A stretch of 64,000 nucleotides of DNA, taken from NCBI RefSeq assembly GCF_026151205.1, contig NC_087074.1, positions 5,890,001-5,954,000 on the forward strand, written 5' to 3'. Source of the stretch: Bolinopsis microptera (taxonomy: Eukaryota > Ctenophora > Tentaculata > Lobata > Bolinopsidae). Below are positions 1 to 64,000 of the stretch, piece after piece. Numbering within the stretch: the first letter of the stretch is position 1; each line of letters opens with the position of its first letter. A model generated the notes under the pieces. The model searched no databases and was not told the DNA's origin. It saw only the letters and a program-made list of their open reading frames with translations. A program made the translations under genes and the position numbers.

Positions 1-2
1 AT

Positions 3-392
3 GTTAAGGTAATTAATCCTAATTCTAATTCCTACCTTCAACATTCGACAAAGAAAGTCATGGAGAATGCCGAGAAACAGAAATCCAGATGTTACAACGA
101 AAGGATTTTAAATGTAGAGCACGGATCATTTGCTCCATTAATCTACTCAGTGACGGGTGGCATGGGACCGCAGGCTAAGACGTTCGAGAAACTACTATGC
201 AATAAACTTGCATATAAACAAAAACAGAATTACAACGATATTATTAATTATTATCGGTGTAAGTTATCTTTTTTAATTAGAAAAATGATTTTATTATGTA
301 TAAGAGGATCTAGAAAAACCTCAAATAGAACTGTAGAATTATCTAACATGGATGATTTAGAATTTAACTCTTTCGAATCGAAAGTTAATTAA
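3..392 (+). pseudogene. C-terminal tail of a retroelement protein (partial, runs off the left edge)
   Basis: The reading frame is open from the first bases of the window to a TAA at 390-392, with no need for the Met at 60. The predicted tail contains VEHGSFAPLIYS, GGMGP, and a closing arginine-rich segment ending CIRGSR. I recall this pattern (VEHGTFTPLVF, then GGMG, then a basic helix) as the tail that follows reverse transcriptase in retroelement proteins common in cnidarian and other marine invertebrate genomes. That is family recall, not a search result. No RT domain is inside the window, so the clade is undetermined. The AT-rich sequence after the stop holds no further coding signal. Confidence 0.42.
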
Positions 393-961
393 TTTTTTCA
401 GTCCCATGGACTGGTTTTTATTTTTGACAATGATGATATTCATTATATATAACCTGTAATACTATTCTGTATATATCTAATTTCGTTTTCCAAAAAAAAA
501 AATTTTTGGCAGTTTTCCAAAAAAATCGTAAATTCGTTCTAATATAATGGGGTTCTTAGAATTAGATCGCGTGCCCTGAAAATGGAGTCTAAAAATCTAT
601 CTTCTCCTACATTTTTGAGCAATCACCCTGAGCTGAAACTTTCAGGATATGTTCTAGGGATCATTTAGAAGAGATGAGCCAGACAGAATTTTGAGATAGG
701 CCTTCGATTTTGAAGGCAGGGTCATAGTAACTGTACAGACAGATCCGTCTGAAAAATCGATTTAACGACACACGAAGCTTTTTAAAGTTTTATGACGTTT
801 TTTGAGTTCCATTCGATACCCTAAACGGCTGACCAACTTTCCGATAACTTTTCCACGTGTCTTAAGGCCACTTTTTCCACTTTTGCCACTTTTGCTACTT
901 TTCACCACCTTTCTTGTTTATCAAATATCTTTAGTTACATATGAACATCGTAAAAAGTTGA
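393..961. other. Non-coding AT-rich stretch, no gene seen
   Basis: No convincing reading frame is present. An A/T homopolymer stretch lies at about 492-505. The phrase AGGGTCATAGTAACTGTA at about 718-735 is the same one that precedes every CGCTA-rich repeat copy later in the window, so an old repeat fragment is present. A CTTTTGCCA-like short repeat lies at about 868-905. The short frame at 802-987 has no recognisable content. Confidence 0.5.
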
Positions 962-1304
962 TACAGGGCGCTCCAAACAAAACATGACCTTTTTTATAGA
1001 GTAATTTAAACTAGAAAAGATATCTGATCTTCCTGAAACTATCAAACTAGTTATAGTCTTAACCTTTCTCTCGGAAGAAACGAAAAGTGAACGGTATATA
1101 GAGGAGGAAAAGAATTAGAGGCCCAGTATTAGTATATCCAAGTACCCTGTACAGTGTATAAATTGGCACGGTTGTTATCGGTATAGGCATAAAGGTTTTA
1201 TTTACTGCACAAATGTGATTATCTTAATCCCACTGATTAATCATTGAAATCAACAAAATAGCTTTCGATTCTTAAATTAATAGTACAGCAGGTTATCGGT
1301 TCTA
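962..1304. repeat. Degenerate remnant of the zinc-finger duplication flank
   Basis: Bases 962-1066 match, in inverted orientation, the block that precedes the 27-bp minisatellite in each duplication unit (compare 38880-38970). Bases 1067-1190 carry one vestigial 27-bp repeat with the TATATCCAAGTACC junction. Bases 1190-1304 match 58425-58530 closely (shared phrase ATTTACTGCACAAATGTGAT). The remnant therefore resembles the end of unit 4 and suggests that duplication material once extended to the left of the main array. Confidence 0.6.
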
Positions 1305-1794
1305 GCATCAATGATGCGTGAAATATAGCATCATTTCACGCTATATGACGCTAGATACCGCCAGTTAGCGACAATAGCGACATTGCCGCCAATTGTCTTG
1401 GAGGACTTTGCCGCTTCGACGCGCCGCGCGAACTATCATTCTTGCTTCGCAGTGCAACGATCTCGATGGGTTGACATCGTCAATCAACCAATTGTCGTGT
1501 GTCGTGCACCTTTTCAATGTTACTAGATAGCGCTAGATAGCGCTAGATGACGCTATCTTAATCTAGCGTAATTTAACGTTATAGTTACGCGACACTGTCA
1601 CCAGGCAGTCACCAGACAGCTAGCGCAGACTTTGCACAGAATTTCGCTATTTGCACAGAATTCCTTTTTGTGGGCGACATCTAGTGCTGTTTAGCGCTAT
1701 CTAGCGCTTTATGTCGCGGCGACATCTAGCGCTAGATAGCGGAGAATATCGGTTTGCTACAGTTCACGCTAAATGTCTCGGAGCTCGCTATTTG
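1305..1794 (-). repeat. CGCTA-rich dispersed repeat, copy 1 (inverted)
   Basis: The stretch is saturated with TAGCGCTA, GACGCTA and TAGCGTCA words. Read on the minus strand it has the same order of landmarks as the later copies: GACATCCTCCGCTATC-like start, TGTCGCCCACAAAAAGG, TGTGCAAATAGCGCTAGCTG, ACATTGAAAAGGTGCA, CAATTGGCGGCATTGTCGC, then the TTTCAC end. It is the only copy in this orientation. No coding sequence is present. Confidence 0.75.
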
Positions 1795-1839
1795 TCCATC
1801 ATGGGTGTCGTGATATAAACGTTATATTATAACGCTTAA

Positions 1840-2382
1840 CGGGTGAAACTCGTATAAAATATTTGTTCCAAATATTATTTCAAGACTGTTGAAGAATCCA
1901 AATTGTTACTTAGCTTGTATTTGTAATTGGTCTATTGTTGATCGCTTCTCTCAGGAAGCCGCGCGTTTTGTTAAGTTATTAATCTACAATATAAGTATAA
2001 CGCACCCTCAAGCACTGAACCTTTTAATTGTGTGAATAGTTAGTGTTGATTTAGTATTAATTTTGGGCCTGCGGCATTTTTGATTGAACGACTTGTTTCG
2101 ATTTTATTTTATCGATTCAATCAACTTCAAGTTGGGCGTTGTAACCGAACCACAAACTATATAGGGGGTTTGTTTGACTCTAATCGTAATTAATTACATT
2201 TTTATTAAATCTTTGTAACACTACTTATACTACTACTTTGTGGTAGTAGTAGTACCAGTATTATTCATATATTTGATTTTGTGTTGTAGGTTTATAACCT
2301 ACCAGGACGCGCGCCGAGTTGGACTCGTCGACGGTCCTGACGGTCCTAATATATGGAACAAATATTTTACGAGTATCACCCG
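1840..2382. mobile_element. PiggyBac-like non-autonomous element (MITE), 543 bp
   Basis: It is flanked by TTAA at 1836-1839 and 2383-2386, the target duplication typical of piggyBac. The ends are inverted repeats of about 35 bp: the left begins CGGGTGAAACTCGTATAAAA, and the right is its near-exact reverse complement ending TACGAGTATCACCCG. No transposase frame lies inside. A second copy of only the right end (about 75 bp, same TTAA) occurs at 54010-54086. Kolobok elements also use TTAA, so the superfamily is likely rather than proven. Confidence 0.72.
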
Positions 2383-2463
2383 TTAAATTTTGTGTAGAAA
2401 TATTTTTAATGATGTCAGAATGATCATTATATTTTGATTTGATTTGTAATCAAATCTGTTACT

Positions 2464-2500
2464 ACCTTATCGGACCTTATTTGGACGGACATTACTTGAA
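2464..2500. repeat. Terminal-repeat-like motif, left-facing (CCTTATCGGACC family)
   Basis: ACCTTATCGGACCTTATTTG followed by GACGGACATTACTTGAA is the reverse complement of the sequence ending the two blocks at 11750-11806 and 12240-12302. It looks like one terminus of a small transposon family built on ATGTCCGT words. A related fragment lies at 30830-30920. Confidence 0.45.
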
Positions 2501-2659
2501 TAGAAGTTGAACGCTGGAGCCGACACACTAACACATGTAATTGTTTTTTTTATAGGACTTATAATGTAAAAGAACTACGAAGATATTATCCGAATTGTGA
2601 TGCATAACTGCTTAACCAACGTATTATATTATTTATATATAATAGGTTACTTAACGAAC

Positions 2660-2833
2660 CTGGACAAGGACCGGAATTGCAATTTTGCGCTTCTGTCAAA
2701 CTTCCCTCACAATCAGCACCACCATTAGCTGGGGCTGGGTTATTACAGCTTCTTTCCCTGGTCTGTTGTCCTTCTCCACAATTAGCTGAGCACTCTGACC
2801 ATTCTCCAAACGCACTGAATCCTCCATCAATTT
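2660..2833 (-). CDS. Thrombospondin type-1 (TSP1) domain exon
   Basis: The exon of 174 bp (58 codons) has an acceptor CAACTTAG just before 2833 and a donor CCAG|GTTCGT just after 2660. Both boundaries are phase 1, the usual arrangement for shuffled extracellular domains. The peptide has the TSP1 hallmarks WSECSANCGEG, TRERSCNNP, GGADCEG and CNSGPCP, giving six cysteines and the WSxC core. TSP1 domains act in extracellular matrix, secreted or receptor proteins. The same donor hexamer GTTCGT ends the PAN-like exon at 9313-9563 on the same strand, so both probably belong to one multi-domain gene whose intron was invaded by the LINE between them. No start codon, signal peptide or terminal exon is visible. 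Confidence 0.82.
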
Positions 2834-3271
2834 CTAAGTTGAAAAAGTTGTTATAATTATATATCAAAAGACAAAAATAACAGATTTTATTTTGCGCTTA
2901 TACTCTCTGAACTTTGCGAAAAGTTAATTTGATTTTTTGTGGTTATGTTTTTTTTTCATACTGAAGTAACCTTTGAGGGAGTCCCGGACCCCAACCGCCA
3001 AACGGTGCAGCCACGCCCATATTTAATCCAAATTAGGCCCAATTTAGCCAAATACCCTGAAAATGCCCAAAACCCAACTTTTAGGTGCTCTACTTGTAGA
3101 GTGAGGATAAATCAGTTTTGTAGCTGTGAGCATGATCCGCAGCAAACACATACAAAAAGAGCGCACTGGTGTCATTAGCATCGTCTCTCGGATTGAAAGG
3201 CTCCAACAATGTCACCACAAACAAAAAAAGCTCTGTGACCTTCTCGAAACCTGTGAGACCACTGGTTCTAA

Positions 3272-5459
3272 GGAAACCGCAAAACTAGTCACACACCTTA
3301 TAAAAAACTGGAGGACACCGTGATCAAATTTGAGCTCCTAGCAAACAGCCTCCCACTGAGCAATTCAGCCAGAGAAAGGAAAACTGACCTGGTTACGTTC
3401 TGCACAAACCGACACGTAAGCAGCGAAATTACTAGGCTAGTGTTCGATAGTCCAAATGAGGAAGCACCTGGAAACTCGATTTGTAGTAACGTCATACAGT
3501 CGCAGAATACGGAACATTTTGATAGCGAGCCAAGTCCACACGACCCGGGCGATTACATAACCCCTGGTGGACCGTTATCCGGCAGCTCCGACACAAAATT
3601 TGATTTCTTAACACCCCAGGCACATCAATGCCCCAAAATTCCGAAAAAGAAAAAGGGGAAGAGCAACAAAAAGAAAAAGAGAGGGAAACGCACCGATGAT
3701 CAAAGCTTATCCATCTCAGGTGACACTCAGAAATCTCACCGAAAAACCTCTGATGCCTCCGTTACAAATGATGCTAGGATTATCACCAATGAGCTTACCA
3801 CGGAAGCCAGCGATGGAAACCAACCAACTCGTGATGATAACCCTGAGGATCACCTGACCCTGATCGGTTGCAATAACTGCTCAGACCTGAAACATTCGAT
3901 GTCTGTACTTCAAGACAGTCTACTCGAACTCAAAGAAGAGATGCTTCAACAAAAAGCATTCTCTGACCTCATCCTATCATCCCCAACCACATCTGAAAAA
4001 AGTGTGTCATCCATCTTTAAAAAGAAAGTTGGCCCAATAGAGACCAAGCTTAATGGAATTCGGGCTGACCTCGACCAACTTAGATCAGCAGTAGACGAGC
4101 AGAACTTAATTCTCGAGAGACTGATCAACTTCAAAGCTCAGTTCTCGGACGAACTAAACACGATACAAAGTACGACTCTGAAAGTATTGTCATCTGCCAA
4201 TTCCGCTAACAAACAGAGGATCGAGACCCTCGAGATCGGCCAAGAAAACTTGACGAAAGCCACGAAAGGAATTGCCAAGTCTGCACTCAATCAATCACAT
4301 GCCTCAACCCAAGAACTTAAACATGAGCTTCGCCCCATCGTCGAGGCAATTGAAACCACAAGCGCATCGAACAGTTTCAGAATTGAAACCCTGGAGATCA
4401 ACTTAGAGGACACGATACAAGCTCTAAACGCTGCTGAACAACCCGCAGTGAATAATATACCAGCGGCACTCAATAGTCCTTCCACAGGGAACTCCAAGCC
4501 AACACTCAAACGCAAGAAATTCAGAGTACACCGTAACAGCTCCAGCGATGCCACAGCACGTTCAGGTGAAAGCGAGCTCAAGCAAGCAGAGATGTCCTGG
4601 GCAGAGAGGGTTGATCAAAGCAACAAGACGCCATTCACGGTGGCAAACAAGCAGAACATGAAAAACCACAATGAAAGGGGCTCTAGAGGCGATCGACCCT
4701 CTAGCGAAATGAGGCGAAGTCGGGAGAACCTCAACACTAGAAGCCGCCAACATGACCTCGGAAACAGAATAGAACATACTAACCCCCCCCCCCCCCCCCC
4801 CCCCCGATCGGGGTTCCAGTGAAACAAACTCTGCCGCTGAAGCTAAGGCTAGCTACAGGCGTCACACAGCTCTTCTCATCCATGATGAGAGCTTTGACGA
4901 GTTTGACCCGAGGCGCTTTAACAGCCAGTTTAATGTTCACTGTTTTAAAGCAGATAGTTACTCAGATATGCTGAAAAAATCAAAGAAGCTCAACAACACT
5001 ATAAAAAGACTAAGACCTGAGTGCATTTACATTCACACAGGGAGCAATGATTTCCTTAAAAAGAAATCAAGTCTTGTAAGCAATGTGAAGGAACTCTACG
5101 AACATTTACTGAACACCACAAAGGCTCAAATATGCTTTTCAGCGCTGATACCCTCCTCCAACAACTCTAGCATCAATGAAAGAATACAAGTCGTCAATGA
5201 GGAGACCAGAAACCATGTTAGCTGGCTCCACAAACACAGGCCGGATGTCAAAGATAGGATCTTCACCTTTTCAAACGATAAAATTGGCGATCAAAATTCT
5301 TATTCGTTCAACACTGGATTCGAGCTAAGGCAGAGAGGTCAAAAGATGCTTTGGCTTCGCCTCCGGGAGGGTCTGAGGAAGACCCTGCGACTCCCCCGAA
5401 TAAGCTACCACGACAATGATAAAACAAGACGCAGCACCAACAGGTTTAGCAATGACTAA
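3272..5459 (+). CDS. LINE ORF1 protein (coiled coil plus SGNH/esterase-like), frame broken at a poly-C run
   Basis: The reading frame at 3272-4822 encodes a lysine-rich patch (KKKKGKSNKKKKRG), a long coiled-coil-prone region (about residues 190-370 counted from 3320) and a polar tail. It terminates just after a run of 23 C at 4783-4805. One frame over, coding resumes immediately after the run and continues to 5459 through LLIHDESF (esterase block I position) and YIHTGSNDF (the GxND-type block), so the full ORF1 spans both frames. One C fewer would join them. Upstream, the only start near 3320 is GTG, not a normal eukaryotic start; weak cysteine-containing frames at 2939-3178 and 3126-3323 look like the missing N-terminus split by further frameshifts. 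ORF1 proteins of CR1 elements bind RNA and membranes; that role is inferred. Confidence 0.72.
4783..4805 (+). repeat. Poly-C run of 23 within LINE ORF1
   Basis: Twenty-three consecutive C encode prolines and coincide exactly with the ORF1 frame change. Similar C or G runs occur at 16801-16825, 29584-29620, 30314-30326, 47145-47168 and 62440-62453. Confidence 0.9.
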
Positions 5460-8400
5460 ACCCACATCAACGAGGTCCCGCCACTCCCTTAAGTTTCTGT
5501 GCTGGAATATCAACCACTCTCGGGACAAAATTGAAGGAGCCAAGGTTGATATAACCGAAATTCGTGAACTACTTGACAACCACGATATTTTTGCTCTGCA
5601 AGAAACAAAAGGGGAGATCAACTTAAGTAACTACTGTTGCTTTAACTCTAACAGGAAGGGATCAAATTCAGGTGGAGTATGCATCGGAGTTCACAAAAGC
5701 TTAAAAGCTGGTGTAACCAACGTTCGTATGAATTCCACGGAAGATATCGTTGTAGTTAAGCTTAAAGCTAACTACTTCGACCTAGACCGAAACACCTATA
5801 TTATCAATGTCTATGACTCACCCAAAAATGGATCCTACAAGAAGCGAAGAAAAGGTCTGGAAACTGAAGACAGTATGTCAACTCTAGAGGATCTTCAAGA
5901 ATTCCTGGCTGGAGTTCCTCTGAACGAGGATATCATTCTTCTCGGGGATTTCAATGCTAGAACTGGCACTCTGGACGACATGTTATCAGACCATAGTCTA
6001 ATGAAGGATACAGAGCTCGACGCTCATTTCTCTAAAAAGCTGGCTAAACGCAATAACTCAGACCCAAAGCTAAACACGAATGGGCGACCCTTCATCGAAC
6101 TCCTTCAGATGACAGGCCTAGTCATCCTAAATGGCAGAACTCTCGGCGACATATTTGGTGAACCCACCTGTATTCAGCGGCATGGTGTCAGCACAGTTGA
6201 TTACATTTGCGTCTCGACGAGTCTTCATGACAGAGTCCGCCACCTGAAAATTGAGAGCATCTCCCAATATTCCGATCACAGAGCGCTGTCAATGTCAATA
6301 TCGACAAACCCTTCAAGAAGGATTTCTAACAGTCTTGAATCGCCAGATATCCAAGATGCACCTAAAGCTTTCAAATGGAACTTATCAGAGAACCTCTCTG
6401 CAGACACAGCAACTAAGTTCCGGCTGGCACAGAATGATCAGTCATTCAAAGACAAAATGGACTGCCTCCTTGATCAACCAGTGAACACAGCAAACGACGC
6501 TGCTCAGCTTAATGAAGACGTGGTTGCAACATACCACAATCTTGCGAATTTTGTTACTACGACCAAAAGTGGCAAACGCACCAGTAAGAAAAAGTGGTTT
6601 GACCAAAGCTGTAGACATGCTAAAAGGGAGGCCAACAGAGCCGACAGAAATGCCAACAGTAACCCACACAGCAACTTCCTTCGTGACCAGCACTTCCTCA
6701 GAAAAAAGGAATACCGAGCTATTAAGAGGATGAAAAAGGGGAAATTCCTGTATGAGATGAACCAGAAGATAAACGAAAGTGGAGATGTAAACTGGGCATC
6801 ACTCAAACGGCTATCTGACCAGTACAAAGATGAAGAACCATTCGACATTTACGATCTCATCCTCTTCCACAAATTCTTTAATGATCTCTACAACCGGAAG
6901 TGTGGTAGGAACGATCACTCAAGGGACGATGTCACCTCTACTCCATTGTCCAACAATTCGCAGCTCACCAAGGAACTGGTCGATGAACTGAATCGCGACT
7001 TCACGTTACAGGAAATCAAAGATGCAACTAAAAAACTCAAAAACAATAAGAGTGTGTCCGATGATCTGATATCCAACGAAATGTTGAAAAACTCCAACGA
7101 GAAACTCCAACTCGTCGTGGTAAAACTCTTCAACTCCTGCCTCCAGCATGGAACTTACCCCTGGAACAACTCCATCACAACTCCCCTCCATAAGAAGGGT
7201 GACCGGCAAAACCCTGATAACTATCGGGCCATAACAATTGGGAGCTGTCTCGGTAAACTCTTTTCGAATCTACTCCTCAAACGGTTAATCGAATTCAGAG
7301 AAAGAGCCTGTCCTGACCGACCCTATCAACTTGGATTCAGGAGTGGAGCCCAATGTAATGACCACATACTCACCCTAACTACTATCATTGAGAAATACGC
7401 CAAGAAAGAGAAGAAGCGACTATTCGCATGCTTTGTTGACTATCGCAAGGCTTTCGATAGTGTATGTAGGGAAGCACTTCTGTTCAAGTTGAGCAACATG
7501 GGAATAGCAGGCAAATTCTTCGAATGCATCAGTCACATGTACAACAACTCTTCAACCCGAGTCAAGCTGATCCAAAAGCTCTCCGCAGCCATTGACGTCA
7601 CGATCGGTACAGAACAAGGGCATCCAATGTCCCCTGAGCTCTTCAAACTTTATATCCACGAGCTCTCCATCAGGCTGGAACAAATTGAGGAATTGGATGT
7701 ACCTTTATTAAACGGTGTTAAAGTAAGCCACCTCCTTTGGGCAGATGACCTGGTCCTCTTAGCGCTGGATGCGGACAGCTTACAGAAACTGCTGAACTGC
7801 TTGCATGACTATGCCGTAAAGTGGGAGTTGTCTGTGAACATCAACAAAACCAGTGTGATGGTATTTAACACAAGCTCACGAATACTCAAATGTGCTTACG
7901 GATTTAAACTAGGAAACTTGGACATCGCACCAGTAAGAAAATACTGCTACCTTGGAATCCAATTCTCTCTGAACGGTTCCTTCAAACAAGCAATCGACGA
8001 GCTTAGGAAAAAAGCTCTACGCTCGTTCTTCTCTATGAGACGAATTATTGACACGAGAGCACTCTCCACTAGCACGATGCTAAAACTCATCGATAGCTTA
8101 GTCAAGCCAGCAGCTACATACGGATGCCCTGTTTGGCTGCCATCGACCAACATCGCGAAAGCCATTCTCTCAAAAAACCAAGAAGTGAGTCTCCCAAAAG
8201 CAGCAGCAAAAGATGCTCTCGAATCTACTCACCTAAAAATTCTTAAATGGATATTGGGTGTCCACAAAAAGGCAAATAACAACTTCTGTTACGGCGACAC
8301 AGGAAGAACCCCCTGGACAGTGACCGTCCTCCCTCAATGTATTGCCTACTTCTATAGAGCATCACAAGCGGTAGTAGGTAACGTGAACACACTTCTGCAC

Positions 8401-9009
8401 CATACATTTCAGGAGCAGAAACAACTGAACCTTACCTGGTATGACACTTGGTCCACTATCATCAAGATGAGCACCTCCGCTAAACCAAACCTACACCCCG
8501 CTCTTGCAGCACGTGAGCACATACACGAAACCTTTGTGAACCACTGGAAAAAGGATCTTCACAACCAGCCGAAGATGTCATTCTACACCGCGGTCAAACC
8601 TGAGTTTGGTGAAGAACAGTACTTACAGATTCCGTGCAGGCTTAAGAGAGCTAACATTGCTAAACTTCGCTCTAGCAGTCACGATCTGAGGGTAGAGAAA
8701 GGTCGATATACTAGTGATCGATACAACACAGCATTGAAAACGTGTCGTTTTTGCTGCTCTCCAGACACAGACGTCATTCGCTTTTTCGAAGAGCTACCTT
8801 TCTTTGAAACACCTATCCTAGAAACTGAGGATCATGTCATAACTGAATGCCCTGGATACCACTCCCTCCGCTCAAAGCTTTCTGATAACCTGAAAAGCCT
8901 TGTAATGCTAAAAGAGTATAGGACCATAATGAACTCTTGTCACACAAAAGAATTCGGGAAATACCTAACAGACTCTTCAAACCTTCGAAATCCTAAAAAT
9001 AAGTCCTAA
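5416..9009 (+). CDS. LINE ORF2: APE endonuclease-reverse transcriptase, 1197 aa, intact
   Basis: The frame overlaps the end of ORF1 by 44 bases. Residues about 25-295 form an apurinic endonuclease-like domain: LCWNINHS, ALQETKGE, LLGDFNART (near 176), VDYICVS (near 260) and SDHRALS (near 287). The reverse transcriptase follows: YRAITIGSCLGKLF (near 603), FVDYRKAFDSV (near 673), EQGHPMSPELF and WADDLVLLAL (near 775, the catalytic xADD box). A C-terminal CRFC...EDHVITECPGY motif (about 1111-1150) resembles the Cys/His knuckle of CR1/I-group LINEs. There is no RNase H domain. The enzyme would nick target DNA and reverse-transcribe its own RNA at the nick. No stop or frameshift is present, so the protein may be functional. 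Assignment to CR1 rather than a neighbouring clade is a moderate inference. Confidence 0.9.
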   Translation: MIKQDAAPTGLAMTKPTSTRSRHSLKFLCWNINHSRDKIEGAKVDITEIRELLDNHDIFALQETKGEINLSNYCCFNSNRKGSNSGGVCIGVHKSLKAGVTNVRMNSTEDIVVVKLKANYFDLDRNTYIINVYDSPKNGSYKKRRKGLETEDSMSTLEDLQEFLAGVPLNEDIILLGDFNARTGTLDDMLSDHSLMKDTELDAHFSKKLAKRNNSDPKLNTNGRPFIELLQMTGLVILNGRTLGDIFGEPTCIQRHGVSTVDYICVSTSLHDRVRHLKIESISQYSDHRALSMSISTNPSRRISNSLESPDIQDAPKAFKWNLSENLSADTATKFRLAQNDQSFKDKMDCLLDQPVNTANDAAQLNEDVVATYHNLANFVTTTKSGKRTSKKKWFDQSCRHAKREANRADRNANSNPHSNFLRDQHFLRKKEYRAIKRMKKGKFLYEMNQKINESGDVNWASLKRLSDQYKDEEPFDIYDLILFHKFFNDLYNRKCGRNDHSRDDVTSTPLSNNSQLTKELVDELNRDFTLQEIKDATKKLKNNKSVSDDLISNEMLKNSNEKLQLVVVKLFNSCLQHGTYPWNNSITTPLHKKGDRQNPDNYRAITIGSCLGKLFSNLLLKRLIEFRERACPDRPYQLGFRSGAQCNDHILTLTTIIEKYAKKEKKRLFACFVDYRKAFDSVCREALLFKLSNMGIAGKFFECISHMYNNSSTRVKLIQKLSAAIDVTIGTEQGHPMSPELFKLYIHELSIRLEQIEELDVPLLNGVKVSHLLWADDLVLLALDADSLQKLLNCLHDYAVKWELSVNINKTSVMVFNTSSRILKCAYGFKLGNLDIAPVRKYCYLGIQFSLNGSFKQAIDELRKKALRSFFSMRRIIDTRALSTSTMLKLIDSLVKPAATYGCPVWLPSTNIAKAILSKNQEVSLPKAAAKDALESTHLKILKWILGVHKKANNNFCYGDTGRTPWTVTVLPQCIAYFYRASQAVVGNVNTLLHHTFQEQKQLNLTWYDTWSTIIKMSTSAKPNLHPALAAREHIHETFVNHWKKDLHNQPKMSFYTAVKPEFGEEQYLQIPCRLKRANIAKLRSSSHDLRVEKGRYTSDRYNTALKTCRFCCSPDTDVIRFFEELPFFETPILETEDHVITECPGYHSLRSKLSDNLKSLVMLKEYRTIMNSCHTKEFGKYLTDSSNLRNPKNKS

Positions 9010-9312
9010 TCCTCGTACTCGAACTTTATTTACTGTATTACCTTAAATTATTATAGACGATCTTCTTTTATTTTCGTGAAATTGTAAACGGTTAAATTTT
9101 AATAATTTTTAATTGATTCAGTTTTAATAATTGTATTTATTGATTTATTCATCCTTGTATAGCCAAGACGAGTCCGTTAGTGTTCTCTCTGGTAATTTCA
9201 TGTTTAATCCCTGTTTAATCCTGTTTAATCCACAGAAGTTGTTTTACAATTTCCTCATTCAGTAATCGGTACTGGTATTCAGTTTCAGGTTTCAAGGGAA
9301 AAGGGCACGAAC

Positions 9313-9563
9313 CTATAAAACAATCCATGTTCCATGCTTTTAGACCCGGGTAAGTTGCTGCTCCGTTAACATATTTCTTACTCTTCAACATACAGTAGTT
9401 CAGTTCCACTATAACATTTCGTCATAGATGATCACGAAAGATTGGCAATTAGCCAGATCATTGCACTTCTTAATCTTGTAACAATCGTCTATTCCAATAA
9501 AGGGTTGGTGTATTAAGTCATATCCGGGGTAGTCTGTATCTTTGTCCATGCACTGCAGCCAAT
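9313..9563 (-). CDS. PAN/apple-like domain exon with a 1-bp frameshift
   Basis: The exon opens after a good acceptor (ATTTCAG, before 9563) and ends at the donor ATAG|GTTCGT. Both ends are phase 1 if the frame is restored. The first part reads WLQCMDKDTDYPGYDL, then DDCYKIKKCNDLANCQSFV, then YDEM; after a one-base shift near 9405 it continues NYCMLKSKK, ATYPGL and AWNMDC. The cysteine spacing and the CYxxC / CxSF / CxLK / PG..xxxC order are those of PAN/apple domains, which bind proteins or carbohydrates outside the cell. The length of 251 bp is one base short of the 252 a symmetric 1-1 exon needs, matching the frameshift. It could be a pseudogenised exon, an allele or a sequence error. Its strand, phase and donor match the TSP1 exon at 2660-2833. 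Confidence 0.66.
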
Positions 9564-9589
9564 CTGAAATATTTTAAATAATATCATTC

Positions 9590-11660
9590 TTAGATTTACG
9601 ATTTCTGCTGTTAGTTTCCTCCGACCCGAATCAAATTGATTTTTTTTTTTTTTTTCGAGATTTTGACTTCCAGTACCCCAATTTGGTTTCATTTTATCAT
9701 CAATTAACTGACTAATTGGTTTGTGGGCAAAAATTTCATCCAATCTGTCAAATGGGTGTTCAGAAATTTTCACATCTGAAAATGGGACAGAGTTTTGAAA
9801 ATACAACTTTTTGTTTTGTTAAGATTTCTGCTGTTAGCTTCCTCCGACCCGAATCAAACTTCCAGCACCTCAATCGTGTCATTTGGCATCTATAGTTGAC
9901 TGACTAATTGGTTGCAGGTCAAAAATTCGGCCAAAACTGTAAAATTTCGGTCCTGGAAATTTCAGCTTCAAAAACTGAAAATGGGACAAAGTATGGGACA
10001 GTATGATTTTCAATTTTTTTTCGAGATTTTGACTTCCAGTACCCCAATTTGGTTTCGTACCATCATCAATTAACTGACTAATTGGTTTGTGGGCAAAAAT
10101 TTCATCCAATCTGTCAAATGGGTGTTCAGAAATTTTCACATCTGAAAATGGGACAGAGTTTTGAAAATACAACTTTTTGTTTTGTTAAGATTTCTGCTGT
10201 TAGCTTCCTCCGACCCGAATCAAACTTCCAGCACCTCAATCGTGTCATTTGGCATCTATAGTTGACTGACTAATTGGTTGCAGGTCAAAAATTCGGCCAA
10301 AACTGTAAAATTTCGGTCCTGGAAATTTCAGCTTCAAAAACTGAAAATGGGACAAAGTATGGGACAGTATGATTTTCAATTTTTTTTCGAGATTTTGACT
10401 TCCAGTACTCCAATTTGGTTTCGTACCATCATCAATTAACTGACTAATTGGTTTGTGGGCAAAAATTTCATCCAATCTGTCAAATGGGTGTTCAGAAATT
10501 TTCACATCTGAAAATGGGACAGAGTTTTGAAAATACAACTTTTTGTTTTGTTAAGATTTCTGCTGTTAGCTTCCTCCGACCCGAATCAAACTTCCAGCAC
10601 CTCAATCGTGTCATTTGGCATCTATAGTTAACTAACTAATTGGTTGCGGGTCAGAAATTTGGCCAAAACTGTAAAATTTCGGTCCTGGAAATTTCAGCTT
10701 CAAAAACTGAAAATGGGACAAAGTATGGGACAGTATGATTTTCAATTTTTTTTTTCGAGATTTTGACTTCCAGTACCCCAATTTGGTTTCGATACCATCA
10801 TCAATTAACTAACTAATTGGTTTGTGGGCAAAAATTTCATCCAATCTGTCAAATGGGTGTTCAGAAATTTTCACATCTGAAAATGGGACAGAGTTTTGAA
10901 AATACAACTTTTTGTTTTGTTAAGATTTCTGCTGTTAGCTTCCTCCGACCCGAATCAAACTTCCAGCACCTCAATCGTGTCATTTGGCATCTATAGTTGA
11001 CTAACTAATTGGTTGCGGGTCAGATATTCGGCCAAAACTGTAAAATTTCGGTACTGGAAATTTCAGCTTCAAAAATTGAAAATAGGACAAAGTATGGGAC
11101 AGTATGATTTTCAATTTTTTTTTCGAGATTTTGACTTCCAGTACCCCAATTTGGTTTGATACCATCATCAATTAACTGACTAATTGGTTTGTGGGCAAAA
11201 ATTTCATCCAATCTGTCAAATGGGTGTTCAGAAATTTTCACATCTGAAAATGGGACAGAGTTTTGAAAATACAACTTTTTGTTTTGTTAAGATTTCTGCT
11301 GTTAGCTTCCTCCGCCCCGAATCAAACTTCCAGCACCTCAATCGTGTCATTTGGCATCTATAGTTGACTAACTAATTGGTTTTGGGTCAGAAATTCGGCC
11401 AAAACTGTAAAATTTCGGTCATGGAAATTTCAGCTTCAAAAACTGAAATGGGACAAAGTATGGGACAGTATGATTTTCAATTATTTTCCGAGATTTTGAC
11501 TTCCAGTAACCAATTTGGTTTCATACCATCATCAATTAAATGACTTATTGGTTTGTGGGCAAAAATTTCATCCAATCTGTCAAATTGGTGTTCAGAAATT
11601 TTCACATCTGAAAATGGGACAGAGTTTTGAAAATACAACTGTTTGTTTTGTTAAGGGTTC
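9590..11660. repeat. Dimeric satellite array, period about 366 bp (5-6 copies)
   Basis: Near-identical units repeat at about 366-bp spacing (matching points 9806, 10172, 10538, about 10905, 11274, 11640). Each unit contains two diverged halves of about 180 bp that align to each other: both run CTTCCAG-ACC-CAAT, then GACTAATTGGTT, then TCAGAAATTTTCA or the related ATTTCAGCTTCA, then CTGAAAATGGGACA. The first unit is truncated (half A is missing near 9640). Minus-strand frames of 84-97 codons recur with the period but have no known domain and look like by-products. The array sits in an intron of the candidate extracellular gene, between the PAN-like and ZP-like exons. Confidence 0.88.
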
Positions 11661-11699
11661 AAGAACATTGAAAAAAGACGGAAAAAAATCGAATTTTTG

Positions 11700-12303
11700 A
11701 TGGTTTTGATTGCCTTCTACTTATAGTATTAATGTCCGTTCATAATTATGTCCGTTGAAGTAATGTCCGTTGAAGTAATGTCCGTCCAAATAAGGTCCGA
11801 TAAGGTACTCACTGTTTATTACCTGATTCTATTTCTTATAACTAATCATTGTGTCGTTCAGTTCCACAGTATAGTTCCGCACATGCTGAACATCAAAGTT
11901 CCGGCAAAAACGCATTTATCTGCGTTGTTTCATAGTTAATTAAAACAATTTGAAGAAAAATAATGTTATAATCAAATCTCTGCAGTAAACTACTGGCACC
12001 CATTACATTTGAACCAGTTGATGATAAAATTCATAATCACCAAGTATTATGAAATTGAAATCTCGACTTACCTTTATCGCTAACGTCTTCAAGATGTATT
12101 GTTTCGTAAGATCCGTCCTCGACCAAAGCAAGAGACATTTTATCGTTAGAACAGGTTACCGTGCTGGTTATTGCTGAAATAAAAAACGTTTAAAAAGATG
12201 AGGATCTTTGATGGTTTTGAATGCCTTCTAGCGTTCATATTAATGTCCATTCATAATTATGTCCGTTCATTTAATGTCCGTCCAAATAAGGTCCGATAAG
12301 GTA
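11700..12303. repeat. Two direct copies of a transposon-end-like block (ATGTCCGT / GGTCCGATAAGG)
   Basis: Bases 11700-11806 and 12208-12302 share TGATGGTTTTGATTGCCTTC-like starts, several ATGTCCGTTCAT words and the same terminal GTCCAAATAAGGTCCGATAA followed by GGT. The terminal 40 bp is the reverse complement of 2464-2500. Between the two copies lies the small ZP-like exon. Bases 12304-12560 hold no gene. Confidence 0.6.
12072..12173 (-). CDS. Small phase 1-1 exon, possible start of a zona pellucida (ZP) domain
   Basis: The exon is 102 bp, with an acceptor ATTTCAG immediately before 12173 and a consensus donor AAAG|GTAAGT immediately after 12072. Read in phase 1 it gives 33 uninterrupted codons: ITSTVTCSNDKMSLALVED, then GSYETIHLEDVSDK. 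A single cysteine followed by acidic/amide residues, Met and alternating hydrophobics resembles the first strand of ZP-N domains, but the match is short. It lies on the same strand and has the same intron phase as the PAN-like and TSP1 exons downstream, so it may be an upstream exon of that gene. No initiating exon was found. Confidence 0.5.
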
Positions 12304-12559
12304 TATTAAAGCTTTAAAGCATATATATATGTGAATTTGACCAAAACTCATAATTGGGTAGAGTGGACCGCTGTCATGGTGTTTCTCTTTCCCAAAAAAA
12401 AGTAAATGATATTAATTTGAATGACCATCAGCAAAGGCAAAATGATATCGAGAATGAATGATTTAGGGTTGGGATTAAGGGTTTTGTAAAACCGTTTTGT
12501 TCGGCTGCAAAACCATGAAAACCAAAGTCACGTGATAATTTTAAGTCTAGCGAATTAGA

Positions 12560-13138
12560 AAAAGCCAGCGCCGAGACATTTAGCGTGAACCGTCGCAAAC
12601 CGACATCCTCCGCTATCTATTTTTTAAAATAGCGCTAGATGTAGCCGCGTCAGATGTCACTGCGACATCTAGCGCTAGACAGCGGTAGATGTTGCCCACA
12701 AAAAGGCCAGAAATTCTGTGCAAATAGCGCTAGCTGTCGCCTGGCGACCATGTCGCGTAACTAGCGTTAAATGACGCTAGATAGCGTTATCTAGCGTCAT
12801 GTAGCGTCATCTTGATCTTGACGGATGTTACTCGTCTAAATTTCTTCGAAGTAGCGCGCGCCGCTTTCTTCTCGAAATGTTAATGGCCCGACGGCAAGTG
12901 CTACGAAGTAGCGCGCGCCGGGCCAGACCATTAACAATGGTCAATCTTGATCTAGCGCTATTTAGCGTTATCTAGCGTCATCTAGCGCTATTTAGCGCTA
13001 TCTAGCGCTTGATAGCGACATTGAAAAGGTGCAGAACAATTGGCGGCATTGTCGCTAATTGTCGCTAACTGGCGGTATCTTAATTTAGCATCATCTAACG
13101 TCATTTCACGATAGACGACGCTATAGATGACGTAAGAC
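12560..13138 (+). repeat. CGCTA-rich dispersed repeat, copy 2
   Basis: This is the longest copy. It has the standard order of landmarks (GACATCCTCCGCTATC, GCCCACAAAAAGGCC, TAGCGCTAGCTGTCGC, ACATTGAAAAGGTGCA, CAATTGGCGGCATTGTCGC). It also carries an extra GC-rich insert around 12830-12950 with AAGTAGCGCGCGCCG occurring twice. Confidence 0.75.
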
Positions 13139-13146
13139 GTTAAATG

Positions 13147-13984
13147 AGTACAGTACGGAATAAATGTAAGTGGGAAGTATCGATGTCAAAGAAGACGCTT
13201 GCGTTTGAAATGATATTTCATATTTCAAGCTTGGCCAACTCTTCATATTTACTCAAACTACAACTACAAGGATGTGAATTGTAAGCCGTGAATCTAATTT
13301 TGCTTAAGCATGAAATCCAGCCCTTCTCGCTGGCTAATATTGATCAGGTTATCTATCAGCTGACTGTACCTCGTGACTGCGTCACTCGGTGACCACGTGC
13401 CCGACTGACTGGTGCGGGACAATATAAAGGTAAGCTGTTATAGAACTCCTGACCAAACGAGTGCCGAAGGCACGAGTTGTGTCAGGAGTTCTATAAATTG
13501 CTTATGGTACGGCACAATACAACAGTCTTGGGAACATTTTCCGACCATAATTTTGAAATTTGGTGCATTTTAACTGTGTCAAATTGGCAAAAAAATGTAT
13601 CTACTTCCGACACAAAGTGTTCATTGTCCAATGAGCATTCTGCCAGTGCCATGCTGCTACCATCGTGTTACTCTCGTGGTTGCCACATGACAGCTTACCT
13701 AACTGCTATTGGACAGCGCACTTTTGTCACGTGTGTCACATTTATTGAGTACAGTACGGAATAATTATGTAAGTGGGAAGTATCGATGTCAAAGAAGACG
13801 CTTGCGTTTGAAATGATATTTCATATTTCAAGCTTGAAGGATGTGAATTGTAAGCCTTGAATCTAATTTTGCTTAAGCATGAAATCCAGCCTTTCTCGCT
13901 GGCTAATATTGATCAGGTTATCTATCAGCTGACTGTACCTCGTGACTGCGTCACTCGGTGACCACGTGCCCGACTGACTGGTGC
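13147..13984. repeat. Direct-repeat pair (about 265 and 238 bp) flanking a 330-bp unique core
   Basis: Bases 13147-13415 and 13747-13984 are nearly identical, from GAGTACAGTACGGAATAA to GTGCCCGACTGACTGGTGC. The second copy lacks about 30 bp near 13835. The core between them has no open frame of note but contains a strong hairpin (13439-13495). The arrangement is LTR-like, yet the repeats lack TG...CA ends, a primer-binding site and a target duplication, so retroelement identity is not supported. Confidence 0.65.
13439..13495. other. Hairpin/cruciform, 15-bp perfect outer stem
   Basis: TATAGAACTCCTGAC at 13439-13453 is exactly complementary in reverse to 13481-13495. An inner GTGCC-GAA-GGCAC stem sits in the loop. 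There is no U tract and no gene context to suggest a terminator. Confidence 0.7.
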
Positions 13985-14679
13985 CGTAACATAAGGTCAT
14001 TAATCCTTTTCTGTGATAAATAGATTCCACATATACCTATCTAATAAATATAACATGATCTAATATCCGAGCAAGGTACACTACATGTCTTCTGACTTTT
14101 TGTAATTGAATGATGTTCCAAATCTCTTCATAGATCGAAAACACATAACTTCGCTGGGACGCAAGGCAAATTTCCGTCGATTCATAATTATTAGGGGGAG
14201 GCTGTGTACAACAGATATCAGGATACCTTGCGTCCATCCGATGTTAGCACTTTAGCACAGCTGATGTGTCCAGCTTTATTATATATATAGGCATTTCCCC
14301 ATGGGGCTGTATATTGAGCAACCTTCCTCTGAGTCTGAGTTCTGTGTCGAGCGTGCTAAATCACTTTACAGTCGATCTTCGAGATTGTTCTAAAAGGGCC
14401 CCCGACAGTTGAAACCAACTTCAATCGACATATTTTTTAAATGCTCCCCTGACGACAGTGACGAGATATTGGTGAAGAACTGTCTCGATCACGTGATATG
14501 ACCGTATAAGCTTAAGAAAGTTAGTCTAATTTCTCCTTAGGGTTAGGGTTTCAGCATATGCTTTTGTTAAGGATTGTGTTAGGGTTAGGGTTGGGATCAG
14601 ATTAGAGGGTTACCAAGGTAACACGTGTTAACTGTTAGTGTTACCATGATGATGTAATAACAGGGTCATAGTAACTGTA
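13985..14679 (+). repeat. Conserved duplication block b, copy 1 (with TTAGGG runs)
   Basis: This non-coding block recurs after each CGCTA repeat. Landmarks are ATTCCACATATACCTATCTA, GACGCAAGGCAAATTTCCGT, GATACCTTGCGTCCAT, CCATGGGGCTGTATATTGAG, GATCACGTGATATGACCGTA, and GTTAGGGTTAGGGTTTCAGC followed by a second short TTAGGG run. No reading frame is conserved among copies. Confidence 0.75.
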
Positions 14680-15063
14680 CCGACATCCTCCGCTATCTAG
14701 CGCTAGATGTAGCCGCGTCAGATGTCACTGCGACATTTAGCGCTAAACAGCGGGAGATGTCGCCCACAAAAAGGCCAGAAATCCTGTGCAAATAGCGCTA
14801 GCTGTCGCCTGGTGACCATTAATTCGCGTAACTAGTGTTAAATGCGGCTAGATAGCGTTATCTTGCGTCATGTAGCGTCATCTAGCGCTATTTAGCGCTA
14901 TCTAGCACTAGATAGCGACATTGAAAAGGTGCATAACAATTGGCGGCATTGTCGCTAATTGGCGGTATCTACTATATCTAGCGTCATCTTGATCTAGCGT
15001 CATCTAGCGTCGCATTATTTCACAATAGACGACGCTAAATTACGCTAGATGACGCTAGATGTC
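14680..15063 (+). repeat. CGCTA-rich dispersed repeat, copy 3 (start of duplication unit 1)
   Basis: Same landmarks as the other copies. It begins after AACAGGGTCATAGTAACTGT and ends with tandem GACGCTAGATG words. Confidence 0.78.
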
Positions 15064-15955
15064 GAATTTCAACAATCGGTAAAGGTCCCTGCTCTCTACA
15101 AAATAAAAAACAACGTACCTACTGTAAAGCGATACAAAGTTTATGGTCATTAGACATTAATCCTCTTGTTTCACTTGTCCTTGTCTCTCAACCGGATATT
15201 ATCCAACTATCAGTATTTCAATCATGAGACTAATAAACAGCGAACTACTCCATCATTTGATATTAATCATTTTCTTTGATAAATGTAATCATGATTTCCG
15301 CTTGGTACTCATCAGGTCTCTAAGAAAGCCAACAGTGTGCTGATATGCATTGTCATATGTACTTCCTAGAAGCAGCACACGGCCCATTTATGACTTGCAC
15401 GAGTTATAATTATTAATCCGTATATTTTCATAATCTAATATGGCCGAGCAGGGTAGATGTCTCCTAAACTTTTGATTGATGTTCCGCAAATCTCTTCCTA
15501 GATCGAAAACACATACCTTCGCTGTGACGCAAGGCAAATTTCCATCGTTTCATAATTATTGGGGGAAGACTGTGTACAACAGAAATCAGGATACCTTGCG
15601 TCCATACGATGTTAGCACTTTAGCACAGCTGATGTGTCCAGCTTTATAGGCATTTCTCCATGGGGCTGTATATTGAGCAACCTGTCTCTGAGTTCTGTGT
15701 CGAGCGTGTTAAATCACTCTACAGTCGATCTTCGAGATTGTTCTAAAAGGGCCCCCGACAGTTGAAACCAACTTCAATCGACATATTTTTTAAATGCTCC
15801 CCTGACGAGATATTGGCGAAAAACTGTCTCGATCACGTGATATGACCGTATAAGCTTAAGGAAGTTCATTAGGGTCAAGGTTTCAGCATATGCTTTTGTT
15901 AAGCATTGTGTTAGGGTTAGGGTTCATGGGATCAGATTAGAGGGTTAGGGCACAG
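15064..15955 (+). repeat. Conserved duplication block b, copy 2 (unit 1)
   Basis: It matches 13985-14679 and 20932-21600, including GACGCAAGGCAAATTTCC and the two TTAGGG-like runs at about 15910-15950. The first 200 bases (15064-15260) are more diverged. No gene is seen. Confidence 0.7.
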
Positions 15956-16793
15956 CCGGGGATTTCATGAATGATTTTGGCACATTTTTGAAAAAAAATC
16001 AAATACAATTTAATGGTAATTATGACATTTCAAAGTCGAAAAATTTATTGTCTACGTTGAGTACGTTTAAATATAGAAAATACAACATACGGCTTAAATT
16101 AGACTAAGGCTAGTAGCATAAAATCCGTGGTTCTTCCTCAGTATGATCAGACTTTTCAATTAATCATCTCCGTGAAATTTGCGATAAAACATACTGCATA
16201 CGTAGAAACTAAAAAGTAAAGATACTGCACTGCAGCTAAAACTTGTCATACGTTGTATGACCCGCCGCGCACGAGTGCGCTGCTCCCCCTGTATCGTCAC
16301 CATAGTGAAATGACCGTGGGGGTCGCAACGTGCTACAAGCTAAAACTACGGCTCAACGCAAACTACAGAGCCTAAAATTTTGTGAACCAAGCCATATTTG
16401 GATGTGGGATTACTTTTAAATCACGAGGTCGAGATAAAGTAGCAGCTGAGGGTTATCCTCAGTTCCGAGTTGAGGATTAGAAATTAAGTATGGATCTCAG
16501 GATAGTGAGGATTATCCTGAGTTGGTTCACAGCACGAAGTTGCGGTTTAATCCTCAAGTCGGTGAGGATAAGCCGCACCTTGAGTTTAATCCTTCCCGAT
16601 TGCATCACATCAGCCTAAATTATATTTATAATCAAATTCATGTTTCAATTTCTGACTTCAGTTTGGTAAACTACCCCCGGCCCCGGCAAAATAAAAAATT
16701 TCCCGGCCCCGGCCCCAGCCAATTCTCAGTGGTCAACCCCGGCCCCGGCTATATTGGGGCTCCCCGGCCCCGGTCAGAATCCTGCCCCGGTCG

Positions 16794-16825
<32 letters not shown>

Positions 16826-16845
16826 GTCTACGTGCCTGTGATAGG
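15956..16845. other. Unit-1-specific insertion with CCCCGG-rich end and 25-C run
   Basis: Sister units continue from TTAGGG into TTTCGAATAGTCG, whereas here about 890 bp of unrelated sequence intervenes. The left end reads CACAGCCGGGGATTTC and the right end CGTGCCTGTG, a weak inverted repeat. The last 170 bp is packed with CCCCGGCCCCGG words, includes CAGTGGTC...GACCACTG (16728-16800, inverted), and ends in 25 C (16801-16825). The rest is non-coding. No target duplication could be recognised. Confidence 0.45.
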
Positions 16846-18150
16846 AGAATTTAAGGGTCAAGGAGGCCCGGTGAAGGTTTTATGGAGGTACATACATCAC
16901 ATAATACGTAATCAAACCCCCCCCCCCTGGTTCATGAATTCTTCCATTCCTAGTTCTAGACAAAGTGTTTTATCTTATGATCAGATTATAATCTCCTCGG
17001 ATCCCAATCTTATTCCGGAGAAATCAGTACGGTAAGGTAAATTGATCGAAGCAAACCAATATCGCGAGAAGAGGTCACGTCAACCTGGTGAGCACAGTGG
17101 ATATCCTTACTGCATACGGCTAGTAAAACAAGGATTTGAAACTGTGGGGTCCGTGCAGACCCACCTACCTGTGGCTAATGCTCTAATTTACTAAAACAAT
17201 ACATTCTAGGAGGAAAGTAACAGTTCCTGATTGAACTAAGCAGGGCCGGTGCACTCCAGTTAGACTTTTCATTCCACTTGTTCCGCGGAAGGAATATTAA
17301 TAGACAAGGATTTCGTAGAAATTTTTAATTGAATTCCACAATCAAAATTCCAACTGCTAAGGATTCTTTCAAAGAAATTTCTAATAAAACAGTAAACTCA
17401 TATCAGTGCCAACAATTTAAAATGAAATTAAATATAAATCTAGGTACAACATTTTAGTTGTTTGTCCCGAGAAATTGATTGGGTATTTTAAATCAAAATA
17501 AAATAAAATTAAGAAACTGTTAATAAATAACGGTTTTACATAAACCCTTACCCGACCCCAATCCAAACCATAACTACCTTATCGGTCATAATTATCACAT
17601 TACTTTCACGCTGAAGATAATAATGTCCGTAAATAATAAAGTCCGTAATTATTCCCATTAATTTTAGTGTGTATCCCTGCATAGTGCATATGTGTAGATA
17701 TGTGTGTAGCCGATTACTATATTAGTTTATTAGTATAAACCAGGGCAAATATAATCACTCATGCACTCCTCAGTCACATTCTAGAGTTCAGAAAAAGAGT
17801 AAAACACTTAGCTAACAAATCACCAGCCGCGGGGTCTGAAAACTTTTACAAAATGTCCCCAATGTCTTTTTCAACATAAACTGATCAATATACTTTACAA
17901 GTACTATTAGAGTATTAATAAAGGTTAAGACTAACTAGTTGGAGAGTTTCAGGAAGATGAACAGATATCTTTTCTAATTTAAATTACTCTATAAAAAAGT
18001 CATGTTTTTTTGGAGCACCCTGTATCAAAGTAATTGATAAATTACCTAGTCTTTTCTTGTCTTCTTCGAGCTTTCGATGAGTCATTAGGCTAAGTAGACA
18101 TTTTCATGATACAGTAAAACCTTTTATAGCGGGTCTCGGGAGAAACGGAA
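16846..18150 (+). repeat. Conserved duplication block c (unit 1)
   Basis: This non-coding block leads into the minisatellites. Landmarks are TGGTTCATGAATTCTTCC, CAAACCAATATCGCGAGAAG, GGATATCC followed by TTACTGCA, ATAATGTCCGTAAATAATAA, ATGTGTGTAGCCGATTAC (about 17698), TTTTTTGGAGCACCCTGTAT, and CAGTAAAACCTTTTATAGCG (18113). The last phrase after TA resembles a pogo/Tigger-type terminal repeat. It preserves the empty insertion site of the 7.2-kb element found in unit 2. Confidence 0.72.
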
Positions 18151-18154
18151 AGTG

Positions 18155-18410
18155 CACGATATAGAGGAGGAAAAGAAGAGGCCCGGTATAGAGGAGGAAA
18201 AGAAGAGGCCCGGTATAGAGGAACAAAAGAAGAGGCCCGGTATAGAGGAGGAAAAGAAGAGGCCCGGTATAGAGGAGGAAAAGAAGAGGCCCGGTATAGA
18301 GGAGGAAAAGAAGAGGCACGATATAGAGGAGGAAAAGAAGAGGTCCGGTATAGAGGAGGAAAAGAAGAGGCCCGGTATAGAGGAGGAAAAGAAGAGGCCC
18401 GGTATATCCA
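18155..18410. repeat. 27-bp minisatellite (about 9 copies, unit 1)
   Basis: The repeat unit is GAGGAGGAAAAGAAGAGGCC plus CGGTATA. The period is a multiple of three, so all copies read through (plus-strand EEEKKRPGI, minus-strand PGLFFSSSI). The array grows out of a short pogo-like end (CAGTAAAACC...TATAGAGG) and ends at TATATCCAAGTACCCGGTAT. Confidence 0.9.
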
Positions 18411-18527
18411 AGTACCCGGTATACATTGGCACAGTTGATGGTATATGTAATTATTAGATCATACTTCTAGTTTCGGGATAGCCTGTAGCAGACAACGCCC
18501 GATACTAATGTATCTACAGACTTATGG

Positions 18528-19328
18528 ACCAGGTGAGAAGGTGAGAGGAGCTGCAAGGTGAGCAGGTGAAACAACAGATGGACCAGGTGAGAAGGTGAGA
18601 CGAGCTGCAAGGTGAGCAGGTGAAACAACAGATGGACCAGGTGAAAAGGTGAGAGGAGCTGCAAGGTGAGCAGGTGAAACAACAGATGGACCAGGTGAGA
18701 AGATTGATAGGAGCTGCAAGGTGAGCAGGTGTAACAACACATGGACCAGGTGAGAAGGTGAGAGGAGCTACAAGGTGATCAGGTGTAACAACAGATGGAC
18801 CAGGTGAGAAGGTGAGAGGAGCTGCAAGGTGAGCAGGTGTAACAACAGATAGACCAGGTGAGAAGGTGAAAGGAGCTGCAAGGTGAGCAGGTGTAACAAC
18901 AGATGGACCAGGTGAGAAGGTTAGAGGAGCTGCAAGGTGAGCAGGTGTTGAGGTGTAACAACAGATGGACCAGGTGAGAAGGTTGATAGGAACTGCAAGG
19001 TGAGTAGGTGTAACAACAGATGTACCAGGTGAGAAGGTGAGAGGAGCTGCAAGGTGAGCAGGTGTTACAACAGATGGACCAGGTGAGAAGGTGAAAGGAG
19101 CTGCAAGGTGAGCAGGTGTAACAACAGATGGATCAGGTGAGAAGGTGAGAGGAGCTGCAAGGTGAGTAGGTGTAACAACAGATGTACCAGGTGAGAAGGT
19201 GAGAGGAGCTGCAAGGTGAGCAGGTGTAACAACAGATGAACCAGGTGAGAAGGTGAGAGGAGCTGCAAGGTGAGCAGGTGTAACAACAGATGGATCAGGT
19301 GAGAAGGTGAGAGGAGCTGCAAGGTGAG
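18528..19328. repeat. 54-bp minisatellite (about 15 copies) 3' of the first zinc-finger copy
   Basis: The unit reads GACCAGGTGAGAAGGTGAGA, GGAGCTGCAAGGTGAGCAGG, TGTAACAACAGATG. Each unit has two CAGGTG hexamers and up to four CAG/AAG|GTGAG words. Because 54 is divisible by three, all three minus-strand frames stay open for hundreds of codons, which is not evidence of a protein. Confidence 0.92.
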
Positions 19329-19344
19329 ACTTGTAATGTGCTGG

Positions 19345-20288
19345 TTAGTTACTGGGGAAGAAACCGGGAAGTAATCTGGAACTAGGGAGAACAGGGTCAG
19401 CGAAGTTCAGGGGCTTTACAAATGTGAGAGGCTTCACGAATGGTAAAGGCTTAACAAAAATAGGGCCTCCAACGCTACTGTTTTGGAAGTAATTCGAAGC
19501 CTGGCCGCTTTCGTGAATAAAATGTAATTTCTCTTCAATGCCGTCCCGCTGATACGGTTTTTCACCGGTATGAGTCATCTGATGGTGAACTAGGTTTGAT
19601 TTTGGCTTGCACTGTAAGAACATTCAGAGCATTTATACGGTTTTTCACCGGTATGAGTACGCTGATGGTAAACCAGGTTTGCTTTTCGGCTTGCAGTGTA
19701 TGAACATTCAGAGCATTTGAAAGGTTTTTCACTGGTATGGATCCGCTGATGGCAAACCAGGTTTGCTTTTTGATGGGCACTGTAGGAACATTCAGAGCAT
19801 TTATACGGTTTTTCACCGGTGTGGGTCCGCTGATGGCAAACCAGGTTTGATTTTTTGCTTGCACTGTAGGAACATTCAGAGCATTTGAAAGGTTTTATGC
19901 AAATATGAACGCTATGGTGGGAAACTAAAGTTGATTTTCTGGAAGCACTGTAGGAACATTTAGAGCGAATGTAAGCATTTTCACTGGCATGAACCCATTG
20001 GTGTGGAACTAATGCTGATTCCTGATTAAGACAATACAACTGAGAAACACCATTCGAATACACTTCTGATTTGATTAACAAGTTATCTTCCTCCTTCTTA
20101 ATCTCTGTCTTGATCAATTCTGGTGGAAAACTTTCTAATTCCTCCATCTTCATCTCATCTTTAAAGTCTGGAACATTTTCTTCCTCCTTCTTAATCTCTG
20201 TCTTGATCAATTCTGGTGGAAAACTTTCTATCTCTTCCATCTTCATCTCATCTTTAAAATTAAAGTCTGGAACATTTTTCTGCTCCAT
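19345..20288 (-). pseudogene. C2H2 zinc-finger gene, copy 1 (frameshifted, three fingers deleted)
   Basis: The start ATG at 20286-20288 and the stop region at 19345 match those of the intact copies. Loss of one T in a T run near 19600 shifts the frame within the last finger: the first 232 codons end at 19590, and the rest of the protein continues in another frame to 19345. Relative to the copies at 34.5 and 44.2 kb, 84 residues (exactly three 28-residue fingers) are missing, apparently by recombination between the two similar degenerate fingers. Three canonical CxxC-x12-HxxxH fingers remain plus the broken one. The N-terminal duplicated acidic repeat and the C-terminal FVKPL repeats are still present. 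It is probably inactive or encodes a truncated protein. Confidence 0.85.
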
Positions 20289-20589
20289 TTCACTAAAAAG
20301 TCAACGACCTTACAAAAGTTGCCTTTTAACAATCGTCATTAGAAAATAAAATGAATATAAGTTCGAGATACTAAATTCCAGTGTTAATTTGGAGAGCTTT
20401 TCGTGTAAAAGTAGTAACCCAGAAAATAGAAAATAAGCGAAGAAGGTTAACAAATTGGATACAAGTTTGACCAAAGGTTAACAAGGTATTGCTGATAGTG
20501 TTGATATTAATAAGGCAGCTCATGTTACCAAGGTAACATGTGTTAGTGTTACCAGGATTATGTAATATAAACAGGGTCATAGTAACTGT
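20289..20589 (-). other. Conserved upstream region of zinc-finger copy 1
   Basis: These 300 bases upstream of the ATG are nearly identical in copies 1, 2 and 3 and absent from copy 4. An acceptor-like TTTTTAG lies 4 bases before the ATG. A GGTAACA-type inverted phrase (TGTTACCAAGGTAACA, about 20523-20538) lies about 245 bases upstream. No TATA box can be assigned with confidence. Confidence 0.45.
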
Positions 20590-20931
20590 ACCGACATCCT
20601 CCGCTATCTAGCGCTAGATGTAGCTGCGTCAGATGTCACTGCGACATTAAGCGCTAGACAGCGGTAGATGTCGCCCACAAAAAGCCCAGAAATCCTGTGC
20701 AAATAGCGCTAGCTATCACCTGCCGACCATGTCGCGTAACTAGCGTTAAATGACGCTAGATAGCGTTATCTAGCGTCATCTAGAGTAATCTAGCGCTATC
20801 TAGCGCTATCTAGCGACATTGAAAAGGTGCATAACAATTGGCGGCATTGTCGCTAATTGGCGGTATCTAGCGTCATCTTGATCTAACGTCATCTAGCGTC
20901 ATTTCACAATAGACCACGCTAGATGACGCTA
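20590..20931 (+). repeat. CGCTA-rich dispersed repeat, copy 4 (start of unit 2)
   Basis: Standard landmarks. It starts 300 bases upstream of the zinc-finger start codon and reads divergently from that gene, so it is in promoter-proximal position. Confidence 0.8.
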
Positions 20932-21650
20932 CAAAATAAAATACAACGTACTGTAAAGCGATACAAAGTTTATGGTCATTTATACTTTTCTTTGATAAAT
21001 GGATTCCACATATACCTATCTAATATAAACATGATCTAATATCCGAGCAAGGTACACTACATGTCTTCTGACTTCTTGAAATTGAATTATGAATGATGTT
21101 CCAAATCTCTTCCTAGATTGCAAAACACATAACATTAACTTCGCTGTGACGCAAGGCAAATTTCCGTCGATTCATAATTATTGGGGTAGGCTGTGTACAA
21201 CAGAAATCAGGATACCTTGCGTCCATCCGATGTTAGCACTTTAGCACAGCTGATGTGTCCAGCTTTATAGGCATTTCTCCATGGGGCTGTATATTGAGCA
21301 ACCTACCTCTGAGTTCTGTGTCGAGCGTGCTAAATCACTTTACAGTTGATCTTCGAGATTGTTCTAAAAGGGCCCCCGACAGTTGAAACCAACTTCAATC
21401 GACGTATCTTTAAAATGCTTCCCTGACGAGATATTGGCGAAAAACTGTTTCGATCACTTGATATGACCGTATAAGCTTAAGGAAGTTAGTCTAATTTCTC
21501 GTTAGGGTTAGGGTTTCAGCATATGCTTTTGTTAAGGATTGTGTTAGGGTTAGGGTTGGGATCAGATTAGAGGGTTAGGGTTTCGAATAGTCGTTCAGGA
21601 CCAGCTAGAGAACGGGTTGAAAAAGTAACGTGACAGTCGAGTGTATAGTG
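20932..21650 (+). repeat. Conserved duplication block b, copy 3 (unit 2)
   Basis: Same landmark order as the other b blocks, ending with GTTAGGGTTAGGG runs at about 21502-21585 and TTTCGAATAGTCGTTCAGGA. Non-coding. Confidence 0.75.
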
Positions 21651-21750
21651 ATTAATCATCATTCGTTCTGTGTAGTATTACTGTTATCAGGGAAAGTAGT
21701 TTTCTCGTACCATTCAACATGCAGAGTGGCCTCAAATTCTTGAGTGGTCC

Positions 21751-21985
21751 TTAAGGTTTTCCTGGCTTTTGAAGAGGAGTCAGAAAGCCTTCTGAAAATG
21801 ATGAAAAATGTTGGCTGAGTTCAAACAAACGATTTATGAGGGACGTATGTCGCAAATTGCCCAAAAAAGAGTTCTGTGTATATTTTAGGAGCTCATTTGG
21901 TCTGGACCAACAGCCTCGCCGTTTTTCAACTTGGAGACTGTATATTGGACTGCAATAGGGGTGATACTGATAGGAGTATTGAAGG
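21751..21985 (-). pseudogene. LINE reverse-transcriptase fragment
   Basis: The minus strand reads a short RT N-terminal stretch: LKNGEAVGPDQMP, NELLKYTQNSF, then HFSSFSEGFLTPLQKPGKP. This matches the pre-palm region of LINE RTs (VGPDxIPNELLK ... PLxKPGKP), with frameshifts between pieces. The rest of the element is absent. The same fragment recurs in unit 4 at 46975-47144, so it predates the duplication. Confidence 0.6.
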
Positions 21986-23120
21986 GTCGAGCAGGCCCGG
22001 TGAAAGATTTTATGGAGGTATATAATATGGGGTCGTTCACATAATACGTAATCATTTTTTGGATCATTTTTACACCCCCCCCCTCCCTGATTCATGGATT
22101 CTTCCATTCCTGGTTCTAGACAAAGTGTTTTATCTTATGATCAGATTATAATCTCCTCGGATCCCAATCTTATTCCGGAGAAATCAGTACGGTAAATTGA
22201 TCGAAGCAAACCAATATCGCGAGAAGAGGTCACGTCAGGATGCCAGATGCCTCAGGAGGTAACTAAGGCTAGCTTATATAACATCTGAACCGAAAGCAAG
22301 AGTACTTTCTTGACGAAAGTAAAATACAAGGAAACACTATCGAGAAAACCATAGTATATAGCTAACTCTAGCAGGGGAGTGTTGGTTATGTGCCTAACCT
22401 GGTGAGCACAGTGGATATCCTTGCTGCACGGCTGGTTTAACAAGGAATTGAAACTGTGGGGTCTGTGCAGACCAACCTACCTGTGGCTAGTGCTCTAATA
22501 TACTAAAACAATACATTCTAGGAGGAAAGTAACAGTTCCTGATTGAACTTAGCAGGGCCGGTGCACTATCAGTTAGACTTTTCATTCCACTTGTTCCGCG
22601 GAAGGAGTATTGAGAGGCCAGGAGTGTTCCACAAAAGCAGTATTAAATTAATATTATTAACTATTAAATTAATAGTTAATAATATTATATTCTACGAAAT
22701 CCTTGTCTATTAATACTATTAATAGACAAGGATTTCGTAGAAATTTTTAATTGAATTCCACAATCAAAATTCCAACTGCTAAGGATTCTTTCAAAGAAAT
22801 TTCTAATAAAACAGTAAACTCAGTGCCAACAATTTAAAATGAAATTAAATATAAATCGAGGTACAACATTTTAGTTGTTTGTCCCGAGAAATTGATTGGG
22901 TATTTTAAATCAAAATAAAATAAAATTAAGAAACTGTTAATAAATAACGGTTTTACATAAACCCTTACCCGACCCCAATCCAAACCATAACTACCTTATC
23001 GGTCATAATTATCACATTACTTTCACACTGAAGATAATAATGTCCGTAAATAATAAAGTCCGTAATTATTCCCATTAATTTTAGTGTGTGTCCCTGCATA
23101 ATGCATATGCGTAGATATGT
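21986..23120 (+). repeat. Conserved duplication block c, first part (unit 2)
   Basis: Contains GGGTCGTTCACATAATACGT and a CCCCCCCCC run near 22071-22083 (itself like a MITE end), then GGTTCTAGACAAAGTGTTTT, CAAACCAATATCGCGAGAAG and ATAATGTCCGTAAATAATAA. It is interrupted at 23121 by the 7.2-kb insertion and resumes at 30327. No coding sequence. Confidence 0.7.
22650..22742. other. Two adjacent perfect inverted repeats (16 bp and 26 bp)
   Basis: AATATTATTAACTATT (22650-22665) is inverted at 22671-22686. Bases 22690-22715 are exactly inverted at 22717-22742 with a 1-base centre (arm begins TTCTACGAAATCCTTGTC). Sister units have only the right arm of the second, so the left arm arose locally. 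Confidence 0.85.
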
Positions 23121-23125
23121 GTGTA

Positions 23126-23555
23126 GGGGGGTGGGGATCATGTTATTTTTTGTCCGTTTTTGTCCGTTTTTGTCCGTTAATTTTTGTCCGTTTTGAAAAT
23201 ATAGCTGCCAAACGGACAAAAACGGACAAAAACGGACAAAAATTGTAACTTTTGATTTAAATTTTCTCCACAATTTGTAACAGGCTATCTGCAGAAATGG
23301 GTAGCCCGGTTAATGACCATGGTCCTTTCTCAAACTTTTAATCTTCAATTAGGCACAAAGAATAGTCTACACATTTTTTAATAACATAAAAAGGGATGAA
23401 AAGTTTTATTACTGGAGAGTAAAACTTTGTTAAACACAAAGATTCTTGAGCACATTTTGAGTCAGACTCAAATGCGCTTAAAAACATTTTAGTATATAAC
23501 AATAAATTATGTTAACAATAACACCAACAATAATTATAAATTGAACAAATTATTG
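23126..23555. other. Left end and unique interior of element A
   Basis: After the terminal TGTCCG hairpin (to about 23240), about 310 bases of ordinary AT-rich sequence follow with no reading frame of note. The polypurine DNA then begins. This is the only long non-repetitive part of the element. Confidence 0.55.
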
Positions 23556-25870
23556 AGAGATGAAAGAGAGGAAAAGGAGGAGGGGGGACTGAAGAGGGGG
23601 ACTGAGGAGGGAGAGGAGGGGGGCTGAGGAGGAGTGAGACTGAGAAGGAGAACTGAGGAGGAGGAATGAATAGGAGGAGGAGAAGAAGGACTCAAGAGGA
23701 GGAGGACCCAAGAGGAGGAGGACCCAGGAAAAGGCCCCATGAGGAGGACTGGGGAGGAGGAGGACCGATGAGGACTGATGAGGACTGATAAAGAGGACTA
23801 AGGACAAGGAGGAGGAGGAGGAGGAGAAGGACTGAGGAGTGAGGAGGAGGACTGATGAGGAGAAGGAGGTGTATGAGGAGGATGAGGAGGAGAAAGGAGA
23901 TAAACGATGAGGATAAGGAGGACTGAGGAGGAGGACTGGTGAAGAGGACTGATGAGGAGGAGGACTGAGAAGGGGAGGACTTAGGAGGACTGAGGAGGGG
24001 AGGACTTCGGAGGAAGAGGAGGATTGAGCAGGAGGAGGACTGAGGAGTAGAAGGAGGAAGAAGACTGAGGAGGATCAGGAGGACCTAGGAAGAGGAGGAA
24101 GAGGAGGAGGACTGAGGAGGAGAAGGAGGACCCAAGAGGAGGAACCAGGAAGAAGAGGAGGAGGAGGACTGAGAAGGAGGAGTGAGACTGAGAAGGAGAA
24201 CTGGGGAGGAGGAATGAATAGGAGGAGGAGGAGAAGAAGGACTCAAGAGGAGGACTGAGGAGGAGGAGGACTAAGGAGAAGGATGAGGAGGAGGACCCAA
24301 GAGGAGGAGGATTCAAGAGGAGGAGGACCCAGGAAAAGGCCCCAAAAGGAGGACTGGGGAGGAGTAGAAGGAGGAAGGACTGATGAGGACTGATGAGGAC
24401 TGATAAAGAGGACTAAGGACGAGGAGGAGGAGGAGGAGGAGGAGGAGAAGGAGTGAGCAGTGAGGAGGAGGACTGACGAGGAGGAGGTGTATGAGGAGGA
24501 TGAGGAGGAGAAAGGAGATGAAAGAAGGAGATGAAGGATGAGGATAAGGAGGACTGAGGAGGAGGACTGGTGAAGAGGACTGATGAGGAGGAGGACTGAG
24601 AATGGGAGGACTTAGGAGGACTGAGGAGGGGAGGACTTGGGAGGAAGAGGAGGATTGAGGAGGAGGAGGACTGAGGAGTAGAAGGAGAAAGAAGACTGAG
24701 GAGGATCAGGAGGACCCAGGAGGAGGAGGAAGAGGAGGAGGACTGAGGAGGAGAAGGAGGACCCAGGAGGAGGAACCAGGAAGAAGAGGAGGAGGAGGAC
24801 TGAGAAGGAGGACTGAGAAGGAGAAGGAGGACTGATGAGGAGGATGAGGATGAGGAGGAGGGTGACTGGGGAAAGGATTGAGGAGGAGGACGACTGAGGA
24901 GGAGGAAGAGGAGAAGGACTGAGGAGGAGAAGGACTGAGGAGAAGGAAGAGGAGGAGGACTGAGGAGGAGGACCCAGGAGGAGGAGGACACAGGAAAAGG
25001 CCCCAGGAGGAGGAGGATGACTTGGGAGGAGGAGGACTGATGAGGACTGATGAGGAGGAGAAGTAAGTGGATGAAGAGGATGAGGAGGACTGAGGAGGAG
25101 GACTGGTGAGCAGAAGGAGGAGGACCCAGGAGGAGAAGGAGGAGGAGGAGGATAACTGAGGAGGAGGAGAAGGACTGAGGAGGAGAAGAGGGATCCAGGA
25201 GGAGAACCCAGGAGGAGGAGGAGGAGGACTGAGGAGGAGGACTAAGGAGAAGGAGGACTGATGAGGAGGATGAGGAGGAGGGTGACTGGGGAAAGGACTG
25301 AGAAGGACTGAGGAGGAGAATGCGGACTGAGGAGGAGGAACCAGGAAAAGGAGGAGGAGGACTGAAGAGGAGGACTGAGAAGGCGAAGGAGGACTGATGA
25401 GGAGGATGAGGATGAGGAGGAGGGTGACTGGGGGAGGACTGAGGAGGAGGGTGACTGGGGGAGGACTGAGGAATATGAGGAAGACTGAGGAGGAGGAGGA
25501 AGAGGAGAAGGACTGAGGAGGAGAAGGACTGAGGAGGATGACTGAGGAGGAGGAGGACTGAAGAGGAGGAGGAGGACTGAGAAGGAGGAGGACTGAGGAG
25601 GAGGAGGACTGAGGAAGAGGAGGAGGAGGAGGAGGAGTGAATAGGAGGAGGAGGGGGACTGGGCAGGACTGAGGAGGAGGACTGAGGAAAAGGATGAGGA
25701 GGAGGACTGAGAAGGAGGACTGACCTGAGGAGGAGAACTGAGGACTGAGGAGGAAGAGGAGGAGGATGAAGAGGAGGTGGACCCAAGAGGAGGAGGTCCC
25801 AGGAGGAGGACCCAGGAGGAGGACTCAGGAGGAGGTGGAGGATGACTGAGGAAGACTGAGGAGGAGGAGG
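23556..25870 (+). repeat. Polypurine block 1 (GGA/AGG-rich, about 2.3 kb)
   Basis: The plus strand is almost wholly A and G, in runs of GAGGAGGAGGA separated by ACTG, ACCC or ATG. Minus-strand frames (up to 487 codons of Ser, Pro and Leu) are by-products. Two long sub-blocks (about 23560-24420 and 24190-24720) share phrases such as CCAGGAAAAGGCCCC and AACCAGGAAGAAGAGGAGG, showing tandem duplication. Confidence 0.9.
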
Positions 25871-26030
25871 AAGCATCTAAATATTATTTCCATTTTTGTT
25901 ATTTTTTGTCCGTTTTTGTCCGCTCTATTTTTTGTCCGTTTTGGGGGGGGGTGTCATGTCCGTCTATGTCCGCCTATGTCCTGTCCTTTTTGGATTCTAT
26001 GAGACAACGGACGTGTTTTTTGGGACATTG

Positions 26031-26170
26031 GCGGACACGGACGGACATTGGCGGACTCGGACGGACATTGGCGGACTCGGACGGACATTTGCGGACCCGG
26101 ACGGACATTGGCGGACTCGGACGGACATTGTTGGACATTAGCGGACATTGGTGGACATTAGCGGACAAAC
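26031..26170 (+). repeat. 20-bp minisatellite (GCGGACTCGGACGGACATTG)
   Basis: About five copies with single-base variants, then shorter GCGGACATTGGTGGACATTA words. It lies just inside the left end of element C. Confidence 0.85.
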
Positions 26171-26282
26171 ATTTTGAGAATTTTTCGCAACTTCTATGTA
26201 TTATAATTTTGTACAAAACAAACGACTTATTAATCATACTAAAGCTATTAATAGCTTTAACTTAATATATCAAATTATATAG
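26171..26282. other. AT-rich spacer inside element C
   Basis: About 110 bases of AT-rich sequence with AAAGCTATTAATAGCTTT, an 18-bp palindrome at about 26240-26257. No coding content. Confidence 0.5.
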
Positions 26283-27775
26283 GGACCCAGGAAAAGGCCC
26301 TAGGAGGAGGAGGAGGAGGAGGAGGACTGGGGAGGAGGAGGACTGTTGAGGACTGATGAGGAGGACTGAGGACGAGGACGAGGACGAGGACGAGGACTGA
26401 GGAGGGGAGGAGGAAGAGGACTGGGGAGGATCAGGAAGACCCAGGAGGAGGACCCAGGAGGAGGAGGAGGAGGACTGAGGAGGATGACTCAGGAGGAGGA
26501 GGACTCAGGAGAAGGACTCAGGAGCACTGAGAAGGAGGAGGACTGAAGAGTACTGAAGAGTACTGAGGAGGATGGCTGAGGAGGATGGCTGAGGAGGATG
26601 GCTGAGGAGGATGGCTGAGGAGGATGACTGAGGAGGATGACTGAGGAGGTTGACTGAGAGGGAGGAGGAGGATCAGGAAGACCCAGGAGGAGGAGGAGGA
26701 GGAGGACCCAGAAGGAGGACCTAGGTGGAGGAGGAGGAGAACTGAGGAGGATGACTGAGGAGGAGGAGGACTCAGGAGGAGGACTGAGAAGGACTGAGAA
26801 GGAAGAGGACTGAGGAGGAGGAGGAGAAGGACTCAGGAGGAGAAGGAGGACACAGGAGGAGGAGGACTCAGGAGGAGGAGGACTCAGGAGGAGGAGGACC
26901 CAGGAGGAGGACCCAGGAAAAGGCCCCAGGAGGAGGAGGAGGACTGGGGAGGAGGAGGACTGTTGAGGACTGATGAGGAGAACTGAGGACGAGGAGGAGG
27001 AGTAGGAGGAGGACTGAGGAGGGGAGGAGGAAGAGGACTGGGGAGGGTCAGGAAGACCCAGGAGGAGGACCCAGAAGGCAGAAGGAGGAGGAGGAGGAGG
27101 ACCCAGGAGGAGGAGGAGGACTGAGGAGGACTGAGGAGGAGGACTGACGATGACTGAGAAGGAGGAGGACTGAGGAGTACTGAGGAGGATGGCTGAGGAG
27201 GATGGCTGAGGAGGATGGCTGAGGAGGATGACTGAGAGGGAGGAGGAGGAGGACTCAGGAGGAGGACTCAGGAGGAGGACTTAGGAGAAATGAGAAGTAG
27301 GACTGAGGAGAACTGAGGAGGAGGAGGAGGAGGACTGAATAGGAGGAGGAGAAGGAGGGGGACTGGGAGAGGACTTAGGAGGAGGAGGACTGAAGAGAAG
27401 GATGAGGAGGAGGACTGAGGAGGAGGACTGAGGACCGAGGAGGAAGAGGAGGAGGATGAAGAGGAGGAGAAGTACCCAGGAGGAGGAGGACTGAGGAGGA
27501 CTGAGGAGGATGGCTGAGGAGGATGACTGAGAGGGAAGAGAAGGAGGAGGAGGAGGAGGACTCAGGAGGAGAAGGAGGAGGACTGGGGGAGGAGGATGGA
27601 GGAGGATGGAGGACTGAGGAGAAGGATGAGGAGGAGGACTGAGGAGGACTGAGGACTGAGGAGGAAGAGGAGGAGGATGAAGAGGAGGATGAAGAGGAGG
27701 AGGAGGACCCAGGAGGAGGACCCAGGAGGAGGACTCAGGAGGAGGAGGACTGGGGAGGAGGAGGACTGTTGAGGA
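26283..27775 (+). repeat. Polypurine block 2
   Basis: Same composition as block 1, with local tandem GAGGATGGCTGAG repeats near 26565-26640 and 27180-27240. It is interrupted by element D at 27776. Confidence 0.9.
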
Positions 27776-27780
27776 CTGAT

Positions 27781-28184
27781 GGGCCCCCTCTCTTGTGTAA
27801 AAGCGACATGAACCCTAAAAGGTGACCAGAAGCGACCCAAAAGCGACCCAAAAGCGACCAGAATTAGAAGCGACCTAAAAGCGACCAAAAAGCGACCAGA
27901 AGCGACCAAAAGCGACCAAAAAGCGACTAGAAGCGACCAAAAAGCGACTAGAAGCGACCAGAAGCGACTAAAAAGCGACTAGAAGCGACCAAAAGCGACT
28001 AGAAGCGACCAAAAGCGACCAGAAGCGACCAAAATTTAAAAAGCGACCTGTGCAGAAGCGACCAAAAAGTGGCCTCAACGTGAAAAAAGCGACCAAAAGT
28101 CGACGTTGTTAAAAAAAAGTGACCCAAAAGGGCCACTTTTCGTCATCAAAAGCGACGGTCGCTTTTACACAAGAGAGGGGGCCC
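27781..28184. mobile_element. 404-bp MITE (D) with 27-bp perfect terminal inverted repeats and AGCGACC core
   Basis: It is flanked by CTGAT at 27776-27780 and 28185-28189. The terminal inverted repeats are perfect: the left begins GGGCCCCCTCTCTTGTGTAA and runs to 27807; the right mirrors it from 28158 to 28184. The interior is a degenerate array of AAAAGCGACC/AGAAGCGACC words (about 20 copies). It inserted into the polypurine block of element C. No protein is encoded. Confidence 0.85.
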
Positions 28185-28189
28185 CTGAT

Positions 28190-29285
28190 GAGGAGGACTG
28201 AGGACGAGGAGGAGGAGTAGGAGGAGGACTGAGGAGGGGAGGAGGAAGAGGACTGAGGAAGATCAGGAAGACCCAGGAGGAGGAGGACGAAGAGTAGGAG
28301 GACGAAGCATCTAAATGTTATTTCCATTTTTGTCCGTTTTTGTCCATTTTTGTACGCTCTATTTTTTGTCCGTTTTTAAAATATAGGGTACCGAACGGTG
28401 GAGGAGGACTGAGGAGGGGAGGAGGAAGAGGACTGGGGAGGATCAGGAAGACCCAGGAGGAGGACCCAGGAGGAGGAGGAGGAGGAGGACCCAGGAGGAG
28501 GATGAGGACTGAGGAGGACTGAGGAGGAGGACTGACGATGACTGAGAAGGAGGAGGACTGAGGAGTACTTAGGAGGATGGCTGAGGAGGATGGTTGAGGA
28601 GGGTGACTGAGAGGGAGGAGGAGGAGGACTCAGGAGGAGGACTTAGGAGGAAGTGGAGGAGGAGGACTCAGGAGGAGGACTTAGGAGAAATGATAAGGAA
28701 GACTGAGGAGGAGGAGGAGGAGGAGGAGGACTGAATAGGACGAGGAGAAATAGGGGGACTGGGAGAGGACTGAGGAGGAGGAGGACTGATGAGAAGGATG
28801 AGGAGGAGGACTGAGGAAGAGGACTGAGGACCGAGGAAGAAGAGGAGGAGGATGAAGAGGAGGAGGAGGACCCAGGAGGAGGAGGACTGAGGAGGAGGAC
28901 TGAGGAGGATGGCTGAGGAGGATGACTGAGAGGGAAGAGGAGGAGGAGAAGGAGGAGGAGGAGGAGGAGGACTGAATAGGAGGAGGAGGAGGACTGGGGG
29001 AGGACTGAGGAGGAGGATGGAGGACTGAGGAGAAGGATGAGGAGGGGGACTGAGGAGGACTGAGGAGGAAGAGGAGGAGGATGAAGAGGATCAGGAGGAG
29101 GAGGACCCAGGAGGAGGACTCAGGAGGAGGAGGAGGACTGGGGAGGAGGACTGTTGAGGACTGATGAGGAGGACTGAGGACGAGGAGGAGGAGTAGGAGG
29201 AGGACTGAGGGGAGGAGGAAAAGGACTGAGGACGATCAGGAAGACCCAGGAGGAGGAGGAGGAAGAGTAGGATGAGGAAGCATCT
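28190..29285 (+). repeat. Polypurine block 3 with a TGTCCG junction at 28306-28400
   Basis: Polypurine DNA as before. At 28306-28400 and again at 29279-29395 it passes through AGCATCTAAATGTTATTTCC and TTTTTGTCCG repeats to a GGGTACCGAAC terminal-like phrase. The second ends CATGATCCCCC, resembling the right end of element A. Confidence 0.85.
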
Positions 29286-29582
29286 AAATGTTATTTCCAT
29301 TTTTGTCCGTTTTTGTCCATTTTTGTCCGCTCTATTTTTTGTCTGTTTTGAAAATATAGGGTACCGAACAGACAAAAAACATGATCCCCCTATAACAGCA
29401 AAAATTGAACATTTTATTTAGCAATTTAGGTGTCCATTAATGTCTGCTAATGTCCGCTAATGTCCGTCTATGTCCGCCTATGTCCGCCTATGTCCGTCTA
29501 TGTCCGCCTATGTCCGCCTATGTCCGCCTATGTCCTGTCCTTTTTGGATTCTATGAGACAAGCGGACATAGACGGACGTGAC

Positions 29583-29583
<1 letters not shown>
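29286..29583. repeat. TGTCCG-rich segment with 10-bp minisatellite (ATGTCCGCCT)
   Basis: About ten copies of ATGTCCGCCT/ATGTCCGTCT occupy 29445-29545, followed by the right subterminal region of element C. Confidence 0.85.

Positions 29584-29620
<37 letters not shown>
29584..29620 (+). repeat. Poly-C run of 37 (right end of element C)
   Basis: Thirty-seven consecutive C precede the GTTTT target duplication. This is the longest homopolymer in the window. Confidence 0.9.
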
Positions 29621-29621
<1 letters not shown>

Positions 29622-29679
29622 TTTTGATAATATAGGGTTCCGAACGGAAAAAACGGATAAAAAACAGGATCCCCCTGGA

Positions 29680-30170
29680 GGAGGAGGAGGAGAAGGATGA
29701 CTGAGGAGGAGGACTGAGGAGGACTGAGAAGGAGGAGGACTGAGGAGTACTGAGGAGGATCGCTGAAGAGGATGGCTGAGGAGGATGGCTGAGGAGGATG
29801 ACTGAGGAGGATGACTGAGAGGGAGGAGGAGGAGGACTGAGAAGGAGGAGGAGAAAGAGGACCCAGGAGGAGGACTCAGGAGAAAGAGGAGGAGGACTCA
29901 GAAGGAGGAATGAGGAGGACTCAGAAGGAGGAATGAGAAGGAGGAGAACTGAGGAGGAGGAGGAGGAGGACTGAATAGGAGGAGGAGGGGGACTGGGGAG
30001 GAGGAGTACTGACGAAAAGGATGAGGAGGACTGAGGACTGAGGAGAAGGACTGAGGACTGAGGAGGAAGAGGAGGAGGAGGAGGAGGAGGAGGAGGAGGA
30101 GGAGGAGGAGGAGGAGGAGGAGGAGGAGGAGGAGGAGGAGGATGAGGAGGAGGAGGAGGAGGAGGAAGCA
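29680..30170 (+). repeat. Polypurine block 4
   Basis: It ends in about 100 bp of uninterrupted GGA triplets (30064-30170) before the final TGTCCG terminal hairpin of element A. Confidence 0.9.
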
Positions 30171-30326
30171 TCTAAATGTTATTTCAATTTTTGTTATTTT
30201 TTGTCCGTTTTTGTCCGTTTTTGTCCGTTTTTGTCCGTTTTTGTCCGCTTTATTTTTTGTCCGTTTTGAAAATATAGCTGCCAAACGGACAAAAACGGAC
30301 AAAAAAACATGAGCCCCCCCCCCCCC

Positions 30327-30829
30327 GTGTAGCCGATTACTATATTAGTTTATTAGTATAAACCAGGGCAAATATAATCACTCATGCACTCTTCAGTCAC
30401 ATTCTAGAGTTCAGAAAAAGAGTAAAACACTTAGTAACAAATCACCAGCCTTTTTTAGTGTGTGTTTTATCTGAAAACTTTTACAAAATGTCCCCAATGT
30501 CTTTTTCAACATGAACTGACCAAAATACTTTACAAGTACTATTAGAGTATTAAAAAAGGTTAAGACTATCTAGTTGGAGAGTTTCGTGAAGATCAGATAT
30601 CTTTTCTAATTTAAATTACTCATAATAAAAAAGTCATGTTTTTTTGGAGCACCCTGTATCAAAGTAATTGATAAATTACCTAGTATTTTCTTGTCTTCTT
30701 CGAGCTTACGATGAGTCATTAGGCTAAGTAGACATTTTCATGATACAGTAAAACCTTTTATAGCGGGTCTCGGGAGAAACGGAGAGTGCACGATATAGAG
30801 GAGGAAAAGAAGAGCCCCTTATTTGGACG
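30327..30829 (+). repeat. Conserved duplication block c, resumed (unit 2)
   Basis: Continues from the GTGTA target duplication with AGCCGATTACTATATTAG through TTTTTTGGAGCACCCTGTAT to CAGTAAAACCTTTTATAGCG at 30746 and a single 27-bp unit, then diverges at AGAGCCCCTTATTTGG. Confidence 0.75.
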
Positions 30830-32170
30830 GACATTACTTGAACGCTGGAGGCCCTAGCGTTCATTTTAATGTCCGTTCAAATAAAGTCCGTTCAATAAAT
30901 GTCCGTCCAAGTTAAAGTCCGTTGAAATTTTTTCAAAAATTTGTCCATTTCGAACTTTTTGTCCAGAATATGACAACTATGAGAACTTTATTGTGCCGTA
31001 AGTTAACGAAGGAAATGTTCTCCTTGGTCTGCTGGAGGCACAGAAAACTCTACTAGTATATGATGTTTTCAAGGGTCACTTGGCGGAAAAAGTCAATAAT
31101 AATATATGATAAGTGACGTTCAGGAAAATTTGATGGACGAAGAAAATTGAAAATTGAAAATAAGACACAAGTCCAGAAATGAGCTGGCGGTGGGATCGAA
31201 TGATAAATTAGCTTAGCCGACTGAATGATTCAATGAAACAAGAAATATTTTAAGACTGTATAATTGGTGTGGAACAGCCCTTAAACATTCTGCAATTTAT
31301 GGAGGATTTCTGGAATTTCTGGAAATGATCTTACTTTACCTCACGTTTGCACCCCGACACTAAGTGGACCGACAATGGTATGGGGGTCACGACATGATGG
31401 TATGAGGGTCACGACAATGGTATGGGGTCACGACTTCATACAAATCTTAATCAGGTAACCAGAAGTTAACCCAGTAGAGGAATCTATGAATCTTTCCTAG
31501 CCGTTAAGTAAACATCTACGGTAAGGTAATGCTTCCCTTGACGATAACCCAGCCTGTGGACATACTATGTTTCTAAGATAAACATATATCTCTGTGGCTA
31601 TTTCTATCCTCAGGATGCCAGATAATGTGAAAAAAAAACACTTCAGTTTATATTGGTCGTTCGCTTTTCTTATTCTGATTCATTCACGGCCGATTTCATT
31701 CTCGGCAACATTTCGCGTTTAGTACAGAAACGGTAATTTAATTTGATATCATTTCCTTTTATTTGGAAAAAGGAAACTTTTGTTACGTTCCATGCACTTT
31801 ATATTATTACCCAATTTTAAGTTTTGGTTGAAAACTATTTCCAATGGAATTGAACATGAAATAATTTAAGTTTAACTACATGTATATTGTATAGTGTCAG
31901 TGACAAATAAAAGTGTCAATGCAATGCAAACATTTATATGTGCCATTAATTTACGAGAGGGCCACCAAAATGTTTGTCGAAATAATTTTTGGGAACTAAG
32001 AGTAAAATAAGAAACTTTCTAATAGTAATTGTGGTACGAGAGAGCATATTATTATAAACAAATTAATTCTATCAAAATTCTTGTTACTGGGCGGCGCTCG
32101 GCCTATCAATTGTTATTCCAATATATATTCAACCTGTTTATGAACAGAGAGGTCCCCAGGTAAAATTGTT
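30830..32170. other. Unit-2-specific insertion, mostly non-coding
   Basis: About 1.35 kb lies between two copies of the phrase TTCGATGAGTCATTAGGCTA (about 30704 and 32206), so the flank is duplicated around it. It starts with a CCTTATTTGGACGGACAT motif of the GTCCGT family. It contains a possible pogo-type fragment (31002-31109) and three tandem GACAATGGTATGGGGTCAC-like units (about 31370-31432), then AT-rich sequence with no recognisable gene. Confidence 0.5.
31002..31109 (+). pseudogene. Possible DDE transposase scrap (pogo/Tigger-like)
   Basis: A short open stretch reads GNVLLGLLEAQKTLL, then VYDVFKGHLAEKV, followed by a stop. The LLVxDxFxGH pattern resembles the second catalytic aspartate region of pogo/Tigger-type transposases. 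Only about 35 codons are present, so this is weak evidence. The pogo-like CAGTAAAACC terminal motif nearby makes it plausible. Confidence 0.33.
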
Positions 32171-32279
32171 TTTTATTACCTAGTTTTTTTTTGTCTTCTT
32201 TGAGCTTTCGATGAGTCATTAGGCTAAGTAGACATTTTCATGATACAGTAAAACCTTTTATAGCGGGTCTCAGGAGAAA

Positions 32280-32360
32280 CGGAAAGTGCACGATATAGAG
32301 GAGGAAAAGAAGAGGCCCGGTATAGAGGAGGAAAAGAAGAGGCCCGGTATATCCAAGTAT
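32280..32360. repeat. 27-bp minisatellite, two copies (unit 2)
   Basis: Two GAGGAGGAAAAGAAGAGGCC units preceded by CAGTAAAACCTTTTATAGCG at 32246 and followed by TATATCCAAGTATCCGGTAT. Confidence 0.88.
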
Positions 32361-32471
32361 CCGGTATACATTGGCACAGTTGATGGTATATGTAATTATT
32401 AGATCATACTTCTAGTTTCGGGATAGCCTGTAGCAGACAACGCCCGATATTAATGTATCTACAGACTTATA

Positions 32472-34456
32472 TGGACCAGGTGAGAAGGTGAGAGGAGCTG
32501 CAAGGTGGGCAGGTGAAACAACAGATGGACCAGGTGAGAAGGTTGATAGGAGCTGCAAGGTGAGCAGGTGTAACAATACATGGACCAGGTGAGAAGGTTG
32601 ATAGGAGCTGCAAGGTGAGCAGGTGTAACAACAGATGGACCAGGTGAGAAGGCGAGAGGAGCTGCAAGGTGAGCAGGTGTAACAACAGATGGACCAGGTG
32701 AGAAGGTTGATAGGAGCTGCAAGGTGAGCAGGGTAACAACAGATGGACCAGGTGAGAAGGTGAGAGGAGCTGCAATGTGAGCAGGTGTAACAACAGATGA
32801 ACCAGGTGAGAAGGTGAGATGAGCTGCAAGGTGAGCAGGTGTAACAACAGATCGACCAAGAGAGAAGGTGAGAAGGTGAGAGGAGCTGCAAGGTGAGCAG
32901 GTGTAACAACAGATGAACCAGTTGAGAAGGTGAGAAGGTGAGAGGAGCTGCAAGGTGAACAGGTGTAACAACAGATGGACCAGGTGAGATGGTGAGAAGG
33001 TGAGAGGAGCTGCAAGGTGAGCAGGTGTAACAACAAATGGACCAGGTGAGAAGGCGAGAGGAGCTGCAAGGTGAGCAGGTGTAACAACACATGGACCAGG
33101 TGAGAAGGTTGATAGGAGCTGCAAGGTGAGCAGGTGTAACAACAGACGGACCAGGTGAGAAGGCGAGAGGAGCTGCAAGGTGAGCAGGTGTAACAACAAA
33201 TGGACCAGGTGAGATGGTGAGATGAGCTGCAAGGTGAGCAGGTGAAACAACAGATGGACCAGGTGAGAAGGTTGATAGGAGCTGCAAGGTGAGCAGGTGT
33301 AACAACACATGGACCAGGTGAGAAGGTGAGAGGAGCAGCAAGGTGAGCAGGTGTAACAACAGATGGACCAGGTGAGAAGGTTGATAGGAGCTGCAAGGTG
33401 AGCAGGTGTAACAACAGATGGACCAGGTGAGAAGGCGAGAGGAGCTGCAAGGTGAGCAGGTGTAACAACAGATGGACCAGGTGAGAAGGTTGATAGGAGC
33501 TGCAAGGTGAGCAGTTGTAACAACACATGGACCAGGTGAGAAGGTGAGAGGAGCTGCAAGGTGAGCAGGTGTAACAACAGATGGACCAGGTGAGAAGGTT
33601 GATAGGAGCTGCAAGGTGAGCAGGTGTAACAACAGATGGACCAGGTGAGAAGGCGAGAGGAGCTGCAAGGTGAGCAAGTGTAACAACAGATGGACCAGGT
33701 GAGAAGGTTGATAGGAGCTGCAAGGTGAGCAGGTGTAACAACAGATGGACCAGGTGAGAAGGTGAGAGGAGCTGCAAGGTGAGCAGGTGTAACAACAGAT
33801 GAACCAGGTGAGAAGGTGAGATGAGCTGCAAGGTGAGCAGGTGTAACAACAGATCGACCAAGAGAGAAGGTGAGAAGGTGAGAGGAGCTGCAAGGTGAGC
33901 AGGTGTAACAACAGATGAACCAGTTGAGAAGGTGAGAAGGTGAGAGGAGCTGCAAGGTGAACAGGTGTAACAACAGATGGACCAGGTGAGATGGTGAGAA
34001 GATGAGAGGAGCTGCAAGGTGAGCAGGTGTAACAACAGATGGACCAGGTGAGAAGGTGAGAGGAGCTGCAAGGTGAGCAGGTGTAACAACACATGGACCA
34101 GGTGAGAAGGTGAGAGGAGCTGCAAGGTGAGCAGGTGTAACAACAGATGGACCAGGTGAGAAGGTGAGAGGAGCTGCAAGGTGAGCAGGTGTAACAACAG
34201 ATGGACCAGGTGAGAAGGTGAGAGGAGCTGCAAGGTGAGCAGGTGTAACAACAAATGGACCAGGAGAGAAGGTGAGAGGAGCTGCAAGGTGAGCAGGTGT
34301 AACAACAGAAGGACCAGGTGAGAAGGTGAGAGGAGCTGCAAGGTGAGCAGGTGTAACAACAGATGAACCAGGTGAGAAGTTGAGAGGAGCTGCAAGGTGA
34401 GCAGGTGTAACAACAGATGGACCAGGTAAGAAGGTGAGAGGAGCTGCAAGGTGAGA
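32472..34456. repeat. 54-bp minisatellite (about 37 copies) 3' of zinc-finger copy 2
   Basis: Same unit as at 18528-19328, with variants GGTTGATAGGAGCTG, GGCGAGAGGAGCTG and CAGGGTAACAAC that change the length to 53-55. A block of about 0.9 kb (about 32700-32990) recurs at about 33730-33990, showing internal duplication. Long minus-strand frames of 504-660 codons are by-products of the period. Confidence 0.92.
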
Positions 34457-34471
34457 CTTGGAATGTACTGG

Positions 34472-35668
34472 TTAGTTACTGGAGAAGAAACCGGGAAGTA
34501 ATCTGGAACTAGGGAGAACAGGGTCAGCGAGGTTCAGGGGCTTTACAAATGTGAAAGGCTTTACGAATGGTAAAGGCTTAACAAAAATAGGGCCTCCAAC
34601 GCTACTGTTTTGGAAGTTATTCGAAGCCTGGCCGCTTTCGTGAATAAAATGTGATTTCTCTTCAATGCCGTCCCGCTGATACGGTTTTTCACCGGTATGA
34701 GTCATTTGATGGTGAACTAGGTTTGATTTTTGGCTTGCACTGTAAGAACATTCAGAGCATTTATACGGTTTTTCACCGGTATGAGTACGCTGATGGTAAA
34801 CCAGGTTTGCTTTTCGGCTTGCAGTGTATGAACATTCAGAGCATTTGAAAGGTTTTTCACTGGTATGGATCCGCTGATGGCAAACCAGGTTTGCTTTTTG
34901 ATGGGCACTGTAGGAACATTCAGAGCATTTATACGGTTTTTCACCGGTGTGGGTCCGCTGATGGCAAACCAGATTTGATTTTTTGCTGGCACTGTAGGAA
35001 CATTCAGAGCATTTGAAAGGTTTTATGCAAGTATGAACGCTATGGTGGGAAACTATAGTTGATTTTTTGCAAGCACTGTAGGAACATTTAGAACGAATGT
35101 AAGCATTTTCACTGGTATGAGTCCGATGATGTTGAACCAGGCTTGATTTTCGGTTTGCACTGTAGGAACATTCAGAGCATTTGAAAGGTTTTTCACCGGT
35201 GTGGGTCCGCTGATGGCAAATCAGGTTTGATTTTTTGCTGGCACAGTAGGAACATTCAGAGCATTTGAAAGGTTTTATGCCAGTATGAACGCTTTGGTGG
35301 GAAACTAAAGTTGATTTTCTGGAAGCACTGTAGGAACATTTAGAGCGAATGTAAGCATTTTCACTGGCATGAACCCATTGGTGTGGAACTAATGCTGATT
35401 CCTGATTAAGACAATACAACTGAGAAACACCATTCGAATACACTTCTGATTTGATTAACAAATTATTTTCCTCCTTCTTAATCTCTGTCTTGATCAATTC
35501 TGGTGGAAAACTTTCTAATTCCTCCATCTTCATCTCATCTTTAAAGTCTGGAACATTTTCTTCCTCCTTCTTAATCTCTGTCTTGATCAATTCTGGTGGA
35601 AAACTTTCTAATTCTTCCATCTTCATCTCATATTTAAAATTAAAGTCTGGAACATTTTTCTGCTCCAT
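34472..35668 (-). CDS. C2H2 zinc-finger protein, copy 2 (398 aa, intact)
   Basis: A probable nuclear DNA-binding protein. Residues 5-36 and 38-67 are two copies of a 30-residue acidic repeat (NVPDFKDEMKMEELESFPPE core); with residues 71-75 they supply five IKxE motifs, the consensus for SUMO attachment. A degenerate finger region starts near 85. Six canonical CxxC-x12-HxxxH fingers start at Cys136, 164, 220, 248, 276 and 304, joined by TGEKP/TSEKP linkers. Fingers at 107-128 and 191-212 have lost the first zinc cysteine (IRSKC). The C-terminus has three FVKP[LF] repeats. Helix position +3 is Asn in five of six canonical fingers, so the array looks recently amplified. Coding is a single exon. 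The 54-bp array begins 15 bases after the stop. Confidence 0.92.
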   Translation of the reverse strand: MEQKNVPDFNFKYEMKMEELESFPPELIKTEIKKEEENVPDFKDEMKMEELESFPPELIKTEIKKEENNLLIKSEVYSNGVSQLYCLNQESALVPHQWVHASENAYIRSKCSYSASRKSTLVSHQSVHTGIKPFKCSECSYCASKKSNLICHQRTHTGEKPFKCSECSYSANRKSSLVQHHRTHTSENAYIRSKCSYSACKKSTIVSHHSVHTCIKPFKCSECSYSASKKSNLVCHQRTHTGEKPYKCSECSYSAHQKANLVCHQRIHTSEKPFKCSECSYTASRKANLVYHQRTHTGEKPYKCSECSYSASQKSNLVHHQMTHTGEKPYQRDGIEEKSHFIHESGQASNNFQNSSVGGPIFVKPLPFVKPFTFVKPLNLADPVLPSSRLLPGFFSSN

Positions 35669-35969
35669 TTCACTAAAAAGTCAACGACCTTACAAAAGTT
35701 GCCTTTTAACAATCGCGTCACTAGAAAATAAAATGAATATAAGTTCGAGATACTAAATTCCAGTGTTAATTTGGAAAGCTTTTCATGTAAAAGTAGTAAC
35801 CCAGAAAATATTAGAAAATAAGCGAAGAAGGTTACCAAATTGGATACAAGTTTGACTAAAGGTTAACAAGGTATTGCTGATAATGTTGATATTGATAAGG
35901 CAGCTCATGTTACCAAGGTAACACGTGTTAGTGTTACCAGGATTATGTAATAACAGGGTCATAGTAACT
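35669..35969 (-). other. Conserved upstream region of zinc-finger copy 2
   Basis: Nearly identical to 20289-20589 and 45443-45739. It contains the ACCAAGGTAACA phrase and ends at the CGCTA repeat. No certain promoter element. Confidence 0.45.
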
Positions 35970-36332
35970 GTACCAACATCCTCCACTATCTAGCGCTAGA
36001 TGTAGCCGCGTCAGATGTCACTGCGACATTAAGCGCTAAACAGCGGTAGATGTCGCCCACAAAAAGGCCAGAAATTTTGTGTAAATAGCGCTAGCTGTCG
36101 CCTGGCGACCATGTCGCGTAACTAGCGTTAAATGACGCTAGATAGCGTTATCTAGCGTCATCTAAAGTCATCTAGCGCTACTTAGCGCTATCTAGAGCTA
36201 TCTAGCGCTATCTAGCGACATTGAAAAGGTGCATAACAATTGGCGGCATTGTCGCTAATTGGCGGTATCTAGTGTCATCTTGATCTAACATCATCTAGCG
36301 TCATTTCACAATAGACGACGCTAGATGACGCT
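35970..36332 (+). repeat. CGCTA-rich dispersed repeat, copy 5 (start of unit 3)
   Basis: Standard landmarks, lying immediately 5' of zinc-finger copy 2 in divergent orientation. Confidence 0.8.
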
Positions 36333-37049
36333 ACAAAATAAAATACAACGTACTGTAAAGCGATACAAAGTTTATGGTCATTAATCCTTTTCTTTGATAA
36401 ATGGATTCCACATATACCTATCTAATATACAACATAATCTAATATCTGAGCAAGTTACACTACATGTCTTCTGACTTCTTGAAATTGAATTATGAATGAT
36501 GTTCCAAATCTCTTCCTAGATTGCAAAACACATAACATTAACTTCGCTGTGACGCAAGGCAAATTTCCGTCGATTCATAATTATTGGGGTAGGCTGTGTA
36601 CAACAGAAATCAGGATACCTTGCGTCCATCCGATGTTAGCACTTTAGCACAGCTGATGTGTCCAGCTTTATATGCATTTCTCCATGGGGCTGTATATTGA
36701 GCAACCTGCCTCTGAGTTCTATGTCGAGCGTGCTAAATCACTTTACAGTCGATCTTCGAGATTGTTCTAAAAGGGCCCCGACAGTTGAAACCAACTTCAA
36801 TCGACGTATTTTTAAAATGCTTCCCTGACGAGATTTTGGCGAAAAACTGTTTCGATCACGTGATATGACAGTATAAGCTTAAGGAAGTTAGTCTAATTTC
36901 TCGTTAGGGTTAGGGTTTCAGCATATGCTTTTGTTAAGGATTGTGTTAGGGTTAGGGTTGGGATCAGATTAGAGGGTTAGGGTTTCGAATAGTCGTTCAG
37001 GACCAGCTAGAGAACGGGTTGAAAAAGTAACGTGACAGTCGAGTGTATA
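36333..37049 (+). repeat. Conserved duplication block b, copy 4 (unit 3)
   Basis: Same order as the other b blocks, with GTTAGGGTTAGGG runs at about 36903-36985. It is interrupted by the hAT insertion. Confidence 0.75.
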
Positions 37050-37057
37050 GTGATTAC

Positions 37058-37768
37058 CAGGGTTGTGAAATACGTGTTTTACGTTTTTTTGAATTGAAGC
37101 GTTTTTACGTTTTTTTAACAGGTTTTTGCGTATTTATTTAAAAAACGTTGTGATTTATACGGAAATTTACAATGTTTTGACGGTCACCGACTACCAGTAA
37201 ACAAACCAGAGAAGTACGAACACTAAGGCCTGGGCCACAATCACATAAGCAAATTGCAGTCTTCAGTGACGAGAGGATAAGCGACCTTACCCTCCTCAGT
37301 CACAAAAAGGAGCTTGTCAAAGCTATAGACATTGCTGTCATTATTGACAAGTTTGCTGAGAGTAACCGCAGAGTTGTGTTGAATTGAACAGTCTCAGTGT
37401 CAATTATGTTTTAATTGTTATTAAAATATTTTTACCTTTATTTCACATTTAAAACATTATGTTTTATTGAACTCTTCAAGTTAATTCAGACACTTTCTGG
37501 TAAGGTTATTAGCTTGTAAAAACGCAAAATTTTCTGGGGTGCTTCGCACCAAGTTGCACCCCAAGAATAATCGGCTGGAGCCATGCCTGGTCAACACAAC
37601 TGGCAAGTTTGATTGGTCATACCGCTACATTTTGAATTTTCACGTGATTCTGCTTGATTAGATTATGCGAACGTTTTTTCTCGTTTTTTTCTCGTTTTTT
37701 GAAAAAAATAGAAAAAAGCACGTTTTGAACGTTTTTTGAGTTTACCATTTACGTTTTTCACAACCCTG
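37058..37768 (+). mobile_element. hAT element, 711 bp, 8-bp target duplication
   Basis: It is flanked by GTGATTAC at 37050-37057 and 37769-37776. The terminal inverted repeats begin CAGGGTTGTGAAA, typical of hAT. Sister units show the site without insertion (GTGATTAATCATC in unit 2). Subterminal regions are rich in ACGTTTTTT on both sides. A transposase C-terminal fragment lies inside, so it is an internally deleted derivative. Confidence 0.88.
37199..37387 (+). pseudogene. hAT transposase C-terminal fragment
   Basis: The open stretch ends FSDERISDLTLLSHKKELVK, then IDKFAESNRRVVLN and a TGA. This resembles the C-terminal tail of ZMYM1/hAT-type transposases (ERLSxLxxLSIExxLxxxLDFxxxIDxFA). 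The catalytic parts are absent. No in-frame initiation is evident. Confidence 0.55.
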
Positions 37769-37776
37769 GTGATTAC

Positions 37777-39140
37777 TCATCATCCGTTTTGTGTAGTATT
37801 ACTTGTTATCAGGGAAAGTTTGAAGCAAACCAATATCGCGAGAAGAGGTCACGTCAGGATGCATCAGGAGGTAACTAAGGCTAGCTAATATAACATTTGA
37901 ACCGAAAGCAAGAGTACTTTCTTGACGAAAGTAAAATACAAGGAAACACTATCGAGAAAACCATAGTATATAGCTAACTCTAGCAGGGGAGTGTTGGTTA
38001 TGTGCCTAACCTGGTGAGCACAGTGGATATCCTTGCTGCACGGCTAGTTTAACAAGGAATTGAAACTGTGGGGTCTGTGCAGACCAACCTACCTGTGGCT
38101 AATGCTCTAATATACTAAAACAATACATTCTAGGAGGAAAGTAACAGTTCCTGATTGAACTTAGCAGAGCCGGTGCACTATCAGTATCAGTTAGACTTTT
38201 CTTTCCACTTGTTCCGCGGAAGGAGTATTGAGAGGCCAGGAGTGTTCCACAGAAGCAGTATTAATAGACAAGGATTTCGTAGAAATCAAAATTCCAACTG
38301 CTGATAATTCTTTCAAAGAAATTTCTAATAAAACAGTAAACTCAGTGCCAACAATTTAAAATGAAATTAAATATAAATCGAGGTACAACATTTTAGTTGT
38401 TTGTCCCGAGAAATTGATTGGGTATTTTAAATCAAAATAAAATAAAATTAAGAAACTGTTAATAAATAACGGTTTTACATAAACCCTTACACGACCCCAA
38501 TCCAAACCATAACTACCTTATCGATTATCGGTCATAATTATCACATTACTTTCACACTGAAGATAATAATGTCCGTAAATAATAAAGTCCGGTAATTATT
38601 CCCATTAATTTTAGTGTGTGTCCCTGCATAGTGAATATGTGTAGATATGTGTGTACTCGATTACTATATTAGTTTATTAGTATAAACCAGGGCAAATATA
38701 ATCACTCATGCACTCCTCAGTCACATTCTAGAGTTCAGAAAAAGAGTAAAACACTTAGTAACAAATCACCAGCCGCGGGGTCTGAAAACTTTTACAAAAT
38801 GTCCCCAATGTCTTTTTCAACATGAACTGACCAAAATACTTTACAAGTACTATTAGAGTATTAAAAAAGGTTAAGACTAACTAGTTGGAGAGTTTCAGGA
38901 AGATCAGATATCTTTTCTAATTTAAATTACTCTATAAAAAAGTCATGTTTTTTTGGAGCACCCTGTATCAAAGTAATTGATAAATTACCTAGTATTTTCT
39001 TGTCTTCTTCGAGCTTTCGATGAGTCATTAGGCTAAGTAGACATTTTCATGATACAGTAAAACCTTTTATAGCTGGTCTCGGGAGAAACAGAGAGTGCAC
39101 GATATAGAGAAACCTCGGTATAGAGTGTTTCATACACCCC
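37777..39140 (+). repeat. Conserved duplication block c (unit 3)
   Basis: Begins with TACTTGTTATCAGGGAAAGT and jumps directly to CAAACCAATATCGCGAGAAG, so the LINE scrap and poly-C part are deleted here. It continues through ATAATGTCCGTAAATAATAA, the empty site GATATGTGTGTACTCGATTA (about 38644), and CAGTAAAACCTTTTATAGCT (39055). No coding sequence. Confidence 0.72.
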
Positions 39141-39149
39141 ATTAACATT

Positions 39150-39222
39150 AAGAGGCCCGGTATAGAGGAAGAAAAGAAGAGGCCCGGTATAGAGGAGGAA
39201 AAGAAGAGGCCCGGTATATCCA
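39150..39222. repeat. 27-bp minisatellite, about 3 copies (unit 3)
   Basis: Preceded by AGAAACCTCGGTATAGAGTG, a pogo-like internal phrase also found in unit 4, and followed by TATATCCAAGTATCCGATAT. Confidence 0.85.
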
Positions 39223-39339
39223 AGTATCCGATATACATTGGCACAGTTGATGGTATATGTAATTATTAGATCATACTTCTAGTTTCGGGATAGCCTGTAG
39301 CAGACAACGCCCGATACTAATGTATCTATAGACTTATAT

Positions 39340-42300
39340 GGGCCAGGTGAGAAGGTGAGAGGAGCTGCAAGGTGAGCAGGTGTAACAACAGATGGACCAG
39401 GTGAGAAGGTTGATAGGAGCTGCAAGGTGAGCAGGTGTAACAACAGATGGACCAGGTGAGAAGGTTGATAGGAGCTGCAAGGTGAGCAGGTGTAACAACA
39501 GATGGACCAGGTGAGAAGGTTGATAGGAGCTGCAAGGTGAGTAGGTGTAACAATAGATGTACCAGGCGAGAAGGTGAAAGGAGCTGCAAGGTGAGCAGGT
39601 GTAACAACAGATGGACCAGGTGAGAAGGTTGATAGGAGCTGCAAGGTGAGCAGGTGTAACAACAGATGGACCAGGTGAGAAGGTTGATAGGAGCTGCAAG
39701 GTGAGCAGGGTAACAACAGATGTACCAGGTGAGAAGGTTGATAGGAGCTGCAAGGTGAGCAGGTGTAACAACAAATGTACCAGGCGAGAAGGTGAGAGGA
39801 GCTGCAAGGTGAGCAGGGTAACAGCAGATGGACCAGGCGAGAAGGTGAGGGGAGCTGCAAGGTGAAAAGGTGAAACAACAGATGTACCAAGCGAGAAGGT
39901 GAGAGGAGCTGCAAGGTGAAAAGGTGAAACAACAGATGTACCAGGCGAGAAGGTGAGAGGAGCTGCAAGGTGAGCAGGTGTAACAACAGATGTACCAGGC
40001 GAGAAGGTGAGAGGAGCTGCAAGGTGAGCAGGGTAACAACAGATGGACCAGGTGAGAAGGTGAGAGGAGCTGCAAGGTGAGCAGGTGTAACAACAGATGT
40101 ACCAGGCGAGAAGGTTGATAGGAGCTGCAAGGTGAACAGGTGTAACAACAGATGTACCAGGCGAGAAGGTGAGAGGAGCTGCAAGATGAGCAGGTGTAAC
40201 AACAGATGGACCAGGCGAGAAGGTGAGAGGAGCTGCAAGGTGAGCAGGTGTAACAACAGATGGACCAGGTGAGAAGGTGAAAGGAGCTGCGAGTTGAGCA
40301 GGTGTAACAACAGATGTACCAGGCGAGAAGGTGAGAGGAGCTGCAAGGTGAGCAGGTGTAACAACAGATGGACCAGGTGAGAAGGTGAGAGGAGCTGCAA
40401 GGTGAGCAGGTGTAACAACAGATGTACCAGGTGAGAAGGTGAGAGGAGCTGCAAGGTGAGCAGGTGAAACAACAGATGTACCAGGTGAGAAGGTGAGAGG
40501 AGCTGCAAGGTAAGCAGGGTAACAACAGATGTACCAGGCGAGAAGGTTGATAGGAGCTGCAAGGTGAGCAGGTGTAACAACAGATGGACCAGGTGAGAAA
40601 GTGAAAGGAGCTGCAAGGTGAGCAGGTGTAACAACAGATGTACCAGGCGAGAAGGTGAGAGGAGCTGCAAGGTGAGCAGGTGAAACAACAGATGGACCAG
40701 GTGAGAAGGTTGATAGGAGCTGCAAGGTGAGCAGGTGAAACAACAGATGGACCAGGTGAGAAGGTTGATAGGAGCTGCAAGGTGAGTAGGTAAAACAACA
40801 GATGGACCAGGTGAGAAGGTGAGAGGAGCTGCAAGGTGAGCAGGTGTAACAACAGATGTACCAGGCGAGAAGGTGAGAGGAGCTGCAAGGTGAGCAGGTG
40901 AAACAACAGATGGACCAGGTGAGAAGGTTGATAGGAGCTGCAAGGTGAGCAGGTGAAACAACAGATGGACCAGGTGAGAAGGTTGATAGGAGCTGCAAGG
41001 TGAGCAGGTGTAACAACACATGGACCAGGTGAGAAGGTGAGAGGAGCTGCAAGGTGAGTAGGTGAAACAACAGATGGACCAGGTGAGAAGGTGAGAGGAG
41101 CTGCAAGGTGAGCAGGTGTAACAACAGATGTACCAGGCGAGAAGGTGAGAGGAGCTGCAAGGTGAGCAGGTGAAACAACAGATGGACCAGGTAAGAAGGT
41201 TGATAGGAGCTGCAAGGTGAGCAGGTGAAACAACAGATGTACCAGGCGAGAAGGTGAGAGGAGCTGCAAGGTGAGCAGGGTAACAACAGATGGACCAGGT
41301 GAGAAGGTGAGAGGAGCTGCAAGGTGAGCAGGTGTAACAACAGATGTACCAGGCGAGAAGGTTGATAGGAGCTGCAAGGTGAGCAGGTGTAACAACAGAT
41401 GTACCAGGCGAGAAGGTGAGAGGAGCTGCAAGGTGAGCAGGTGTAACAACAGATGGACCAGGCGAGAAGGTGAGAGGAGCTGCAAGGTGAGCAGGTGTAA
41501 CAACAGATGGACCAGGTGAGAAGGTGAAAGGAGCTGCGAGTTGAGCAGGTGTAACAACAGATGTACCAGGCGAGAAGGTGAGAGGAGCTGCAAGGTGAGC
41601 AGGTGTAACAACAGATGGACCAGGTGAGAAGGTGAGAGGAGCTGCAAGGTGAGCAGGTGTAACAACAGATGTACCAGGTGAGAAGGTGAGAGGAGCTGCA
41701 AGGTGAGCAGGTGAAACAACAGATGTACCAGGTGAGAAGGTGAGAGGAGCTGCAAGGTAAGCAGGGTAACAACAGATGTACCAGGCGAGAAGGTTGATAG
41801 GAGCTGCAAGGTGAGCAGGTGTAACAACAGATGGACCAGGTGAGAAAGTGAAAGGAGCTGCAAGGTGAGCAGGTGTAACAACAGATGTACCAGGCGAGAA
41901 GGTGAGAGGAGCTGCAAGGTGAGCAGGTGAAACAACAGATGGACCAGGTGAGAAGGTTGATAGGAGCTGCAAGGTGAGCAGGTGAAACAACAGATGGACC
42001 AGGTGAGAAGGTTGATAGGAGCTGCAAGGTGAGTAGGTAAAACAACAGATGGACCAGGTGAGAAGGTGAGAGGAGCTGCAAGGTGAGCAGGTGTAACAAC
42101 AGATGTACCAGGCGAGAAGGTGAGAGGAGCTGCAAGGTGAGCAGGTGAAACAACAGATGGACCAGGTGAGAAGGTTGATAGGAGCTGCAAGGTGAGCAGG
42201 TGAAACAACAGATGGACCAGGTGAGAAGGTTGATAGGAGCTGCAAGGTGAGCAGGTGTAACAACACATGGACCAGGTGAGAAGGTGAGAGGAGCTGCAAG

Positions 42301-44228
42301 GTGAGTAGGTGAAACAACAGATGGACCAGGTGAGAAGGTGAGAGGAGCTGCAAGGTGAGCAGGTGTAACAACAGATGTACCAGGCGAGAAGGTGAGAGGA
42401 GCTGCAAGGTGAGCAGGTGAAACAACAGATGGACCAGGTAAGAAGGTTGATAGGAGCTGCAAGGTGAGCAGGTGAAACAACAATGGACCAGGTGAGAAGG
42501 TTGATAGGAGATGCAAGGTGAGCAGGTGTAACAACAGATGGACCAGGTGAGAAAGTGAGAGGAGCTGCAAGGTGAGCAGGTGTAACAACAGATGCACCAG
42601 GTGAGAAGGTTGATAGGAGCTGCAAGGTGAGCAGGTGTAATAACAGATGGACCAGGTGAGAAGGTGAGAGGAGCTGCAAGGTGAGCAGGTGTAACAACAG
42701 ATGTACCAGGCGGGAAGGTGAGAGGAGATGCAAGGTGAGCAGGTGAAACAACAGATGGACCAGGTGAGAAGGTGAGAGGAGCTGCAAGGTGAAAAGGTGT
42801 AACAACAGATGGACCAGGTGAGAAGGTGAGAGGAGCTGCAAGGTAAGCAGGTGTAACAACAGATGTACCAGGCGAGAAGGTGAGAGGAGCTGCAAGGTGA
42901 GCAGGTGTAACAAAAGATGTATTAGGTGAGAAGGTTGATAGGAGCTACAAGGTGAGCAGGTGTAACAACAGATGGACCAGGTGAGAAGGTTGATAGGAGC
43001 TGCAAGGTGAGCAGGTGTAACAACAGATGTACCAGGCGAGAAGGTGAAAGGAGCTGCAAGGTGAGCAGGTGTAACAACAGATGTACCAAGTGAGAAGGTG
43101 AGAGGAGCTGCAATGTAAGCAGGTGTAACAACAGATGGACCAGGTGAGAAGGTGAGAGGAGCTGCAAGGTGAGCAGGTGTAACAACAGATGGACCAGGTG
43201 AGAAGGTGAGAGGAGCTGCAAGGTGAGCAGGGTAACAACAGATGGACCAGGTGAGAAGGCGAGAGGAGCTGCAAGGTAAGCAGGTGTAACAACAGATGTA
43301 CCAGGTGAGAAAGTGAGAGGAGCTGCAAGGTGAGCAGGTGAAACAACAGATGTACCAGGCGAGAAGGTGAGAGGAGCTGCAAGGTGAGCAGGTGAAACAA
43401 CAGATGGACCAGGTGAGAAGGTGAGAGGAGCTGCAAGGTGAGCAGGTGTAACAACAGATGTACCAGGCGAGAAGGTTGATAGGAGCTGCAAGGTGAGCAG
43501 GTGTAACAACAGATGTACCAGGCGAGAAGGTGAGAGGAGCTGCAAGGTGAGCAGGTGTAACAACAGATGGACCAGGTGAGAAGGTGAGAGGAGCTGCAAG
43601 GTGAGCAGGTGTAACAACAGATGTACCAGGTGAGAAGGTGAGAGGAGCTGAAAGGTGAGCAGGTGTAACAACAGATGTACCAGGCGAGAAGGTGAGAGGA
43701 GCTGCAAGGTGAGCAGGTGAAACAACAGATGTACCAGGCGAGAAGGTGAGAGGAGCTGCAAGGTGAGCAGGTGAAACAACAGATGTACCAGGTGAGAAGG
43801 TGAGAGGAGCTGCAAGGTAAGCAGGGTAACAACAGATGTACCAGGCGAGAAGGTTGATAGGAGCTGCAAGGTGAGCAGGTGTAACAACAGATGGACCAGG
43901 TGAGAAGGTGAAAGGAGCTGCAAGGTGAGCAGGTGTAACAACAGATGTTCCAGGCGAGAAGGTGAGAGGAGCTGCAAGGTGAGCAGGTGAAACAATAGAT
44001 GGACCAGGTGAGAAGGTTGATAGGAGCTGCAAGGTGAGCAGGTGTAACAACAGATTGACCAGGTGAGCAGGTGTAACAACAGATGGACCAGGTGAGAAGG
44101 TGAGAGGAGCTGCAAGGTGAGCAGGTGTAACAACAGATGTACCAGGCGAGAAGGTAAGAGGAGCTGCAAGGTGAGCAGGTGAAACAACAGATGGATCAGG
44201 TGAGAAGGTGAGAGGAGCTGCAAGGTGA
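39340..44228. repeat. 54-bp minisatellite (about 90 copies) 3' of zinc-finger copy 3
   Basis: The largest array, about 4.9 kb. It has a clear higher-order duplication: marker variants GCTGCGAGTTGAGCAGGTG (40288 and 41536), GAGAAAGTGAAAGGAGCTG and GTAAGAAGGTTGATAGGAGC each recur at an offset of about 1247 bp, so a block of about 23 units was copied in tandem. Minus-strand frames reach 1574 codons only because the period is a multiple of three and lacks stops. Confidence 0.93.
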
Positions 44229-44245
44229 GACTTGGAATGTACTGG

Positions 44246-45442
44246 TTAGTTACTGGGGAAGAAACCGGGAAGTAATCTGGAACTAGGGAGAACAGGGTCA
44301 GCGAAGTTCAGGGGCTTTACAAATATGAGAGGCTTCACAAATGGTAAAGGCTTAACAAAAATAGGGCCTCCAACGCTACTGTTTTGGAAGTAATTCGAAG
44401 CCTGGCCGCTTTCGTGAATAAAATGTGATTTCTCTTCAATGCCGTCCCGCTGATACGGTTTTTCACCGGTGTGAGTCATCTGATGGTGAACTAGGTTTGA
44501 TTTTTGGCTTGCACTATAGGAACATTCAGAGCATTTATACGGTTTTTCACCGGTATGAGTACGCTGATGGTAAACCAGGTTTGCTTTTCGGCTTGCAGTG
44601 TATGAACATTCAGAGCATTTGAAAGGTTTTTCACTGGTATGGATCCGCTGATGGCAAACAAGGTTTGCTTTTTGGTGGGCACTGTAGGAACATTCAGAGC
44701 ATTTATACGGTTTTTCACCGGTGTGGGTCCGCTGATGGCAAACCAGATTTGATTTTTTGCTGGCACTGTAGGAACATTCAGAGCATTTGAAAGGTTTTAT
44801 GCAAGTATGAACGCTATGGTGGGAAACTAAAGTTGATTTTTTGCAAGCACTGTAGGAACATTTGGAGCGAATGTAAGCATTTTCACTGGCATGAGTCCGA
44901 TGATGTTGAACTAGGCTTGATTTTCGGTTTGCACTGTAGGAACATTCAGAGCATTTGAAAGGTTTTTCACCGGTGTGGGTCCGCTGATGGCAAACCAGGT
45001 TTGATTTTTTGCTGGCACAGTAGGAACATTCAGAGCATTTGAAAGGTTTTATGCCAGTATGAACGCTTTGGTGGGAAACTAAAGTTGATTTTCTGGAAGC
45101 ACTGTAGGAACATTTAGAGCGAATGTAAGCATTTTCACTGGCATGAACCCATTGGTGTGGAACTAATGCTGATTCCTGATTAAGACAATACAACTGAGAA
45201 ACACCATTCGAATACACTTCTGATTTGATTAACAAATTATCTTCCTCCTTCTTAATCTCTGTCTTGATCAATTCTGGTGGAAAACTTTCTAATTCCTCCA
45301 TCTTCATCTCATCTTTAAAGTCTGGAACATTTTCTTCCTCCTTCTTAATCTCTGTCTTGATCAATTCTGGTGGAAAAATTTCTAATTCTTCCATCTTCAT
45401 CTCATCTTTAAAATTAAAGTCTGGAACATTTTTCTGCTCCAT
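44246..45442 (-). CDS. C2H2 zinc-finger protein, copy 3 (398 aa, intact)
   Basis: It has the same architecture as copy 2: duplicated N-terminal acidic repeat with five IKxE motifs, six canonical and two first-Cys-less fingers at the same positions, TGEKP linkers and a C-terminal triple FVKPL motif. Only scattered substitutions separate it from copy 2 (for example LEIFPPE in the first repeat, LVCH for LICH in the first canonical finger, HASENAY for HTSENAY). An unbroken frame in two copies with mostly conservative changes suggests function or very recent duplication. Its function is inferred as DNA binding; the target is unknown. The 54-bp array starts 17 bases after the stop, and a CGCTA repeat starts about 300 bases upstream. 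Confidence 0.92.
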   Translation of the reverse strand: MEQKNVPDFNFKDEMKMEELEIFPPELIKTEIKKEEENVPDFKDEMKMEELESFPPELIKTEIKKEEDNLLIKSEVYSNGVSQLYCLNQESALVPHQWVHASENAYIRSKCSYSASRKSTLVSHQSVHTGIKPFKCSECSYCASKKSNLVCHQRTHTGEKPFKCSECSYSANRKSSLVQHHRTHASENAYIRSKCSYSACKKSTLVSHHSVHTCIKPFKCSECSYSASKKSNLVCHQRTHTGEKPYKCSECSYSAHQKANLVCHQRIHTSEKPFKCSECSYTASRKANLVYHQRTHTGEKPYKCSECSYSASQKSNLVHHQMTHTGEKPYQRDGIEEKSHFIHESGQASNYFQNSSVGGPIFVKPLPFVKPLIFVKPLNFADPVLPSSRLLPGFFPSN

Positions 45443-45739
45443 TTCACTAGAAAGTCAACGACCTTACAAAATTGCCTTTTAACAATCGTCACTAGAAAAT
45501 AAAATGAATATAAGTTCGAGATACTAAATTCCAGTGTTAATTTGGAGAGCTTTTCGTGTAAAAGTAGTAACCCAGAAAATAGAAAATAAGCGAAGAAGGT
45601 TAACAAATTGGATACAAGTTTGACTAAAGGTTAACAAGGTATTGCTGATAGTGTAGATATTGATAAGGCAGCTCATGTTACCAAGGTAACATGTGTTAGT
45701 GTTACCAGGATTATGTAATATAAACAGGGTCATAGTAAC
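45443..45739 (-). other. Conserved upstream region of zinc-finger copy 3
   Basis: Matches the upstream regions of copies 1 and 2, with small deletions near 45470. Confidence 0.45.
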
Positions 45740-46128
45740 TGTACCGACATCCTCCGCTATCTAGCGCTAGATGTAGCCGCGTCAGATGTCACTGCGACAT
45801 AAAGCGCTAGACAGCGGTAGATGTCGCCCACAAAAAGGCCAGAAATTCTGTGCAAATAGCGCTAGCTGTCGCCTGGCGACCATGTCGCGTAACTAGTGTT
45901 AAATGACGCTATAAGATAGCGTTATCTAGCGTCATCTAGCGTCATCTAGCGTCATCTAGCGCTATTTAGCGCTATTTAGCGCTGTTTAGCGCTATTTAAC
46001 GCTAGATAGCGAAATTGAAAAGGTGCACAACAATTGGCGGCATTGTCGCTAATTGGCGGTATCTAGCGTCATCTTGATCTAACGTCATCTAGCGTCATTT
46101 CACAATAGACGACGCTAGATGACGCTAC
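45740..46128 (+). repeat. CGCTA-rich dispersed repeat, copy 6 (start of unit 4)
   Basis: Standard landmarks, with extra tandem TAGCGTCATC and TAGCGCTATT words near 45925-46010. Confidence 0.8.
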
Positions 46129-46974
46129 AAAATAAAATACAACGTACTGTAAAGCGATACAAAGTTTATGGTCATTTATCCTTTTTTTTGATAAATGGAT
46201 TCCACATATACCTATCTAATATATAACATAATATATAACATGATCTAATATCCGAGCAAGGTACACTACATGTCTTCTGACTTCTTGAAATTGAATTATG
46301 AATGATGTTCCAAATCTCTTCCTAGATCGCAAAACACATAATATTAACTTCGCTGTAACGCAAGGCAAATTTCCGTCGATTTATAATTATTGGGGTAGGC
46401 TGTGTACAACAGAAATCAGGATACCTTGCGTCCATCCGATGTTAGCACTTTAGCACAGCTGATGTGTCCAGCTTTATAGGCATTTCTCCATGGGGCTGTA
46501 TATTGAGCAACCTGCCTCTGAGTTCTGTGTCGAGTGTGCTAAATCACTCTACAGTCGATCTTCGAGATTGTTCTAAAAGGGCCCCCGACAGTGGAAACCA
46601 AATTCAATCGACGTATTTTTAAAATGCTTCCCTGACGAGATATTGGCGAAAAACTGTCTCGATCACGTGATATGACCGTATAAGCTTAAGGAAGTTAGTC
46701 TAATTTCTCGTTAGGGTTAGGGTTTCAGCATATGCTTTTGTTAAGGATTGTGTTAGGGTTAGTATAGGGTTGGGATCAGATTGGAGGGTTAGGGTTTCGA
46801 AAAGTCGTTCAGGACCAGCTAGAGAACGGGTTGAAAATTCACGTGACAGTCGAGTGTAGAATGATTAATCATCATTCATCATCCGTTCTGTGTAGTGTTA
46901 CTGTTACCAGGGAAAGTAGTTTTCTCGTACCATTCAACAGACATAGTGGCCTCAAACTCTTGAGTGGTCTTTAA
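46129..46974 (+). repeat. Conserved duplication block b, copy 5 (unit 4)
   Basis: Same landmarks as other b blocks. The TTAGGG runs are at about 46702-46800. Confidence 0.75.
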
Positions 46975-47144
46975 GGCTTTCCTGGCTTTTGAAGAGGAGT
47001 CAGAAAGCCTTCTGAAAATGATGAAAAATGTTGGCTGAGTTCAAACAAACGATTTATGAAGGACGTATGTCGCAAATTGCCCAAAAAAAGTTCGGTGCAT
47101 ATTTTAGGAGCTCATTTGGAATCTGGTCTGGACCAACAGCCTTG
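46975..47144 (-). pseudogene. LINE reverse-transcriptase fragment (unit 4 copy)
   Basis: The minus strand reads GKAVGPDQIPNELLKYAPN followed by the downstream pieces seen at 21751-21985. It is cut off by a run of 24 C at 47145-47168, where unit 2 instead continues with ordinary sequence. Confidence 0.6.
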
Positions 47145-47168
47145 CCCCCCCCCCCCCCCCCCCCCCCC
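47145..47168 (+). repeat. Poly-C run of 24
   Basis: It lies before CTGGTTCATGAATTCTTCC. C runs of different length occupy the same place in unit 1 (about 16919-16928) and unit 2 (about 22075-22083). Confidence 0.88.
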
Positions 47169-47580
47169 TGGTTCATGAATTCTTCCATTCCTAGTTCTAG
47201 ACAAATAGTGTAGTCATTCTGGCAAAATAACGTGGACAATCTTTTTACAAAGGATTTTTGATTTCTACTTGTAGATATAGGTCTCAGCTAACTTCTCTCA
47301 AAATTCCCAAGAAAAAAACCTTGTGCAATTTGCGTGGCGGCCACGCCCCTTTTTTAATATTTGCTCGTAATCGGAAACTATTGAAAATCGTAATTTTCGT
47401 CAATTTTCACAAGTTTGATGGCTAAATCTATGTAATTTTGCACGAGAAATCGATTCCCGTTGATGTTTTTGCTCTATATCGAGTTTTTAGGCGACCACGC
47501 CCTTTTTAAACAGACGCATGTGCCGATTTAATTTGAAAATCGAAATTTTGGACAATTTTCACATAGATGAATCTATGGAA

Positions 47581-48000
47581 CTTCTCCCACAGAGGAATGA
47601 ACATGAGCCAGTGAAAAGTATCCTTAAGAAGGAAGATGTTGCAATATCAAATTCAATCGGTACTCGCTATTATCAGTGAATACCATTTATATGTCAAGTC
47701 ATATTATTATTGACTTGACATATAATATATAATTGGCCCCAAAGGTTTTGCTCTATTAGGGTAGACCTAGGATGCTGCAGATTCAACTCTGTACATTCAG
47801 ACCGTCTGTGCGTGGTGAAGAGCCACATCCTGCTCGAGGTGGAGGCTGCATGCAACTCCAGTGATGGAGTTGTAACTGAACACAGCGGATCTAAGGGTGC
47901 ACCCCCGAAAAAAAGCCGGGCATCCTCAAGAACAAGCCTCAAGAACAAGCCCGTGATGATGGTGATGTGGGTTAATTAAGATGTAACAGATTCCGGAACT
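47581..48000. other. Spacer and probable LINE 5' region
   Basis: Contains the 14-bp inverted repeat TATATGTCAAGTCA (47688-47701 and 47711-47724) and, from about 47735, GC-richer sequence that leads into the LINE reading frame. It is presumably that LINE's 5' untranslated region. Confidence 0.4.
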
Positions 48001-48768
48001 ATGGGAGCACCACCTGTCATCTTACCGTTTTATTTACTGTATGTGGGAACATCTACTGATGAAGTAGCTATCAAGAGAGCCATTCCAGTGGCGCAGGTGG
48101 CTCACGTGTCACATAGCCAACAGAAAAGAAACATGATGAATAGTTCTTGCAGCACTAGGGTATCAGCCCCTACTTTTGTTTCTGGACGTGAAGGTGGTAA
48201 TGATTTCACCAACTTAAATCCGAATGGAAGGTTGGTGAATGATGAGCCTAATCAACCTGAAATACCCAACAGCATAAACGAAAACAACAAAAAAAGTTTA
48301 TTTTCATGTACCGACATTACCTGGGTAGGCACTCTTAACACTAGAACGATAAGAACTACCCAGAGGAAACTGGAGATGGTACATATTTTCGAGAAGAGTG
48401 GCGCAGAGATTGTAGGTATCCAAGAGCACAGGATAGTTCATGAAGAGCCTGTCAGAGTAGTGAGAGTTGGCAAGAGCAGCTATCTAATTACTTCATCAGC
48501 TACTAGGAATAGGGCCCAGGCAGCAGTGGGCGGAGTGGGATTCATCCTAACAAGCAAGGCATTTGATGCAACTACGGAGATAACACCATTGACGGAGAGA
48601 ATCTTTAAGATATCTCTCAATGGAAATCCTAAACCAACCTTCGTCTGTGTCTATGGACCTACGGAGGCAGATAGTGTAGAAGCGGCAGAAAAGTTTCATA
48701 ACGATCTAAGGTGTGCAGTCTCACAGATCCCTGCTTACAACTTCTTGGAGGTGATTGGGGATTTTAAC

Positions 48769-49937
48769 CTTAGTTGTAGTGAACGTACGGAACGTTCACT
48801 AAAAATAGTTTGTGAACGCGTTCGCTAAAAGATTTTAACGTTCGGAACATAAGGAACGTTAATTGCTATTATGAAATTAAAATGCCGGACATAGCCCAAT
48901 TATCCGGCAAAGTACTAGCGTTTCCATTGCCAGGCCTTCAGGGCCTTATATTGATCCAACCCTTACTGAGTCTGTAAGCAATAAAAGTAATGCATACAAG
49001 AATTTGTTTGAGTGCGCTAAAGATTTAGTGTTTGACCCCCATTTCTGGATAGAAGTCGACTATTTATGCTCAGATCTCGAGCCGATAATAGTCTTGCTTA
49101 GATTTTCAGAAAATCGTCTTAAGATTCCTGTTGGTTTCATCGGTGTAATTTATTACAAATATTATCTGTTCACCTAAAAGTTAGCAAAATTTGCTTTCCG
49201 CAATAAAAACCATAAAAGTGATATGGTTAGTCTTGCCAACAAAAGGTGGCTCGAGCTCCATTCCCCCCTACTTTCAGTAGGGATTTGTGTTCACCCGGCT
49301 TATCAGGGATATGATCAGCACACGAATCAGGATGTCTGGAAGGAGTTTCTAGATGTCATGGACACGTGGTGTGACGGTGCAACAAAGAAGAAGATACTTT
49401 CGCAGTACACGTTCTACCGAGAAAAAAGAGGCTTATTCTCTACTGACGCTGCCTCAAGTTTTAGCCAAGATTCTGACGATCCAGTCTCTTGGTGGAGCAA
49501 CTTCGGTTGCGAGGTACCCGAACTACAGAGTTTTGCAATGAAAGCGCTGTAGCAATCGACATCAGCCTCACCCTGTGAGACGAATTGGAGCTTGTACGAC
49601 TGGGTGATAAACAAAAAAGAAACCGCCTCACAGTTGACAAGCAGCGAGACCTTATTTATGTTAACGCAAGTTTGCGTCTTATGAACAATTCAAGAACTAA
49701 GGAGCAATAATTTCATTACTATTTGCTATACTAGTGACTTATTTTTATTCGTTATTGTTTATTTACTGTCCAATTCCGACAACATGGTTTTATCTCATTG
49801 TATCCATCTAAAGTTTAAAACTATCGGAAAAATTATCAAAATATTGACTAACGTTCACTAACGTTCACAAACGTTCACTACAAAATGATTGGAACGTACG
49901 TTCAGTACGACTAAGTTCAGCGTTCACTACAACTAAG
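48769..49937 (+). mobile_element. hAT element inside the LINE endonuclease, 1169 bp, 8-bp target duplication
   Basis: The target duplication ATTTTAAC lies at 48761-48768 and 49938-49945. The terminal inverted repeats are perfect over 17 bp, CTTAGTTGTAGTGAACG. Subterminal AACGTTCAC words cluster at both ends. Removing the element and one duplication restores GDFNAHLSKRDEN of the LINE endonuclease in frame, which proves insertion into the LINE. Confidence 0.92.
49223..49710 (+). pseudogene. hAT transposase C-terminal (dimerisation) region, frameshifted
   Basis: Reads WWSNFGCEVPELQSFAMKAL, a stop at 49550-49552, then, in shifted frames, SASPCETNWSLYDWVINKK and RNRLTVDKQRDLIYVNASLR. This matches the hAT dimerisation signature (W..-FP.L...A..L, SxxxCERxWS, KRNRL, L.YV..N). 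The N-terminal catalytic half is missing. Confidence 0.75.
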
Positions 49938-52380
49938 ATTTTAACGCTCACTTATCAAAGAGGGACGAGAATGACTGTGATTGGTATTTCCATGAGAGAA
50001 CCAACAAAAATGGGGAGCTGCTTCGGGATACTGCCCTGGAATGTAATCTGGAGATTACAAACACCAGGTTCAGAAAGGAGCGGGGTAAGATATGGACTCA
50101 CCTATCGGATGGAACCCTGAATAAGTCTCAGATAGACTTTATTCTAGTGAGGAAGAAGTGGAGGAACAGTATCAAAGACACTGAAGTCTACAGTTTCTTT
50201 AGTACACTGGGTACTGATCATAGATTTGTTTTGTCTAAGATCAAGCTATCTCTTCGACGAGCAAAAAAGCAACCCAAGAAAACCTGGTATAATTGGGGAG
50301 CACTAAAATCGGATGAAGACCTACAGAAGAGATATGCAGTAGAAGTCAAGAATCGGAACTCTGCTTTATGCGAGCAAACCGATGAAAGTGAGGTTACGGA
50401 ACTGTATGGGCATATTGTTGATGCGATTGCTGATACCACTAAAGCCATACTGCCTAAGAGAGAAAAGAAGAGACGTGACGATTTCGCGGGTGATCAGCGA
50501 GTTCAAAACGTGCGTACAGCGTTGCAGCAAGCAGAGACTGTCTATCACCGGGATCCTAGTGAAGACAGTCGACTATCTGTTAAGCTACTAAAAACTGAAT
50601 TGGATCAGGTGTACCAGGACATCTTTGAAGAAGATCTAGTTGCCAAGGTTAGAAGGGTCGAAATGGCTGCAGACAGATGCAAAAATAAAGAAAGTTGGAA
50701 TGTCATAAATGAGATTACTGGTAGGAAGGCCAAGGGGGCAACTCAAATAAGGGGCAACGGAGCCGAAGAGAGGAAGGAAAATTGGCTTAGGCATTTCACG
50801 AATCTGTTAGGGAGTACACCTAATGTGGAAAACGAACATCCTAGCATCGAGACTCAACATCAGTACAGAACCTGGGCCAGAACCTTTTACTCTAGAGGAG
50901 CTCAAAGCTGCTAAACTCAGGATTAAAGAAGGTAAAGCACCAGGTGATGACGGTATACCACCTGAAGTCCTCAAAAGATGCGACCTGGATGAAATCGTGT
51001 TGTCCTTCTGCGCCAGGTCAGTGGAGGATAAGCAACATCATTCCGGTCCCCAAAAAGGGAGACTTGACAAACCCTAGAAACTGGAGGGGGATATCTTTGA
51101 CTTCACTTGTAGCTAAGACTCTCAATAGAATGGTGCTTAATAGGATCCAGCCGGCTATAGAAGGGGTACTTAGGGACACTCAGAATGGTTTTCGGGAAGG
51201 ACGGTCCACTACTAGTCATATCTTGGCACTCAGAAGGAAACTAGAGGGGGCTAGACAGAGAAATCTACCGGCAGCTATGGTGTTTGTTGATTTTAAGAAG
51301 GCCTTTGATTCACTTCACCGGGGAATTTTGATGCAAATACTAAAGGCATATGGGATACCAGACAGTATTGTGGATATCATTAATCTACTCTATGTAAACA
51401 CGAAGGGCAAAGTTATTACACCTGATGGGGATACCGTCTACCGAGCTATTTGATATCCTGGCAGGAGTTCTTCAAGGGGATACGTTAGCACCATACTTGT
51501 TCATTATAGCCCTTGACTATTGTATGAGACAAGCCTTAAGCAAGCACCCTGAAATAGGATTTACCATTAAGCCTTATAGGAGTAGGAGAGTTAAGGCGGA
51601 GAAGATATCAGGCACTGGTTTTGCAGATGACATTGCTCTGATAGCAGATACTGTAAAGGAGGCAGAGACGCTGATGCTAGAGGTAGAAAGGGTTCCTGCT
51701 ACAGTTGGACTTAGAATGAATGAAGGGAAAACCAAATTCATTACTCAGAACATCGTGAACCCTGATACCATCAAGTCCCTGGGTAACAGTACAGTAGAGC
51801 ATGTGGAAGACTTCACCTAACTGGGTTCTAGAATCAGAGACAGTGAGAGTGATATCAGGGTTAGGAAAGGAAGAGCATGGGGAGCATGCCACATACTAAA
51901 AAACTTTGGAATTCTAAGCTTAGAAAGTCTATCAAGATCAGAGTGTTTACAGCACTAGTGGAGTCGGTGCTACTGTACGGTTCCGAGACTTGGACTATGA
52001 CGAAAAGGCTAGCGAAGATGGTTGATGGTTTCTATACGCGAATGTTAAGAATGGCCCTTAACATCAATCAATATCGAGACCATGTCAGCAACCACAGCCT
52101 GCACGGTGATCTTCCCAAAGTCAGCTCCAAGATAACCCAACGAAGGCTCTGACTTGCAGGTCATGCTCACCGACATCCGGAGCTGACACTGAACAAACTG
52201 ATCCTCTGGAAGCCGAGTCATGGGCATACTAACAGGAGGGGGCGACCTCACTTAACACTACTAGATAACCTAAAAGCAGATACTGGGCTGAAGTCAGTAG
52301 ATGAGATAGCTAGACTGATGGAGGACAGAAAGCTGTGGAGAACTGTTGTCAATGGATCTCGGGAATACTACCCGCCTTAA

Positions 52381-52839
52381 GTCGAGTCAAGTCACTATTA
52401 TTAATTGGTTGAATTATCCAACACTTGCTTATGATATATTATTCAATAATTTGTTAATTGTTGTTAATTGTTTACAGAGATACCCAATTAACTTGAATTA
52501 TTCCATTGGGTGTTGCCGATGATGACATTATACATTTACCAAATACCATCACTATATAATCCTATTTTATGAGGATCATTGGTTCACCAAAATAGTCAAC
52601 TATTGTGAATTGTTCGAGATAAGTTTTTACATTATCTATTTTAGCTTTTTAATTTAAATTATTAAACTTTTAACTTATTAATTGGTTGAATTATCCAACA
52701 CTTGCTTATGATATATTATTCAATAATTTGTTAATTGTCAGACGATATTATGTTTCATAATTATGTATTAATATATTATCGTTTTACAAGACGTTTTCGT
52801 CTAAATTCAATTCAAAATTTTAAAAAATAAATTTTGACA
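52381..52839. other. AT-rich interior of the foldback element, direct repeat
   Basis: A 62-bp sequence beginning ATTAATTGGTTGAATTATCC occurs at about 52397 and again at about 52676. No gene. Confidence 0.6.
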
Positions 52840-53421
52840 AAAAAATCTATAAAAGTGTCTAAAAACTTGTTATAGAGCAAAGAAACCAACGGGAATCGAT
52901 TTCTCGTGCAAAAATACATAGATTTAGCCATCAAACTTGTGAAAATTGACAAAAATTTCGATTTTCAAATTAAATCGGCACATGCGTCTGTTTAAAAAGG
53001 GCGTGGTCGCCTAAAAACTCGTTATAGAGCAAAAACATCAACGGGAATCGATTTCTCATGCAAAAATACATAGATTTAGCCATCAAACTTGTGAAAATTG
53101 ACGAAAATTACGATTTTCAATAGTTTCCGATTACGAGCAAATATTAAAAAAGGGGCGTGGCCGCCACGCAAATTGCACAAGGTTTTTTTCTTGGGAATTT
53201 TGAGAGAAGTTAGCTGAGACCTATATCTACACGTAGAAATCAAAAATCCACTGTAAAAAAATTGTCCATATTTCCGTGGATTTTATGCCAGGATGACTAC
53301 ACTAAAAGTGTTTTATCTTATGATCAGATTATAATCTCCTCGGATCCCAATCTTATTCCGGAGAAATCAGTACGGTAAATTGATCGAAGCAAACCAATAT
53401 CGCGAGAAGAGGTCACGTCAG

Positions 53422-54118
53422 GGGCGGCAACCTTGATATAATATAATTGTATGTAAAATATACAGCAGCTTAAAACATTTCTCCTCGTTACATTAACAAT
53501 ATGAAACACACAATTCACAAAATTGTTTCATTGTTTATCACAAATTAACACCACTAAGCAGACAAATGACAAATTACCGAACGGCTGTTTCGAATGTAAT
53601 TGTAATGTCAAGCGACAATGAAACGCGAACAAGATTCTGACATTCTGTAACCGACTTATCATTAGTGTCCAGTACATGAAACATTTATTGTTACCCTCAC
53701 GCGACGTCACTCTGCATAGTCCAATCACAAGCATTAACAGATATCACGAGATAATATTTTATCCAACGCGAACACAATCATACGCAAATAACTGGCTATT
53801 TAATTACTAAAACGCGCGGCTTACATATAAAATTATTTGAATTGCGCGCGGCTTCTCACTTTCCAAATTTAAATTTTATTCATGGTACACATTTATGTTT
53901 CGTTTTAAAATTAAAAAATTGTGATGGCAACGGCCCTCGGACAAATCTAGCGAGCGCGCTCCAGAAATAGAAAGGGGGGCGCTTTTTGAGTTGAGCGGGG
54001 GTCGCCCAGTTGTAGGTTTACAACCTACCAGGACTCGTCGACGTTCCAATATATGGAACAAATATTTTACGAGTATCACCCGTTAAGCGCCAAGAAGTAA
54101 CGTTACGCCACTCATGGT
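53422..54118. mobile_element. 0.7-kb insertion bounded by GTCAGG, containing a piggyBac-like right end
   Basis: Sister units read CACGTCAGGATGC; here GTCAGG occurs both before (53416-53421) and after (about 54119-54124) the inserted sequence. Bases 54010-54086 match the right end of the 1840-2382 element, including TTAA. The rest (rich in GCGCGC near 53813-53850) has no reading frame or recognised domain. Confidence 0.45.
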
Positions 54119-54162
54119 CAGGATGACTCAGGAAGTCAAAAGGTAACTATAAGGCTAGCTTA

Positions 54163-54530
54163 TATTAACTAGCAGGAACCCGTCAACCCTTTAAAACTGG
54201 TGTCAAGGCTCTTTGGTGGCCGGATCAGTTTCCTACCCTAAAGTCTCCCAGTAAAAATAATTATTACCTATTTAATTCGCGTTTTTGACACCACGTCTTG
54301 GGGGTCCAAATTTTGGGTACTAAAATTCTTATTCCTTGGCCGATTTTCGATTTTTTTCATGCTAATTTGAAGGCCATTAAAGCATTTGAATCAATTAAAA
54401 AAGTTTCAGTTTTATATCTTTTACGGTTTTTGCGGAACGTCGTATTATAAAGTTAATGCCGTGGTGTCAGTAAAATGGTGCGGATAAATAAATATATATA
54501 TATATATCGTCTCGCTTTATATATAGTAAG
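54163..54530. mobile_element. 0.37-kb insertion in block c
   Basis: It splits the phrase GCTAGCTTATAT / ATAACATCTGAACCG that is continuous in unit 2. It contains GACACCACGTCTTGGGGGTC and a TA microsatellite near 54490-54507. No coding sequence or clear terminal repeats. Confidence 0.45.
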
Positions 54531-55884
54531 ATATAACATCTGAACCGAAAGCAACAGTACTTTCTTCATTTCTTGACGCGACGAAAGTCAAATACAAGGA
54601 AATACTATCGAGAAAACCATAGTATATAGCTAACTCTAGCAGGGTAGTGTTGTTTATGTGCCTAACCTGGTGAGCACAGTGGATATCCTTGCTGCATACG
54701 GCTAGTAAAACAAGGAATTGAAACTGTAGGGTCCGTGCAGACCAACCTACCTGTGGCTAAAGCTCTAATATACAATTACAAAAACAATACATTCTAGGAG
54801 GAAAGTATGAAGTAACAGTTCCTGATTGAACTTAGCAGTTAGACTTTTCGTTCCACTTGTTCCACGGAAGGAGTATTGAGAGGTCAGGAGTGTTCCACAG
54901 AAGCAGGTCAAGGATCTCATAGAAATTTGTAATTGAATTACACAATCAAAATTCCAACTGCTGATGATTCTTTCAAAGAAATTTCTAATAAAACATGCAG
55001 TAAACTCAGTGCCAACAATTTAAAATGAAATTAAATATAAATCGCTGTACGACAATTTGGTTGTTTGTCCCGAGAAATTGATTGCATATTTTAAGTCAAA
55101 ATAAAATATAATTAAGAAACTGTAAAATATATAATTAACGGTTTTTCATAAACCCTTACCCCAATCCAAACCACAACTACCTTATCGGTCATAATTATCA
55201 CATTACTTTCACGCTGAAGATAATAATGTCCGTAAATAATAAAGTCCGGTAATTATTTCCATTAATTTTAGAATTATTGTGTGTCCCTGCATATGCGTAG
55301 ATATGTGTGTAGCCGATTACTATATTAGTTTATTAATATAAACCAAGGCAAATATAATCACTCATGCATTCCTTAGTCACATTCTAGAGTTCAGAAAAAT
55401 AGTAAAACACTTAGTATTAGTAACAAATCACCAGCCGCACGCGCGGGGTCTGAAAACTTTTACAAAATGTTCCCATTGTCTTTTCCAACATGAACTGACC
55501 AACATAATTTTCAAGTACTATTAGAGTATTAAACGTTAAGACTAATTAGTTGGAGAGTTTCAGGAAGATCAGATATCTTTTCTAATTTAAATTACTAAAT
55601 TAGTAAGTTTTTTACCTAGTCTTTTCTTTTCTTCTTCGAGCTTTCAATGAGTCATTAGGCTAAGTAGACATTTTCATGATACAGTAAAACCTTTTATAGC
55701 TGGTCTCGGGAGAAACGGAAAGTGCACGATATAGAGAAACCTCGGTATAGATGATAGAGTGTTTCATACACCCCATTATGCACGTATTGTGATTGAACAC
55801 AGATAGATGTGTACTCACATCACCCACCAATTACGATATGAGCTATGATAAATCACATTTCTTGCACAACTCGGTCTACGTCTG

Positions 55885-56335
55885 ATTGTGGAGGAAAAGA
55901 AGAGGCCGGGTATAAAGGATGAAAAGAAGAGGCCCGGTATTATAGAGGAGGAAAAGAAGAGGCCGGGTATAAAGGATGAAAAGAAGAGGCCCGGTATTAT
56001 AGAGGAGGAAAAGAAGAGGCCCAGCATAGAGGAGGAAAAGAAGAGGCCCGGTATAGAGGAGGAAAAGAAGAGGCCCGGTATATAGGAGGAAAAGAAGAGG
56101 CCCGGTATAGAGGAGGAAAAGAAGAGGCCCGGTATAGAGGAGGAAAAGAAGAGGCCCAGTATAGAGGAAGAAAAGAAGAGGCCCGGTATAGAGGAGGAAA
56201 AGAAGAGGCCCGGTTTAGAAGAGGAAAAGAAGAAGCCCGGTATAAAGGGTGGAAAAGAAGAGGCCCGGTATAGAGGAGGAAAAGAAGAGACCCGGTATAG
56301 ACTATAGAGGAGGAAAGGAAGAGGCCTGGTATACA
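55885..56335. repeat. 27-bp minisatellite, first part (about 16 copies, unit 4)
   Basis: GAGGAGGAAAAGAAGAGGCC units with variants GGTATTATAGAGG and AAAGGATGAAAAGAAG. It is interrupted by the LINE at 56345 and continues at 57505. Confidence 0.9.
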
Positions 56336-56344
56336 ATATACATA

Positions 56345-57500
56345 CATGCTACATGAAGAGGTCTCCTCCTAGTCGTTGGAGTGGCCTGCATCACACACAT
56401 CTCTTCTACGGCGTAACATGTTCCTCCATTCCACTCGCTTTAGAGCTAACCGTTTTACTGCGTCTCTGCTGATGTTATCGACACCTGTTAATTCAGCCGC
56501 ATCCTCGAGTACACAGGCCATCCAGCCTTTGCGGGGTCGTCCTCTCAGTCTCTTTCCATAGTTTGGTTTCCAATCCAGTAAGAAATTGGGAAACCGTGAC
56601 TCTGGCATTCTGACAACATGTCCGTGATTTTCACGCCGATGAGGCATGCGGCTTAGTGTTCCCCCTGACTATTTTAAGTTTAATTCCAGTTTAATTCCAG
56701 TTTAATTCCTTAATCTAGCTGCACCGATGAAAGTTTCGATAGACTTAATTACAGCACGCCTGAGAACTTCTTCATTGGAGACATGGAAGAACCACTTTAT
56801 CTTCAAGATTCTTCTCAGGGAGGTCAGATGGAAGACCTCAAACCGTTTCATCTGCTTCTTTGTTGTGTTCCAGACTTCAGCTCCATATAACAGAATGGTA
56901 ATAACAGCAGCCTTGTAGATACGGATCTTGGTGGGCGTTCTTATAGTTCGACTGTTCCATATCTTCCAAAGCTGATGGAACGCACCATTAGCACGCTGGA
57001 TCCTGATGTCAAGATCTCGGTCAATGGTACCATCCCAACTGATGTTGGCACCAAGATAAACAAAGTTGCTGACCTGTTCACCAGGTTCTCCCTCCACTGT
57101 TAGCTTTATACTGTCTCTTTCGGCATGTAAGGTCGCTGGGACGCACACTTGCTGATCGCCATGCATTGTGTCTTTTTAGCGTTGATCTTTTTACCCAGCA
57201 TAAGAGGTGTAATAAGCGATAAGATCAGTGGACTCTTGCAGCCCTTCTTCAGTATTGTCCATCACTGCCAGATCATCAGCGTAGTCACTATCCATGATAA
57301 CTTTTTCATCTGCACCCTTTAGTTCCTTTTGCAGTACAGCACCATGACTGATAGCCTTGTGAACCTCAGCCAAAAAGATTCCAAAGTTCAGACAAAAATT
57401 AAATACAGGAGGGCCCTGGATATCACCCTGTCCAGTGCCTGAATTGACAGAAAACCAATCAGACATTTCCCCATTAACCCTGACAGCACTCATGGTTCCG
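56345..57500 (-). pseudogene. 5'-truncated LINE fragment (RTE-like) inserted in the 27-bp array
   Basis: The minus strand reads reverse-transcriptase pieces GTGQGDIQGPPVFNF and DYADDLAVMDNTEEGLQ, then, in another frame, VSNFVYLGANISWDG, ILLYGAEVWNTTKKQ and EVLRRAVIKSIETF, and finally HVVRMPESRFP and RLRGRPRKGWMACVLED. The order is the C-terminal half of an RTE-type LINE. A short repeat of TTTAATTCCAG lies at about 56676-56712 and interrupts the frame. It is on the opposite strand to the RTE-like LINE at 48-52 kb and is a different copy. Confidence 0.82.
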
Positions 57501-57504
57501 TTGA

Positions 57505-58235
57505 AAAAGAGGCCTGGTAAAGAGGAGGAAAAGAAGAGACCCGGTATAGAGGAGGAAAAGAAGAAACCCGGTATATCAAAGTACCCGGTAAAGAGGCCCG
57601 GTATAGAGGAGGAAAAGAAGAGGCCCGGTTTAGAACTAGAAGAGGAAAAGAAGAAGCCCGGTATAAAGGGTGGAAAAGAAGAGGCCTGGTACAGAGGAGA
57701 AAAAGAAGGCCCAGTATAGAGGAGGTAAAGAAGAGACTCGGTATAGACTATAGAGGAGGAAAGGAAGAGGCCCGGTATAGAGGAGGAAAAGAAGAGGCCC
57801 GGTATAAGGGAAGAAAAAGAAGAGACCCGGTATATCCAAGTACCCGGTATAGAGGAGGAAAAGGAGAGGCCCGGTTTAGAGGAGGAAAAGAAGAGGCCCA
57901 GTATAGAGGGCGGAAAAGAAGGGCCCGGTATAGAGGAGGAAAAGAAGAGACCTGGTATAGAGGAGGAAAAGAAGAGGCCCGGTATACTAGAGGGTGGAAA
58001 AGAAGAGGCCCGGTATAGAGGAGGAAAAGAAGAGGCCCGGTATAGAGGAGGAAAAGAAGAGGCCCGGTATAGAGGAGGAAAAGAAGAGGCCCGGTATATA
58101 GGAGGAAAAGAAGAGGCACGGTTTAGAGGAGGAAAAGAAGAGGCCCGGTATAGAGGAGGAAAAGAAGAGGCACGATATAGAGGAGGAAAAGAAGAGGCCC
58201 GGTATAGAGGAGGAAAAGAAAAAACCCGGTATATC
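57505..58235. repeat. 27-bp minisatellite, second part (about 26 copies, unit 4)
   Basis: Same unit, with several internal restarts at ATCCAAGTACCCGGTA (57580 and 57835), the normal 3' junction of the array, so the array has been internally rearranged. Confidence 0.9.
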
Positions 58236-58239
58236 CAAG

Positions 58240-59146
58240 TACACATTGGCACAGTTGACGAATGACGGTCTAATCTATTTATTAGATCATACTTCTAGTT
58301 TTGGGATATAATAGCCTGTATAACTATAAGCAGGCAACGCCCGATACTAATGTATGTACAGACTTACACAAGTCTGTGTACACATGTATCTACAGTCTAC
58401 AGACTTATAGGTATAGAGAGGTTTTATTTACTGCACAAATGTGATTATCTTAATTCCACTGATTAATCATTGAAATCGATAAAATAGCTTTCGATTCTTA
58501 AAATAATAGTACAGCAGGTTATTGGTTCGATCTCGAATGGGCCTTAGGTGCAGTTTTTAATTTTTAGTAGAATTGATAAGGCTGCACTGGACTTAATTAA
58601 GAAACTCAAATATTGTGTGGTTTACGTTTATCAGTTTCCAATCTTTCCATTTTATTTAGTTATTCCTAGTAACTAAAATCTGCTGAGATTTACTAAACTT
58701 CAATTATAAATATTTTCGATTTTAACATTTTTCAGCCTAAAAGCAAATTTGTAAGTGAAAAAGTTTTTCTAAAAATTACTTTTCTCCGTGTTTCAAGCGA
58801 TTCCAACCATTTTGAGCCAATAAAGAATTTTATGATTTTTAGTAATTAGCTAATTAATAATTAAACAGTTATATGATTGCCCGATGTGAAAATAGTCGGT
58901 ACAAAAGTTTTTCTCGTTGATAAGATAAACACCCTTGATTGTTGATTAATCTGCAACCTTATATTAGTGCTTTTCATTCAAACAAGTAAAAACAAGTCTT
59001 TTATGTCATGTTTCCAGGGTTTGGACTGGAATTGCCCGCTTAAATAACTTCCATCGCGTTACATTACATAATTTTCTGAAACATATACTTCATTTACAAT
59101 AAATTATGCAATATCACAACACTTATATGATATTCACAACTAATAA
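58240..59146. other. Non-coding stretch replacing the 54-bp array in unit 4
   Basis: Starts with the usual junction (ACACTAGTTTTGGGATA-like, CAACGCCCGATACTAATG), then AT-rich sequence sharing 58425-58530 with 1190-1304. From 58540 to 59146 I see no gene or repeat. The 54-bp array present in the other three units is absent. Confidence 0.6.
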
Positions 59147-60502
59147 TTAATCTATAAAGATACCGGGAAGTAATCTTGAACTAGGGAGAACAGGGTCAGC
59201 GAAGTTCAGGGGCTTTACAAATGTGAGAGGCTTCACGAAAGGTAAAGGCTTAACAAAAATGGGTCTTCCGACGCTACTGTTTTGGAAGTAATTCGAAGCC
59301 TGACCGCTTTCGTGAATAAAATGTGATTTCTCTTCAATGCCGTTCCGCTGATACGGTTTTTCACCGGTATGAGTCATTTGATGGTGAACTAGGTTTGATT
59401 TGTGGCTTGCACTGTAGGAACATTCAGAGCATTTGAAATGTTTTTCACTGGTATGGGTCCGCTGATGGCAAACCAGGTTTGCTTTTTGGTGGGCACTGTA
59501 GGAACATTCAGAGCATTTATACGTTTTTTCACCGGTATGAGTCATCTGATGGTGAACTAGGTTTGATTTGTGGCTTGCACTGTAGGAACATTCAGAGCAT
59601 TTATACGGTTTTTCACCGGTATGAGTACGCTGATGGTAAACCAGGTTTGCTTTTCGGCTTGCAGTGTATGAACATTCAGAGCATTTGAAAGGTTTTTCAC
59701 TGGTATGGATCCGCTGATGGCAAACCAGGTTTGCTTTTTGGTGGGCACTGTAGGAACATTCAGAGCATTTATACGGTTTTTCACCGGTGTGGGTCCGCTG
59801 ATGGCAAACCAGGTTTGATTTTTTGCTTGCACTGTAGGAACATTCAGAGCATTTGAAAGGTTTTATGCAAGTATGAACGCTATGGTGGGAAACTAAAGTT
59901 GATTTTTTGCAAGCACTGTAGGAACATTTAGAGCTAATGTAAGCATTTTCACTGGTATGAGTCCGATGATGTTGAACCAGGCTCGATTTTCGGTTTGCAC
60001 TGTAGGAACATTCAGAGCATTTATACGGTTTTTCACCGGTGTGGGTCCGCTGATGGCAAACCAGGTTTGATTTTTTGCTGGCACTGTAGGAACATTCAGA
60101 GCATTTGAAAGGTTTTATGCCAGTATGAACGCTTTGGTGGGAAACTAAAGTTGTTTTTTTGCTTGCACTGTAGGAACATTTAGAGCGAATGTAAGCATTT
60201 TCACTGGCATGAACCCATTGGTGTGGAACTAATGCTGATTCCTGATTAAGACAATACAACTGAGAAACACCATTCGAATGCACTTCTGTTTTGATTAACA
60301 AATTATCTTTCTCCTTCTTAATCTCTGTCTTGATCAATTCTGGTGAAAAACTTTCTAATTCTTCCATCTTCATCTCATCTTTAAGGTCTGGAACATTTTC
60401 TTCCTCCTTCTTAATCTCTGTCTTGATCAATTCTGGTGGATAACTTTTTAATTCTTCCATCTTCATCTCATCTTTAAAGTCTAGAACATTTTTCTGGTCC
60501 AT
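59147..60502 (-). CDS. C2H2 zinc-finger protein, copy 4 (451 aa, intact, two extra fingers)
   Basis: The most diverged copy. It starts MDQKNVLDFKDEMKMEEL and has the two acidic repeats with five IKxE motifs, then eight canonical CxxC-x12-HxxxH fingers plus two that lack the first cysteine. Compared with copies 2 and 3 it carries a 56-residue insertion of two fingers (YKCSECSYSAHQKANL and FKCSECSYSASHKSNL types) after the seventh finger, an internal duplication. The tail ends LLPGIFID. It lacks the conserved 230-300-bp upstream segment (the CGCTA repeat begins about 57 bases before the ATG) and has no 54-bp array 3'. It is therefore a copy with different flanking regulation, probably the oldest. 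DNA binding is inferred. Confidence 0.92.
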   Translation of the reverse strand: MDQKNVLDFKDEMKMEELKSYPPELIKTEIKKEEENVPDLKDEMKMEELESFSPELIKTEIKKEKDNLLIKTEVHSNGVSQLYCLNQESALVPHQWVHASENAYIRSKCSYSASKKTTLVSHQSVHTGIKPFKCSECSYSASKKSNLVCHQRTHTGEKPYKCSECSYSANRKSSLVQHHRTHTSENAYISSKCSYSACKKSTLVSHHSVHTCIKPFKCSECSYSASKKSNLVCHQRTHTGEKPYKCSECSYSAHQKANLVCHQRIHTSEKPFKCSECSYTASRKANLVYHQRTHTGEKPYKCSECSYSASHKSNLVHHQMTHTGEKTYKCSECSYSAHQKANLVCHQRTHTSEKHFKCSECSYSASHKSNLVHHQMTHTGEKPYQRNGIEEKSHFIHESGQASNYFQNSSVGRPIFVKPLPFVKPLTFVKPLNFADPVLPSSRLLPGIFID

Positions 60503-60559
60503 TTCACTAAAAAGTTAGTGTTATCAGGATGATGTAATATAAACAGGGTCATAGTAACT

Positions 60560-60916
60560 GTACCGACATCCTCCGCTATCTAGCGCTAGATGTTATATAG
60601 CCGCGTCAGATGTCACTGCGACATTTAGCGCTAAACAGCGGTAGATGTCGCCTACAAAAAGGCCAGAAATCCTGTGCAAATAGCGCTAGCTGTCGCCTGG
60701 TGACCATTAATTCGCGTAACTATGCGTTAAATGACGCTAGAAAGCGTTATCTAGCGCCATCTAGCGTCATCTAGCGCTATTTAGCGCTATCTAACGCTAT
60801 ATAGCGACATTGAAAAGGTGCATAACAATTGGCGGCATTATCGCGTCATCTAGCGTCATCTTGATCTATAACGTCATCTAGCGTCATTTCACAATAGACG
60901 ACGCTAGATGACGCTA
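60560..60916 (+). repeat. CGCTA-rich dispersed repeat, copy 7
   Basis: Standard landmarks; it lacks the TTGTCGCTAATTGGCGG segment. It lies only about 57 bases upstream of zinc-finger copy 4. Confidence 0.8.
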
Positions 60917-61691
60917 CAAAATAAAATACAACGTACTGTAAAGCGATACAAAGTTTATGGTCATTAATTCTTTCCTTTGATAAATGGATTCCACATATAC
61001 CTATCTAATATATAACATGATCTAATTTCCGAGCAAGGTACACTACATGTCTTCTAACTTCTTGAAATTGAATGATGTTCAAATCTCTTCCTAGATCCAA
61101 AAACACATACCTTCGCTGTGACGCAAGGCAAATTATTGGGGGAAGACTGTGTACAACAGAAATCAGGATACCTTGCGTCCATCCGATGTTAGCACTTTAG
61201 TACAGCTGATGTGTCCAGCTTTATAGGCATTTCGCCATGGGGCTGTATATTAAGCAACCTGCCTCTGAGTTCTGTGTCGAGCGTGCTAAATCCCTTTTCA
61301 GTCGATCTTCGAGATTGTTCTAAAAAGTTGAAACCAACTTTAATCGACGTATTTTTAAAATGCTCCCCTGACGAGATATTTGCGAAAAACTGTCTCGATC
61401 ACGTGGTATGACCGTATAAGGAAGTTAGTCTAATTTCTCGTTAGGGTTAGGGTTTTAGCATATGCTTTTGTTAAGGATTGGGCTAGGGTTAGGGTTGGGA
61501 TCAGATTAGAGGGTTAGGGTTTCGAATAGTCGTTCAGGACCAGCTAGAGAACGGGTTGAAAAAGTAACTTGACAGTCGAGTGTAGAGTGATTAATCATCA
61601 TCCGTTCTGTGTAGTATTACTGTTATCAGGGAAAGTAGTTTTCTCGTACCATTCAACATGCAGAGTGGCCTCAAACTCTTGAGAAGTCCTT
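60917..61691 (+). repeat. Conserved duplication block b, copy 6 (truncated unit 5)
   Basis: Same landmarks through GTTAGGGTTAGGG (about 61440-61520) and TTGAGAAGTCCTTAA. It ends abruptly at TTAA 61690-61693, where unrelated sequence begins. Confidence 0.75.
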
Positions 61692-61693
61692 AA

Positions 61694-62290
61694 CCCATAT
61701 TCTTCCACGGTACTTTTAAAAGTACGGTTCATAAACAGTGACCTAACTTGTCTCATGACAAATATTTTTTGATACAGTTTTTTGCATTAGGTTAGAAAAA
61801 GTCTGCTGATGATTTTAACACCCTGACCAGATGGTTAAAAAAATCAGGAAATTTATAGGATGTTGGCAAAGGTGGTCAAAAATGGTACTTTGAAAAAAGG
61901 TAAATTCTCGGTACCACCAGCCAATTCTCCAACTTTGATGGATCCCAAATTTGGTTTTTTAATATTGCCTAAACGATTGTGCAATAAATAGGCAATAATG
62001 TGGGGCGAGATAAAAATCATAAATTGTCTCTAATTGAGATGTAAATTGGGTGTACTTTTAAAAGTACATCATTCTAGACAATGATGTACTTTCAAAAGTA
62101 CGTACTTTTAAAAGTACATTATCTTCGAATGATGTACTTTTAAAAGGACAGGTTTCAAGAAAAAGGTACTTTTAAAAGTACAGGTTTATATAGACTACAC
62201 AATGTGTGCTGGTATGATTAATGTCGGTAAGACTGTAATGGTAGGTAAATTGTTCTGAATCAGAACGGAAGTCACAACAAAAACTTGTTG
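61694..62290. mobile_element. TTAA-anchored sequence with a 16-bp palindrome array (possible piggyBac-like end)
   Basis: The duplication block stops at TTAA and is followed by CCCATATTCTTCCACG, reminiscent of piggyBac ends (TTAA then CCC). The perfect palindrome GTACTTTTAAAAGTAC occurs at about 61710, 62052, 62102 and 62166, with one-mismatch forms at about 62087 and 62135. No right end or target duplication was found in the window. Confidence 0.5.
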
Positions 62291-62395
62291 TTGTTACTTC
62301 TGGGATTTAGTCGATCTTGAAGGATCCACGTTTTCACTCGGTTATTCCACGTCTTCCAGAGCGGCCTTCAATATACTCTTTCTTAATGAGTTAAT
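62291..62395. other. Short unique stretch, no gene seen
   Basis: Ordinary sequence ending in the TTAAT target site of the next element. Confidence 0.4.
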
Positions 62396-62988
62396 GCGGG
62401 GGTGGGGGGGATCATAAGGTCAGAATCGTACGTGACGTTGGGGGGGGGGGGGGTGGGTCATATTTTCTTCCAAAACACAGTTAGTACATTTGTACTAAGT
62501 GGTGGGTCTGCTGCTCATTTCCCAGAAAATCAGTTAGTACAAGGTACTAAGGGGGTGTTCAACCCCAAAATATCCATTTTACCTCAAATTTCAATATTGG
62601 GAATGGTTTGTTTTTGGTTTTGAGGTTTTTTTTCCTTTTTTTTTGGGTTTTTTTATTTTGTTTCCTTTTTTTGTAACTTTTTATTTAATTCGACTGCATT
62701 GAAAACAAAACCCCTACTAAATAGTGGGTATAATTTGCCCATTTCCCAATGTTTAATGAACTGTTTAAAGCAATTTATGGGTGGGTATCTTATTTTATAT
62801 ACCAAGACACAGTCAGTACCGTGATTTCTCAACAGTTAGTACCGCAAAAGGGGTGGGTGTCCTAAATATTATCCGAAAAAAAACAGTTAGTACCGCGAAG
62901 GGGGTGGGTGGGTCTTTTTTGTAAATTCCAAAGTTGCACTTAGTCGACGTCACGTACGGCACTTGGTACCTGATCCCCCCTCCCCCGC
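62396..62988. mobile_element. 593-bp G-run terminal-repeat element (B), 5-bp target duplication
   Basis: It is flanked by TTAAT at 62391-62395 and 62989-62993. The ends are GCGGGGGTGGGGGGGATCA and, inverted, TGATCCCCCCTCCCCCGC, followed inward by a second inverted pair around CGTACGTGACGT / ACGTCACGTACGG. The interior has a 14-G run (62440-62453), repeated CAGTTAGTACC words and a T-rich tract. No coding capacity. The G-run plus GATCA terminus resembles element A at 23126. Confidence 0.78.
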
Positions 62989-63109
62989 TTAATGTTTACA
63001 ATCCTAGATCTTGTAACTGGTTTCCTAATCCCGATTTACTATCAAATACTGACATGATTGTGTGCCATCAGCAATCTGCTGGTCCAACATAAGATTCCTT
63101 TCCTTGTAG

Positions 63110-63695
63110 TCTATGCATTTCCTCAGCTGAGTTGTTCTGCTCCTCTAGAATTGTCTCAGCCTCTGCTACTCTCTTCTGTTCCTCTAGAATTGTCTCAGCT
63201 TCTGCTACTCTCTTCTGTTCCTCTAGAACTCTCAAAGCTTCTGCTACTCTCTTCTGTTCCTCTAGAATACGCTCAGCTTCTGCTACTCTCTCCTGCTCCT
63301 CTAGAACTTTCTCAGCTTCTGCTACTCTCTTCTGTTCCTCTAAACTCTCTCAGCTTCTGCTACTCTCTTCTGTTCCTCTAGAACTCTCTCAGCTTCTACT
63401 ACTATCTTCTGCTCCTCTAGAACTCTCTCAGCTTCTGCTACTCTCTTCTGTTCCTCTAGAATACGCTCAGCTTCTGCTACCTTCTTCTGCTCCTCTAGAA
63501 CTCTCTCAGCTTCTGCTACTCTCTTCTGCTCCTCTAGAACTCTCTCAGCTTCTGCTACTCTCTTCTGTTCCTCTAGAACTCTCTCAGCTTCTACTACTCT
63601 CTTATGCTCCTCTAGAACTCTCTCAGCTTCTGCTACTCTCTTCTGCTCCTCTAGAATACGCTCAGCTTCTGCTACTCTCTTCTGCTCCTCTAGAA
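63110..63695 (-). repeat. 39-bp minisatellite encoding a 13-residue coiled-coil-like repeat on the minus strand
   Basis: About 15 units of CTCTCAGCTTCTGCTACTCT plus CTTCTGTTCCTCTAGAA. The minus strand is open throughout and reads RVLEEQKRVAEAE or RILEEQKRVAEAE per unit, a typical charged coiled-coil pattern, continuing into EEMHRLQGKE before a stop near 63065. No Met precedes it; an acceptor-like CTCCTTCTAG lies at the upstream edge. It could be an exon of a coiled-coil protein gene, or a repeat that happens to be open. The plus-strand frames of Ser and Leu are less likely to be meaningful. Confidence 0.55.
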
Positions 63696-63818
63696 GGAGC
63701 AGAAGATTCTCACCATTTTAGGTATTCTTTAAGTTGTGAAAAGCGTCTGGCTAAGTGCGAAGTGTGTGACGTTGCGCTTTGTGTGCTTTGTTTTAAGCCT
63801 TATCATCAGTTAGAGTAA
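63690..63818 (+). pseudogene. PiggyBac-like transposase C-terminal Cys-rich fragment
   Basis: The plus strand reads HHFRYSLSCEKRLAKCEVCD, then VALCVLCFKPYHQLE and a TAA. The closing CxxCxxxLCxxCFxxYH pattern is that of the piggyBac C-terminal Cys-rich (RING/PHD-like) domain, which contacts the terminal repeats. No catalytic DDD region is in the window. It is a scrap or the last exon of an element or a domesticated gene. Confidence 0.6.
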
Positions 63819-64000
63819 AAGCACAAAACCTGACAATTTTCGTAAAATTCTAGTAAATTGGTAAATGGAATTATGATAGTAGTTTATAAGTATAGCTGTT
63901 CCCACCATCATGATTTGTTTAGTGTACCACTTAAATTTTGTATGGTATTGTTTAAATTTTATTCAGCCATTCTGACAAGGGCTTTTAGTTTTATTATCTG
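63819..64000. other. AT-rich end of window, nothing recognised
   Basis: No reading frame, terminal repeat or RNA gene is seen. Confidence 0.4.

Follow-up and report, generated by a model that had tools for sequence, protein, structure and literature searches.

Nested families of non-autonomous inverted-repeat transposons with G-rich ends in the ctenophore Bolinopsis microptera

Three inverted-repeat elements, here called A, C and D, form a nested set in a 64,000-nucleotide stretch of Bolinopsis microptera DNA (the window; positions 5890001-5954000 of the 21.3-Mb contig C3). They are real mobile elements and recur elsewhere in the searched genome (264.65 Mb in 232 contigs, with 97.5% of the bases in 13 of them). 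The reading that best accounts for them, with a probability of about 0.55, is that they represent three non-autonomous (class II) families, which a DDE transposase from another place in the genome mobilises in trans. A Merlin-like (IS1595-type) gene is the likeliest source of this enzyme, at somewhat less than even odds; hAT or another lineage may also serve.

The order of nesting and the element coordinates proposed in the first-pass annotation are borne out, as are the direct repeats at the borders of all three elements (Table 1). The same holds for the empty site of A: when its flanks are joined, the resulting sequence matches three sister units right through the junction (17295-18184, 38259-39109 and 54909-55736, with 95, 93 and 84% identity), each carrying a single GTGTA, with some small gaps away from the junction. 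Inverted ends are present in A (44 nt, 82% identity), C (38 nt, 89%) and D (27 nt, 100%), and all of them start with G, as had been described; D, however, has no homopolymer run.

Table 1. Position of the elements, their borders and their internal features in the window.
Feature	Position	Strand	Basis or remark
Element A, outermost; 44-nt inverted ends 23126-23169 / 30283-30326	23126..30326	.	end comparison and genome-wide pattern matches
GTGTA to the left of A (target duplication); GTGTAG including one run G	23121..23125	.	border reading
Right target duplication of A	30327..30331	.	border reading
Palindromic subterminal hairpin, left end of A: (TTTTTGTCCG)n versus (AAACGGACAA)n	23147..23242	.	
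Palindromic subterminal hairpin, right end of A	30198..30312	.	
GGA/GGACTGA purine minisatellite filler of A	23577..25871	+	sequence
Further stretches of A filler	26302-27765, 28190-28302, 28400-29278, 29677-30166	+ (stated for 23577..25871)	sequence
Element C, within A; inverted ends of 38 nt, with G9 on the left and C37 on the right	25943..29620	.	end comparison and pattern matches
GTTTT to the left of C (target duplication); CCGTTTTG readable on either side including run letters	25938..25942	.	
Right target duplication of C	29621-29625	.	border reading
Subterminal 10/20-bp repeats (GGACATTGGC...), left end of C	26023..26167	.	counterpart 29438-29535
A-like right terminus buried in C	29279..29391	+	sequence; present too in C copy L048
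Element D, within C; perfect inverted ends of 27 bp, GGGCCCCCTCTCTTGTGTAAAAGCGAC; AAAAGCGACC repeats in the interior	27781..28184	.	
CTGAT to the left of D (target duplication); CTGATG including the following G	27776..27780	.	border reading
Right target duplication of D	28185-28189	.	border reading
Empty site of A, sister unit 1	17708..17709	.	flank-junction alignment
Empty site of A, two other sister units	~38657 and 55311/55312	.	flank-junction alignment

Each end of A consists of a G run, followed by NTCATGTT and by a long palindrome of (TTTTTGTCCG)n and its complement. The smallest complete unit read (L129) measures 103 bp and is a single palindrome between a G run and a C run, flanked on both sides by TAACCA (CTAACCA with the run letter). 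Another short unit (L103) has 124 bp, and a deletion form of 47 bp (L130) is flanked on each side by TAAATGT. The larger copies span 1.5 to 5.1 kb and that of the window 7.2 kb, and they are mostly built of GGA/GGACTGA minisatellite. A coding interior was considered and rejected: the long frames on the minus strand of the GGA arrays are of low complexity and are open because one strand of the array has no stops. Among the non-low-complexity frames of at least 90 aa in the 16 A copies whose right end was accepted, none was transposase-like by eye.

The ends of C are GGGG-TGTCAYGTCCGTCTATGTCC plus 10/20-bp subterminal repeats. Between them lie GGA filler and an A-like right terminus, both in the window copy and in copy L048, and this composite recurs at other loci; from its sequence, C thus appears to move together with the A-like end that it encloses. 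D, 404 bp long, consists largely of AAAAGCGACC repeats and has the fixed terminus GGGCCCCC. In four D-ended copies (L040, L044, L045 and L046), GGA filler is 72-78% identical to that of A over 310-1455 nt, as compared with the low-complexity filter off. The terminal sequences of A, C and D differ, and the plan is common to them: a G-rich end, 10-bp subterminal repeats and GGA filler, the latter found in copies of all three under the same setting. All the features of a MITE-like non-autonomous transposon are present, namely inverted ends, a target duplication, multiple copies and no transposase noticed in the copies read.

Genome-wide, the A-type pattern matches 95 times (46 on the plus and 49 on the minus strand), 78 times in its left-end form and 17 times in a T-run form, 13 of the latter being confined to two clusters. 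The exact left-end pattern of C has 343 matches, and 19 D termini were found with at most 3 mismatches; the reversed-pattern controls gave 0 matches each for A, C and D. Among 40 scored left ends of each, identity is 93-100% for A, measured against the window copy (which is one of the 40), and 87-100% for C, which points to fairly recent activity, as judged from sequence. The A cluster at C13:2583368-2586584 has a spacing of 393-637 bp, mostly ~430, and the part read is an A half-unit taken into a satellite; a second A cluster, at C5:20574346-20576281, has a spacing of 415-542. Element pieces that seed satellites, and tandem repeats within an inverted-repeat element, are also features of the minisatellite-bearing MITE of Porphyromonas gingivalis (PMC4596501) and of the foldback element Tetris (PMC4079207), two elements of other hosts set beside A here by the available portions of their descriptions.

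A constant 5-bp target duplication, the basis on which the first-pass annotation had argued for novelty, fails in the genome-wide comparison of copies set beforehand as able to refute it: the mode is 7 bp in A and 6 bp in C, and D has 5-6 bp. Exact duplications in the 30 A-type copies read at both ends measure 8 bp in 3, 7 bp in 12, 6 bp in 8 and 5 bp in 3, with none in 4. In C (n = 9), seven copies have 6 bp, the window copy 5 and L048 three letters, and the six D loci gave 5, 6, 6, 5 and none in two. Exact duplications of at least 5 bp are thus present at 26/30 A-type, 8/9 C and 4/6 D loci, and duplications of exactly 5 bp at 3/30, 1/9 and 2/6. The window copies represent the short end of the range; when the adjoining G or C of the run is included, A reaches up to 6, C up to 8 and D up to 6. 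A flanking G or C can go unseen beside an element that starts with G and ends with C, so that the true duplication may exceed the reading; with up to two run letters per side included, a length of 8 or 9 is read in 9 of 27 A copies.

Among the four A copies without an abutting duplication, L016 has a 7-base repeat three bases off the run and L103 a 6-base repeat one base off it; C2c has no repeat at its flanks and L133 has inverted flanks. The A sample derives from the 40 left ends scored in the first search, of which 20 were fetched with 9.5-10 kb and 16 gave an accepted right end. The dropped ones are L012, L013 and L015, which have no right end, and L022, whose sole candidate was taken to be the buried A-like end of a C element. 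Two right ends ~1 kb apart with the same flank were counted once (L028), L020 has a second, inner candidate, and the border of L019 was placed by hand. The 30 copies comprise these 16, the window copy, nine further pairs (a tenth, C12, was dropped for its all-G flank), L103 and three short copies. The C copy L049, with one end only, and the D records with one readable end were left out, and D record C13:818851, having the same flanks as C13:744919, was counted once with it.

When flanks were paired across different copies, at least 5 bases were shared in 3 of 702 pairs for A and 0 of 72 for C, against 24/27 and 8/9 of the true pairs. With true pairs this far above mismatched ones, the short target duplication at A and C is real and beyond chance, though it is not 5 bp. 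In the 24 A copies with a duplication, T is the commonest base at -7 (12 copies), and A at -2 (11, with T in 10) and -1 (17); this target consensus is weak and post hoc, and it is not relied on.

G and C runs of 7 to ~50 letters occur at both ends of A and C copies. Their presence at many separate loci speaks against a single assembly error, which had been named beforehand as a possible refutation, even if the run lengths may be inexact. It is extremely improbable that G runs and short repeats in purine-rich satellite DNA created the elements by chance or through misassembly. The interior is of low complexity and such runs are error-prone, as this explanation would have it; however, flanks match at many loci, the empty site is clean, and neither the reversed patterns nor the mismatched pairs reproduce the signal. 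For A and C this explanation is already refuted, run length aside.

A long copy coding for a transposase between such termini, part of the check proposed in the first-pass annotation, was looked for and none was found. Interior probes placed 700 bp inside 20 of the ~33 A ends without a listed right end gave no autonomous A: 13 were GGA-type, one A/G-rich (L105) and six of another kind (L106, L115, L116, L117, L121 and L123). The starts read at the seven non-GGA places are five A left ends, the complete short copy L129 and the deletion form L130, and no coding frame was noticed there by eye. The 19 D termini likewise gave no autonomous partner.

The genome was covered with four transposase models (hAT, MULE, Merlin and P). 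Positions were compared for 77/95 A places (clustered ones merged, small contigs left out), 99/343 C places, 148 of the 150 hAT matches listed, 87/88 MULE matches and 58/58 Merlin matches; among these, no Merlin, hAT or MULE match lies inside A or C. There is no PF12762 match within 8 kb of the same 77 A and 99 C places either. MULE, with 88 matches in the genome, was rejected as a partner, since none of those compared falls within A or C.

Of the four families, hAT has the most matches (at least 150; 150 of 365 candidates were listed). Like the present elements, non-autonomous hAT elements have short inverted ends, short variable targets and an abundant transposase source in the genome. A, C and D could then be hAT-derived, with an 8-bp duplication whose outer bases have been overwritten by the growing G/C run, so that 5-7 remain readable; this is unlikely. 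The preferred hAT target is nTnnnnAn, which the T at -7 and the A at -2 and -1 in A loosely resemble, while the C targets (NNNATW) are outside this preference. Duplications of hAT are 8 bp according to the available part of one account (PMC2874221), a length read strictly in 3/30 A copies, with C mostly at 6 and D at 5-6.

In 20 hAT 3' flanks (~700 bp each, from the 150 matches listed), no A, C or D terminus was found, nor any array of at least 3 units with a period of 8-12; one flank (L063) has 3.3 units of a 16-bp repeat. Another, L072, does carry a G13 run, followed by TCCAACTAC and AAAAAATACG repeats, yet this is unlike the ends of A, C or D. L071, a further candidate for a G-run hAT end, was set aside: by eye, it is a different element, whose ends measure 25 bp and whose duplication does not exceed 3-4 bp. 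Within 8 kb of A and C ends there is one hAT match each, versus 0.69 and 0.89 expected, both outside the element. For hAT as the partner, the 20 flanks and the position comparison gave nothing above chance.

The P superfamily offers another parallel in the Drosophila foldback element Galileo, with 7-bp duplications, three copies with 8 bp, foldback-like ends, tandem repeats in the ends of one copy, and transposase-less copies, as far as the available part of its description goes (PMC4168063). An origin of A, C and D from such P-superfamily foldback elements, with long repetitive inverted repeats, is nevertheless very unlikely. By eye, the targets do not fit GTANTAC, the target consensus is another one, C and D mostly have 5-6 bp, and that part of the Galileo description (PMC4168063) contains no G runs. 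The P-type model PF21787 gave 0 matches in the genome, a weak point since the control genomes gave none either.

Merlin comes closer. The available part of its description (PMC8101967) gives 5'-GG termini, inverted repeats of 24-462 bp, an 8-9-bp duplication and one copy with internal tandem repeats. A, C and D start with G, and their inverted ends (44, 38 and 27 nt) fall within that range. G-rich ends do have a precedent: Merlin termini are 5'-GG in that description (PMC8101967), and Merlin transposases are present in the genome. Their 58 matches include groups whose members score nearly alike and have the same open-frame length, four with 337 aa (the group at C3:1520155) and six with 318 aa (the group at C5:242875). 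In three Merlin 3' flanks (801 bp each), an 11-bp tandem array was found in L135 (28 units of TGCCCGAGGTG) and L136 (5 units of TGTTGCCTTAA) and none in L137; two Merlin groups thus have such arrays downstream of the gene. Arrays of at least 3 units with a period of 8-12 are thus present in 2/3 Merlin flanks, 0/20 hAT flanks and 5/5 A/C/D end regions given, by a criterion framed post hoc, after L135 and L136 had been seen. These 11-bp arrays and the 5'-GG ends of Merlin make a Merlin-like enzyme the best candidate.

Several observations speak against a Merlin source. The arrays begin ~190 to 300 bp past the transposase stop, and no G or C run of at least 5 is present within the 801 bp of L135 and L136; A, C and D have long G homopolymers. 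The likeness is one of plan, drawn from Merlin 3' flanks (n = 3) and not from terminal sequence. No IS1595-type DDE transposase was seen in the element, from the 16 A copies examined by eye and the PF12762 positions. The duplication is strictly 8 bp in 3/30 A copies (8 or 9 in 9/27 with run letters), has a mode of 6 in C and is 5-6 in D. As the 8-9 bp of Merlin are not the rule here, A, C and D are left without assignment to a superfamily.

This bears on the proposal of an undescribed non-autonomous group. The nested, multi-copy and non-autonomous nature of the elements, their G-rich ends and the lack of placement in a named superfamily stand, whereas the 5-bp argument for novelty does not; with this premise wrong, the case for a group beyond every known superfamily is deprived of its chief argument. 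Transib has CAC-type ends, which are absent from A, C and D, and its 5-bp duplication is not the rule in them. It is doubtful, though worth weighing, that the elements belong to an undescribed DDE lineage that ends in homopolymer G and duplicates 6-8 bp, its autonomous copy having been lost, left out of the assembly or missed by the models. Consistent with it are the 19 D termini without an autonomous partner, as well as the G-run termini and the 7/6-bp mode, unlike those of Merlin and hAT in the available descriptions and unlike Transib. However, the absence of a partner rests on pattern, position and four transposase models, and non-autonomous elements often have little in common with their partner. 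G-run elements of this kind in ctenophores have no description in the literature searched, a set without Repbase entries and most subscription papers.

For three non-autonomous families moved in trans, the following course can be proposed. A transposase from elsewhere would bind the 10-bp subterminal repeats near each end, cut at the boundary of the G run and excise the element, which would then insert into AT-rich targets by a staggered cut of ~6 to 8 bp. The terminal G runs would lengthen and shorten by replication slippage and blur the base at the junction. Such slippage would explain both the lengths of 7 to ~50 and the loss of one or two bases at the edge of the duplication. The A unit itself may measure no more than 103 bp (L129, one palindrome); in larger A, C and D copies, GGA minisatellite lies between the ends.

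The terminal bases of a DNA transposon are normally among its most constrained parts. A more speculative and quite improbable reading is a cut-and-paste lineage in which homopolymer G forms the very ends; these might be recognised by their structure (G-quadruplex or hairpin) more than by their sequence, and the stagger would be a loose one of 6-8 bp; A, C and D would then have converged on this end type and traded GGA filler. Elements that tolerate a G run of 7 to ~50 where the cut is made would reveal how an end without fixed length is located by a transposase, and an end of variable length would account for the variable duplication lengths. The GGA filler that the elements have in common suggests that a minisatellite passes between transposon families. 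A, C and D belong to the ctenophores, the same group as Mnemiopsis leidyi, in which more than 90% of loop promoters hold a DNA transposon insertion, according to the available part of the report on that species (PMC12221973).

The sister units that keep the uninterrupted insertion target of the outermost G-rich element, A, are interspersed among four duplicated open frames, similar to one another and all on the reverse strand (see the table). Two of the four frames were searched, and both matched C2H2 zinc-finger models; the remaining two begin with a near-identical peptide. Among these zinc-finger repeat units are also situated the three stretches of a long minisatellite that contains open frames; the third stretch (57194-58294) has a 9-residue repeat. 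The window further holds two LINE-like retroelements.

Coordinates of repeat units, retroelements and pattern clusters
Feature	Location	Strand	Remark
Similar duplicated open frames	window 19590-20300, 34472-35680, 44246-45454, 59147-60514	-	
Long minisatellite	window 39338-44229, 32471-34455, 57194-58294		period ~54 bp; open frames
LINE-like retroelement, first	window 3272-9009	+	reverse transcriptase + endonuclease model match
LINE-like retroelement, second	window 47980-51817	+	reverse transcriptase
LINE-type retroelement, L013	L013:4642-5907 with L013:694-3928	-	domain-model matches
LINE-type retroelement, L022	L022:5640-9998	+	domain-model matches
Second cluster of A-type pattern matches	C5:20574346-20576281		

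Near A-type ends, the loci L013 and L022 each carry a LINE-type retroelement, in which a first frame with a 2OG-Fe(II) oxygenase (AlkB-like) domain (PF13532; 1.7e-17 and 5.5e-16, respectively) is followed by endonuclease and reverse transcriptase. AlkB has been reported in retroelements of orchids, of the Ty3/Gypsy type (excerpt of PMC9289625).

Beside the two candidate transposase sources, other repeats are visible. The 3' flank of one hAT match (L072, C8:10267611-10268330) contains a G13 run, ~500 bp past the hAT domain, and then TCCAACTAC and AAAAAATACG repeats; this may be a terminus belonging to a further family with G runs, the fourth. Adjoining another hAT match (L071) is an element in its own right: its ends, GGGGTCGTTCACATATTACGTAATC, are 25 bp long, C runs lie inside it, and any duplication is 3-4 bp at most. 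Downstream of two Merlin transposase genes lie 11-bp tandem arrays, one of 28 units (L135:413-731) and one of five (L136:369-422).

Two A-type loci are unusual. The palindrome L133 (G000:C12:7361540-7361780) is flanked by mutually inverted copies, not direct repeats, pointing either to a foldback-type inverted duplication or to an assembly palindrome. In L028, two right ends of A lie ~1 kb apart with an identical flank after each, an arrangement such as a tandem duplication of that end and its flank would leave.

Finally, in L134, part of the A-type cluster C13:2583368-2586584, halves of the A unit recur at a spacing of 393-637 bp, mostly ~430. These halves represent a transposon part incorporated into a satellite.
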